Part shown: one piece after another, positions 1 to 46,128 of the stretch
How the letters are laid out: every line of letters starts with the position of its first letter
Position numbering within the stretch: position 1 is the first letter of the stretch
Assembly: GCA_024641545.1 (NCBI GenBank)
Contig: JAHECW010000022.1
Coordinates: 1-46,128 of the forward strand
Length of the DNA: 46,128 nucleotides
Source: Acidobacteriota bacterium
GTDB taxonomy: Bacteria > Acidobacteriota > Thermoanaerobaculia > Thermoanaerobaculales > Sulfomarinibacteraceae
Direction of reading: 5' to 3'
The notes under the pieces: generated by a model
Databases searched by the model: none
What the model saw: only the letters and a program-made list of their open reading frames with translations
Told to the model about the DNA's origin: nothing
Position numbers and translations under genes: made by a program

Positions 1-318
1 TGGCGAAGCCCACAGATCTCACAAATCGACCCGGACACATCGCAACATCGCAGGGTTGAATCGCAAAAAGCGCCAAGACATCGCATTTGAGAGTGGATGG
101 CGCGTGGATTGAAGGATGTCCGACTTCGTGGTGTCGATTTTTCGACCGGGACGTGTCTGAAGGGCTGGCTGGAAGCCCACCCGACAAATTCTGCACGGAC
201 ATACTGCCCGCAGATAGCACAGATTCCATCGCACGTTTGATGGCTCGTACGCCCTTCACAGCAAGGAACCGCTGCGGCTGGACCCATCTATTGCTAGAAT
301 CACGGGTCGGAGGTCTCC
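1..318. other. intergenic region upstream of the Ntn hydrolase
   Basis: No convincing gene is visible. The two short open frames here do not start with a ribosome binding site and read like translated spacer. Two partial copies of a motif occur at about 13-26 and 211-224 (CAGATCTCACAAAT and CAGATAGCACAGAT), resembling the degenerate intergenic repeats common in large environmental genomes. A small hairpin, GTCGA-TTTT-TCGAC, lies at 133-146. Confidence 0.5.
292..300 (+). promoter_or_regulatory. extended -10 promoter of the Ntn hydrolase gene
   Basis: TGC-TAGAAT fits an extended -10 element. The predicted start of transcription is near 307, leaving a leader of about 12 bases that holds the GGAGG at 309-313. 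No good -35 box is seen. Confidence 0.4.
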
Positions 319-1413
319 ATGCGATCACTCCTCGTTCGACTCTTCATCATCGGCTGTGCGCTCGCCCAGGCTCTGTCCGGTGTTCCCGCCGAAGCCTGTA
401 CCTCGTTTCTGATCAGACATTCCACCGGCCCGCTGATGGCAAAGAACTTCGACTGGGAGGTGGCCGACGGCCTCCTGGTCGTCAATCCACGCGGACTTGC
501 GAAGACCGCCCTGGTGCCCGAGGGGGTCAAACCCGTGCGCTGGAGCTCCCACTACGGCAGTCTGACCTTCAACCAATACGGCCGCGAGTTTCCCATCGGC
601 GGGATGAACGAGACCGGGCTGGCCATGGAGGTGCTCTGGCTCGCCGACACGGTGTATCCCGAACCGGGCGACCACGCCGGCATCGGGGCCCTCCAGTGGG
701 TCCAGTACTGTCTCGACTCCTTCCGCACGGTCTCCGACGTCGTGGCGAGCGCGTCCGAGCTTGCCATCACCGATTCCACGCCCCTTCACTTTCTCGCCTG
801 CGACCCCACCGGCAACTGCGCCGTCATCGAGTTTCTCGATGGCAAACTCGTCGCCCGGTACGAGCGGACCCTGCCCTTGGCCGCACTCACCAACGACACC
901 TACAATGACTCGCTCGAGTTTCTCAACCGGACCCTCGGCTATGGCGGCGCGCCGGTGAAACCGGAGGGCGCCGGTTCGCTCGCCCGCTACGCACGGGCGG
1001 CCAACGGTGCGCACGCCGTTCGCGCCAGCACCGGCGAGCAGCCCCCGATCGCTGAGACCTTCGCCGTTCTGGCGGATGTCGCCCAACCTGATTCGACGCG
1101 GTGGAGCATCGTCTATGAGCTTCAGAAGGGCAGGGTCCATTTCCGCACCTCCGGCAACGGCAGCACCCGGACGGTCGATCTCTCTAAGCTCGATCTCGAC
1201 TGCACCGCGGAGCCCCTGGTCCTCGATCTGATGACCGAAGGTTCGGGTGATGTCACCGCCAAGCTCACGCCGTACTCGAGCGCCGCCAACCTCAAGACGA
1301 TCCGCGCCGGTTTGACCGCCGAACGGATCACCGCCCCATCCGAGGAGGCCATTCAAACCAGGGCCGCATACCCGGACAAGCTGCTGTGCACGTTTGCCCG
1401 GGCTGAGGAGTAG
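319..1413 (+). CDS. secreted linear amide C-N hydrolase (choloylglycine hydrolase / penicillin V acylase family)
   Basis: This 364-residue protein is an N-terminal nucleophile hydrolase that would cleave linear amides such as bile-salt conjugates, penicillin V or acyl-homoserine lactones; the substrate is not evident. A signal peptide covers residues 1-26 (hydrophobic LFIIGCALAQAL) and ends directly before Cys27 in PAEA-CTSF. Signal cleavage would therefore expose the catalytic cysteine as the new N-terminus. The following FLIR and MAKNFDWE segments match the family's Arg and Asn/Asp-rich active-site start. Length is normal for the family. The start is fixed by GGAGG five bases before the ATG. 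The gene stands alone and converges on the acyl-CoA ligase 44 bases away. Family assignment is firm; substrate is unknown. Confidence 0.88.
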   Translation: MRSLLVRLFIIGCALAQALSGVPAEACTSFLIRHSTGPLMAKNFDWEVADGLLVVNPRGLAKTALVPEGVKPVRWSSHYGSLTFNQYGREFPIGGMNETGLAMEVLWLADTVYPEPGDHAGIGALQWVQYCLDSFRTVSDVVASASELAITDSTPLHFLACDPTGNCAVIEFLDGKLVARYERTLPLAALTNDTYNDSLEFLNRTLGYGGAPVKPEGAGSLARYARAANGAHAVRASTGEQPPIAETFAVLADVAQPDSTRWSIVYELQKGRVHFRTSGNGSTRTVDLSKLDLDCTAEPLVLDLMTEGSGDVTAKLTPYSSAANLKTIRAGLTAERITAPSEEAIQTRAAYPDKLLCTFARAEE

Positions 1414-1457
1414 CCGACGCGCCGGCGGCTCACCGCTTGCGGTTGGATGGGGTCGCG

Positions 1458-3227
1458 CTACCGGTATTCGTAGAGCTCGTCAATGGTCGCGCTGTAGACG
1501 TCCTGAATCACGCGACGTTTGAGTTTCAGCGTCGGGGTCAGGGTCCCGTTCTCCACCGAGAGACCCTCGCTGAGAACGGCGAATCTCCGGATCGACTCGA
1601 AGGGTGCGAGCGTCACGTTCACCGCCTCGAGCCGGTCCTCGATGTAGGCCCGGAATCGCGCGCAGGAAGCGGCGGAGGCGAGATCCACGGCGTCGCTCCC
1701 GATCTCGGATGCCAACGCCACGATGGCTTCCGGATCGATCACGATGAGGGCGGAGAGAAACTTGCGGCGATCGCCGATCACTACGGCCTGAGCTACCCCC
1801 GGGATCCCCTTGATTTTTGACTCAATGGGTACCGGAGCGACGTTCTTACCGCCCGATGTGATGATGAGCTCCTTCTTGCGGTCGGTGACGAAGAGGAACC
1901 CGTCTTCATCCATGATGCCGATATCCCCCGAGTGAAGCCAGCCGTCGTCGTCGATCGCCTCCTTGGTCGCCTCGGGGTTCTTGAAGTAGCCGACAAACAC
2001 ATGCGGCCCGCGGAAGAGGATCTCCCCGTCATCGGCGATCCTGAGCTCGGTACCGGGGATCGCCCACCCCGCCGACCCGGTCCGGAAGCGATCCTCGGAG
2101 GAAAACGTGGTCGGTCCGGTGCACTCGCTCATCCCGTAAACCTCGAAGATGGGAATCCCAAGGCTCAGGAAGAAATCGAGCGTCGATCTCGCCATCGGCG
2201 CCGCGCTCGTGAAAAAGACCCGAGCCCGGTCGAACCCGAGTCGCTCACGCACCTTGGAAAAGACCAGCCTGCGGGCGAGCCGCCAGCCGGCCGGCATCGC
2301 TTCTCCGCGCTGCTGCGCCCGCCCTCCGGTCAGCCCCACCTGTCTCGCCCAACGAACCAGTCGCCGCCGCAAGAGTCCGCTCTTCGCCCCTGCCGCCTCC
2401 ATCCGAGCCTGAATCTTCTCCCACACCCTCGGAACGCCGAAAAAGAAGGTCGGCCGGACGTCGCGGAGATCATCGCCCAGGGTCTCGAGGCTCTCGGCAA
2501 AGGACATGCAAGCACCGACGATCAAAGGAAGATAGATCGAAATCACCTGCTCCGCGATGTGACTCAGAGGGAGGTAGCTGAGACCGCTGTCTTCCTTGGT
2601 CACCGAGAACTCCTTGACCAGGGCTCGAGCAACCCAGAGCAGGTTGTGGTGCGACAGCATGACGCCCTTGGGCTCGCCCGTGGTTCCCGAGGTATAGATC
2701 AACGTACACGGATCATCGGGCTGCTGCGCCTCGAGGCGTCGGTCGAGGCCCTCCTGCGGCACGCCGGTTCCGAGATCGAGAAACCCCTCCCAATCCAGGA
2801 CGCCGTCCTGGTCGCTCGCACCCTCCATCAGAATCACCGCGGACAGTCGATCGCGGACGCCTTCGAGCTGCGCGAGGCGGCCGGAGTGATCGACGAATAC
2901 GATATTGGCCTCGCAGTGCTCGATGATGTAGGCGCACTGTTCAGCGGTGCTGGTGGTGTAGATCCCGCTCGGGAGCCCTCCGGCCGCGATGATCCCGAGG
3001 TTCGCCATGAACCACTCGGGACGGTTGTTCCCGAGGATCGCCACGGATGAACCGGCCTCGACGCCGAGACTGATCAGTGCCCGCCCGACCCGATGGACCC
3101 GCGCGCGATACTCCGACCAGCTCAGCGGCGCCCAACCGCCCGGCCGCTTGTGGCGGAGCGCCGGTCGGTGTGGATGCGCCGACGCGGTCGCGTCGAGAAC
3201 CTGGATCACCGTGTTCCTGCGTTCCAT
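1458..3227 (-). CDS. long-chain acyl-CoA synthetase (AMP-forming, FAA1 type)
   Basis: The 589-residue enzyme would activate long-chain fatty acids to acyl-CoA through an acyl-adenylate. The ATP-binding signature YTSGTTGEPKG lies near residues 176-186, GWLHSGD near 430, and the C-terminal catalytic lysine segment LTPTLKLKRR near 565-573. Length fits bacterial FAA1-like ligases. The frame stays open for 167 more codons upstream, but that stretch is antiparallel to the acyltransferase gene's coding frame. GGAGGGAAAG directly before the ATG at 3227 fixes the start. It follows the PlsC-like gene by 11 bases, so the two are probably one operon feeding acyl chains into phospholipid. It differs from the ligase in the giant fusion protein at 27.5 kb, which has extra C-terminal domains. 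Confidence 0.92.
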   Translation of the reverse strand: MERRNTVIQVLDATASAHPHRPALRHKRPGGWAPLSWSEYRARVHRVGRALISLGVEAGSSVAILGNNRPEWFMANLGIIAAGGLPSGIYTTSTAEQCAYIIEHCEANIVFVDHSGRLAQLEGVRDRLSAVILMEGASDQDGVLDWEGFLDLGTGVPQEGLDRRLEAQQPDDPCTLIYTSGTTGEPKGVMLSHHNLLWVARALVKEFSVTKEDSGLSYLPLSHIAEQVISIYLPLIVGACMSFAESLETLGDDLRDVRPTFFFGVPRVWEKIQARMEAAGAKSGLLRRRLVRWARQVGLTGGRAQQRGEAMPAGWRLARRLVFSKVRERLGFDRARVFFTSAAPMARSTLDFFLSLGIPIFEVYGMSECTGPTTFSSEDRFRTGSAGWAIPGTELRIADDGEILFRGPHVFVGYFKNPEATKEAIDDDGWLHSGDIGIMDEDGFLFVTDRKKELIITSGGKNVAPVPIESKIKGIPGVAQAVVIGDRRKFLSALIVIDPEAIVALASEIGSDAVDLASAASCARFRAYIEDRLEAVNVTLAPFESIRRFAVLSEGLSVENGTLTPTLKLKRRVIQDVYSATIDELYEYR

Positions 3228-3238
3228 CTTTCCCTCCG

Positions 3239-3826
3239 TCACGTGCGGCGCCGGCCCTCGATCCCCCGGAAGAACCTCTCGAGGTCCCGAAAATCCTGTT
3301 GCAGGTTTCCGGTCGGATCGAAGCGTTCGCCGAATCGGATCCGCTTCCGGCGGTAGTCGAACGCAACCGGAACGATGGGCACCTGCGCCTTCAGGGCGAC
3401 ATAATAGAAACCGGTCTTCCACCGATCGACGCTCCGTCTGGTTCCCTCCGGGGACAGGGCGAGAATCATCCGGTCGCTCGCCGCGAAGAGCCCCACAGTC
3501 TCGTCCACCACACCACGCGCCGCCCGCCGATCCACCGGGACGCCGCCGAGCCAGCGCATCAGCGATCCGAGCGGTCCCTTGAAGAGGGTGTGCTTGCCCA
3601 GAAATCTCGCCCGGAGACCGAGGGCGAACAAGGCCGAAACACCGATAAGAAAATCCCAGTTGGAGGTATGCGGCGCAACGATGATCACGGCCTTCGAGAC
3701 GTTGGGCACGGCGCCCTCGAATCCCCATCCTCGAAGCCTGAGGAGGGACCTTCCGAGGGCGGCCGAAAAGAAGTTGCCTCGCCGCGGAACCGCATCGCCG
3801 AGTTCGGGAACGCTGAAGTCAGCCAT
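3239..3826 (-). CDS. 1-acyl-glycerol-3-phosphate acyltransferase family protein (PlsC-like)
   Basis: The 195-residue protein carries the acyltransferase HX4D box as HTSNWD and a second box as SPEGTRR, the two hallmark motifs for acyl transfer to a glycerophosphate-type acceptor. It is shorter than classical PlsC (about 240) and has no clear N-terminal membrane segment, resembling the short cytoplasmic or peripheral members of the family. I chose the ATG at 3826, preceded by GGGGATCGAAG. An upstream ATG at 3892 would add 22 poor residues running into the divergent gene's promoter. Together with the downstream acyl-CoA ligase it likely forms a two-gene lipid-assembly operon. The exact acceptor lipid is not known. 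Confidence 0.85.
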   Translation of the reverse strand: MADFSVPELGDAVPRRGNFFSAALGRSLLRLRGWGFEGAVPNVSKAVIIVAPHTSNWDFLIGVSALFALGLRARFLGKHTLFKGPLGSLMRWLGGVPVDRRAARGVVDETVGLFAASDRMILALSPEGTRRSVDRWKTGFYYVALKAQVPIVPVAFDYRRKRIRFGERFDPTGNLQQDFRDLERFFRGIEGRRRT

Positions 3827-3879
3827 CTTCGATCCCCAGTGTAACCGGTCAGCGCGATCACCGCGCCGGGAGAACTTTC

Positions 3880-3888
3880 TGCTACCAT
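3880..3888 (+). promoter_or_regulatory. extended -10 box immediately before the metalloprotease gene
   Basis: TGC-TACCAT ends six bases before the ATG at 3895 and no Shine-Dalgarno is present. Transcription would start at or within one or two bases of the start codon, giving a leaderless mRNA. Confidence 0.4.
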
Positions 3889-3894
3889 TCACAG

Positions 3895-6678
3895 ATGAGA
3901 CCTTTTCGCTGCCACGGACCGGTAATCGGCTTCGCCCTCGTCCTGATTGTCTTCGCCGCGGCGCAGAGCACGCCGGCGGCTGACGGCGCGGGATACCCCG
4001 ATCAATCGACGACGCCTCCGGGATCGACCCTCGTCACCGACCGGGTGGTGACGGATCCGGCGACCGGCAATCCGCAACTCCTCCGCGTCGGCGGTCTCCG
4101 ACCTTCACCGCAAGGCGCCGACGCCATCGAAAAGGCGCTGACGGTGCTCGAAGGCCGTGCCAAGGCCATCGGCCTCGACGACCCCGCACGCCAGCTTCAG
4201 CCCATGGCGACCCTGCGCGACCCGCTTGGAGGCGAGCAGGCGGTCTTTCGCCAGGTCTATCGCGGTGTGCCGGTCTTCGGGTCCAGAATCCGGGTCCACC
4301 TCGGTGCCGACGGTGGAGTCACGATGATCAACGGGACGATCATCTCGGACATCGATCTCGACACGGTTCCCCAGCTCGACGCTCATGTGGCGGAGGCGAT
4401 GGGCCTGCGACTCATCGCCAAACAACACGGCCTCTCCGTCGGCCGACCCGAGGTTTTCCCCGCAGTCCTGATGATCTTCCGGGAAGGGCTGGCCCGCGGC
4501 CGGCCGGGCGCCAACCACCTGGCATGGGAGGTCGAGATCGCCTCGCCTCCGAAGCTCCACGAGGTCCTCTTCATCGATGCGCACGACGGGCGCCTTCTCG
4601 ACCAGCGGTCCAAGATCCACCATCTCGATCGTGTGATCCACCGCCGGACCATGCCTCGACCGATCTGGTCCGAGGGCGACCCGCTGCCCTTTGCCAGCGG
4701 CGATCCCGACGGCGACGCCGAAATCAACGAACTCATCGCGGCCACCGGCGACGTCTACGATCTCTTCGCCAACATCACCCACGGCGGGTACCTCAGCTTC
4801 GACGGTCTCGGCGCCACCATGAACTCGGTCTACGACGCCGACAACATCGAATGCCCCAACGCAGTCGAATCGGGCGGAGTGACCTCGTTCTGCAGGAACA
4901 TGGTCAGCGACGACGTCACGGCCCACGAATGGGCGCACGCCTACACCGGATGGACCCACGGCCTGATCTATCAGTGGCAGCCCGGCGCTCTCAACGAGTC
5001 CTACTCGGACATCTTCGGCGAGCTGGTCGACCAGCTCAACGGCCGGGGCTCCGACCTCCCGGCGGGAGTCCGTCCGCCGTATGACTGCTCCGCCGCCGGC
5101 GGCAACCCGGTGCCGACTCTCGAGCTCACCCAGCCACCATCGATCGCCGGTCTCTTCGCCGCCGGCGGTGCGGTCTTCAATCCTCCCGCGCCGTGGACCG
5201 TGTCGGCTCCGGTCGAACTCGCCGACGACGGCACCGGCGACCCGGCCGACGGATGCCAGAGCCTCGGCGGTTTCTCACCCGGTTCCATCGCGCTCATCAA
5301 CCGCGGCATCTGTCTCTTCCGTGAGAAGGTCGTCAACGCGCGGAGCGCCGGCGCGGCCGGGGTCATCATCGTCAACAACCAGGGCAACGACGTCATCGAA
5401 ATGGGTGGCGATCTCCCGCGTCTCGACATCCCGGCGGTGTTTATCGGGCAGAGCGACGGCGACCGCATCAAGGCCGTCCTGAGCCAGGGGGTGACCGCGA
5501 CCCTCGGTCTCGATGGGGAGTTCACCGATTCGGTTCGTTGGCTCATCGGCGAGGACACCCGGGCCCTGGGTTCGATCCGCGACATGTGGTCGCCGACCTG
5601 TTTCGGCGATCCCGGACGGGTGGGCAGCGTCAACTACTTCTGCCGTGAAGACGACAACGGCGGGGTCCACAGCAACAGCGGCATCCCCAATCACGCCTTC
5701 GCCCTGCTCGTCGACGGCGGTCTCTACAACGGCTTCGAGATCCGGGCCATCGGGGCGACCAAGGCGGCACGAATCTACTGGCGCGCCATGACGATCTACC
5801 AGAACCCGGTCACCGATTTCCGCAACCACGCCGATCTTCTCGAGACCAGCTGCGAGGATCTGATCGGGGCGCAGCTCTACGATCTCGTCACCGGCGCCCC
5901 TTCGACCCAGACCATCACCGTCGGCGACTGCTCTCAGGTGGCGGCGGTCGTGGCCGCCGTCGAGATGCGCATGGCCCCCGATCAATGTCATTTTCAGCCG
6001 CTGCTCGACCCGGACGCACCCGCCGTGGACGGCAACGTCGTCGTCTTCGACGAGGACTTCGACAATGAACCCGATGGCGGTTGGACGCTGAGCAATCACG
6101 GCATCTTCCCCGAGTACGAGCCACGCGACTGGCAGTGGACCGAGGAGCTTCCGCCGGGCGGCGACGGCGGCGCGTTCTTCGCCATCGACAGTGTGCTCAT
6201 CGGCGATTGCCGCCCGGGGAGCGACGATCAGAGCGGGGTCATGGAGCTCACCAGCCCGGTGATCGATGTTCCGCAGGGAACCCTGTCACCCACGCTGACC
6301 TTCGACCACTGGGTAGCGACCGAACCGAGCTGGGACGGCGGCAACATCAAGATCAGCGTCAACGGCAGCGCTTTCATGGAGATCTCACCGGCCCATTTCT
6401 TGTTCAACCGCTATAACCAACGGTTGCAGTCCGGCAATACCAATCCCATGAAGGGTCAGTGGGCGTTTTCCGGCACCGATGCGGGTTCGCTGAACGGCAG
6501 CTGGGGTCAGAGCCAGGTTGATCTCGCGTCCATCGTCAACGCCGGCGATCGGGTCATCATTCGATTCGATCTCGGGGTCGACGGCTGCAACGGCGCCAAG
6601 GGTTGGTATGTCGACAATGTCCGGGTCACCGCCACCGGAATAACGCCGAGGCGAAGCGGAGGCCGGGTGAGGCCATAG
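3895..6678 (+). CDS. secreted M4-family (thermolysin-like) metalloprotease with inserted PA domain
   Basis: The 927-residue zinc endopeptidase has a signal peptide (residues 1-29), an FTP/PepSY-type propeptide (about 45-250) and a thermolysin fold. Zinc ligands are His344 and His348 of HEWAH, with catalytic Glu345, and Glu368 in GALNESYSD. The active-site histidine is His592 in GGVHSNSGIPNHA. Between about 385 and 545 a protease-associated (PA) domain is inserted, recognisable by NRGICLFREKVVNARSAGA and the following GVIIVNN. The fold resumes at RWLIGED. Residues about 680-920 form a beta-rich jelly-roll or MAM-like domain starting FDEDFDNEPDGGW. No ribosome binding site is seen; a -10-like box sits just before the ATG. 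It probably digests extracellular protein for nutrition. Confidence 0.92.
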   Translation: MRPFRCHGPVIGFALVLIVFAAAQSTPAADGAGYPDQSTTPPGSTLVTDRVVTDPATGNPQLLRVGGLRPSPQGADAIEKALTVLEGRAKAIGLDDPARQLQPMATLRDPLGGEQAVFRQVYRGVPVFGSRIRVHLGADGGVTMINGTIISDIDLDTVPQLDAHVAEAMGLRLIAKQHGLSVGRPEVFPAVLMIFREGLARGRPGANHLAWEVEIASPPKLHEVLFIDAHDGRLLDQRSKIHHLDRVIHRRTMPRPIWSEGDPLPFASGDPDGDAEINELIAATGDVYDLFANITHGGYLSFDGLGATMNSVYDADNIECPNAVESGGVTSFCRNMVSDDVTAHEWAHAYTGWTHGLIYQWQPGALNESYSDIFGELVDQLNGRGSDLPAGVRPPYDCSAAGGNPVPTLELTQPPSIAGLFAAGGAVFNPPAPWTVSAPVELADDGTGDPADGCQSLGGFSPGSIALINRGICLFREKVVNARSAGAAGVIIVNNQGNDVIEMGGDLPRLDIPAVFIGQSDGDRIKAVLSQGVTATLGLDGEFTDSVRWLIGEDTRALGSIRDMWSPTCFGDPGRVGSVNYFCREDDNGGVHSNSGIPNHAFALLVDGGLYNGFEIRAIGATKAARIYWRAMTIYQNPVTDFRNHADLLETSCEDLIGAQLYDLVTGAPSTQTITVGDCSQVAAVVAAVEMRMAPDQCHFQPLLDPDAPAVDGNVVVFDEDFDNEPDGGWTLSNHGIFPEYEPRDWQWTEELPPGGDGGAFFAIDSVLIGDCRPGSDDQSGVMELTSPVIDVPQGTLSPTLTFDHWVATEPSWDGGNIKISVNGSAFMEISPAHFLFNRYNQRLQSGNTNPMKGQWAFSGTDAGSLNGSWGQSQVDLASIVNAGDRVIIRFDLGVDGCNGAKGWYVDNVRVTATGITPRRSGGRVRP

Positions 6679-6888
6679 CAGCGTAGCAACGTTGGGAGTC
6701 GAAGATCGGGTGCTCGCTTCGATGGCGTCCAACAACTTCGTGGATTGGTTGCGGTGATTCCAGCGGTTTGATTGAAACACGAAGTCTTGAGACACTCCGG
6801 CTCTTACCCAGTCGCGGCCTGCAATCTGCGATCTGCGACGTTTGACTCACTTATCACGATTCAGGGATCGTCGATTACGGGTCACGGA
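6679..6888. other. convergent spacer with degenerate intergenic repeats
   Basis: No gene and no U-tailed hairpin are visible between the converging protease and heme-lipoprotein genes. The segment has short near-repeats such as GCAATCTGCGATCTGCGAC and TCACGATTCAGGGATCG, of the kind that accumulate in spacers of large environmental genomes. Confidence 0.35.
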
Positions 6889-7500
6889 TCACCCCTCACC
6901 CGGCACCTCGACCCAGAACCAGCCTCTGAGATCGCCCTCGGCAAAGTCGGTTGCCCGGTCGTCGGGATAGCTTTGTGCCAGCGCCGTTCGCACCCCTTCG
7001 TCCATCGATTCAGCAGGGCCGTGGCATGCAAGACACGGCGCGCCGAGCTTGATCGGCAGCAGCACACCGAGCTCGCCGGCCGGGCCCGAAAAGTAGCGCG
7101 TCGCGTCGGCGAGGTCATCGACCGCGGACTCGGCCCACGCAGGAGCGAGATTGTCGGGGTTTCTCAGCCGATGCGAGGTTCGACCGATGGCGAGACCGTG
7201 ATCATCGGCCACATGCTCCGCGATCATCGGCGCCATGTCTCGACAGACCGCAACGGCGCCGGACGGTCCGCCGACCTCGAGCTCGGACTTGAGCTCCCCC
7301 ATCAGCGTTGCTGCCAATTGATCCCTGGCGGCCAGCGCTCGATCGAGCTGAGCGTGCTGGGCCGGTGCCAGCTCCTCCTCGGACACCGCTCGCCAGCTCG
7401 AACCGACCACGACCTCAACGTCCGGCGCCACCGCCCGGTCGGAACCGCCGCATCCCGACGCCGCCACCAGCACGAACACGACAATTGCTCGACACGTCAT
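6889..7500 (-). CDS. DUF3365 (Tll0287-like) heme lipoprotein
   Basis: The 203-residue protein has a short lipoprotein signal (FVLVAASGCGG) and would be anchored by lipidated Cys. Its body matches DUF3365, a PAS-like heme-binding domain: conserved AVAVCRDMAP followed by the RTSHRLRNPDNLAPAWA block, and a single c-type heme motif CLACH near residues 156-160. Members are periplasmic single-heme proteins proposed to sense redox state or gases. The start is the ATG at 7500, with GGAGG five bases upstream; an in-frame TTG four codons earlier overlaps that site and is rejected. It lies downstream of the CAP lipoprotein on the same strand, 272 bases away, and probably has its own promoter. Confidence 0.85.
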   Translation of the reverse strand: MTCRAIVVFVLVAASGCGGSDRAVAPDVEVVVGSSWRAVSEEELAPAQHAQLDRALAARDQLAATLMGELKSELEVGGPSGAVAVCRDMAPMIAEHVADDHGLAIGRTSHRLRNPDNLAPAWAESAVDDLADATRYFSGPAGELGVLLPIKLGAPCLACHGPAESMDEGVRTALAQSYPDDRATDFAEGDLRGWFWVEVPGEG

Positions 7501-7536
7501 TTCAGCCTCCAAATCTCGATCGATAGTATCCCAGAA

Positions 7537-7554
7537 CGGTGATCCAGCTCACCG
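7537..7554. promoter_or_regulatory. inverted repeat in the heme-lipoprotein upstream region
   Basis: CGGTGA-TCCAGC-TCACCG has perfect six-base arms. On the minus strand it sits where the -35 region would be for a TACTAT -10-like box at 7523-7528, so it could be an operator. The evidence is only the symmetry and the position. Confidence 0.3.
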
Positions 7555-7580
7555 ATCTTGGTTCCAACTGTTTGAAGGGG

Positions 7581-7609
7581 TTGACAATTTAACTTATTAG
7601 TTATAAGTT
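7581..7609 (+). promoter_or_regulatory. AT-rich promoter-like element with embedded palindrome
   Basis: TTGACA at 7581-7586 and TATAAG at 7602-7607 are separated by 15 bases. A perfect inverted repeat AACTTAT-TAGTT-ATAAGTT (7591-7609) covers the -10. The composition is strikingly AT-rich against its surroundings. No plus-strand gene follows; transcription would run antisense into the CAP gene's 3' end. The short spacer weakens the promoter reading. Confidence 0.35.
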
Positions 7610-7676
7610 GATCGAAGATGAGCGGTCATTCATTTTTCGGCTCATCGGATCTGTTCCAGTAGCCCGTGTCCATCAG

Positions 7677-7745
7677 CCCACCAACACTTACCCACCAAAA
7701 CAAAATCCAACCAAAAAATCCTACCAAAACAATCACCTACCAACC
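7677..7745. repeat. 69-base tract without any G on the plus strand
   Basis: The plus strand uses only A, C and T across 69 bases, with recurring CCAACCA, ACCAAAA and CTACCAA words. On the minus strand it is a G/T-rich tract beginning 28 bases after the CAP gene's stop codon. The GG runs could form two-layer G-quadruplexes in the mRNA tail. Confidence 0.6.
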
Positions 7746-7772
7746 GCGGGCTTGGACGGGTCTGTCCGCCGT

Positions 7773-9071
7773 CTACGAGCGCGACGGGTCCGGACAGGCG
7801 AAGACCTGGGTGATGAAGTACACGACGCCGGTTTCCGGCCTGCGGGAGGTGACGATGCCGATACCGACGTGGGTCGCATCGGTCGAGAGGATCGCGGCAC
7901 GGTGGCCCGGGCTGCGCATCAACCCTTCTTCGGCATCGGCGACCGTCGAGCTCCGGGCGATGTTTTCGGCCGCAAAAACCGCCTGAAAGCCCACGCTCTG
8001 GAGTCGGTCCGCCACGGTTCCCGTGGTGGCGGACACGTGCGCGAGCTCGCCGGTCTTCGCCATTTCGGCGCTGTGGCGGCGCGCGACTGCCGCCAGAGTG
8101 TCGTCCCATACCAGCGCGGGCAGCCCGAAGCGGGCTCGATCCTCATCGAGCAGTTCGCGGGCGTAGGCTTCGGCCGCGACCGGATCGGCGATCCAGTCCT
8201 CGCTGCTTCTCCTCGATCCGATCCAGGTTCGCGCCGGTTCCCGCCCGATCTCGACCGGAAAGAGCAGGACGACGTGGGGGCCCGAGTCATCGCTCGCGAT
8301 GACCTCGATCCACTGCGTGCCGGGCCGCTCGCCCATCTCCACCGCGGCGAGCAGGTGATCGCCGCTCAAGCCTCCCGCAGTTTCCACCACGCGACCGTCC
8401 GGCAGTGTGCTGATCACCGAAGCGGCGCTCACCGGTCGGAGAAATCGCACCAGGACGGCGATCGAAGTTCCGGGCGCCGCCGAGGTCGGTACCGGCTGCA
8501 TCTCGACGTCACGCTGCGTCAGGAAGACGGTCCAGCGCCACTTGTAGGGATCGCTCGCCGGGTCCCTGGAAAAACCGGCATGGGTTGCCGGCACCGTCGC
8601 GAGCATCTCGGCGAGGTGATCGAAGAACTCCTCATCACCGTCGTCATCGGTCGAGACGTGGATCACCGTGGCGTAGGGATCCGCGCAGCCCGATCGGTGA
8701 AGGACGAATTCAGAGAAGGCGAGCGGAAGCGCATCGGCCCCGGGGGTGCGGCCGTAGATTCCAGCCGCGCGTTCGAGGCAGGGAACCACCTTGAGACCGG
8801 GAAACCGAGTCTCGAGGCGACGAACCAGGCTCCCGGAGACCGTCCCTTCGCCGCTGGTCCGGTACATTTCGGCCGGTTCGCCGGGAAGCGTCACCGTGAT
8901 CACCGGTGGCTGGCTGGGTGCCCGGTCGACCCGATCTTCCGATATCGGCGCGGGCCCCCGCTCGCCGCGGGAATCGAGAACACCACAACCCGACGCCGCC
9001 ACCAGAGCGAGGCCGACAAGCACAACCCCGAACCTTCGGACCGACGACTCAAGACGACGGGTCAACACCAT
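7773..9071 (-). CDS. CAP/SCP-domain lipoprotein (YkwD-like)
   Basis: This 432-residue protein begins with a lipoprotein signal (LVGLALVAASGCG). The C-terminal 120 residues or so form a CAP domain (CRISP/PR-1/SCP): RRHSAEMAKTGELAH, AENIARS and the segment from SPGHRAAILS to THVGIGI give the usual histidine and glutamate cluster. The N-terminal 290 residues do not match a family I recognise; they contain two stretches that look like beta-sandwich repeats (about 165-275). The start is the ATG at 9071 with GGGAG upstream. Bacterial YkwD-like proteins are cell-surface proteins of uncertain activity, sometimes linked to envelope or lipid binding. The gene is divergent from the ABC exporter operon. 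Confidence 0.85.
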   Translation of the reverse strand: MVLTRRLESSVRRFGVVLVGLALVAASGCGVLDSRGERGPAPISEDRVDRAPSQPPVITVTLPGEPAEMYRTSGEGTVSGSLVRRLETRFPGLKVVPCLERAAGIYGRTPGADALPLAFSEFVLHRSGCADPYATVIHVSTDDDGDEEFFDHLAEMLATVPATHAGFSRDPASDPYKWRWTVFLTQRDVEMQPVPTSAAPGTSIAVLVRFLRPVSAASVISTLPDGRVVETAGGLSGDHLLAAVEMGERPGTQWIEVIASDDSGPHVVLLFPVEIGREPARTWIGSRRSSEDWIADPVAAEAYARELLDEDRARFGLPALVWDDTLAAVARRHSAEMAKTGELAHVSATTGTVADRLQSVGFQAVFAAENIARSSTVADAEEGLMRSPGHRAAILSTDATHVGIGIVTSRRPETGVVYFITQVFACPDPSRS

Positions 9072-9235
9072 CGAGATCTCCCGCCGCCTCGACCTCCGGG
9101 GTGGTGGTCGTTTTGGCGCCCGTCGCCATCGGCTTCGCCGCCGCCATCGAGAACGGGTTGGGCCGCCTCAGGTTGCACGGCCCGAGTATCTCACGGTGAC
9201 AGCAACGAACCTCTGTGCCGGGTTTGCGTAGAGCC

Positions 9236-9244
9236 TGATACGAT
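9236..9244 (+). promoter_or_regulatory. extended -10 box of the ABC exporter operon
   Basis: TGA-TACGAT lies eight bases before an ATG at 9253 and 75 bases before the TTG start I prefer at 9319. It could drive a leaderless mRNA from the ATG, or a short leader carrying the GGGAGG site. Confidence 0.35.
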
Positions 9245-9318
9245 CGACGCGGATGTCGTTCACCAACCCCGTCCGGGTCGGGTTCGATTTCGGCGGCTCA
9301 CTTCGGCGGGAGGCATCG

Positions 9319-10248
9319 TTGATTCAAATCGAACGGTTGAGGAAGTGCTACGACGCGCTGGTAGCGGTTGACGATGTCTCCTTCGATGTCCATGACGGCG
9401 AAATCCTCGGCCTCCTCGGTCCCAACGGCGCCGGAAAGACAACGACCATCTCCATGATCTGCGGAGTTCTCCAACCGGATGGAGGACGGGTCCTCGTCGA
9501 CAACCGGAACATCTGGCTCGAGCCCAAGAAGGTCAAGATGCACCTCGGTGTCGTCCCGCAGGAGATCGCGGTCTACGAAGATCTCACCGCCCGGGACAAT
9601 CTCTCGTTCTGGGGCACGCTCTACGGCCTTTCCGGTTCGGAACTCGGCGATCGAATCAGCGAATCCCTCGACCGTGTGGGTCTTGCCGGACGGGCCGGCG
9701 ACAAGGTCAAGACCTTCTCCGGAGGCATGAAGCGCCGTCTCAACCTCTGCATGGGCCTGCTCCACCGGCCCAAGTTCCTGCTCCTCGACGAACCGACCGT
9801 CGGGATCGACCCCCAGGCCCGTCTCAACATTCTCGAGGTCATCAGCGAGGTCGCCGCGGCCGGAACCACGGTCCTCTACACGACACATTACATGGATGAG
9901 GCCGAGCAGCTCTGCGACCGAATCGCCATCATCGATCACGGCAGGATCCTCGCCCTCGGCACCTTGGCCGAACTCACCAAACGAGCCGGCGAAGCCGAGG
10001 TCCTGCGTCTGAGCGGACGGTTCAACGACGAAAGCCTCCGTGAGCACCTCGCCGCCATTACCGGCACCCGGATTCTCGGGCTCGGCGACGGCAGCGCGGT
10101 CCTGGCGATCGAGTCGGACGGGCCCGGGCTCCTCGGCATCCTGCCCCGGGTGCTCGAGGCCGATCTCGGCATCGAGGATGTCTCGATCCAACGCCCCAAC
10201 CTGCAGAGTGTCTTCATCGCCTTGACCGGGCGTGAGCTGCGCGACTGA
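9319..10248 (+). CDS. ABC transporter ATP-binding protein (ABC-2 exporter type)
   Basis: The 309-residue ATPase has Walker A GPNGAGKTT, signature FSGGM and Walker B LLLDEP followed by the switch histidine in YTTHYMDEAEQL. The C-terminal extension of about 80 residues is typical of DrrA/CcmA-like drug or lipid exporters. I start it at TTG 9319 because GGGAGG lies five bases upstream and the protein then begins at the usual place, just before IQIERLRKCY. An ATG at 9253 would add 22 residues that look non-conserved but has a promoter box beside it, so it cannot be excluded. It overlaps the first permease gene in TGATG and powers both permeases. Confidence 0.9.
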   Translation: MIQIERLRKCYDALVAVDDVSFDVHDGEILGLLGPNGAGKTTTISMICGVLQPDGGRVLVDNRNIWLEPKKVKMHLGVVPQEIAVYEDLTARDNLSFWGTLYGLSGSELGDRISESLDRVGLAGRAGDKVKTFSGGMKRRLNLCMGLLHRPKFLLLDEPTVGIDPQARLNILEVISEVAAAGTTVLYTTHYMDEAEQLCDRIAIIDHGRILALGTLAELTKRAGEAEVLRLSGRFNDESLREHLAAITGTRILGLGDGSAVLAIESDGPGLLGILPRVLEADLGIEDVSIQRPNLQSVFIALTGRELRD

Positions 10249-11489
10249 TGGCGGCTCTCGCAATCCTCCGGCGCGACCTCAACCGCTACCGGCGCAATCC
10301 CGTGCGGACCGCCCTCCTCTTTGCCATGCCGTTGGTGATGGCGGCGATCTTCGCCCTGGTTTTCAGCGGGGGCGTCGAGGAGGTCTCGATCAGAGTCCTG
10401 CTCTGGGACGAGGACGACAGCCTGCTCTCGACCCTCGCCCATGGTGCGGCCGGACGCGATGAGACCGCCAACAAGCTCGATCTGGTTCCGGTGGGCGAAG
10501 AGGGGCTCGCCATGATGGACCGTGGTGAAGCCTCGGCCCTGATCCACATCCCGCCCGGTTTCACCGGTGATTATCTTGCCGGGAGGACAACCACCATCGA
10601 GGTCATCAAGAACCCATCCGAGCGGTTCCTGCCTCAGGTCGTCGAGGAGGGCGCAGGGATCGCCGCGGCGGGCCTGTCGGCGGTGTCGAGGGTGTTTCGA
10701 CCCGAGCTCGAGCAGATCCGGGGTCTGATGGAGCTCGACGGCTTCCCGCCCGACGTCGCAGTGGCGGGGCTCAGCTCCAGCATCAATTCCAGGTTGGGCG
10801 GTCTCCGGCAGATCATCTTCCCACCGGTCATCAACCTCGAGACGGTCACGGTCGAAACCGGCGACGACGCAACCCTCGAGAGTGTCGGCATCCTCGCCGT
10901 CTTCCTCCCCGGCTTCGCCGTCATGGGCACCCTCTTTCTCGCGCAGTCGGCAACCCGCGACATCCTCCGTGATCGTGAGTCCGGACTCCTCAGACACCTC
11001 CTGACCGCCCCTGTTTCACCCGGCGACTATCTTCTCGGCAAGTGCCTCTCGGTGATCATCGTGACCGTTGGGGGTTTCGCACTGATGACCACGGTCGGCG
11101 CGGCCATGGGGGTTTCGTGGGGCCCGCCGCTCGCGGCGGCGATGCTCATCCTGGCGACCGCGCTGGCGGCCAGCGGAACCCTGTTGCTGATCATGAGCAT
11201 GGTCGGCTCCGAACGCCAGGGCGACACCTTGACCACCATCGTGATCATCGTCTGGTCGATGCTCGGCGGCGTCTTCATGCCGCTCGATCAAATGCCCGGA
11301 TTCCTCCGCCCCTTCTCCGCCTCGACCCTGGTCTTCTGGTCGACGGACGCCTTCAACACCCTCATCCTCCGCGGCGGCGGGCTCGGCGATATTCTCCCCA
11401 ACCTGGGGGTTCTCTTCGCCGCGGGAGTGGTCTTCCTCGGCGCAGGAACCTTGCTCCTCGGACGCGGGATCCGCAGCGGGGCGATCTGA
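10248..11489 (+). CDS. ABC-2 type transporter permease
   Basis: The 413-residue protein has one N-terminal membrane segment (about 21-40), a long extracytoplasmic region (about 45-215) and five C-terminal membrane segments, the layout of ABC-2 permeases of the YhaP/NatB type. The conserved cytoplasmic loop ERESGLLRHLLTAPVSPGDYL appears here as DRESGLLRHLLTAPVSPGDY. Its start overlaps the ATPase stop by one base, and its stop overlaps the next permease in the same way, so the three genes are translationally coupled. The exported substrate is not evident; drug, peptide or lipid export are all possible. Confidence 0.88.
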   Translation: MAALAILRRDLNRYRRNPVRTALLFAMPLVMAAIFALVFSGGVEEVSIRVLLWDEDDSLLSTLAHGAAGRDETANKLDLVPVGEEGLAMMDRGEASALIHIPPGFTGDYLAGRTTTIEVIKNPSERFLPQVVEEGAGIAAAGLSAVSRVFRPELEQIRGLMELDGFPPDVAVAGLSSSINSRLGGLRQIIFPPVINLETVTVETGDDATLESVGILAVFLPGFAVMGTLFLAQSATRDILRDRESGLLRHLLTAPVSPGDYLLGKCLSVIIVTVGGFALMTTVGAAMGVSWGPPLAAAMLILATALAASGTLLLIMSMVGSERQGDTLTTIVIIVWSMLGGVFMPLDQMPGFLRPFSASTLVFWSTDAFNTLILRGGGLGDILPNLGVLFAAGVVFLGAGTLLLGRGIRSGAI

Positions 11490-12652
11490 TGCGCACGATC
11501 ATCGCCATCGCCCGACACGACCTCCGCCTGCTCATGACCGACAGGGGCGCGGTGATCTGGTTGATTCTCGTGCCCGTCGTCTTTGCCGCCTTCTTTGGAC
11601 TCGTTTTGGGGCAAAGCTCAAAGCCGGTCGATGCAAAGGTCCCGCTCACGGTGATCGACGCGGATGGAGGCCCCGTCGCCCGGCTGCTGATCACCGAGCT
11701 CGAGAGCGAACGGCTTCTCTTGAGCAGTGCGGGCCCGGCAGAGACCGACGCGCCGCCGGAAAGGGCCCTCGTCCTGGTGCTGCCTTCCGGTCTAAGCGAG
11801 GCGGTTTCCGCAGGTCAACAAACCACGTTGCGGCTGGAGAAGGCGCCGGGGGCTTCGGCGGAAGCCGCGCTGGTCGTTCAAGCCAGGATCGTCTCTGCCA
11901 TCGCCACCGTCCTCGGCCGCCTTGTCGAGGCCGAGGTCCGGCTCGATCCCGGTGCGCCCGTCGCAGAGGGCGCGGCGACCAACCTTGATCACGCTGAAGA
12001 CCAGGTCGTGATCGAGAGCCGGTTCGCCGGTGAGGCGACCATCGTTCCGGGGGGGTTCGCCCAATCGATCCCGGGAAACACGGTGATGTTCGTCATGCTG
12101 GTCGCACTGACCTACGGTGCGGGGGCCGTCAGCGGTGAACGGAGCGGCGGCCATCTCCGCCGGCTCCTGACCACACCGGTGAGCAGGGGTGAGATCATCG
12201 CCGGCAAGATCGCGGGCCGGTTGGTTATCGCCTCACTCCAGATCACCGTCCTCATGGCGGTGGGGGTCATCGCCAACCGGATCTTCGCTGTCACCATCGG
12301 CGACCACCCCGTTGCCACGTGGATCGTCCTGCTGATCTACGCCCTCGCGGTGGCGCCGCTGGGCGTTGCGTTCGGCGGCTGGTTCACCGATCCCGATCGA
12401 GCGTCGAGCATCGGTGTCATCGCAACGATGGTGATGGCCGCATTCGGCGGCTGCTGGTGGCCGCTCGAGATCGTCTCCCGACCGCTTCAGCGTCTGGCCA
12501 TGCTCTTCCCCACCGGGTGGGCCATGCGCGCGCTGCACGGCACCATCTCGTTCGGCCAAGGTCTTCCGGGGGTGCTGGTGCCGCTGGTTGTGCTGCTCGG
12601 TTTCGCGCTGGTCTTTTCCCTCATCGCGGCAAAATCACTGCGGATCGATTGA
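11489..12652 (+). CDS. ABC-2 type transporter permease (second subunit)
   Basis: The 387-residue protein repeats the layout of the gene before it: an N-terminal membrane segment (VIWLILVPVVFAAFFGLVL), a periplasmic region of about 150 residues, then five membrane segments with the loop SGGHLRRLLTTPVSRGEII. The two permeases most likely form a heterodimer around one ATPase dimer. The start overlaps the previous stop (TGATG), which rules out the much longer open frame running upstream. The operon ends here; the 126 bases that follow hold no clear terminator before the converging phosphatase gene. Confidence 0.88.
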   Translation: MRTIIAIARHDLRLLMTDRGAVIWLILVPVVFAAFFGLVLGQSSKPVDAKVPLTVIDADGGPVARLLITELESERLLLSSAGPAETDAPPERALVLVLPSGLSEAVSAGQQTTLRLEKAPGASAEAALVVQARIVSAIATVLGRLVEAEVRLDPGAPVAEGAATNLDHAEDQVVIESRFAGEATIVPGGFAQSIPGNTVMFVMLVALTYGAGAVSGERSGGHLRRLLTTPVSRGEIIAGKIAGRLVIASLQITVLMAVGVIANRIFAVTIGDHPVATWIVLLIYALAVAPLGVAFGGWFTDPDRASSIGVIATMVMAAFGGCWWPLEIVSRPLQRLAMLFPTGWAMRALHGTISFGQGLPGVLVPLVVLLGFALVFSLIAAKSLRID

Positions 12653-12778
12653 CAGCCTGAACCCCCGCCGTGGCCCGGATCCTCGCGAGTTCGATGTCTG
12701 GGCCGTCGAGCCGGTCTGAAGCCGCGCAGGGTCGCCACATCCCCGTGTCCGGCAGCCGAGCCCTGCGGGAGATTTCGG

Positions 12779-14179
12779 CTAGCCGCCGAGGCAGCGGACG
12801 ACGACCATCGTGACATCGTCCACCTGTTTCGCCCCACCCTTGAAATCCCAGACTTCGCGCAGGATCAGATCGCGAATCTCGTTGGCGGTGGGGATGCCTT
12901 CGAGGTCCCGGAGGATCTGTTTGAGCCGATCCCACCCGTACTGGTCACCATCCGGGTTGATGGTCTCCACGAGGCCGTCACTGTAGAGCAGCAGGACATC
13001 TCCGGGCGCGAGCCTGATCCGATCCTCCCCGAAACGGGCGTTCTCGATGGCGCCGAGGGGGAACGAACCCGAACCGACCTCCTCGACCTCGCCGTTCGAC
13101 CGCCGGAGCAGCACCGGGGGGTGACCGGCGGTGGCGACGGTGGTGCTGCACTCTTTACGGTCAAGGACGACCAGCGCGAGAGTCATGTGCATCCGCGGGG
13201 CGGAGGTTCGCTTGAGCATGAGGTTGACGCGATCGAGCACTGCGCTCGGTCGGCCCATTTCGTCGCGCAGGAGGTTGAGGCTCGACCGGACCCCGGACAG
13301 GACGAGCCCGCTCGCCACGCCATGGCCCGTGACATCTCCCACCACCATGGCCACCCGATCCGACCCGAAGTCGAAGTAGTCGTAGTAGTCCCCCCCGACC
13401 TCGGTGGCGGGTAGCGACAGGGCGGCGACATCGAGCCAGTCGAGCAGCGGCGCCTGCCTGGGAAGCATGCTGAGCTGGATTTCCCGGGCATACTCGAGCT
13501 CCTGTTTCATACGGAGCCGATCCTGATGGCGGGCCGACTCGGAACGCCAACGGATCAGAAAGCGCGATTCCAGACGCCGGCTCAGCGCCCACGACACACC
13601 GGCGCACACGATGAAGAGCAGGGCATAGAGAACCAGGCTGAGAAACGGCGGCGACTGCCGGACCAGCAGGCTCTCACCCACCAGACGCACAGCCACCACG
13701 GCGTAGAGCGACCCGAAGAGGGCCACCGTCTCGCCCGACGCCAGGCGAAAGCGGGCCGCCAAAATCGGAAAGAAAAAGAACCAGAATCCGATGCCGCCAT
13801 CGGCCGAGCCGTGGAAGAGCTGAAGAAGGACGAGGTGACCGATGAGCACCGCGGCGACGGCCTGACGAAGATTGCGGGCAATCCCTCGGCGGTGACGGTT
13901 GCGCAGGAAAAGAAGATCGGCGATGACCAAGAGACCGGCGACCGCGCCGCGCGTCATCGTCCCCGAAGCAAACATGGCGATGGTGTAGATCGCCGAGGTG
14001 CAGGCGAAGAAAGCAACCGTGAGGTTGAGACGCCGCGCGTTGGCGACATCGAAAAAGGTATTCAGGGCGGTCTTTTCGCCGACCAGAAGTTCATCGTCGG
14101 ACATCGAGGTCTCGTCCAGACTCGCCAGGACCGCACCGTCCATGCCACCGAAGGTCGAGGTCGTCAGATCGTCGGCCAT
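12779..14179 (-). CDS. membrane PP2C-type (SpoIIE/RsbU) serine phosphatase
   Basis: The 466-residue protein has about six membrane segments between residues 50 and 205, then a coiled linker (about 215-240) and a SpoIIE-type PP2C domain. Metal-binding motifs are visible: VGGDYYDYFDFG, GDVTGHGV, YSDGLVE and the final DDVTMVVV. Such enzymes remove phosphate from anti-sigma antagonist or other signalling proteins in response to a membrane input, as in partner-switching systems; no partner gene is nearby. I chose the ATG at 14179 because a TAGAAT box ends seven bases upstream, giving a near-leaderless start; ATGs at 14188 and 14218 are alternatives without ribosome binding sites. It is divergent from the AMIN gene. 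Confidence 0.88.
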   Translation of the reverse strand: MADDLTTSTFGGMDGAVLASLDETSMSDDELLVGEKTALNTFFDVANARRLNLTVAFFACTSAIYTIAMFASGTMTRGAVAGLLVIADLLFLRNRHRRGIARNLRQAVAAVLIGHLVLLQLFHGSADGGIGFWFFFFPILAARFRLASGETVALFGSLYAVVAVRLVGESLLVRQSPPFLSLVLYALLFIVCAGVSWALSRRLESRFLIRWRSESARHQDRLRMKQELEYAREIQLSMLPRQAPLLDWLDVAALSLPATEVGGDYYDYFDFGSDRVAMVVGDVTGHGVASGLVLSGVRSSLNLLRDEMGRPSAVLDRVNLMLKRTSAPRMHMTLALVVLDRKECSTTVATAGHPPVLLRRSNGEVEEVGSGSFPLGAIENARFGEDRIRLAPGDVLLLYSDGLVETINPDGDQYGWDRLKQILRDLEGIPTANEIRDLILREVWDFKGGAKQVDDVTMVVVRCLGG

Positions 14180-14186
14180 GCGCGAC

Positions 14187-14192
14187 ATTCTA
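14187..14192 (-). promoter_or_regulatory. -10 box immediately before the PP2C phosphatase gene
   Basis: TAGAAT on the minus strand lies seven bases before the ATG at 14179 with no Shine-Dalgarno between. This suits a leaderless transcript and helped choose the start. Confidence 0.4.
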
Positions 14193-14228
14193 CGCGAGTT
14201 CGCCCGATCGCCCGACATCGGGGTGGGG

Positions 14229-14234
14229 TATTAT
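14229..14234 (+). promoter_or_regulatory. -10 box immediately before the AMIN-domain gene
   Basis: TATTAT ends five bases before the ATG at 14240, with no ribosome binding site. Transcription would start at about the start codon itself. Confidence 0.4.
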
Positions 14235-14239
14235 GCGCC

Positions 14240-15298
14240 ATGCTCCGAGTGCGTCCACGATTCCATCTCGACCGCACGCGGCTGAATTCGGCGGCCATCG
14301 CAGCCCTGGCGGCGCTTGTTTTCACCGCCGCCCCGACCGAGTCCGTCGCCAACACCGTTGACGCCATCAGTTGGGGGCACGACTCCGACGGCAACACCAC
14401 CATCACCATCGCCTGCGCCGAGCCGATCGGCGACGCGTCCTTTCGCGCGTACCCCATCGCCGACCCACCTCGACTCGTGGTCGTGATCGAGGGCATCACC
14501 AATCGGGTCAAACCGGAGATGATGTCCATCGACGGCCGAGATGTCAGCCGCCTGCGGTTGGGGTACCGGGGCACTGCTTCGGCTCCAGAGTTGAACGTCA
14601 TCCTCGATCTCGCGACCGAGACCGCCGGGCTGGTGGATCTTCAGCACGACGGGAACCAGCTCGTTGCGGTGATCGGCTCTGCGCCCGAGCCCACGGCGAC
14701 GCCTCCGCCCGCGCCGTCGCCGACCCCGTCGCAGCGGCCCACTGAAGATTCGCCGGCGCCGACCGCCGTCCCATCCCCCACCCCTTCCCCGTTGCCACCC
14801 GAGGAACCCGCTCCGCCCGTTCTCCCCACGACCGTCGCAACACCGGCCGCGACCCCCAGTCCCACCAGCACAGGCACCCCGGCCCAACCCACCGTGGCCG
14901 CGCCGTTCCCGACTCCCGAGTCCGGGCCGGAGATCGCAGATCGGATCGTCGACGTCGTGGCGACCCTTCGGGGCGATGGCTCGACGCTGCTTCGGATCAC
15001 CGGCAACGGGCGACTCCCCCAGGGCTGCGCCCGCACCCTGAAGATCGCGGGCGAACCGCCTCGGATCATCCTGAGTCTGCGGGGCCTCAGTGCACCCGAT
15101 CTGCCGCGCACTCTTGAAATCGGCGATCCGAACCTCAGCCGGATCAGGTTGGTCCACGACGCGGAGACCTCCGAGGGCGAGCTCCATCTCGTTCTCCAAC
15201 TGAAACGCCCGGGGGTTTCGGTGATCGAGCTCAGACAGGTCGGACCCCACCTCGCGGTGCAGCTCGCGGTCGAAGAGTCACCAGCCATCAGACCGTGA
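14240..15298 (+). CDS. secreted double AMIN-domain protein
   Basis: The 352-residue protein has a signal peptide (about 1-35, AAIAALAALVFTAAPTESVA) followed by an AMIN domain (about 36-140) with the typical DPPRLVVVIEG and SRLRLGYRG strands. A linker of about 90 residues is very rich in Pro, Thr, Ala and Ser. A second AMIN domain (about 232-345) repeats the pattern with EPPRIILSLRG and SRIRLVHD. AMIN domains bind peptidoglycan and target amidases (AmiC) or secretins (PilQ), but here no catalytic domain follows, so the protein may bridge wall and envelope. The longer upstream open frame is the antisense of the phosphatase gene. Function beyond wall binding is unknown. Confidence 0.82.
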   Translation: MLRVRPRFHLDRTRLNSAAIAALAALVFTAAPTESVANTVDAISWGHDSDGNTTITIACAEPIGDASFRAYPIADPPRLVVVIEGITNRVKPEMMSIDGRDVSRLRLGYRGTASAPELNVILDLATETAGLVDLQHDGNQLVAVIGSAPEPTATPPPAPSPTPSQRPTEDSPAPTAVPSPTPSPLPPEEPAPPVLPTTVATPAATPSPTSTGTPAQPTVAAPFPTPESGPEIADRIVDVVATLRGDGSTLLRITGNGRLPQGCARTLKIAGEPPRIILSLRGLSAPDLPRTLEIGDPNLSRIRLVHDAETSEGELHLVLQLKRPGVSVIELRQVGPHLAVQLAVEESPAIRP

Positions 15299-15372
15299 TC
15301 GGACGCTCGATTGAGATTGAGGGGATTCCGACGATCTCCACCAGGCGGCCGCGTTCGCGCCCCGGAGTGCTG

Positions 15373-15381
15373 TGGTACAAG
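15373..15381 (+). promoter_or_regulatory. extended -10 box before the methyltransferase gene
   Basis: TGG-TACAAG ends five bases before the ATG at 15387; no Shine-Dalgarno is present. It would give a leaderless message. Confidence 0.35.
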
Positions 15382-15386
15382 ACCCT

Positions 15387-16181
15387 ATGGCCGACGGCGG
15401 AGTTTCACTCGATCTCGCACATGTCTCGAAGCTTCTCTCCGACGACGGCCGGCCGGCGGTCGAACGACACCGCCTGGGCATCCTGATGGATCTGGTGGCA
15501 TCGCTGCCACCGCCCCCCGACGCGGAGGAGATCTTTCCACGGTTTTCGCCCCTCAAGGATGCGTTTCTCGACGCCTCCCGCGGTAATGACGGCGAGCTGC
15601 TCGAAGAGCGATTCCTCGAACTCTACGCCCATCTCCACATGCACGAGGCGCCCTACACGATGGTGGAGCGGCAGCGGGTCAACGCCACCGGCGGCTATTG
15701 GAGCCACGCCGGAGGCTTGAGCCCCATTCTCAAGGCCGGATCGTGGATTCACCCCGACACTTCGAGCGTCGATCTCGGCGCCGGGAACGGACTCCAAGCG
15801 CTGCTCATGCAGAAGATGTATCCCCATTCCCGGTGCTGCCAGATCGAGATCTCGAGCGCCATGGTCGGCATCGGCCGCCGGCTCCGGCAGTGGCTGGAAA
15901 TCCCCGCGACCCGGGTCGAATGGCGGGTCGACGACGTCCTCGAGACGAATCTCGGCGGCTGGAATTTTGTCTATCTCTACCGCCCGGTCAGACCGGTTGG
16001 TCCCGGCGGGGGTTTCTACACCCGACTCGCGAGCGCACTCGAGAAGGAACCGACCGAAGTGGTGATCTTCAGCATCGCCGACTGCCTCTCCGACTTTCTC
16101 CCCGAGAGCTTCGACCGCTTCTACACCGACGGCCACCTGACCTGCTACCGCAAACCCGCCGACGCCCACCGCTCGAGTTGA
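15387..16181 (+). CDS. class I SAM-dependent methyltransferase
   Basis: The 264-residue protein has a Rossmann-type SAM-binding start VDLGAGNGLQALLM near residue 126, followed by the acidic strand-2 end QIEISSAM and a later VDDVLE. This is the class I methyltransferase or DOT1-like fold. The N-terminal 110 residues are helical and have no family I recognise, with a histidine-rich LYAHLHMHEAP segment. The substrate cannot be told from the sequence. I prefer the ATG at 15387, five bases after a TACAAG box; a GTG five codons earlier overlaps that box. It stands alone between the AMIN gene and a converging secreted-protein gene. Confidence 0.7.
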   Translation: MADGGVSLDLAHVSKLLSDDGRPAVERHRLGILMDLVASLPPPPDAEEIFPRFSPLKDAFLDASRGNDGELLEERFLELYAHLHMHEAPYTMVERQRVNATGGYWSHAGGLSPILKAGSWIHPDTSSVDLGAGNGLQALLMQKMYPHSRCCQIEISSAMVGIGRRLRQWLEIPATRVEWRVDDVLETNLGGWNFVYLYRPVRPVGPGGGFYTRLASALEKEPTEVVIFSIADCLSDFLPESFDRFYTDGHLTCYRKPADAHRSS

Positions 16182-16353
16182 ATCGCGGACGGTTATCAAT
16201 GCAGAGTCGTAGAGCGGCTGTCGGTGCTCCATCGATATCGTGGCCTTCGGGTCATCGGTCGGCAGGACTCGAACATTTTTATTGAAACGCAAAGAACCCA
16301 AGAACCATCGCAAAGCGCATCGCGTTGATATTTTCGATGTTCCGGCGAGGGTG
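16182..16353. other. convergent spacer with CGCAAAG-type repeat
   Basis: No gene is seen. At about 16284-16318 the plus strand reads as loose copies of a CGCAAAG-AACC word, the kind of degenerate spacer repeat frequent in environmental genomes. No terminator hairpin with a T-run is evident. Confidence 0.35.
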
Positions 16354-18414
16354 TTACTGGCCGGCTTCGATGATGGCGGCGAGATCGTCGGCGGTGATCC
16401 CGTTGGTGAGCCTGCAGTCCGGGTTGCCGGCCGCCCTCTGACCGAAGATGTGACCCACCGCCGGTTCGAGGTCGTCGGCGTCGACAACCAGGTCGCCGTT
16501 GGCGTCGCAGGGCGCGGCCGCCACCACCTGAATGGTGGCCGAGGCCTGATCGTCGGTTGGATCGGTGTCGCACTCCCACGCGCCGACCTCCCCGGTGTTG
16601 TCCACCTGCCCGATGACGATGGGCTCGACGCCGATGGCGAGATCCCAGGCGGCGGCGGGGGCGAGGCTGGCGCCCGAGCACTCGACGCTGGCGCCGATGA
16701 GCACGCACTCGGGCGACGACAGGTCCGGTCGAAAAACCAGCGCCGACGGCAGCGCACTGCTCACCGTCACGTCCGTCGCGGTCACCTGCGAGTGATTGCT
16801 CACCCGCGCCTGATAAATGAGGTCGTGATCGACCGAGACCGGATCGCGGTCGGCCGCGACCTCGATCCCGAGTTCGGTCCCTTGGCAGACCACGTCGAGG
16901 CTGACTTCGTGCTCACCGACATCGACGGTCCAGTCGAGCAGGGACATGAGCGGCGGCAGCGTCACCGTCTTGAACCAGCCGCCGAGACTGTCGAAGGTCA
17001 GGATCCGGAATCGCTCGCCGCCCAGCGGCTGATAGGGAACGATGAGCGCGACATCGAGCTCCCCGCCGGCGCCGAGCGCCCCCGTCAGATCGAGCCGGTC
17101 GTGGCTGTCCCCCGGCGTTTCGCCGCCGACCTCGATGGCGACCCGGGTGTTGGACCCGAGATCCATCGAACCGTCGACGGTGAGGATGCCGGGCGAAAAT
17201 CCCGGGCTCAGGGTGCCCTCGAAGCTGAGCCCCGCCACCGCGGTCAGATCGAGCGTCCCCGAACCTCGGACCTGCCCCGATGACGGATTGTCGAAGAGCA
17301 CATCTTCGAGTGAGAGGCTGCCCCCGGTCTCGAGATCGAAGAAGCCGAAATTGACCACCGACATCGCGGTGCCCTCACCGGTCGAACCGAGGACCCTGAT
17401 CGACCCGCCGCCGCCGACCGTGACCGTGCCGTAGTTGGTGAAGTTCGACGGCACCTCCTGCGGACCCGTCGAACCGACGACCCTGATCGATCCGCCACCG
17501 CCGACGGTGACCGTCCCGTAATTCGTGAAGTTCGACGGAACTTCGGTGAGCCCGGCGAGATCGATCTCGAGCCCGGCGTCGGCGACCCGGATCTCGCCGT
17601 CGGCGCCGTTCTGGTGCCGCGAACCGCCGTGACCGATGCGGAGATCGGAGCCATCGACATCGATGAGCCCGCGGTTGTCGACTTCAGCAATCAGATCGGA
17701 GCGAATCCCCCGCGCCTTCGCTCCCGGGCCGCTCCTGATGACGCCACCCGCGGTGTTGACCACGGTGCCCGAGGTCACCTCCAGGGTCATCGCGACCGAG
17801 CCGATGAAGATCACCTCTCCCTGATTGTCAAACCCTGCGGTAATCACGAGATGCGCGTCGGCGCCGGTGTCCTCGTACTCGATGACGCTGCCCGGGTGCG
17901 TCGTCAGGTTCCCGGTCAGGCTCCCGGTTCCGGCGTAGCTCAGGTGACCGAACAGATCGACGTCCACCTCGACCGTCCCGCCATCGATGACGAGCTTTGA
18001 CTCGACCTCGATGGTGGTGCCGGAATCGCTGCGGAGCACCGCGCCGTCGTTGACCTTGAGCTTGGTTGCTCCGGCCAGATAGCCATATCCGTTGAGGGTG
18101 AAATCGGTGCCGACGATCTTGACCTTGGGACTCCCGCCGGCCGCGTCGATCCGGAGACCGGCGACGGTGACCGGTTCGGTGACCATCACCTGGTAGAAAC
18201 CGTCCTCGAGGATGCACGCCACGTCAGCCGGACCTGGAACACCGGGGGGGCTCCAGTGCGTGTCGTCGTGCCAACTGATGTCGGTGGTACTCGCCCCGTG
18301 GACAAAAACTTTGGTGCAGGGCTCACCCCCGGCCGCGGCCTGGGTGGAGACCAGCAGACACAGCGCCGCCAGTAACGGCGCCCTCCGCCGATATGTGAGC
18401 ACCCAGCGATTCAT
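16354..18414 (-). CDS. large secreted beta-repeat protein with DUF11-like domain and C-terminal dockerin-like repeat
   Basis: The 686-residue protein has a signal peptide (RAPLLAALCLLVSTQAAA). Residues about 45-440 are beta-solenoid-like strands rich in G, T, V and N, similar to autotransporter or pectin-lyase-like passenger repeats. Inside this, a 29-residue unit (EVPSNFTNYGTVTVGGGGSI and following) occurs twice in tandem. Residues about 540-630 match a DUF11-type surface repeat (VSVDHDLIYQARVSNHSQ, TDVTVSSALPSAL). The C-terminus, CDANGDLVVDADDLEPAVGHI to the end, has a calcium-loop and second helix like a type I dockerin. No cohesin gene is in the window. GGAG lies seven bases before the ATG. 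Likely a surface or secreted protein of unknown role. Confidence 0.75.
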   Translation of the reverse strand: MNRWVLTYRRRAPLLAALCLLVSTQAAAGGEPCTKVFVHGASTTDISWHDDTHWSPPGVPGPADVACILEDGFYQVMVTEPVTVAGLRIDAAGGSPKVKIVGTDFTLNGYGYLAGATKLKVNDGAVLRSDSGTTIEVESKLVIDGGTVEVDVDLFGHLSYAGTGSLTGNLTTHPGSVIEYEDTGADAHLVITAGFDNQGEVIFIGSVAMTLEVTSGTVVNTAGGVIRSGPGAKARGIRSDLIAEVDNRGLIDVDGSDLRIGHGGSRHQNGADGEIRVADAGLEIDLAGLTEVPSNFTNYGTVTVGGGGSIRVVGSTGPQEVPSNFTNYGTVTVGGGGSIRVLGSTGEGTAMSVVNFGFFDLETGGSLSLEDVLFDNPSSGQVRGSGTLDLTAVAGLSFEGTLSPGFSPGILTVDGSMDLGSNTRVAIEVGGETPGDSHDRLDLTGALGAGGELDVALIVPYQPLGGERFRILTFDSLGGWFKTVTLPPLMSLLDWTVDVGEHEVSLDVVCQGTELGIEVAADRDPVSVDHDLIYQARVSNHSQVTATDVTVSSALPSALVFRPDLSSPECVLIGASVECSGASLAPAAAWDLAIGVEPIVIGQVDNTGEVGAWECDTDPTDDQASATIQVVAAAPCDANGDLVVDADDLEPAVGHIFGQRAAGNPDCRLTNGITADDLAAIIEAGQ
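17381..17545 (-). repeat. tandem 87-base repeat inside the dockerin-type protein gene
   Basis: Two copies, starting at 17381 and 17468, encode nearly the same 29 residues. About ten base differences per copy are mostly at third codon positions, so the duplication is not recent and the protein sequence has been kept. Confidence 0.85.
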
Positions 18415-18462
18415 TGTTGTACTCCGTCAGGAGACCGCACCGGTCGAAACCGAATCAAACCG

Positions 18463-18471
18463 ATTATAGCA
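18463..18471 (-). promoter_or_regulatory. consensus extended -10 promoter of the dockerin-type gene
   Basis: On the minus strand TGC-TATAAT is a perfect extended -10, about 49 bases before the ATG at 18414 and just after the kinase gene's stop codon. No -35 match is obvious. A GGAG ribosome site follows in the leader. Confidence 0.6.
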
Positions 18472-18490
18472 CCGGAGTCGAATCGAACCC

Positions 18491-21400
18491 TCAGTTTCCG
18501 GCACGGGCGGTGCGATTTTCGACGACGGCGGCCTTGTCGGCCACCAGGATCCAACCGCGCGCGGTCGCGTCGTTCTTGACCTCTCCGAGGAGTCGCCTGG
18601 CCGCGTCCTCGTCGCCGGCGTCGGCCATGATCTCGGCCTTCGCCAGGCGAGCCTCGATCTCGACCCCGAAGCTCGACTGGGAACGGGCCTCCACGATGAG
18701 CGCGTCGAGGATCGCCTGCGCTTCGTCGAAACCACCACGCCGTCCGGCCAGCTTGGCCTCGTTGATCCGCAGCACCATGACCGTCACCGAGTTGGCGGAT
18801 GATTCCAGGACCCGGATTCGATCGAGAGATGCGGCCGCCTCGTCTACGCTGCCGGCCCCGAGCTGGGCCTCCGCGAGATAATTGAGCGCATCGGCTTCGA
18901 GAGCCGGTCGATTCTGCTCCGCAAGATCCGCCACCGATTGCGACAGCTCGGCGACCGCGGCCTCGTAGCTCCGCCGTCCCAACGTCGCGTCGGCCAGACT
19001 CAGGCCTGCGAGGGCGAACTCGCTCTCGACCGCGCTGCCGAACTGATGGTCGCGCCGGAGGTCGAGCGCCTCTTGGTGACGCGCCCGCGCACCCTTGAGG
19101 TCCCCCTGGGTCAAGAGCACCTCCCCGAGACCGAACAGAGCTTCGGCGAGCTGCTCGGCGTTGTCCTGAACCCGATAGAGCCCGGCCGCCTCCTCGAAGA
19201 GGCTGCGAGCGCCGTTGAGGTCACCCCGGGCGCCGTTGATCCGGGCGAGGTTCATCACGACCGCGGCTTCGGACTTGGCTTTGCCGAGCTCTCGGAACTG
19301 GGCCCGAACCTGGGTGAAACTGTCCACCGAGCTGACGAAGTCACCCGACCACATCTGGACCAGGGCGACGTTGTTGAACGCATCCGCCTCGCCGCTGGTG
19401 TTGCCGATCTCGCGTTGGAGCTCGAGGGCTTGCTCGAACACCGCCAGCGCCCCGGCGAAATCACCCTGATGGAGACGGATGCTACCGAGCAGGTTGAGAG
19501 CATCGCCCTCGATGATCCTGGCCTCGACCGCTCTCGCCGTCGTCAGACAGGTCTGGACTTCGCGTAATCCGGCCTCGACATCTCCAAGGGCGAGGTGGGT
19601 GACAGCCAGCGAATAGGCGGCGGCGGCCTCGCCGGCGGCATTGCCGGCAGCCCGCTCCAGACGACGAGCGGCATCGACTTCGGCGAGCGCCGCCTCAAGC
19701 TTTCCGATCCCTCTCAAACCCTCTCCGAGGGCGAGCCGGCCCTCGGCCTCGAGCCCGCTCGACCCGATGCGTTGACTCGCCGCGACCACGCGCTCGGCGG
19801 CCGCCGCCTGCCGGTTCGAGTCACCGATTTGACCGGCGGCATCCGCCTCCGCCAGATCGATCCGCGGATCACCGCTCAGGGGCATCGGGAGCCCCCTGAG
19901 CTCGGCCACGGTGGCGAGGGCGGCGGCGGGCATGCCGGCCCGGACCTGAGCATCGGCGAGCATGAGACCGTATTCGAGGTTGTCGGGATAGACCAGCCAC
20001 AGCGAGCGGAAGGTGTCCACGGCCTCGACCATGCGGCCGGCGAGAACCTGGTACTGACCTTCGATCCGGAGCCGGAGCTCGCGCCCGAGCCCTTCGCTGA
20101 GCTCCTTCGATCGCGCGGCTGCCTCCATCGCCTTGGTACCGTAGCCGAGTGTCGTCCAGGCGTTCGCCAGTTCGATCCAGATCAACGGTGAATCGGGTTG
20201 GGCAACGGCCGCCTGTTCGAGCCGGGTCCTCGCCCCTGCAGGGTCGAAGGAGCGCAACCGAACTACCCCCTCGGCGTAGAGCCGGGCAGCCTCCGGGTCC
20301 TTCGGAAAGGCTCCACCGACCACCGACGCGGCGGTCACATCGAGACCGAACCGGTTGCGGATCTCCGCCGCCGCGCCGATGGCGAGGCCGGCGAGATCGT
20401 CCCGCGTCCCGGTCACCGATTGAAGGATGGTGATCTCTCCGCCATCGACGTCCTGAACCCGCGAGTCGAGCCGGATCGTGGCTTCGGCCCCGTCTCCGAG
20501 CACGGCGTAGGAACCGAGCACGATCAAATCAGTCGCCAGCAGATCCCGCAGCCGAGCGAGGGTTTCAGGGCCGAGGGTCGTCACGTGGTCGATCCCGAGC
20601 TCCGCCCGCGCGTGGGCGACGCTCTCACTCGGAATGGTGCGAACCTCACCCCCGGCGCCGAGCTCGGTCGTCAGGAAATCGCTGAGCGCGGTCGAGATCC
20701 AGGCCGCGCCCGGATCGCCGGCGGTGTTCTCGAAGCCGAGCACCGCAAACGACTGTCGGAGCGCGACGGCCGGTTGGTCCTCCGGCCCCTGCCACGGCGG
20801 CCAACCGCGGATGAAAACCACGAGCGCGGCGCCGGCCGCCACCAGCGCGACGGCAACCGCAACCCACAGCGCGGGCCGCGCGACGAGCGCACGAATTCGC
20901 CGCCGAGGCATCCGTCGCGTGCCGGCGAGAACCGATGGGATCGTCTCGACATCGGCGAACCGATCCTCCGGTTCCTTGGCCAGGCAACGGAGAATGGTTC
21001 GATCCCAGCGCGGCGGGACCCCCGGGCTTCGCAGACTCGGGCTGGTCGGCGCGTCCCTCAGTTTGTTCAGGGCGACCTGAAATGCGCTCTCGCCCTCGAA
21101 GGCCTGGGCGCCGGTGAGCATCTCGTACATCACGAGGCCGAGGGAGTAGACGTCCGATGCGGTGGTCGCCGGTTTTCCCTCGATCTGCTCGGGCGACATG
21201 TAGGCGGGCGTTCCGAGGATCTCGCCCGTCGAGGTGACCGTGAGCTGGCCCTCGTCTTTGACCTGCAACCGGGCGAGACCGAAGTCTGCGATCACCACCC
21301 GGGTTCCGTCACCGTCCGGAACGAGGAAGATGTTCGACGGCTTGAGGTCGCGATGGACGATCCCTCTTCGATGGGCCGCCCCGAGCCCGGCGGTCAACTG

Positions 21401-21877
21401 TTCGACCACGCCGAAGGCCTCGGCGGGCGCCATCACCCCCTTGCCGAGCCTCGCCCTGAGCGACATGCCGCTGAGCAGCTCCATGGTGAGGAAGACGATC
21501 TCCTCCCCGGTCGGCTGCACGTGCCGGCCGAGATCGAAGATCCGGCAGACGTTCCGGTGGCTGACCTTGCGCGCGATCTGGATCTCCCTGCGGAACCGAT
21601 CGAGGGTCATGGGGTCGTTCGCCGACCTCGGTAGGATGGTCTTCAGAGCGACACGCTCCCCGAGCTCCCGGTCGTGGACCTGATAGACCTCTCCCATCCC
21701 GCCGCGGGCGAGAAAGCGCTCCACCTCGTAGCGCCCGGCCAGGATCTGTCCCGCCGAGAACCCGGGCTTGAGTCTGAACCGCCCGTCAGCATCGCCGGGT
21801 CGGACCGGGTCGACGTTGGTGAGCGTCGGATCGTCCCCGGAGCCCGATGGATCTCTGGGATCGAGGTCGTCAGCCAC
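18491..21877 (-). CDS. Ser/Thr protein kinase with TolB-like region and TPR repeats
   Basis: The 1128-residue protein has an N-terminal Hanks-type kinase: glycine loop [10 protein letters not shown] (56-65), Lys79, HRDLKPSN (175-182), DFG (198-200) and [11 protein letters not shown] single membrane segment (about 336-356) follows. Residues about 375-500 match the TolB/FlgO-like region that binds no DNA but is common behind such kinases ([27 protein letters not shown] split here by family). From about 520 to the end are at least ten TPR-like helical pairs. All kinase catalytic residues are intact. It starts with GTG 21877 overlapping the stop of the TPP-enzyme gene by eight bases, so its synthesis is coupled to that operon, which is unusual for a sensor kinase. 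Its substrate is unknown. Confidence 0.9.
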
Positions 21878-23591
21878 TCATTCTCCTCATCAGTGCCCGG
21901 ACCAGCATTCTCAGCCGATCGCGCCAGGGGAAGCGCCAGAAATTGGTTGCCACCACGCCGCGACTGAAATAGGTCTTCTCGCTGTAGTCGATGGCGACCT
22001 CAACCATCACCGGGACGTGAGAACGAACCAGTTCCAGGGCGGCGGGGATCACCGACTCGAGTTCGGCGTCGCGGATGATTCGGAAGTACCGGCACCCGAC
22101 CGCCTCGGCCACCGACTGCACGCTGTAGTCGGGCAGAATGCTGCAGGTCTGACGGTTGAGCGGGATCTTCTGGAACTCGGCGATGAGCCCGTGCTTACCG
22201 TCCCGGAGAACGCAGATCAGCGGCGTCGCTCCGTAGGTCGCCGCAGTCAGGGCCTCGAGACCGGTCATCAGAAAGGCCCCGTCCCCGGCAAGGGTGACCA
22301 CATCGCGGTCCGGGTTGGCGAAGGCGGCGCCGATGGAGGCCGGAACCGAGTAACCCATACAGGAGAAATCGATCGGTCCGATGAAACACGCCGGGTGATC
22401 GAGTCGGAGATGCTCGGCCGCGAGAAAGGTCCCGTTACCGCTGTCCGTGGCGTAGATCGCATCATCGCTGCAGTAGCGCTGGAGGGCGGAGAAGAACGCA
22501 TCCGGCGTGACCCTGGTTTGCGATGCTGACGCCTTCCAGCCGCGGCAGACCATTTCGTGGCCGTCCGCGATCTCCCGCGCCAGGTTCTCGACCGGCCGCT
22601 GCCCTTGGATGAGCTCGGTCAGTGCGCCGAGAAACTCCTTGGCGTCCGCCGCCACCGCGAGGGTGGTCGGGACGTTCCTGCCCAGCACCTCGGGATCGAT
22701 GTCGACGTGAATCACGGTCTCGGGCGGCGAGACCCCGTACGAACCGGTGGCGACCTCGCCGAATCGGCACCCGACCGCCAGCAGACAGTCGCAGCGATCC
22801 ATGATCGCGCGCACGAAAGGCGGCGTCGTGCGGCCGATCCCGGTCCAGAGCCAGAGCGGGTGGGACTCGGGGAAGACACCTTTGCCCTGAAAGGTCGTCA
22901 CCACCGGCGCGCCGAGCTGTTCGGCAAGCGAGATCAGCTCGTGTCTTCCCGTCACCGCTCCGGCGCCGACGTAGATGGCAGCTTGTTTCGCGTCACCGAG
23001 CAGACGCGCGGCGCTTTCCACGAGATCGCGGTCGAACACCCGGTCGGGCGCCGGCTCCGGTTCCCACGACGGTTCGACGACATCCTGGGTCAGCATCAAA
23101 TAGTCGGCCGGGATCTCCACCGCCACCGGTCCCGCCGGCGCCGTGCGCGCGATCTGGAAAGCGCGGCGGATGGTGGAGTAGATCTCGGACGGGCTCTCGA
23201 TCCGCATCGCCGCTTTGGTCACCGGTCGGAGAATCGCGATCTGATCGATATCGTGCAGCTGAAACGAGGCCCCGGTGTCGCGCCGGATCCCGCAGGCCAG
23301 GACGACCAGCGGAACCTGGTCCATGAACGCCTCGGCGATCCCCGACATGCTGTGGGTCACGCCTGCTCCCGGGACAACGTTGAGCACACCCACCTGATCC
23401 GATGACCGCGAGACCCCGTCTCCCATGAAGGCGCCGGCGACTTCGGAGGTCACCAAGATCGCCTCGACCGTGGGCTCTTCGTCGATCGCGTCGTAGAGTT
23501 CGATATTGTGGGTTCCCGGAATCCCAAAGGTGAATTTGACCCCCTCGTCGGCGAGGGCGCGGGCGACGAGCTTTGAGCCGCGAAGCTTCAT
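21870..23591 (-). CDS. thiamine pyrophosphate-dependent enzyme (acetolactate synthase-like)
   Basis: The 573-residue enzyme has the three domains of the POX/ALS family: Pyr (FGIPGTHNIELYDAI, catalytic Glu in TSEVAGAFMGDG near residue 50), central FAD/Rossmann-like (AAIYVGAGA) and PP. The TPP-magnesium motif starts AGDGAFLM near 430 but ends LRDGKHG, where most relatives have NN; the Asp can still bind the metal. Reactions in this family are decarboxylation or carboligation of 2-keto acids; this one cannot be assigned from sequence. The last 25 residues are basic and could touch the membrane. It overlaps the GMC gene in ATGA and the kinase gene by eight bases, so the three are one operon. Confidence 0.85.
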   Translation of the reverse strand: MKLRGSKLVARALADEGVKFTFGIPGTHNIELYDAIDEEPTVEAILVTSEVAGAFMGDGVSRSSDQVGVLNVVPGAGVTHSMSGIAEAFMDQVPLVVLACGIRRDTGASFQLHDIDQIAILRPVTKAAMRIESPSEIYSTIRRAFQIARTAPAGPVAVEIPADYLMLTQDVVEPSWEPEPAPDRVFDRDLVESAARLLGDAKQAAIYVGAGAVTGRHELISLAEQLGAPVVTTFQGKGVFPESHPLWLWTGIGRTTPPFVRAIMDRCDCLLAVGCRFGEVATGSYGVSPPETVIHVDIDPEVLGRNVPTTLAVAADAKEFLGALTELIQGQRPVENLAREIADGHEMVCRGWKASASQTRVTPDAFFSALQRYCSDDAIYATDSGNGTFLAAEHLRLDHPACFIGPIDFSCMGYSVPASIGAAFANPDRDVVTLAGDGAFLMTGLEALTAATYGATPLICVLRDGKHGLIAEFQKIPLNRQTCSILPDYSVQSVAEAVGCRYFRIIRDAELESVIPAALELVRSHVPVMVEVAIDYSEKTYFSRGVVATNFWRFPWRDRLRMLVRALMRRMSG

Positions 23592-25090
23592 GATTGCAAC
23601 AACTCCCCCGCATGGTCGCGGATGTGCTCCGCGACCCGGTCCGCCAGTGCCATGACCGTGACATACGGATTGACCTCGGAGGATTGGGGAAAGAGCCCCG
23701 AATCAGCGACATAGAGAGCGCGGGCGCCGTGCACCCGCCCCCACCCGTCGGCCACCGAGTCCGACGCGTCGCGGCCCATTCGGCAACCACCCATGAGATG
23801 GGCGCTGGTCACCGAGATCTTGCCTGGAACGACGTTGGCGCGGGGGATCATCTCCTCCACGCGTCCGGCGTCCTTTCGGTCGATGAAGAACGAAACTCCG
23901 GCCGGGGCGTGAACCCGCTGCGCGCCGGCGGCGAAGAAGATCCTGGCGCTCGTCACCATGCTGCGGTGGAGCGAGTCGAGAACGGTCGGACCCATGGTGT
24001 AGTCGATCACCGCCTCGCCGTCACCGTCGAGGAGAACCCGATTCGAAGCCAGGGCCGGATCCATCGCCAGCACGAGGATCATCTGCAACCGCGGAAAGGC
24101 GCGCATGAGCTCGGAGTGCTCGGCGCCGAACCCGATGAGGTTTTTCGCCGTGGTGAACGGGAAGTACATGCAGGTTTCGAGGATGAACCGCTCCGATTCA
24201 CGGAACTCGTCGCAATAGAAGCTCTTGGGGTGGCCGCGAAAGTTCGAGATCTCGTGCGGATGCTCGCCGACGAGGATGAGCGCCGGGTGGAGGGTCAGAT
24301 AGCGCCCGAGCGCCGGCAGGCGATCGCCGTAACCGGATCGCAGCAACAGCGCCGATGAATTGACGGCGCCGCCGCAGACCACGATGACCCCGGCCTTGAT
24401 CCGATACTCGCCCGGTTCCCAAACCGAGGGAAGACCGAAACCCGGATCGGCCACCACCGCATCGCAGCTCGCCTCCCCGACCCTGGTCACCCTGCAGTTG
24501 GTGATCACCTCGACCCCTGCCGCCTCCGCGACGGGCAGCTGAACCCGGTGGGTGCCCTGCTTGGCGCCGTTGGGGCAGCCCATGTTGCACAGGCTCGACG
24601 AGCGGCACCCCTTGACGTTGATGGGGAACTGCTCCACGTTGTAGCCGAGCTCGAGACAGCCGGCCCGAAACAGGCGGTTGTTGTCGTTGAGTTCGGATTC
24701 ATCGAGCTTGTGGGCGTTGTTCTCGTCGAGGTACTTGGCTGACCGTTGCTGAAGATCGCCGTAATCGATGCCCGGAACATCCCAGCCTGCGACCACCTCC
24801 CCGGGGATGGTCAGCGAGGTCCCGGTGTACATGACCGTTGACCCGCCGTAGGCCTTGCCGTAGGCCATGGTCACGGTCCGGTCCCTGGTGAAGACGCCGC
24901 CGGAATCGAAGAAGATCTGCCGGGCCATCTCGACCTCACGGCCGGTGTAGGCGTCTTCGGCGAGCTTCGGTCCCCACTCCAAGACCGCGATCCGCTTACC
25001 GGCGGCGGCCAGCGGTGCGAGCTCCTTGGCCACCGCGCCGCCTCCGGCGCCGGAACCGACGATCACCACGTCGTAGTCGAGCTCACGCAC
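23588..25090 (-). CDS. GMC-family FAD-dependent oxidoreductase
   Basis: The 500-residue flavoenzyme starts with the dinucleotide-binding loop VVIVGSGAGGGAVAKELA and continues with the GMC block GKAYGGSTVMYTG. Catalytic residues are His in SAHLMGGCRMG and Asn in SSEVNPYVTVMALA near the C-terminus. The cysteine-containing CNMGCPNGAKQGTH segment is typical of long-chain alcohol oxidase and cytochrome-linked GMC dehydrogenases rather than choline or glucose oxidases. It probably oxidises a hydrophobic alcohol or a sterol-like substrate, passing electrons to the chain. It starts with GTG 25090, preceded by GGGAGGGGG. It overlaps the small-subunit gene upstream by eight bases and the TPP gene downstream by four. 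Confidence 0.9.
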   Translation of the reverse strand: MRELDYDVVIVGSGAGGGAVAKELAPLAAAGKRIAVLEWGPKLAEDAYTGREVEMARQIFFDSGGVFTRDRTVTMAYGKAYGGSTVMYTGTSLTIPGEVVAGWDVPGIDYGDLQQRSAKYLDENNAHKLDESELNDNNRLFRAGCLELGYNVEQFPINVKGCRSSSLCNMGCPNGAKQGTHRVQLPVAEAAGVEVITNCRVTRVGEASCDAVVADPGFGLPSVWEPGEYRIKAGVIVVCGGAVNSSALLLRSGYGDRLPALGRYLTLHPALILVGEHPHEISNFRGHPKSFYCDEFRESERFILETCMYFPFTTAKNLIGFGAEHSELMRAFPRLQMILVLAMDPALASNRVLLDGDGEAVIDYTMGPTVLDSLHRSMVTSARIFFAAGAQRVHAPAGVSFFIDRKDAGRVEEMIPRANVVPGKISVTSAHLMGGCRMGRDASDSVADGWGRVHGARALYVADSGLFPQSSEVNPYVTVMALADRVAEHIRDHAGELLQS

Positions 25091-25490
25091 GGCGCACCCC
25101 CTCCCGTCCGTCGAAGTCGGGGGCGTAGCCGATGGCGCTCCAGTTCTCCTCCTGGCCGTAGTAGCCCATGAAGACCAGCACCTTCAGGCCCCAGAACCCT
25201 TTCCGCAGCAGGGCCACCGGGCAGTCCTGGAAGAACCGGAGCACGGCGGTTCTCCGATCCGCGTCGAGGCGGTCGAAGCTCCGACCGAACCGAAACAGCG
25301 GCGCCATCCGAATGACCGAAAGAAAGGTCCCGAACTGCTTTCGGGTCGCGGCGTCGCGATTCTCGAGCGCTGCGTCGACGATGGCCTCCATTCTCGCGCG
25401 GCCGCCGGCGTCCAACGAGCCGACCTCCGGGGTGATGGTTTCTGCGACGACCATGAAGAACGCGGCGTGTCCGCCGGACAGGAATTTCAT
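25083..25490 (-). CDS. small partner of the GMC oxidoreductase (gluconate 2-dehydrogenase subunit 3-like)
   Basis: The 135-residue protein is helical and ends with FMGYYGQEENWSAIGYAPDFDGRE, a C-terminal pattern seen in gluconate 2-dehydrogenase subunit 3-type partners of GMC enzymes. FQDCPVALLRKGF is also typical. Such subunits bind and export or stabilise the flavin subunit. The overlap with the GMC gene supports the pairing. I place the start at the ATG at 25490 because a TACAAT box ends seven bases upstream; the ATG at 25499 overlaps that box. No twin-arginine signal is seen, so the complex may stay in the cytoplasm. The family match is by eye and moderate. Confidence 0.7.
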   Translation of the reverse strand: MKFLSGGHAAFFMVVAETITPEVGSLDAGGRARMEAIVDAALENRDAATRKQFGTFLSVIRMAPLFRFGRSFDRLDADRRTAVLRFFQDCPVALLRKGFWGLKVLVFMGYYGQEENWSAIGYAPDFDGREGVRRA

Positions 25491-25497
25491 CACTGGC

Positions 25498-25503
25498 ATT
25501 GTA
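25498..25503 (-). promoter_or_regulatory. -10 box before the GMC small-subunit gene
   Basis: TACAAT on the minus strand lies seven bases before the ATG at 25490. With no Shine-Dalgarno this implies a leaderless start and an operon promoter internal to the minus-strand run. Confidence 0.45.
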
Positions 25504-25587
25504 CAAGGGGCGCGGAGGCTTGAGGGCTTGGCGTGATCGCGGATGCTGCGACGGTCGCTGTCCCGGTCGAGGCCTCGGCGTCGATGC

Positions 25588-26418
25588 CTACCCCAGTCCG
25601 AACTTCTTACCCAAGACCCGCGCGAGCAGCTTCTTCGGCAGCATGGCCAGGGCGGGAACGAGCCGCGCGCCGCCGCCGATCTTGAGCACCGCCGGAGGGT
25701 TCGCGCTCGTCGCGGCGTCGGCAACCCGGCGGGCGAACTCCGCCGCCGGCATCGCGAGGTTCTTCGACATCGCCGCGCGCGCCTCCATGGCGGCAACCCT
25801 GTCGTGGTAGAGCGATTCCGGATTTCGGAAGCGATCGAGGCCCCTCTCCGCGGCGACAGGGAAGTTCGTCGCCACCCCACCGGCGCGGACCACCAGCACG
25901 TGGATGCCGAACGGCGCGACCTCCGGACGGAGGGCATCGGAGAGCAGGTGGAGGGCGGCCTTGCTCGCCGAGTAGGCGCCACCGAAGGGCGTGGCCAGCA
26001 GGCTCGAAACCGAGCCGATGTTGACGATGCACCCGCCGCCCGCGGCGGCCATGTGAGGAACCACCGCTTGAACGGCCGCCACCGCACCCACGACGTTGGT
26101 TTCGAGCTGCCGGCGAAGATCCGCGATCGACACCTCCGCCACCGGACCGACCAACGCGTAGCCGGCGTTGTTGACCAGGATGTCGATCCTGCCGGCCCAG
26201 CCGATGGTCTCGGCGACGGCGCGATCGATGCTTTCGGCCTCGGTGACATCGAGGGCCAGCGTCAGGCACCGATCACCGACCAGGTCGGCGAGCGAATCAG
26301 TGTTCCGGGCGGTGGCCGCCACCCGGTCACCCCGCTCGAGAAACTCCACCGCGAGGGCCCGACCGATTCCCGATGAGCAACCCGTGATGAGCACCACTCG
26401 TTGATCGTGTGGTTTCAA
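25588..26418 (-). CDS. short-chain dehydrogenase/reductase
   Basis: The 276-residue SDR has the NAD(P) loop TGCSSGIG, the NNAG motif, the catalytic Ser in NIGSVSS and the YSASK active site (GAYSASKAA). It belongs to the classical group; NADP use is suggested by Arg in ATARN after strand 2. The substrate is unknown, but lipid, sterol or retinol-like ketones and alcohols are common for this subgroup. I start it at TTG 26418: the stop codon of the hydrolase gene lies five bases before it and GGGGG is in range, giving MKPHDQRVVLITG. The longer frame into the hydrolase gene is rejected. It likely shares an operon with the hydrolase. Confidence 0.86.
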   Translation of the reverse strand: MKPHDQRVVLITGCSSGIGRALAVEFLERGDRVAATARNTDSLADLVGDRCLTLALDVTEAESIDRAVAETIGWAGRIDILVNNAGYALVGPVAEVSIADLRRQLETNVVGAVAAVQAVVPHMAAAGGGCIVNIGSVSSLLATPFGGAYSASKAALHLLSDALRPEVAPFGIHVLVVRAGGVATNFPVAAERGLDRFRNPESLYHDRVAAMEARAAMSKNLAMPAAEFARRVADAATSANPPAVLKIGGGARLVPALAMLPKKLLARVLGKKFGLG

Positions 26419-26423
26419 ACCCG

Positions 26424-27329
26424 TTACCCCCGCATTTCCCGGCAATGAGTGAGGAACTCGCGCAGAGCTCCGAGATAGTCCGATCCCCCGACGAGCCACA
26501 GCTCGTTGTGTTTCGCACCCGCCACCTCGACCCACCGCTTGTCACCGGTCGCGGCGTCGAAAAGCTGCCGACCCTGCTCGTACGGCACGACCTCATCGTC
26601 GGGAGAGTGGATGAACAGAACCGGGCAACCCACGCCTCGGATCTTCGACCGCGAGTCCATCTTCGTCCGCACCAGCCACCGGGGAATGAAGGGATAGTGG
26701 TGGGCCGCCATCTCGGGGATCGAGGCGAAGCTCGACTCGACGATCAAACCCGCCGGATCGACCTCGGTCGCCAGGTCCACCGCCACGGCCCCCCCGAGGC
26801 TCTTCCCGAGAATCACGATCCGATGGGCGTCGACCCCCGCATCCTCCCTGAGGAATCGCCAGGCCGCGCGGGCGTCGCGGTAGAGACCCTTTTCGCTCGC
26901 CCGGCCGGTGCTTCGGCCATAGCCCCGATAGTCGACGATGAAGACCTGCGCCGGGATCCCGGCGAGCTCGACCATGAGGTCCGCCCGCTGGGAGAGGTTG
27001 CCGGCGTTGCCGTGGAACCAGAGCAGGACCATGTCGGAGGTGGTGGCGGGCGCCGCCCCCGGCGCTGCGGGTCGGCACCACCAGCCGTGCAGCCGTTCGC
27101 CGTCTGAGGTCGGGAAGAAACAGTCCTCAACCGAGGTGCCGGTGCCGCGGGAAACAGCACCGGCGTCCCAGAACCCAGCCGGGTACCGATCCGGGAAGAA
27201 GATCATCGCGTCTTCGAAGACCGCCATCGTGATGATCATGGTAGCCCAGAGCGCGACGGCGCTGATCGCCAACCCGACCCACCAGGGTCGTGGCGACCGT
27301 CGCCCCAGCTTCCACCCGGACCCGCTCAT
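26424..27329 (-). CDS. membrane-anchored alpha/beta hydrolase (BEM46/ABHD-like)
   Basis: The 301-residue protein has an N-terminal membrane segment (about 18-38, WWVGLAISAVALWATMIITMAV) and an alpha/beta hydrolase domain. The oxyanion segment is FHGNAGNLSQR, the nucleophile elbow GKSLGG, the acid in SPDDEVVP and the histidine in AKHNEL. This is the BEM46/ABHD13 pattern, often lipid or thioester hydrolases held at the membrane. The ATG at 27329 has GGAAGG in range; 44 further upstream codons run into the divergent promoter and are rejected. The SDR gene begins five bases after its stop. The ligase fusion gene is transcribed away from it, 130 bases upstream. Confidence 0.88.
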   Translation of the reverse strand: MSGSGWKLGRRSPRPWWVGLAISAVALWATMIITMAVFEDAMIFFPDRYPAGFWDAGAVSRGTGTSVEDCFFPTSDGERLHGWWCRPAAPGAAPATTSDMVLLWFHGNAGNLSQRADLMVELAGIPAQVFIVDYRGYGRSTGRASEKGLYRDARAAWRFLREDAGVDAHRIVILGKSLGGAVAVDLATEVDPAGLIVESSFASIPEMAAHHYPFIPRWLVRTKMDSRSKIRGVGCPVLFIHSPDDEVVPYEQGRQLFDAATGDKRWVEVAGAKHNELWLVGGSDYLGALREFLTHCREMRG

Positions 27330-27397
27330 CCTGCCTTCCAGTGAACCACTCCACCCCGGAAATCGCCAGGACCCGGTTCGATTCAACCTCCCTACCC

Positions 27398-27446
27398 CCC
27401 GATTTTTGCGGGAGGCTCGGAGAGCGAGCGGCCCCCGAAAATCGGG
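27398..27446. promoter_or_regulatory. large inverted repeat between divergent hydrolase and ligase-fusion genes
   Basis: Perfect nine-base arms CCCGATTTT (27398-27406) and AAAATCGGG (27438-27446) enclose a 31-base spacer that itself holds GCTCG-GAGAG-CGAGC. It ends one base before the TAGAGT -10 box of the fusion gene and lacks a T-run on either strand, so it reads as an operator or cruciform rather than a terminator. Confidence 0.5.
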
Positions 27447-27452
27447 TAGAGT
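27447..27452 (+). promoter_or_regulatory. -10 box immediately before the ligase-fusion gene
   Basis: TAGAGT ends seven bases before the ATG at 27460. A GAGG lies in the gap, so translation could use either a very short leader or a leaderless start. Confidence 0.35.
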
Positions 27453-27459
27453 GAGGTCC

Positions 27460-30400
27460 ATGAGCAGAATCGACTCCCCTTCCGACCCCTTCGACGATCT
27501 CCTCGACTGCGAACCCGAAGCCGCCGCGCGCGAACTGACCGAGCTTCTCGCCCTCGACGCGCCCGGACGCCGCGAGGAGGCCGACGCCCGCGCGGTTCAC
27601 ATCCTCGAGAACCGTTCCATGGGTGACGAACTCATCGACCACGTCGACCTCGCTGTGCTGTTCGCCCTCGGCGAGCGTCTGGTCGCGCAGCAGACGCCGG
27701 GGAGCCCTCGTCCCGACGATGAGCGGCGCTGGGAAGCCTGGTCGTTTCTCGACGCCGTTCGTCGATCGAACCTGCTTGTTCGGATCGCCGAAGCCGATGC
27801 GGTCGCCCGTTGGTCCGAGCTGACTCTTCGGCTCGTCTCGGCCTCCCATTTCACCTTTGGTCCCCTCTTCGAGCAACGCGTCGCAGGCTACGGATCACGA
27901 ACGCTCTTCGAGGTGCCCGGCCGCAACGGATCGACCAACGTGAGCTGGCATCAGGTGGCCGGACGGGTGGGGCTCATCGCGCGAGGGCTCCTCGCACTCA
28001 CCGCCGAGGGCGGGGACAAACCCGTCGCCATCCTCTCCGAGAACCGTCTCGAGATGGCGCTGACCGACCTCGCCTGCCTGACCACCGGCATCGTCGACGT
28101 CCTGATCCCGGCAACCGCTACCGAAGCCGAGGTCGGCTACATTATCGAACATTCCGGCGCCGGCACGGTGATCGTTTCGAACTCGGTCCAGCTCAAGAAG
28201 GTCGAGGCGCACCGGGGAAAGCTGCCGGTCGTCGATCATGTCGTCGCCTTCGACGGAGCAGCCTCGTCGGCCCGCGACGTCCTCGGTTTCGAGGAGGTCC
28301 TGGGGCGCGCAACGGAGATCTCGCCCGAGACCCTCGGCGAGCGGCGGGCGACGGTCTCCATCGAGGATCCCGCCACGGTGATGTACACCTCGGGGACCAC
28401 CGGTCGGCCCAAGGGAATTCTGTTTTCGCAGCGGAACATCGTCTTCAAACGATTCGCCCGCGCCCTCGCCCTGCCCAAGATCGGCGAAGATGACAGGCTC
28501 CTCTGCTATCTGCCCCTCTTCCACACCTTCGGTCGATTCCTCGAGCTCTGCGGGTCGATCTTCTGGGGAGCGACCTACCGGTTCGCCGAGAACCCGTCCA
28601 TCGACGGCCTCGTTCGCGAGATGCAGACCTATCGCCCGACGGTCTTCATCAGCATCCCGATGAAGTGGATCCAACTCTACGAACGGATTCGCCAGGAGGT
28701 CAACATCGAGTCGTCGGCCGACTCCGAGATCGCCGCCACCGTCGACCGGATCACCGGCGGGAAGCTCCGCTGGGGCCTCTCGGCCGCCGGGTACCTCGAT
28801 CCCGAGGTCTTCCGTTTCTTTCAGCGCTACGGGGTCGAGCTCATGAGCGGCTTCGGGATGACCGAGGCCACCGGAGGCATCACGATGACGGTGCCGGGGG
28901 TCTATGTCGAGGACTCCCTCGGCGTGCCGCTTCCGGGCATCGAGGCCGAACTTGCGGACGACGGCGAGCTCGTGATCCGGGGCCCCTACGTGATGATGGG
29001 CTATCTCAACGACCCGGAGGGCCGGCCGTCCTTCGATCCCGACGGTTGGTTTCACACCGGCGACCTCATGGAGCGCGATGCGGCGGGTCAGTTCCACATG
29101 GTCGACCGAAAGAAGGAAATCTACAAAAACGTCAAGGGTCAGACCATTGCACCGCAGAAGGTCGAGAACCTGTTTCGAGACTTCGATTCGGTCGCGAGGA
29201 TCTTCCTGGTCGGCGACCACCGACCCTATAACAGCGCCCTGATCTTCCCCAATTTCGACTTCCAAGAGGTCGACCTCAGAGCCCTCGACGCCCGCGACCG
29301 CAAGGCGCACTACCGATCGCTCGTGGTGAGCGCCAACTCCTTCCTCGCACCGTTCGAGCGGATCGTCGACTTCGCCGTCATCGATCGCGACTTCGACCCG
29401 GATCGCGGCGAGCTCACCCCCAAAGGCAGTTACCGCCGAAAGATCATCGAGCGCAACTTCTCGGACACCATCAAGCTGCTCTATCGCCGGACCACCCTCT
29501 CTCTCGGCGGCGCGGCGGTCATGGTTCCGAACTGGCTCTTCCAGGCCCTCGGCATCACCGCCCAGGAGCTCGAGATCGAGGACTGCCGCCTGACCCTGGG
29601 CAGCGTCGGCTCGAAGTTGACGATTCGAGCCCTCGAGGGCACCGAGATTCAAATCGGGTCCGTCGTCTACGGTTACACGGGAGGCAGGTCCCTCGATCTC
29701 GGCCTCATCCTCTCGACCCCCCTGCTCTGGCTCGGCAACAGCGAGCTGGTCGACTTCGCACCGCTGGCGATCGAGCACCGCGACCGCCGGCGTCGCCGCG
29801 AACCCAAGATCGAATGGCTGCGGCACCTGCACACCCATGAAGTGACGCCGGCCGATCGTGACGCCATCGAGGAGATTCAAAAGCCGGGCGAGATTGATCT
29901 CATGGATCTCCACCATGTCGCGTGCGTCATGAATTCAGCCGACACCGAGGTCGCCGAACGCGCCGTCGCCCTGCTCGAAGACACCATCGAACATGGCGAA
30001 GGCGAGCTCACGGAAACCACCCTGAGCATCCTCCGCCACACCGCTTCCGGCCGGCAGCCGGAGATAGCGAGGCGCGCATTCGGGGTATTGACGCTCAGCG
30101 AAAGACCCGTTCTCTACCCCCAGACCCTGCGGAGTTTCATCGATGCCCTTCCCGACCTCTTCGACCACGAGACCGGCGCCGCTCTCAGCGAGCATGAGCT
30201 CTCACCGGAGACGATCAAGACCCTGGTCACCGAAACCGAGCATCGCTTCCGGTTGGGAATCGAATCCGAGTCCGCCATGGCCACCGCCACCTCCATGCTG
30301 CGGTTTCTCGCGAACTACGGCGCTTCCCACCCCGCCCGCTACCGACAGCTCCGGGCGTTCATCACCCGGATGAGCATCGCGGCGCCGTCGCCGCACGGGA

Positions 30401-32223
30401 CCCTGCTCGCCCGCAACGCCGTCACGATTCTCAACGACGGATTTCGCCATTGGCTCGGCCGGCCTTCACGGATCGCAGTCGATCCCGAGACCGGGTTCGA
30501 ATACCGATGGGACGACGTGGTCGCGTTCGCCGAGGATGTGGATGACGAGGCGAAGCACCGCCTCCTCGCTGCGATCAAGAGCACGACCATGTTGCAGGAG
30601 GGCATCTTTCTCTTCTCCCGCGGCAGCGCGGTTCGGCTCGACGACATCCTTCCCGGCGGGGTCTGGATCAGGCTTCTCGGAACCGAGCACGGCAAGTCGG
30701 TTTACCGGATGGCGGTGAAGACCCGCAATCTCGGTCAGTTCGACCTCGCCATCAACCTCAACCGCGAGCTCACGGAAGACCAGGTGATGGAGGAGATCGA
30801 CTGGCTCGTGGTCTGCGCTGAGGAGCGGGATCTCGGCCCGTTGGTGGAGGACTTCGGCGGCTACTGGCCCGAGCACGGTCTGTGGACCGAGGAGTTCATT
30901 CCCGGTGAAACCCTCGACCGCGCCGTCATTCGTCTCTCGAGAAAAGACCTCGATTCCGAGCGTCTCGAGGCGCTCTGGCCGTTCGCGGCGTGGAGCGCCA
31001 TGTCCGCCTATGTCGATTTCTGGAACCGGACGGGTCGCCGCCTCATGGTGGCCGACCCGACTCCGGGGAACGTGATCGTCCCGACCCACGACTACCACAC
31101 CGGCGCGCGTCTGGTTTCGATCGCATCACGCCGCGAGTTCGACTCGTTGACCGCGATGCTCCGGCGGTTCATGGACCAACTGGTTCTTCCCATCGAGAGT
31201 CTGAACCCGTTGCTCGAAGGCGTGGTCGGTTGGGACATCGTCTTTTCCTCGGTTCTGGAGATCGTCGGCGAGGCCGAAGGCCGCAGCCTGCTCACCGAGG
31301 TCGCCGCTCAAGCCCACCGGACCGGGTGCGATTTCGCCGACCGGCTGGATCACTATCTCGAGGTCGTCGCAACCCGCGGTTTCCTGCCGCGCAGACTCTT
31401 TTTCGCCGCCAAGCGTTTTCGCAAATGGGACCGGTTGGCGCCCGACGCGACCCACACGGTGCGCGCCCGGACCATGCAGGAGCTCTATGAGACCTACCGG
31501 CTCTCCGAGCTCCGGGAGTCGTCCCCCGAGAGCCGCGCCCGTTTCTTCAGGGAAACGGTCCTGCGCAACGTATCCCAGCCCCTCGCCGAAGGCCTCGAAC
31601 GCCTCATCAGCGAGCTGCGATCCGGACAGATGCAGACCGACGATCTCAGTTCGGCGGTGGCCGATCTGCGCGCCCACCTCGAACTCGACCCGGAGAACGA
31701 CTACTTTCTCGCCCGTCTGTCCTACCCGTACCTGCGTCCGGAGGACGATGCCGAGTACGTGGCCTCGGTCGCCAGCGGCGTCCAGCACAGCGAGATGGTC
31801 GTCACCTTCGATGATCCGGACGGGCGGACCTACGGCATCCGCCACGCGCTCAACCCCAAGGAGATCGCCCGCCTCCATCGCCTCTTCCTCGCTGCCAAGC
31901 TGCCGGTCCACTTCCGGGCGGAACACCGATTCCTGGTCGCCGTATCCGACCGCGGGCACCTGCTCGGCGGGCTGTTCTACGAGTTGGAACCCGAGGCCCA
32001 GACCGCCCACATGGACAAGGTCGTCGTCACCGAGAGCGCCCGCGCCCACGGTGTGGCCGGTCATCTCCTGGATGAGCTCGCCAACCGCCTGAAGGCCGAG
32101 AACTACCGGTGGCTGACCACCGGGTTCTTCCGCCCTCAGTTCTTCTACCGCTACGGCTTCACCGTCGAACGCCGGTACGCCGGCCTCGTCCGGTCGCTTC
32201 AGGACGAAAACAAAGGCGAGTGA
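27460..32223 (+). CDS. giant acyl-CoA ligase / helical-repeat / kinase-like / GNAT fusion protein
   Basis: This 1587-residue protein joins several domains. Residues 1-130 are helical and unassigned. Residues about 135-670 are an AMP-forming acyl-CoA ligase: YTSGTTGRPKG (309-319), SGFGMTEATGG (about 462), GWFHTGD (about 529), and the C-terminal lysine block LTPKGSYRRKII (about 650-662). About 690-790 is a small beta-rich region. About 810-1010 looks like HEAT-type helices. About 1010-1340 resembles an aminoglycoside-phosphotransferase or Kdo-kinase fold: EEFIPGETL as hinge and DPTPGNVIV near 1199, matching the DxxxxN catalytic loop, but with His and DFG-like Asp missing. Residues about 1440-1587 are a GNAT acetyltransferase with the acyl-CoA loop ARAHGVAGHLL. 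It may make an acyl-CoA and transfer the acyl group itself. No homologue is known to me. Confidence 0.85.
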   Translation: MSRIDSPSDPFDDLLDCEPEAAARELTELLALDAPGRREEADARAVHILENRSMGDELIDHVDLAVLFALGERLVAQQTPGSPRPDDERRWEAWSFLDAVRRSNLLVRIAEADAVARWSELTLRLVSASHFTFGPLFEQRVAGYGSRTLFEVPGRNGSTNVSWHQVAGRVGLIARGLLALTAEGGDKPVAILSENRLEMALTDLACLTTGIVDVLIPATATEAEVGYIIEHSGAGTVIVSNSVQLKKVEAHRGKLPVVDHVVAFDGAASSARDVLGFEEVLGRATEISPETLGERRATVSIEDPATVMYTSGTTGRPKGILFSQRNIVFKRFARALALPKIGEDDRLLCYLPLFHTFGRFLELCGSIFWGATYRFAENPSIDGLVREMQTYRPTVFISIPMKWIQLYERIRQEVNIESSADSEIAATVDRITGGKLRWGLSAAGYLDPEVFRFFQRYGVELMSGFGMTEATGGITMTVPGVYVEDSLGVPLPGIEAELADDGELVIRGPYVMMGYLNDPEGRPSFDPDGWFHTGDLMERDAAGQFHMVDRKKEIYKNVKGQTIAPQKVENLFRDFDSVARIFLVGDHRPYNSALIFPNFDFQEVDLRALDARDRKAHYRSLVVSANSFLAPFERIVDFAVIDRDFDPDRGELTPKGSYRRKIIERNFSDTIKLLYRRTTLSLGGAAVMVPNWLFQALGITAQELEIEDCRLTLGSVGSKLTIRALEGTEIQIGSVVYGYTGGRSLDLGLILSTPLLWLGNSELVDFAPLAIEHRDRRRRREPKIEWLRHLHTHEVTPADRDAIEEIQKPGEIDLMDLHHVACVMNSADTEVAERAVALLEDTIEHGEGELTETTLSILRHTASGRQPEIARRAFGVLTLSERPVLYPQTLRSFIDALPDLFDHETGAALSEHELSPETIKTLVTETEHRFRLGIESESAMATATSMLRFLANYGASHPARYRQLRAFITRMSIAAPSPHGTLLARNAVTILNDGFRHWLGRPSRIAVDPETGFEYRWDDVVAFAEDVDDEAKHRLLAAIKSTTMLQEGIFLFSRGSAVRLDDILPGGVWIRLLGTEHGKSVYRMAVKTRNLGQFDLAINLNRELTEDQVMEEIDWLVVCAEERDLGPLVEDFGGYWPEHGLWTEEFIPGETLDRAVIRLSRKDLDSERLEALWPFAAWSAMSAYVDFWNRTGRRLMVADPTPGNVIVPTHDYHTGARLVSIASRREFDSLTAMLRRFMDQLVLPIESLNPLLEGVVGWDIVFSSVLEIVGEAEGRSLLTEVAAQAHRTGCDFADRLDHYLEVVATRGFLPRRLFFAAKRFRKWDRLAPDATHTVRARTMQELYETYRLSELRESSPESRARFFRETVLRNVSQPLAEGLERLISELRSGQMQTDDLSSAVADLRAHLELDPENDYFLARLSYPYLRPEDDAEYVASVASGVQHSEMVVTFDDPDGRTYGIRHALNPKEIARLHRLFLAAKLPVHFRAEHRFLVAVSDRGHLLGGLFYELEPEAQTAHMDKVVVTESARAHGVAGHLLDELANRLKAENYRWLTTGFFRPQFFYRYGFTVERRYAGLVRSLQDENKGE

Positions 32224-32312
32224 GGCACGATCGAAGCCGGTCCGGGGATCACGGCCGCCGCGTTTGCATCGCGATCGAGCACGGATTGCCCAAGTGACGC
32301 CGGATCATCGAT

Positions 32313-32340
32313 GAAAAAACCGCCCCGTTGCCGGGGCGGT
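32313..32340 (-). terminator. rho-independent terminator of the 23-heme cytochrome gene
   Basis: A perfect nine-base stem (ACCGCCCCG with CGGGGCGGT, loop TTGC on the plus strand) is followed on the minus strand by six T's. It lies 26 bases after the cytochrome stop codon. It is the clearest terminator in the window. Confidence 0.9.
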
Positions 32341-32365
32341 CTGGTCTCCATGTCCTGGCTTCGGT

Positions 32366-35300
32366 CTATCGGTAGCCGAAGATCATGGCGTAGACGATGA
32401 GGAAGATCAGGGTCAGACCGATCCCCAACGCGGTGAACCCGACAATCCTGGCCAACCGTTCGATGCGCTTCTTGGCCGGTCCCTTGATCCGGGTCTTCAA
32501 CTGCTCGGGATCGGCGCCCTCGATAAACACCTCGTACTCGCCGGGCTTGTCATGTTTGAGTTCGTCGATCGGGACCCGGCCGGTGAAGATCACCGGGTCC
32601 ATGGGGAACTTGTCGGGCCGGAAGTGGGTATTGAAAAAGTGGATGGTGAAGATGAACCCGACCGCCAGAAGCGCCTCATCCGAGTGGATGATGGTCGCCA
32701 CGTTGACCGACCAACCGGGCAGGATGCGGGTGAAGAACTCGGGGAACCACAACACGAGACCGGTCGATCCGATGATGAAGACCCCCCAGAAGACCGCGAA
32801 GTAGTCGAACTTCTCCCAGTAGGTGAAACGACCGTAGTGGGGTCGCGGCCCGCTGCCGAGGAACCACCTGATGCTCTGAAAGACCTGTTTGATGTCGTTG
32901 AGGTTGAACATCAGCGAGTTGACCGGGTCGAAGATGAACCTGAACCAACTCTTGCCCGACGCCCCCTTCGCCTTGAAAACGTCACGGAGGTGATAGGCGA
33001 AGAGGCAGATCAGCACCACCGCCGCGGTGCGGTGCAGGTTGCCCATGCTGGCGTAGCCGCCGAAGACGCGGGTCACGACCTGAGCCCAGCCCATGAAGGA
33101 GAACTTGAGCGCCATCCCGGACAGGGCGAGGGTGAAGAAGCTCGTCAACATGATGAAGTGCATGATCCGCTGCTTCGAGGTGAAGCGGATGTAGAACCGT
33201 TCCTCCTTGTGGCCGGTTTCCTTGATCGGCAGCCAGACATCGCGAGTCCGCCACAGCCTGAAGAGCCACATCAAGGTGTGGAGCATGGCGAAGGTCAGGG
33301 TCGAGACCAGCAGCGTGGTCATGAACCAATAGGCGTAGAAGAGGAAGGGGTACTTCTCCTTGTCATGGTGGGTGGCGTGGCTGAGGTAGCCGGCGAACTG
33401 CAGGTGCGCCCTCGGGTGGCACTGGCCGCAGGTGTCGACGATGTGGCGCTGGCTGAGGGTCGACTCCGGGTTGTCGGCGGGCAGGATGCCGTGGGTGCCG
33501 TGGCAGTCGTAGCACTTGGCCGCGCCCTCCGATCCGAGCTGGGTCACCTTGCCGTGGTAGGTCTCGAAGAAGGTCTCGGCGTAGTCCTCGTGGCACCGGC
33601 CGCACTGGTTCATCATCATGAAACGGAAACCCTGGGCATCGACCCGGGTGATCTCATGCGAGCTGTGACAGCTCTCGCAGGTCGGAAGCGGCTCGTTGGT
33701 CACGACGTTGGCCGGAAAGTGAACGCTCGCCTTGAACTCCTCCTCGATGCCCTTGTGGCAGGTGCCGCAGGTGTCGAGGATCCGGGTGTGGCTGACGGTT
33801 GACCGCGGATCATCCTGCGGCAGCGCCGAATGCGCTGTGTGACAGTCGATGCAACTCGCCGAGACCACAAGACCGCTGCCGACGAGTCCTCGGCCGTGGG
33901 TGCTCTCTATGTAACTCTTCACAATATCGCGCTCGTCACCGAGCCGCACCGCGGCCGACTGGCCGGCCGCGTGGCAGGAACCGCAGAGCTCGGGGATGTT
34001 GCGCGAGTACACGGGGGACGTGGGGAGGCGATGGTCCTTGATGGCGTGCGCATCCCGGTGGCAGCTCTTGCAGGTCGGCGCATCGGGGTCGCCCTGCGCC
34101 GCCAGTTCGCCGTGCCGGCTCAGGTCGTGTTCTTCGACCCGCGCGGCGTGGCAGATCCCGCAGTCCACCGGCTCTGTGATCGTCGCGCACGCCCGCTCGG
34201 GGTGTTTCGGGTTCACCTCGGTGTGACACTGGGCGCAGGCCGTCTGTGCGTGCGATGACAGGGCGTAGGTTTCGGCGTCGATATAAAGCGGGACCACCTC
34301 GCCATCGCGCTCGACGCTCAACTGCGCATCACCGTGGCACCTGAGACAGCTCTGGGTCGAGGCCTCCTGCGCCGCCACCGCTCGTCGCCGGATCTTGTGC
34401 GGCTGGTGACACTCGACGCACGACGGAACCTTGTGCGGTTCCTCCTCCCAGAGGCGTCCTTCGATGACCTTGACGTGGACCTCCTCGATCCTGGCGTGGC
34501 ACTGCATACAGGTCTTGGCGACGTTGGTCCGGTTGATGCTCGACGCCGGGTTGTTGTGATCGAGGATGTTGTGCGCCGTGTGGCACGAGGTGCACACCGC
34601 GGTCACCGTCAAACCCTTGCTGAAGAGCGCGGTCCCGTGCACCGACATGGAGAAGTTCTCGAGGATCCGGTCCTGCGGAATGTCGTGCTGCAAGGACACC
34701 TCGGTGCCCTCGCGGTGGCATCGCCCGCAGAGCAGCGGGATGTTCTGGACCGCCGTCGGTGAACTCGGGTCGATATGGCGTTTGATGGCGTGATGATCGT
34801 GACAGATGATGCAGTTCGGCGCCGCCGGATCACCCTTGACCGCTGCGCGACCGTGGAGCGAGTCCCGGTTCTCGCGGGCCTGCTGCTCGTGACAGGTTCC
34901 GCAAACCCGGACCTGGGCCAGCGGTTCGTTGGGCGCGATCACCGCGTGACCGCGATGGCAGTCGGCACAGGTGGAGGCCGGGCGGCCCTCGACCATCCCG
35001 CCGTGCGGGCTCCTGGCCACGGTCCTGAGCTGGCTGGGGTGGCATTTCGCACAGAGATCGTTGACCCGAGCCGGAGAGGTCGGCGAGCCCGGCGTCTTGC
35101 TCGAACGTACGCTGTGGACCCCGTGGCAACCGGTGCAGGCCGCGGCCGGCGAGGACGGATCCGTGGCCCACTTCCCGTGCGGGCCCGACCTGAACTGCTC
35201 GGCCATGTCGTCGTGGCACGCGGCGCAGTCGACGGCCTCGAGCTCTTCCTGGTGCGGGAGCTCGACGCCATCCAGATCGACATGGCAGTCGATGCATGCG

Positions 35301-35530
35301 AACTCGGCATGAACCGAAGCGGCAAACGCCGCCGGATCGACGTAGACGGAGATTTCGCTTCCAGCTCGTTCGCCGACGAGCTTGGCATCTTCGTGGCACA
35401 TGAGACAGTCGGCGTTTTCCTGGGCGGCGGCGGTTGGTGCGAACAGCCAGAGCCCGGCGATGAACAGCGCCAGACCGGATTTCACAATGAACGACGACGC
35501 CTCGAGACGCGACGGGACAGAATCCTTCAT
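32366..35530 (-). CDS. 23-heme c-type cytochrome fused to a cytochrome b membrane domain
   Basis: The 1054-residue protein has a signal peptide (LALFIAGLWLFAPTAAA) and then 23 CXXCH c-type heme motifs between about residues 42 and 715. About six membrane segments follow (about 735-1050), carrying histidines suited to b-type hemes: RIMHFIML, NLHRTAAVV, FAYHL, IIHSDEALL and HFFNTHF. This is the CbcL-type layout: a membrane quinol oxidase whose periplasmic hemes pass electrons outward. CbcL of Geobacter has about nine c hemes, so this is far larger. Hemes 1-2 and 7-12 repeat as 13-14 and 15-20, an internal duplication. The start is the ATG at 35530 with AAGGGG upstream, under a strong promoter. 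Extracellular or respiratory electron transfer is inferred. Confidence 0.9.
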   Translation of the reverse strand: MKDSVPSRLEASSFIVKSGLALFIAGLWLFAPTAAAQENADCLMCHEDAKLVGERAGSEISVYVDPAAFAASVHAEFACIDCHVDLDGVELPHQEELEAVDCAACHDDMAEQFRSGPHGKWATDPSSPAAACTGCHGVHSVRSSKTPGSPTSPARVNDLCAKCHPSQLRTVARSPHGGMVEGRPASTCADCHRGHAVIAPNEPLAQVRVCGTCHEQQARENRDSLHGRAAVKGDPAAPNCIICHDHHAIKRHIDPSSPTAVQNIPLLCGRCHREGTEVSLQHDIPQDRILENFSMSVHGTALFSKGLTVTAVCTSCHTAHNILDHNNPASSINRTNVAKTCMQCHARIEEVHVKVIEGRLWEEEPHKVPSCVECHQPHKIRRRAVAAQEASTQSCLRCHGDAQLSVERDGEVVPLYIDAETYALSSHAQTACAQCHTEVNPKHPERACATITEPVDCGICHAARVEEHDLSRHGELAAQGDPDAPTCKSCHRDAHAIKDHRLPTSPVYSRNIPELCGSCHAAGQSAAVRLGDERDIVKSYIESTHGRGLVGSGLVVSASCIDCHTAHSALPQDDPRSTVSHTRILDTCGTCHKGIEEEFKASVHFPANVVTNEPLPTCESCHSSHEITRVDAQGFRFMMMNQCGRCHEDYAETFFETYHGKVTQLGSEGAAKCYDCHGTHGILPADNPESTLSQRHIVDTCGQCHPRAHLQFAGYLSHATHHDKEKYPFLFYAYWFMTTLLVSTLTFAMLHTLMWLFRLWRTRDVWLPIKETGHKEERFYIRFTSKQRIMHFIMLTSFFTLALSGMALKFSFMGWAQVVTRVFGGYASMGNLHRTAAVVLICLFAYHLRDVFKAKGASGKSWFRFIFDPVNSLMFNLNDIKQVFQSIRWFLGSGPRPHYGRFTYWEKFDYFAVFWGVFIIGSTGLVLWFPEFFTRILPGWSVNVATIIHSDEALLAVGFIFTIHFFNTHFRPDKFPMDPVIFTGRVPIDELKHDKPGEYEVFIEGADPEQLKTRIKGPAKKRIERLARIVGFTALGIGLTLIFLIVYAMIFGYR

Positions 35531-35533
35531 TCA

Positions 35534-35549
35534 TTCCCCTTCCGGGGAA
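35534..35549. promoter_or_regulatory. palindrome over the cytochrome gene's transcription start
   Basis: TTCCCC-TTCC-GGGGAA has perfect six-base arms. It covers the predicted start of transcription (near 35544) and the ribosome binding site of the 23-heme cytochrome gene, so it could be a repressor site or a leader hairpin. Confidence 0.4.
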
Positions 35550-35550
35550 A

Positions 35551-35579
35551 ACTATATACCTATTTAGAGTTGTCCTCAA
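35551..35579 (-). promoter_or_regulatory. promoter of the 23-heme cytochrome gene
   Basis: On the minus strand TTGAGG (35574-35579) and TATAGT (35551-35556) are exactly 17 bases apart, four and five matches to the housekeeping sigma consensus. The predicted leader is only about 14 bases. Confidence 0.6.
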
Positions 35580-35710
35580 GATCACGCAACTCGCTGCAAT
35601 TGAGACACTTGTTCAATACTCCCGAAAGCAGGAAACGCCGGAAATGACCCTCTCATATTTCACGATCCGCGCCCGATGGGATTCCGGAGCGCGCGAATTC
35701 CCACGGACCC

Positions 35711-35719
35711 TGGCATAAT
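35711..35719 (+). promoter_or_regulatory. extended -10 promoter of the NapC/NirT-like gene
   Basis: TGG-CATAAT lies 55 bases before the ATG at 35775; GGAGG is seven bases before that ATG. No -35 box is clear. The rest of the 244-base divergent spacer shows no gene. Confidence 0.4.
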
Positions 35720-35774
35720 CTCCCAGTCGAGCAATAGCGCAATCTACGCCGCGGCAGCATCCGGAGGTCTCACG

Positions 35775-37235
35775 ATGGTCGCCCTTCCCGATCCGAAAAA
35801 GAGCTTTGGTCGAGTCTTCAACTACGCGAACAACCCCATCACCATCATCGGTATCGGACTGACCACGCTGTCGGCCCTGGTGATCATCACCTTCCTGGTC
35901 GTCGAGCTCTTCGGCGAGCTCGAGAACCCCTACATCGGGCTTTTCGCCTACGTCGCCATGCCCGCGGTCTTTGTCCTCGGTCTGACCTTGATTCCCGTCG
36001 GGATGTGGAGGCGGCGCGGCGCCTTGATCGCCGAAGGCGCCACCGAGACCGAGAAATCGAGATATCCCAGACTCGATTTCAACGATCCGAAAGTCCGCCG
36101 GGGCGGGATCATCATCATCGGCCTCACCGCGGTCAACGCGGTCATCTTCGGTTCCAGCTCGTTCATCGCGGTCGAGAAGATGGAGACCGTCGCGTTCTGC
36201 GGCGAGACCTGCCACACCGTAATGCAGCCGGAGTTCACCGCCTACCAGCAGTCGCCCCACTCGCGAGTCGCCTGCGTCGAATGCCACATCGGACCCGGCG
36301 CCTCGTGGTTCGTGAAGTCCAAGCTCGACGGACTTCGCCAGGTCTGGCACACCGCTCTCGACACCTACTCGCGACCGGTCGGAACCCCGTTGAAAACCCT
36401 CCGTCCCGCCCGTGAAACCTGCGAGCAGTGCCACTGGCCCGGCAAGCACCACGGCGACAAGCTGCGGGTGCTCGTCCGCCACGCCACCGACGAAAAAAAC
36501 ACCCCTTCCTACACGGTCATGCTGCTCAAGACCGGTGGCGGCAACCTGGATATCGGGCGTCACGGAGGAATTCACTGGTGGCACATCGAGTCGGATAACG
36601 TCATCCGCTACGTCTCGGGCGACGATCGACGGGAATCCGTCCTTTGGGTCGAGTTGACCACCGCCGACGGAGAAGTCAGAACCTACAGCCGTCCCGGTGA
36701 GGAGCTGCCCGCCGACGTTGCAAGCCAGGCCAGAACCATGGATTGCATCGACTGCCACAACCGACCGACCCATCTCTTCAGCACACCGCCGAAGGCTCTC
36801 GATTGGGTTCTGGAAACCCACCCGGAGTTTCTCGAGCTCCCCTATTTCAAGAAACAGGCAAAGACGGCGATCGAGGCGGAGTACACGACCCACTCCGAGG
36901 GAGTGGCGGCGGTTCGCGAGTCGCTGGTCGCTTATTACCGGGACGAGTACCCGGACGTGTTCGCCGAAAACTCCAAATTGGTGGAGGACGGCGCCGATCT
37001 CGCTTCACGCGTCTTCGCCCGAATCTCGTTCCCCGAGATGAACACCAACTGGGAGACCCACCCCAACCACATCGGTCACGACGACTCCCCGGGATGTTGG
37101 AGGTGTCACGACGACGAGATGGCCACTGCCGACGGGAAGCACGTGATCCCGATGGATTGCGAAAACTGCCACGTCTTCCTCGTCGAGGACGCTCCTGATC
37201 GTCCGGATCTCGCCGCTCTCATCAACGGCGCGTGA
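35775..37235 (+). CDS. NapC/NirT-like multiheme membrane cytochrome (quinol dehydrogenase type)
   Basis: The 486-residue protein has two membrane segments near the N-terminus (about 20-45 and 55-75) and a third (about 112-135). Six probable heme c sites follow: CGETCH, a CX3CH site where NapC/NirT proteins have their first heme, then CVECH, CEQCH, CIDCH, CWRCH and CENCH. FCGETCHTVMQPE and SPHSRVACVECHIGPGA are the NapC/NirT signature. Such proteins take electrons from menaquinol and give them to periplasmic cytochromes; ImcH of Geobacter is a seven-heme member used for high-potential acceptors. The start at ATG 35775 has GGAGG in range; 33 upstream codons are rejected. It is divergent from the 23-heme cytochrome, suggesting alternative or joint quinol oxidation routes. 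Confidence 0.87.
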   Translation: MVALPDPKKSFGRVFNYANNPITIIGIGLTTLSALVIITFLVVELFGELENPYIGLFAYVAMPAVFVLGLTLIPVGMWRRRGALIAEGATETEKSRYPRLDFNDPKVRRGGIIIIGLTAVNAVIFGSSSFIAVEKMETVAFCGETCHTVMQPEFTAYQQSPHSRVACVECHIGPGASWFVKSKLDGLRQVWHTALDTYSRPVGTPLKTLRPARETCEQCHWPGKHHGDKLRVLVRHATDEKNTPSYTVMLLKTGGGNLDIGRHGGIHWWHIESDNVIRYVSGDDRRESVLWVELTTADGEVRTYSRPGEELPADVASQARTMDCIDCHNRPTHLFSTPPKALDWVLETHPEFLELPYFKKQAKTAIEAEYTTHSEGVAAVRESLVAYYRDEYPDVFAENSKLVEDGADLASRVFARISFPEMNTNWETHPNHIGHDDSPGCWRCHDDEMATADGKHVIPMDCENCHVFLVEDAPDRPDLAALINGA

Positions 37236-37247
37236 TCGCTCGACGGG

Positions 37248-37661
37248 TCAATTACCGAAACGGGCCCGGTGCTCGACCTTGATGCAGCGGTCGGATACGA
37301 CCTCGAGCCCGGCGCTTCGCGCCCGCGCTTCGGACTCGGGGTGGGCGCAGCCGAGCTGCAGCCAGAGAGCGCCGGCGCCCCGCTCGAGCACGGCGTCCAC
37401 CACTGCCGGGATGTGCTCGGGCCGGCGAAACACGTCAACGATGTCGATCTCGGTCTCCGGCGGGATCGAAGCCAGATCGGGGTAGACCGGTTCCCCGAGA
37501 ATCTCGTCGGCCACCGGGTTCACCGGAATCACCCGATAACCCGCAGCCTGGAGGTACGCGGCAACGCGGTATGAGTCGCGATCGGGCTTCGGCGAGCAAC
37601 CCAACACCACAATCGTCCGAGCTCGCTCGAGGAGCTTGGTGATCTCGGTTTTCCGGTCCAT
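37248..37661 (-). CDS. CoA-binding protein (YccU-like)
   Basis: The 137-residue protein is the stand-alone CoA-binding (succinyl-CoA synthetase alpha N-terminal) Rossmann domain: IVVLGCSPKPDRDSYRVAAY, IPVNPVADEILG and the conserved LWLQLGCAHPESEARA. It covers the whole usual length of the YccU family, whose cellular role is not established. AGGAGG lies five bases before the ATG. It converges on the NapC-like gene with only 12 bases between stops, and is divergent from the HEPN-like gene. Confidence 0.88.
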   Translation of the reverse strand: MDRKTEITKLLERARTIVVLGCSPKPDRDSYRVAAYLQAAGYRVIPVNPVADEILGEPVYPDLASIPPETEIDIVDVFRRPEHIPAVVDAVLERGAGALWLQLGCAHPESEARARSAGLEVVSDRCIKVEHRARFGN

Positions 37662-37725
37662 GACAGCCTCCTGTTTCCGGTTGATTCTATCTCTCCGCGA
37701 ATCACTTTCCCTCGATCAGGTCTGA

Positions 37726-37734
37726 TGGTACAGT
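37726..37734 (+). promoter_or_regulatory. extended -10 promoter of the HEPN-like gene
   Basis: TGG-TACAGT lies 21 bases before the ATG at 37756. TTTCCC, a three-of-six -35 match, is 17 bases upstream. No Shine-Dalgarno precedes the ATG. Confidence 0.35.
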
Positions 37735-37755
37735 ACGACCTCACGGGTATAAAAG

Positions 37756-38880
37756 ATGGATTGGATTGATCAAAACCTCGACGCTTACCGGGTCATCGCA
37801 GAGATCCTCACCGATCTCCGGCCGTTGGTTCGTGACCGAATCGAATCAAAGCACGGCAAGGAGTGGTTTCGCGACGGCATTCCGGATCACGTATTCGAAC
37901 GGCTCATCCGCAACAAAGAGCAGGAAGCTTCCATCGACTGGTATGAAAACCGTTACCAGGAAGTGATCGGCTATGCGGTCTTCCCCGATCTCTTCGACAT
38001 CATCATCGCCAACCCGACCCTCTTCGGCCCGATTCTCAAACTCGCGCCGAGCCAGTCCCTTCTCAACACCAGATTTCTCGAGCTCGAGGTCATGCGGTCC
38101 AAGATCGGTCGCGCCCGACCGGTGGGCGACACCGAGATCAACTTCCTGACCTCGTTCCACCTCCGCTTTCGCCGGGCGGTTGAGCAGCTCAAGGGGAACC
38201 CTCCCGAAACCTCGACTCCATACGAGGTGTCGGTGCCGACCACCGAGAGCGAGAGAAGGCCCCCCGAGAAGGCCCGGACCACCGAAAGCCGACCCGCCCC
38301 CCCCGATGCCGTTCCCGACACCCGGGTCGACGACGAGGAAACCAAGGTCGCGGACCGGCAGGCGGGAAAGGCGCGCCCACCCCAACGGCTCGCCTCCTCG
38401 GGCGCCAAGCCCGGAGCGGCACGAGAAAAGACCGAAACCGTCGACGTCGACGTCGACGAAATTGAGGAGCCGAAAAAGGAGGTCGAGAACGACCCCGTTG
38501 ACGGCCCCGAAAACGGCGAGGCGGCGACCCGGGAAACCTCCTCCACCATCATCCAACGGGCGATGAAGCAGAACGACGACCAGACCGTACTACGCGAGAT
38601 CTACCGCGAGGTCACCGGCATCGCTGAGGTGATCTGGACCACCGATGAGGTTCCGACCACCGCGATCTGGGATCGAGTCTCCACCAACCCGTGGTACGAA
38701 GCGTCCTTCTCCCGCCTCGAACTGCGGCCCCTCTCCGACTTCTATGACCTCATTTCCAAGGTCAGGGCCCAGCGCAAGAGCGGTCTCTCTAAGTCCGACA
38801 TCCAACGGTTTCTCAACGACTCCCAGTTCGCCACGACGCTGCTCGCCCTCCGCGACATGTTCCAAAAGAACAGGATCTGA
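37756..38880 (+). CDS. hypothetical protein with possible Swt1/HEPN-like domains
   Basis: The 374-residue protein is soluble with no signal peptide. Residues about 1-150 are helical (IAEILTDLRPLVRDRIESKHG, FPDLFDIIIANPTLFGPIL, LNTRFLELEVMRSKIGRARP). The order resembles the Swt1-type HEPN domain, where a DL-x-II stretch is followed by a Leu-rich helix ending in RNxxAH; here that end reads RSKIGRAR, so the RNase histidine is absent. Residues about 150-265 are a charged Pro/Glu/Lys linker. Residues about 270-374 show a similar but shorter helical pattern (RPLSDFYDLISKVRAQRKSG). The HEPN link is by eye only. It could be a regulatory or defence-type module; it stands alone and has a promoter of its own. 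Confidence 0.45.
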   Translation: MDWIDQNLDAYRVIAEILTDLRPLVRDRIESKHGKEWFRDGIPDHVFERLIRNKEQEASIDWYENRYQEVIGYAVFPDLFDIIIANPTLFGPILKLAPSQSLLNTRFLELEVMRSKIGRARPVGDTEINFLTSFHLRFRRAVEQLKGNPPETSTPYEVSVPTTESERRPPEKARTTESRPAPPDAVPDTRVDDEETKVADRQAGKARPPQRLASSGAKPGAAREKTETVDVDVDEIEEPKKEVENDPVDGPENGEAATRETSSTIIQRAMKQNDDQTVLREIYREVTGIAEVIWTTDEVPTTAIWDRVSTNPWYEASFSRLELRPLSDFYDLISKVRAQRKSGLSKSDIQRFLNDSQFATTLLALRDMFQKNRI

Positions 38881-38975
38881 ATCAGAGCGATAAACGGGCG
38901 GCCCCGTTCCCCCCCCGCGGGTATTGCATCCTCGGGGTTCGCCGCGATCGGTTTTCCCATTGATCGAAACCCCGG

Positions 38976-41006
38976 TCACGAAGGAGGGAACTGCTCGGTG
39001 TAGGCGACGTACCTCCTCAGAATCCGTCTCGTGTAGGCGGCGCCGCGGCGGCAACGGCAGACTCCGGCCGGAAAGTTGCGGGCGACCTCGGGGTCGTCGA
39101 GGATGATCATGGCGGTTTCGACGTTGCCCTTCCATTGATCGGGATCGAAACCCATCTCGACGGCCAACTTCCTGGCATCGAAGACGTGCCTCGGACCGAC
39201 GTTGTATGAGGCGATGGCCATGGCGACCCGGTCGGGAAGATCGAGATCCGCAAATTGGCCCATCAGCGATCGCAGGTAACCGGCCGCCGCCTCGATGGCT
39301 TCACCCGGGTGGTGCGGGTCTTCGACACCGAGTTCCCGCCAGGTTGCGGGCATGAACTGGAAGAGACCGGCGGATCCTCCCGGACCCACAGCATCGGGGT
39401 CGAATCGCGACTCCTCGTACATCAGCGACGCCAGCAGGCGCCAATCGATGCCGTTTCGCCTCGCCGCCCACTTGAGGTACTCGTCATAGGGGGTGAGATG
39501 GCCTTCGGGCACCGGCGGGAGTCGCGGTGAGGCCTGGATTCGCCACAACCCAAGGGTCTTCTGCGTCAGCTGTTGCACCAGACCTGTGGCTCGGGCGCGG
39601 CGAAGAAACTCGTCGACCCTCGTTCGGAGCTCGGGCGAGCCCGGATTCATGATCCAGACCAGGGGGACGTCGGGCACCACCACCGGGCCGCGTTTCAGAT
39701 CGTCGCGAGTGTCGACCTCGAGAGCGACCGCATCCTCATCCACGACTGCGCAGTAGGCCTGGCCTCGAGCCACCGCCTGAAGCGCGTCGAACGCGTCGGT
39801 CCCCGGCGCTCGCCCCGCCCGACGGATCGCCGGTTCGAGAGGCAGCATCGTCACCAACTCGGAAACCGGCCTCGATGCCGCAACCTCCACCCCGGCGAGA
39901 TCATCGACGGAGATCGCCGCCTCGGTTCGTTGCGACACCACGCTGACGAGATCGACCTGCCGGTAGGATTCGCTGACCAGAAACCCTCCCTCGCGGGTCG
40001 GTTGGATGGGCTCGTGCAGGATCGCGATGTCGCCGAAACCTCGCTCGAGCCAATTCAGTGGATCCACACCCGGCGGCGGGATCGACAACTCCAACCGGAG
40101 GTGTTGTTCGCGGGCGAACGCAACAGCGAGTTCGTACTCGAACCCCTCGAGCCCGCCATCGGCGACAAAACAGGTTGTCGGAGAATTCCGGGTCACGACT
40201 CGCAGGACCCGTGCAACCCGAATCTGCGGCAGATCGCGACATGCACGCGCCGTCGACCCGCGGGTCAAGACCTTCTCGGCAAAGAGGAAGTCGTCGACGG
40301 CTCGCCGAAGCTGGAGATTCCCGGCCCGCACCGCCCACACCACGGGACGCCGACCGATGATCGGACCGAAGAGCTGCACCGCCTCGGTGTCGGGAGCGCG
40401 ATCGAGAACACCGCTGTCGATCACCGTCAGGGGGATCGCACCGCGCGCGACCATCGCGAGAACCCTTTCTGCCGACAGGCTCTCGGAGATCGGCACCACC
40501 TCGAGCTCGAGGTCCTCGAGGGCGGAGCGCACAGCGGGACTCAACGCGGAGATTTGAACGTGGACCCGGCCGCCACGAAGATCCTCGATGGTCCGCTCCG
40601 GCGTCCGGCCCGCGGCGACGAGAAAATCGGCGACCCACTCAACCGGAACCGACGGCACCGATTCGGTGCCGAGCAACTGCGCCGCCGAGAAACGGGCCAC
40701 GACGAGATCCGCACGCCCCGACTCGAGGACCTCGATCAGCTGGTCCTGATGTCGCGGCTCGACCCAGCGAATCTCGGCACCGATGCGTGCGGCGAGGTGC
40801 CGGAGCTGAGTCGTCTGGTCACCCTCTTCATTCGGCAGCCCGGGAGAATCGAGGAACCCGGGGCGGACGGCAACCCTGATTTCGCCGGATTCCCTGATCG
40901 CGTCGAGGTCGCCGAGACGTTCCTCACCGCACCCCGAGATCAAGCACAGGAACACGATCGCCGGCACCCCGACCCAACGCGCCGCCGACCTCCAACCCCC
41001 GGTCAT
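38976..41006 (-). CDS. MltF-like lytic transglycosylase lipoprotein with two solute-binding domains
   Basis: The 676-residue lipoprotein has a signal with lipobox ISGC (Cys26). Residues about 33-265 and about 275-510 are two type 3 solute-binding domains in tandem (IRVAVRPGFLDSP and LRVVTRNSPTTCFV starts). Residues about 530-670 are an SLT transglycosylase: SLMYEESRFDPDAVGPGGSAGLFQFMPATW, split here across its motif, holds the catalytic Glu, followed by AMAIASYNVGPRHV. MltF normally has one binding domain, so the second is unusual. It would cleave peptidoglycan glycan strands, perhaps gated by a muropeptide or amino acid. The start is the ATG at 41006; 29 upstream codons lead out of the signal and are rejected. 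Confidence 0.88.
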   Translation of the reverse strand: MTGGWRSAARWVGVPAIVFLCLISGCGEERLGDLDAIRESGEIRVAVRPGFLDSPGLPNEEGDQTTQLRHLAARIGAEIRWVEPRHQDQLIEVLESGRADLVVARFSAAQLLGTESVPSVPVEWVADFLVAAGRTPERTIEDLRGGRVHVQISALSPAVRSALEDLELEVVPISESLSAERVLAMVARGAIPLTVIDSGVLDRAPDTEAVQLFGPIIGRRPVVWAVRAGNLQLRRAVDDFLFAEKVLTRGSTARACRDLPQIRVARVLRVVTRNSPTTCFVADGGLEGFEYELAVAFAREQHLRLELSIPPPGVDPLNWLERGFGDIAILHEPIQPTREGGFLVSESYRQVDLVSVVSQRTEAAISVDDLAGVEVAASRPVSELVTMLPLEPAIRRAGRAPGTDAFDALQAVARGQAYCAVVDEDAVALEVDTRDDLKRGPVVVPDVPLVWIMNPGSPELRTRVDEFLRRARATGLVQQLTQKTLGLWRIQASPRLPPVPEGHLTPYDEYLKWAARRNGIDWRLLASLMYEESRFDPDAVGPGGSAGLFQFMPATWRELGVEDPHHPGEAIEAAAGYLRSLMGQFADLDLPDRVAMAIASYNVGPRHVFDARKLAVEMGFDPDQWKGNVETAMIILDDPEVARNFPAGVCRCRRGAAYTRRILRRYVAYTEQFPPS

Positions 41007-41173
41007 CGCGAAGAACCGCAGATCGATCGAGAAATGCAGCAGAGTCGCCCCCGTTTCAACATGATGATACTGCTTCGGACCGATGCCGCCCAACCTGGTG
41101 TGCCTCTCTCATGGAAACGACCGATTCCTCCCCCGCCCGGAAGCCGCATACCGGACGGCCGCAACAGCCCGGA

Positions 41174-41182
41174 TGGTAAGAT
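41174..41182 (+). promoter_or_regulatory. extended -10 promoter of the orphan membrane protein
   Basis: TGG-TAAGAT lies 25 bases before the ATG at 41208, with GGGAGG close to that ATG. No -35 match is clear. Confidence 0.4.
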
Positions 41183-41207
41183 CTTGGTCGGCTCAATCGG
41201 GAGGCCC

Positions 41208-42383
41208 ATGACCGATCACAAGACCCCCAACGACCGCGAGGACCGGCACGATCTGCGGGCCGTGACGCCGCGTCTTGACGACCTGCGCCGGAAATGCCGT
41301 TCGGTGGGGTCAAAAAACCACGAGGCGACCGAGATCGAGGCGCGGATCGAGTCGATTCTCAATCGTCTCCAGCCCAAGACGGAACCGGATTCCCAGGTCG
41401 ACGCCGAACCCGTCCCTTATGCCGCACTCGCCCGCGAGCTCTACGCTGTGGAGCGTTTCTTCGAAAGCAACGGCTTTCTTTCGATGGCCAAGGAAGTCGC
41501 CCATGTCGAGCGGATCCTCGAGTCGTTCGCGCCGCCCGATCAGCCCGAAACGGCGATCGACCGCGCCGGAGTAGTGGACATCGCGTCAGGAACCGAGCCC
41601 GAGGACCCTGGCGACGGAAACGCCGCCGATGTCGATTCCCCACCATCGAGGTGGGCGGTGCCGAAACCACTCGCGGTGATCGGGCTCTTCTTCGTCATCG
41701 CTGTCGCCGTCTGTGTTGTGATCATCGTCCGCCACGAGACCGCGCCACACGAAACTGTCGAGGCCCCCCTTCCGCAGCCCACCCCCGGGCCGAAACCGAC
41801 GCCCGCGCGTCCCACTCCGGTGTCCCGATCCATCGCCGCCCCGGCGACTCCCCTTCCCGGCGCGATCCTCGCGGTGGCGGTCGGCAAGGCGCGTCTCGCG
41901 CTCGCCGATGGAGACATCGACCTCGCCATCGACCACCTCTCCCAGGCGGCGCTGATCGACGCCGATCACGCAACCGTGATCGGCACCGCGAGCAGCATCG
42001 TCGATCTTCTGGTCAACCGCGCCAACGCCGCAGTCGAACAAGGGTTGTGGGAGATCGCCGGGTTGACCCTCACCCGCGCCGAACGGATCGCGACCCGGTT
42101 CGGTCTCGACACCCACCCAATCGACGAGGCCAAGCACCGCCACGCCCAGATGATCCACTTCACCCTGATTCAACCCGGAGAGACCGACGCCATCCGGGCC
42201 TCGGTCGGCAAGCGGGTGACGATCTTCTTCAAGGACGGTGCCGAACGGGCTTCCATCATCAAGGGCGTCCAGAGCGACCAGCTCCTACTCGATCACGACA
42301 CCACGGTCCGCGGCGGCGCGGTCTACTACACCGAGAAGGTGCCGCTGGGAGACATCGACTATCTCAAGGTGTGGGATGAGTAG
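41208..42383 (+). CDS. single-pass membrane protein of unknown function
   Basis: The 391-residue protein is not one I recognise. Residues 1-110 are soluble, charged and helical (EIEARIESILNRLQ, ALARELYAVERFFESNGFLSMAKEVAHVERILE). A membrane segment lies at about 152-172 (AVIGLFFVIAVAVCVVIIV). Then comes a Pro-rich stretch, a helical TPR-like part (about 215-320: KARLALADGDIDLAIDHL, ANAAVEQGLWEIAGLTL) and a C-terminal small beta domain (about 330-391: VGKRVTIFFKDGAERASIIKG). It could be an inner-membrane scaffold with a cytoplasmic helical bundle and periplasmic TPR, or the reverse. GGGAGG lies near the ATG. The far longer upstream frame is antisense to the transglycosylase and is rejected. 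Confidence 0.7.
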   Translation: MTDHKTPNDREDRHDLRAVTPRLDDLRRKCRSVGSKNHEATEIEARIESILNRLQPKTEPDSQVDAEPVPYAALARELYAVERFFESNGFLSMAKEVAHVERILESFAPPDQPETAIDRAGVVDIASGTEPEDPGDGNAADVDSPPSRWAVPKPLAVIGLFFVIAVAVCVVIIVRHETAPHETVEAPLPQPTPGPKPTPARPTPVSRSIAAPATPLPGAILAVAVGKARLALADGDIDLAIDHLSQAALIDADHATVIGTASSIVDLLVNRANAAVEQGLWEIAGLTLTRAERIATRFGLDTHPIDEAKHRHAQMIHFTLIQPGETDAIRASVGKRVTIFFKDGAERASIIKGVQSDQLLLDHDTTVRGGAVYYTEKVPLGDIDYLKVWDE

Positions 42384-42479
42384 CCGTCAGGCATGAGGCA
42401 TCCGGGAGCCGGCCCTGGCGGCTGAAACTTTCGGGTTCGCTCGGCCCCGCTCCCGCTCCCGATACCCCTTCGGATCTCC

Positions 42480-43439
42480 TCACCGCGCCGGGGGGATCAC
42501 TGTGGTATCACCGTCGGTGTGCTCCTTGACCAGGTAGAGCGGACGGCGGACAGCCTCTTCGAAGATCCTGGCGACATACTCTCCGAGGGCTCCGATGGCG
42601 AGGAGCTGGACGCCGGCGAGGAAGAAGATCGACGCCACCAGGCCCGCCGAACCGAAGACGACAGCTCCGAACAGCGCCAAGGCCGTGCGCAGCACCAGGT
42701 AGAGCAGCGCGAACGACGCGACACCCAACCCGAGCCAGGTCGCCGCTCGGAGGGGAACGAAGCTGAAGGAGGTGAAACCGCTCAGGGCCAGCTTGAGCAT
42801 GGTCTTGATGGGGTACTTGGTTTCTCCCTTGGCGCGCGGTTTGCGGTGGAAACGCACGGCCGTCTGCGGGAACCCGATCCAGCTCACCATCCCGCGGACG
42901 AAGCGGTTGTGTTCGGGCATGGCGCGGAAGGCTGCCAGGGCCTTGGGCCCCATGAGACGGAAATCACCGGTGTCGAGGGGGATCTCGATGTGCGCCAGGG
43001 TTCGAAGGGTGCGGTAGAACGCCGCCGAGGTGAACCTCTTGAAGATGGTCTCGCCGTCGCGCTGGGTCCGCTGACCGAAGACGACCTCGTACCCTTCACG
43101 CCACTTCGCGACCATCTCGGGAATCACCTCGGGCGGATCCTGAAGGTCGGCGTCGATGATGACGACCGCGCGTCCGCGAGCCGCGTCGACACCCGCCGTC
43201 ACCGCCGTCTGGTGGCCGAAGTTCCGGGAGAAGCTCAGACCACGGACCCGGGGATCGCCGGCCGCGAGCTCGGTGATCTTCCGCCATGTCGAGTCGCTGG
43301 AACCATCATCCACCCAGACGATCTCCAGTCCATCGACGACATCTTCGAGCGCCGCGGTCAGGCGATCGTGCATCGCCTGGACGTTGTCTTCCTCGTTCAT
43401 CGCCGGGATCACGACGCTGAGTTCGGGTCCTTCGGTCAT
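42480..43439 (-). CDS. GT2 glycosyltransferase (GtrB / dolichol-phosphate mannosyltransferase-like)
   Basis: The 319-residue enzyme has an N-terminal GT-A domain (LSVVIPAMNEEDNV, VDDGSSDST, ADLQDPPEVIPEM with the metal-binding DXD-like Asp, and GQRTQRDGE) and two C-terminal membrane segments (about 230-255 and 265-290). This is the polyprenyl-phosphate glycosyltransferase family such as GtrB or DPM1, which moves a sugar from a nucleotide donor to undecaprenyl phosphate at the inner face. GGAGG lies four bases before the ATG. It follows the DUF2298 gene on the same strand by 77 bases and may supply lipid-linked sugar for envelope glycosylation. Confidence 0.9.
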   Translation of the reverse strand: MTEGPELSVVIPAMNEEDNVQAMHDRLTAALEDVVDGLEIVWVDDGSSDSTWRKITELAAGDPRVRGLSFSRNFGHQTAVTAGVDAARGRAVVIIDADLQDPPEVIPEMVAKWREGYEVVFGQRTQRDGETIFKRFTSAAFYRTLRTLAHIEIPLDTGDFRLMGPKALAAFRAMPEHNRFVRGMVSWIGFPQTAVRFHRKPRAKGETKYPIKTMLKLALSGFTSFSFVPLRAATWLGLGVASFALLYLVLRTALALFGAVVFGSAGLVASIFFLAGVQLLAIGALGEYVARIFEEAVRRPLYLVKEHTDGDTTVIPPAR

Positions 43440-43516
43440 CACGCCTCCTCGGTCAGCGGCCGTCGGTTCCCCTGACGTCCTGAATCTACATCGGATCGTC
43501 GGCATTTTCGGCCCAT

Positions 43517-45565
43517 TCAGGTCTCGGATAATCCGGTTCCACGGAATCGAACGACCTCGCCGCCGTCGCCCACAGCGACCACCTCGCCCGCGGCGCGGAG
43601 GGCATCGAGATGGGCCGCCTCGAAATCCCTCCGTTCGAGCGCACCGATGACGACAAAGTCGGCCCCGGCCTCGGCGACCGCGGCGATCACGGACTGCGGA
43701 TCTTCGGATCGGTAGATCCGGTCGACCAGACCGCGGCGGGCATCGGTCAGCGCGGTCGCTTCGTGGCCGCGCCAAACCAGTTCGTGGTTGGCCCAACCGA
43801 GGAAGGCCGGTACCCCCGAGGCCGACGAGATCCTGGCGTACTCGGTGTAGGCGCCGCCCACCGCCTCGACGATGGACACGCCGCGCGGTTGGGTTCGGAG
43901 GAACCGGACGATGGCCCGATCCCCGGCATCCATCCACGCCAGCCCGTCGACCCCCACCGTCCTCCCGGTGACCGGCTGAATCGCCATCCCGAGAACGTGG
44001 GGCAGGGCCAGGACGCACATGACGCCAAGCGCGAGCGAGCGCATTCGGGGCCGGGGAAAGCCGACCCGCAGCAGCGTGGGGAGCGCGATCGCGAGAACGA
44101 TCCACGCCTGGATGTAACACTTGAACACCGTGTTCATCCGATGGAGCTTCTCGCCGTAGGAATCGACCACGTAGACGACCTCGGGAACGAGCAGGAGAAA
44201 GACCCCGAGCGCAGCCAGAGCGATCCCCGGCCGCGAGAGCCAGCGATCCCCGGTCACCGCCGCGGCCACCAGCCCGACGAGGACCATCGCGAGCATCACC
44301 AGCGTCGGGCGTCCGCTCATCGCTGCCAGAACGAGGGTCGCCGCCACCACCGCGACCGCAACCGCCCGTCCCCGTCCATCGCCGCCGAGCATCCGACACG
44401 CGAGCACCCAGGCGGCGGCGGCGACCGGAATCAGGAGCGCGCCGCCCCAGAGCGCCAGCATCGCCGGTTCCGTCCACGCGGTAACGGTCCTGACGCCCTG
44501 GAAGGGCGGATGGAAGCTGAGATGGAACGGTACCGCGGCGAGCCAGCCCGCGACCGCGACGACCACGACCGCGACCCACCTCGTCCACCCCTCGCGATTC
44601 GGCCAGTGCCACACGCCGTCGCCGCAGAGAATCATCAACGCCGCGGCGACCAGCGTCGGCGGCATCGACCACGGATTCGCCGCCCAGGTGACACCGAAGA
44701 GAACCGATGTCCCGACAACCAGGCTGATCCGAGGACCCGTCCGACCGATCTGCCAGGCGAGCAGGACCGTCGCGAGGGCCAGGGGGATCGAGAGCAGGTG
44801 CGGGTGGAGATCGCCCAACCACAGGGTGAAGAGCGGCCACTCGGTGATGGTGTCCGGGACCTGGCGCGATGAATACCAGTAGTCGAAGTTGAAGATCGAT
44901 CGGTTCGCCATCAGCTGACGGAACCCGTCGACGGTGCCGGCGAAGAGCCCGAACGCCACCGAGAGCCATCCCGAGGCGCCGCTCCCACCGGCGCGGCGCC
45001 CGAGCGACCAGAGCAGGCAGGCCGTGAGCCCGCCGACCCCGGCGACGACGAGGTTGTAGGCGAAATCGGGTGGGATCTTGCTCAGCACCAGGGGCACGGT
45101 CCAGATCAGCGCACCCCAGTAGTAGTACGGCAGGGTCTCACCGGCGAGCCACATATCCGGTGGAGGGAAGCTCTCGGCGCGGAGCAGGGAGGAGAGGATC
45201 CCGAGATCCATGAGCTTCTCCTGGCCGACGATCTCGGGCCGCACGAACCGCAGCCACATCACCGCGGAGGCCGCCGCGAGAAAGACAAACTCGGCCTCCG
45301 CCAGCGACCGCCAGCTCGGCCGGTGGCGCCGGAGATCGACCGCGCCGACTGCGGAACAGCCGACCAGGACGCCGGCGCCGATCCACTGCCACCCCGCAAG
45401 ACCGGCGACTCCGGCCCACCAGGCAGGGAAGGCAACCAGCACCAACCCCAAGGTTCTGCCCACGGCCCAGCCCTCGCCGTCGGAAAACCCGAAGACCCGC
45501 ACCGCCAGGGTGCGGCCGCCGAGGGCCGGAAGCGTCACGAGGATGTAGAGCAGAAGAAGGCTCAT
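43517..45565 (-). CDS. DUF2298 (YYY) multi-pass membrane protein
   Basis: The 682-residue protein has about 14 hydrophobic segments. Its diagnostic motifs are SFPPPDMWLAGETLPYYYWG, the YYY-type start of the family, and FDYWYSSRQVPDTITEWP followed by GDLHPHLLSIPLA. These are the marks of DUF2298, a GT-C-like membrane family of unknown activity proposed to transfer sugar from a lipid carrier. A soluble domain (about 560-680) follows, with VIGALERRDFEAA and nearby segments. I place the start at the ATG at 45565 because TACAAT ends ten bases upstream and overlaps the alternative ATG at 45577. With the GT2 gene it could form a lipid-linked glycan pathway. Confidence 0.87.
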   Translation of the reverse strand: MSLLLLYILVTLPALGGRTLAVRVFGFSDGEGWAVGRTLGLVLVAFPAWWAGVAGLAGWQWIGAGVLVGCSAVGAVDLRRHRPSWRSLAEAEFVFLAAASAVMWLRFVRPEIVGQEKLMDLGILSSLLRAESFPPPDMWLAGETLPYYYWGALIWTVPLVLSKIPPDFAYNLVVAGVGGLTACLLWSLGRRAGGSGASGWLSVAFGLFAGTVDGFRQLMANRSIFNFDYWYSSRQVPDTITEWPLFTLWLGDLHPHLLSIPLALATVLLAWQIGRTGPRISLVVGTSVLFGVTWAANPWSMPPTLVAAALMILCGDGVWHWPNREGWTRWVAVVVVAVAGWLAAVPFHLSFHPPFQGVRTVTAWTEPAMLALWGGALLIPVAAAAWVLACRMLGGDGRGRAVAVAVVAATLVLAAMSGRPTLVMLAMVLVGLVAAAVTGDRWLSRPGIALAALGVFLLLVPEVVYVVDSYGEKLHRMNTVFKCYIQAWIVLAIALPTLLRVGFPRPRMRSLALGVMCVLALPHVLGMAIQPVTGRTVGVDGLAWMDAGDRAIVRFLRTQPRGVSIVEAVGGAYTEYARISSASGVPAFLGWANHELVWRGHEATALTDARRGLVDRIYRSEDPQSVIAAVAEAGADFVVIGALERRDFEAAHLDALRAAGEVVAVGDGGEVVRFRGTGLSET

Positions 45566-45575
45566 GCCTGTGGGC

Positions 45576-45581
45576 ATTGTA
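45576..45581 (-). promoter_or_regulatory. -10 box before the DUF2298 gene
   Basis: TACAAT lies ten bases before the ATG at 45565 and covers the alternative ATG at 45577. There is no Shine-Dalgarno in the gap. Confidence 0.35.
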
Positions 45582-45603
45582 GCGCGGAGAACCGCGCCGG
45601 AGA

Positions 45604-45999
45604 TCAGCGGGCGGATGCCAGATCATCCACGACGGCCCGGGCGAGCTCCGCTCCGAGCCGCAGGTAGGTCTCGATGCCGTCGCGGTCGATGCCGTCCTCG
45701 TGGACCCCGGCGGTCACCACGGTGACCTTGCCGAGCCGCGAGCACACCGCTTCGGCGATTGTTCTGGCGATCGGCTCCTCCTTGTGCGGCGGGATGGTCA
45801 GCACCGAGGTCGACGGCGAAAAACCGGTCGGGCCGCGACCCGGGGTCGGCACCGCGAGCACCACACACCCGACGTGGGGTCGTTCTCCCCCACCCACCGC
45901 CACGACAACGTCGTCGCCGATCTCACAGACCCGAGCGGTCAGCACCCGTCCGCCGGCATCATCGACCACTCGAACCACACGAAGGTCCTCCGAACTCAT
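45604..45999 (-). CDS. LpdD-like prenylated flavin chaperone domain protein (PAC_BAC family)
   Basis: The 131-residue protein matches the LpdD-type domain by its order of motifs: VVVAVGGGERPHVGCVVLA, STSVLTIPPHKEEPIARTIAEAV and VVTAGVHEDGIDRDGIE. Relatives assist UbiD-type decarboxylases that use prenylated flavin, but the family also occurs without a UbiD gene and none is in this window. The whole domain is present with no extra segments. It lies 38 bases before the DUF2298 gene on the same strand. The start at ATG 45999 has only a weak GGGG upstream. Family match is good, function here is unclear. Confidence 0.7.
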   Translation of the reverse strand: MSSEDLRVVRVVDDAGGRVLTARVCEIGDDVVVAVGGGERPHVGCVVLAVPTPGRGPTGFSPSTSVLTIPPHKEEPIARTIAEAVCSRLGKVTVVTAGVHEDGIDRDGIETYLRLGAELARAVVDDLASAR

Positions 46000-46128
46000 C
46001 GCCCCATCATGATCGAACCGGGTCGATTCGAAAAGCTCTGGCTTCGGCTCCGGTTCGGATCCCGCCGATGCCTCGGGTCGGCGGTCTGGCTACGAATCCC
46101 TCTCCCGCGCTCCCGATTGATAAGATCG

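Follow-up and report, generated by a model that had tools for sequence, protein, structure and literature searches.

The window analysed here, a stretch of 46,128 nucleotides in total, contains an open reading frame on the forward strand at 27460..32223 (ATG start, stop codon included), which encodes a protein of 1587 amino acids; all features of this protein given below lie on the same strand. Its first recognised domain is an AMP-forming ligase and its last a GNAT; between these lie, in this order, a small beta domain, an alpha-solenoid and a domain with a kinase fold. Pfam recognises AMP-binding (PF00501) at residues 137-516 (E 1.6e-67), AMP-binding_C_3 (PF23562) at 558-677 (E 1.2e-9) and Acetyltransf_1 (PF00583) at 1484-1567 (E 1.5e-5), and gives no annotation to the roughly 750 residues from 680 to 1430. 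An AlphaFold2 model of residues 680-1587 (mean pLDDT 89, pTM 0.80) shows a solenoid of helices followed by a kinase fold with two lobes and by a GNAT, and Foldseek comparison of the AlphaFold2 models with the PDB returned protein-kinase-fold entries as well as GNATs.

The ligase is preceded by a helical extension (residues 1-130; 27460..27849) that has no Pfam match and in which 2 of the 130 alignment columns are at least 90% identical. The start at 27460 is reasonable, as the N-terminal segment DPFDDLL is common to the fused protein and to its relatives L001 and L002. Divergent from the fused gene lies an alpha/beta-hydrolase gene with an N-terminal hydrophobic segment (26424-27461, reverse strand), and L001 and L002 have a similar divergent hydrolase frame in the corresponding position. 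Because the nominal start codon of this hydrolase overlaps the start of the fused gene, which is read in the opposite direction, one or the other start may be misplaced. A scan for promoters and terminators gave no signal exceeding chance.

It could be argued that such a chain arises from separate genes joined by an assembly or frameshift error, or from a chance open frame, and the assembly containing the window is indeed split into 310 contigs. However, the same order recurs as a single frame of comparable length in ten families, in separately assembled genomes of which one (G095) is a single contig, and the whole chain is under purifying selection. An artefact is thus extremely improbable. 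The first-pass annotation of this DNA had proposed one real chain with this domain order, naming the lack of a kinase or GNAT fold in structure prediction, or a frameshift artefact, as what would overturn the idea. Each of these refuting outcomes failed to appear; Pfam, AlphaFold and the recurrence of the order in the loci fetched from other genomes bear the proposal out. Its additional statement that no described enzyme has this order also holds for the sources searched (Pfam, NCBIfam, PDB and the open-access literature), where none was found. The individual domains are each known already; it is their combination and order that has no match in those sources.

Domains of the fused protein

The ANL (AMP-forming ligase) half is composed of a large domain at about residues 131-545 (27850..29094) and a C-terminal subdomain at residues 556-680 (29125..29499). 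In the A3 P-loop YTSGTTGRPKG (residues 309-319; 28384..28416), G312, G315 and K318 are identical in all covering sequences, and the A3, A5, A7 and A8 motifs show little or no variation among the relatives that cover them. The A10 motif is a variant, TPKGS (residues 653-657; 29416..29430). It reads T-x-K-G-[ST] throughout the family, as compared with T-x-T-L-K in same-genome and plasmid-borne ligases, and therefore the column of the canonical catalytic lysine holds Ser or Thr. K655, two residues upstream of that column, is invariant in the relatives covering it and would be the likely replacement for the displaced lysine. Some fungal adenylate-forming enzymes carry a similar KGT motif. The A8 segment also differs in wording, being YKNxxG[QE]T in the fused ligase and IITSGGKN in the same-genome and plasmid-borne ligases. 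Accordingly, the initial description of this ligase as intact is correct as regards the invariant A3, A5 and A8 motifs, but not as regards the canonical A10 lysine column or the C-terminal subdomain, whose best PDB profile matches and nearest solved relatives are carboxylic acid reductases and not plain CoA ligases.

Carboxylic acid reductases load a tethered pantetheine and not free CoA. For the ANL half, "acyl-CoA ligase" is a default reading. Assignment of the fused protein as a carboxylic acid reductase was rejected, because Pfam detects no carrier (PCP) or reductase domain in it, nor in the part corresponding to residues 680-1587 in 29 relatives. The layout of PF00501 followed by PF23562 is shared with long-chain fatty acyl-CoA synthetases (FadD11/FadD15-like) and with the adenylation domains of carboxylic acid reductases, from which the fused ligase differs in its variant A10 and A8 motifs and in having neither of those additional domains. 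Its identity to canonical ligases is 31-32%. One canonical AMP-forming long-chain ligase, with LTPTLK at A10 and 31% identity to the fused ligase, is encoded in the window itself (1458-3728, reverse strand).

The ligase is followed by a small beta domain, PNWLFQ...LWLGN (residues 685-767; 29512..29760), whose strands are seen in the AlphaFold model and in which 14 of 96 columns are at least 90% identical, and then by a fast-evolving alpha-solenoid, HEAT/ARM-like by prediction (residues 797-1000; 29848..30459). The "HEAT-like helices" proposed initially for this region appear as a solenoid of helical hairpins in the AlphaFold model, and the Pfam HEAT model PF02985 matches just one of 29 relatives, with E 0.18.

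The next domain (residues 1001-1300; 30460..31359) adopts a kinase fold. The AlphaFold model of residues 1000-1425, built with 29 sequences, is confident (pLDDT 92, pTM 0.88), and its best 50 Foldseek matches in the PDB, JAK2, EGFR and the APH-type corramycin phosphotransferase among them, are all kinase-fold proteins (probability 1.00, E about 1e-5), with TM-scores by target length of 0.35-0.46 that indicate a remote likeness. VPS34, a lipid kinase whose kinase domain follows a helical one, is the best match of the larger model of residues 680-1587, but the global fit is poor. Sequence and profile searches with the kinase-like region gave no credible match in PDB or Pfam, and a match to 7on7 was discarded as no stretch of it passes by itself. 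Comparison with a viral fold library gave generic kinase and GNAT matches only. The kinase fold had been called from the sequence alone, and it is supported by both the AlphaFold model and the 50 best PDB matches.

The two-lobed fold is what this domain has in common with eukaryotic-type protein kinases and APH-type phosphotransferases; in contrast to them, the beta3 Lys, the catalytic-loop Asp and the DFG Asp are not conserved, which led us to reject an active kinase. At the beta3 Lys column the relatives have Asn or Val/Ile, except for one Lys and one Gly, and the column of the DFG Asp is Ser (S1220) in 29 of 29, in agreement with the dead catalytic site suspected at first. The equivalent of the catalytic loop, DPTPGN (residues 1199-1204; 31054..31071), had been reported to keep its Asp and Asn. 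While this is true of the fused protein, and Asn1204 is kept in 27 of the 29 relatives, the motif does not characterise the family: of the 29 aligned sequences, Asp1199 is present in 14 of the 20 close ones and in none of the nine distant ones. From this pattern of residues, the domain is best described as an ancestral pseudokinase. R1083, D1095, N1204 and S1220 hardly vary, E1111 is largely conserved, and these positions could mark a reused pocket. The first-pass annotation had suggested that the dead kinase fold may bind CoA or a phosphorylated cofactor. A conserved helical linker, comprising the tail of the kinase C-lobe and the bridge to the GNAT by AlphaFold and column conservation, extends over residues 1301-1428 (31360..31743).

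The chain ends with a GNAT acyltransferase domain at about residues 1429-1580 (31744..32199), identified by profile and by AlphaFold and Foldseek; PF00583 matches it in 29 of 29 relatives. Its CoA pyrophosphate loop, RAHGVA (R/Q-x-x-G-x-G/A; residues 1528-1533; 32041..32058), and a C-terminal GF...LV segment are kept, the fold and the loop in both clades of the family. A GNAT with an acyl-CoA loop had been placed at residues 1440-1587, and the fold and the loop are indeed there, although the domain starts nearer to residue 1430. In 19 of the 20 close relatives the column of the GCN5 general-base Glu (beta4) is occupied by His, and in the distant clade it is variable; an acidic residue two positions further on (D/E1519) is conserved in all covering sequences. 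The best profile match of this domain is Tetrahymena GCN5 (E 7.5e-12), followed by various acetyltransferases of small molecules and of proteins, those for amino acids and diaminobutyrate among them, with human and yeast GCN5 much weaker.

The likeness to a protein acetyltransferase raises the question of Pat-like proteins. Pat/PatZ and SlPatA (types I and II) likewise combine a domain of the acyl-CoA synthetase type with a GNAT in a single polypeptide, and type I has the same layout, with the synthetase domain first and the GNAT last (PMC8556138). In an analogous manner, the fused protein might be a protein lysine acyltransferase that obtains acyl-CoA from its own ligase and chooses target proteins through the solenoid and the pseudokinase, both of which are common protein-binding modules; the absence of a metabolic operon would fit. 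Nonetheless, the synthetase domains described in Pat fusions are exclusively NDP-forming and inactive (PMC8556138), whereas that of the fused protein is AMP-forming, has conserved motifs and is separated from the GNAT by solenoid and pseudokinase. Pfam finds no NDP-forming synthetase domain and matches only AMP-binding and GNAT families, for which reason membership of Pat types I/II was rejected. Moreover, nothing indicates a protein substrate, and the GNAT matches are too mixed for a substrate class to be read from them. Taking both sides together, we consider a Pat-like function quite unlikely.

An N-acyl amine or lipo-amino-acid synthase fed by its own ligase had been suggested on first inspection. 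On that reading the fused protein would, like FeeM and OlsB, use a GNAT-superfamily domain to move a fatty acyl chain onto an amine. FeeM and OlsB take their acyl groups from acyl-ACP and are not known to occur in fusion with a ligase. Pfam models of the FeeM/OlsB type (N-acyl amino acid and ornithine-lipid synthases) match neither the fused protein nor, at E 1, any of the 29 relatives, and a relative that lacks the ligase exists.

Distribution and evolution in Acidobacteriota

A profile of 29 rows, with the C-terminal 908 residues as query, was searched over the genomes of 394 relatives in Acidobacteriota, and 44 of them, from ten families, contain a strong match (E < 1e-170, best match per genome); in the order to which the window belongs, matches occur in 10 of 37 genomes. 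Among the fetched loci, the complete order was read in a single frame of 1525-1640 residues in 25 relatives; another three are truncated where their contigs stop, and in one the ligase is missing. A scan of genome contigs found two close relatives; no relative was confirmed in viral contigs, and in plasmid records nothing matches the C-terminal 897 residues, the ligase being the only part of the whole protein that finds matches there.

Overall identity among the relatives ranges from 20 to 75%. In the close clade it is 41-75%, and in the distant clade it is about 20-23% over the C-terminal part and 36-41% over the ligase. Trees of the ligase, the middle part and the GNAT have 16-17 of 23 splits in common and do not conflict at any split with support of at least 0.9 in both, indicating that the three parts travelled together. 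The simplest reading of these trees is that the parts were joined prior to the split of the close and distant clades.

Between the window and L001, dN/dS is 0.086 in the GNAT, 0.108 in the kinase-like domain and 0.10-0.11 in the ligase, as against 0.26 in the solenoid; all of these values are rough because synonymous sites are near saturation. These values point to purifying selection on every domain. They also bear on the idea that the protein is simply a ligase with non-catalytic appendages, in which the GNAT would be a CoA-binding sensor and the pseudokinase would be structural. In terms of columns at least 90% identical, the ligase is by far the most conserved part (97 of 425 at residues 131-555 and 36 of 125 in the C-terminal subdomain, versus 13 of 159 in the GNAT), and the lack of conservation at the GCN5 catalytic Glu would be in keeping with a sensor. 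Yet the dN/dS of the GNAT is as low as that of the ligase, both clades retain its CoA loop, and active bacterial GNATs do not all have a general-base residue (PMC8556138). In addition, the ligase-less relative would be left without any active site, which makes this possibility very unlikely.

That relative is found in genome G006, from the same family as the window (locus L019, 9681-12269, reverse strand), and is a protein of about 799 residues with solenoid, kinase-like domain and GNAT. It starts at the solenoid, with a plausible ribosome-binding site, downstream of a gene that by eye looks glutamine-amidotransferase-like, and no ortholog of the fused ligase was found in the rest of the draft genome. 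Its GNAT is complete, with the CoA loop intact. This shows, for one draft genome, that the GNAT does not strictly need the fused ligase; there it must draw acyl-CoA from another source, and it probably acts on something besides the fused ligase.

The last point is relevant to a further possibility, namely that the protein is a self-regulated acyl-CoA synthetase whose GNAT would acetylate or acylate a ligase lysine in cis and thereby switch the ligase off, with pseudokinase and solenoid serving as a sensor. The control of AMP-forming synthetases by GNATs is well documented (Pat/AcuA), and Pat types I-III regularly have regulatory domains beside their GNATs (PMC8556138). A precedent for the physical coupling of an AMP-forming synthetase to a GNAT is provided by the stable complex of AcuA and AcsA in B. 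subtilis, in which a ligase lysine has been modelled in the GNAT active site (PMC11255334). AcuA and AcsA differ from the fused protein in being encoded by two genes and in having no pseudokinase or solenoid, and their target is the canonical A10 lysine. This lysine, the usual target of such control, is displaced here, which counts against self-regulation. The match to GCN5, a lysine acetyltransferase, would agree with self-regulation, but this similarity is generic, given the weaker matches to the human and yeast enzymes. An intact GNAT in G006 would be unexpected if the fused ligase were its sole target and weakens the idea, one draft genome being thin evidence. On balance, self-regulation in cis seems unlikely.

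No operon partner is conserved across families. The neighbours vary from one family to another, and a multihaem cytochrome gene is the only one that recurs in some of them. Genes for citrate synthase, methylaspartate ammonia-lyase, an amidase and an NTP transferase are among the others. The fused gene looks like a stand-alone unit.

Proposed activation and transfer in one chain

The reading that we prefer, with a probability of roughly 0.4, is that a single chain couples the activation of an acid to acyl transfer onto an amine, with the solenoid and the pseudokinase as scaffold and as acceptor or effector module. According to this model, the ANL domain would use ATP to adenylate a carboxylic acid, probably a fatty acid, and would then form its thioester with CoA or another pantetheine. 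The C-terminal GNAT would bind the CoA thioester by means of the R/Q-x-x-G-x-A/G loop and would pass the acyl group to an amine. The scaffold formed by solenoid and pseudokinase would set the spacing between the two active sites, while the re-used kinase pocket would most likely recruit the amine acceptor or an allosteric ligand. We infer the chemistry, the nature of the acceptor, the role of the pseudokinase and the passage of the ligase product to the GNAT from the features described above.

Several of these features favour coupled activation and transfer. The A3, A5, A7 and A8 motifs and K655 are maintained in the ligase half, and the GNAT fold and CoA loop are maintained in both clades; the lowest dN/dS values (0.09-0.11) occur at the two catalytic ends and in the kinase-like domain, as opposed to the solenoid; and the trees of the three parts are concordant. 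The complete GNAT of G006 suggests a substrate other than the fused ligase, and there is no conserved operon partner that could supply either half-reaction. On the other hand, most GNAT domains work with acetyl-CoA or with acyl-CoA of short chain length, and the ligase looks long-chain or CAR-like, so that donor and transferase may be mismatched. The displaced A10 lysine, the lack of matches to FeeM- or OlsB-type acyl-transferring GNATs, and the His or variable residue at the catalytic Glu column likewise count against the coupled reaction, as does the fact that the GNAT of G006 must obtain its acyl-CoA elsewhere.

A more specific version of the coupled reaction would place the protein in a new class of self-sufficient N-acyl-transferring synthases. 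Between the acyl-activating and the acyl-transferring site, a former kinase fold would serve to bind the acceptor or a cofactor, and its nearly invariant polar residues would mark the reused pocket; we regard this version as doubtful. If it were true, one chain would take a free acid and an amine to an amide at the expense of ATP. To the few known couplings of acyl activation to a GNAT, the protein would add a class in which the ligase is AMP-forming, belongs to the same chain and is separated from the GNAT by a pseudokinase. If the product were an N-acyl amine, the enzyme could make amides in one pot from free acid, ATP and amine. The occurrence of the protein in ten families and two deep clades, which speaks for an old origin, together with purifying selection, suggests that its product or target matters to these bacteria. 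The protein also provides a clean bacterial example of a kinase fold retained without its catalytic residues and flanked by two active sites that can be assayed.

Other genes in the window

Downstream of the fused gene lies a gene for a protein of 1054 residues that contains numerous c-type haem motifs and, at its C-terminus, a region resembling cytochrome b561 (32366-35530, reverse strand), and divergent from it a gene for a NapC/NirT-like multihaem protein (35676-37235, forward strand). A multihaem cytochrome gene occurs near the fused gene in its own family and in one f15 genome, and relatives of the 1054-residue haem protein are found near it in L001, L002, L014, L018 and L040. On the other side of the hydrolase gene, three tightly packed genes (21870-26249, reverse strand) encode an acetolactate synthase-like TPP enzyme, a GMC oxidoreductase and a protein with weak similarity to gluconate 2-dehydrogenase subunit 3, next to a gene for a Ser/Thr protein kinase of 1128 residues with TPR repeats (18491-21877, reverse strand). 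Towards the end of the window, positions 44001-46000 combine a strong AT skew (+0.31) with a G+C content of 0.69, the maximum in the window, and the only repeat seen in this region is a short tandem repeat with a unit of 21 bases at 44532-44576.
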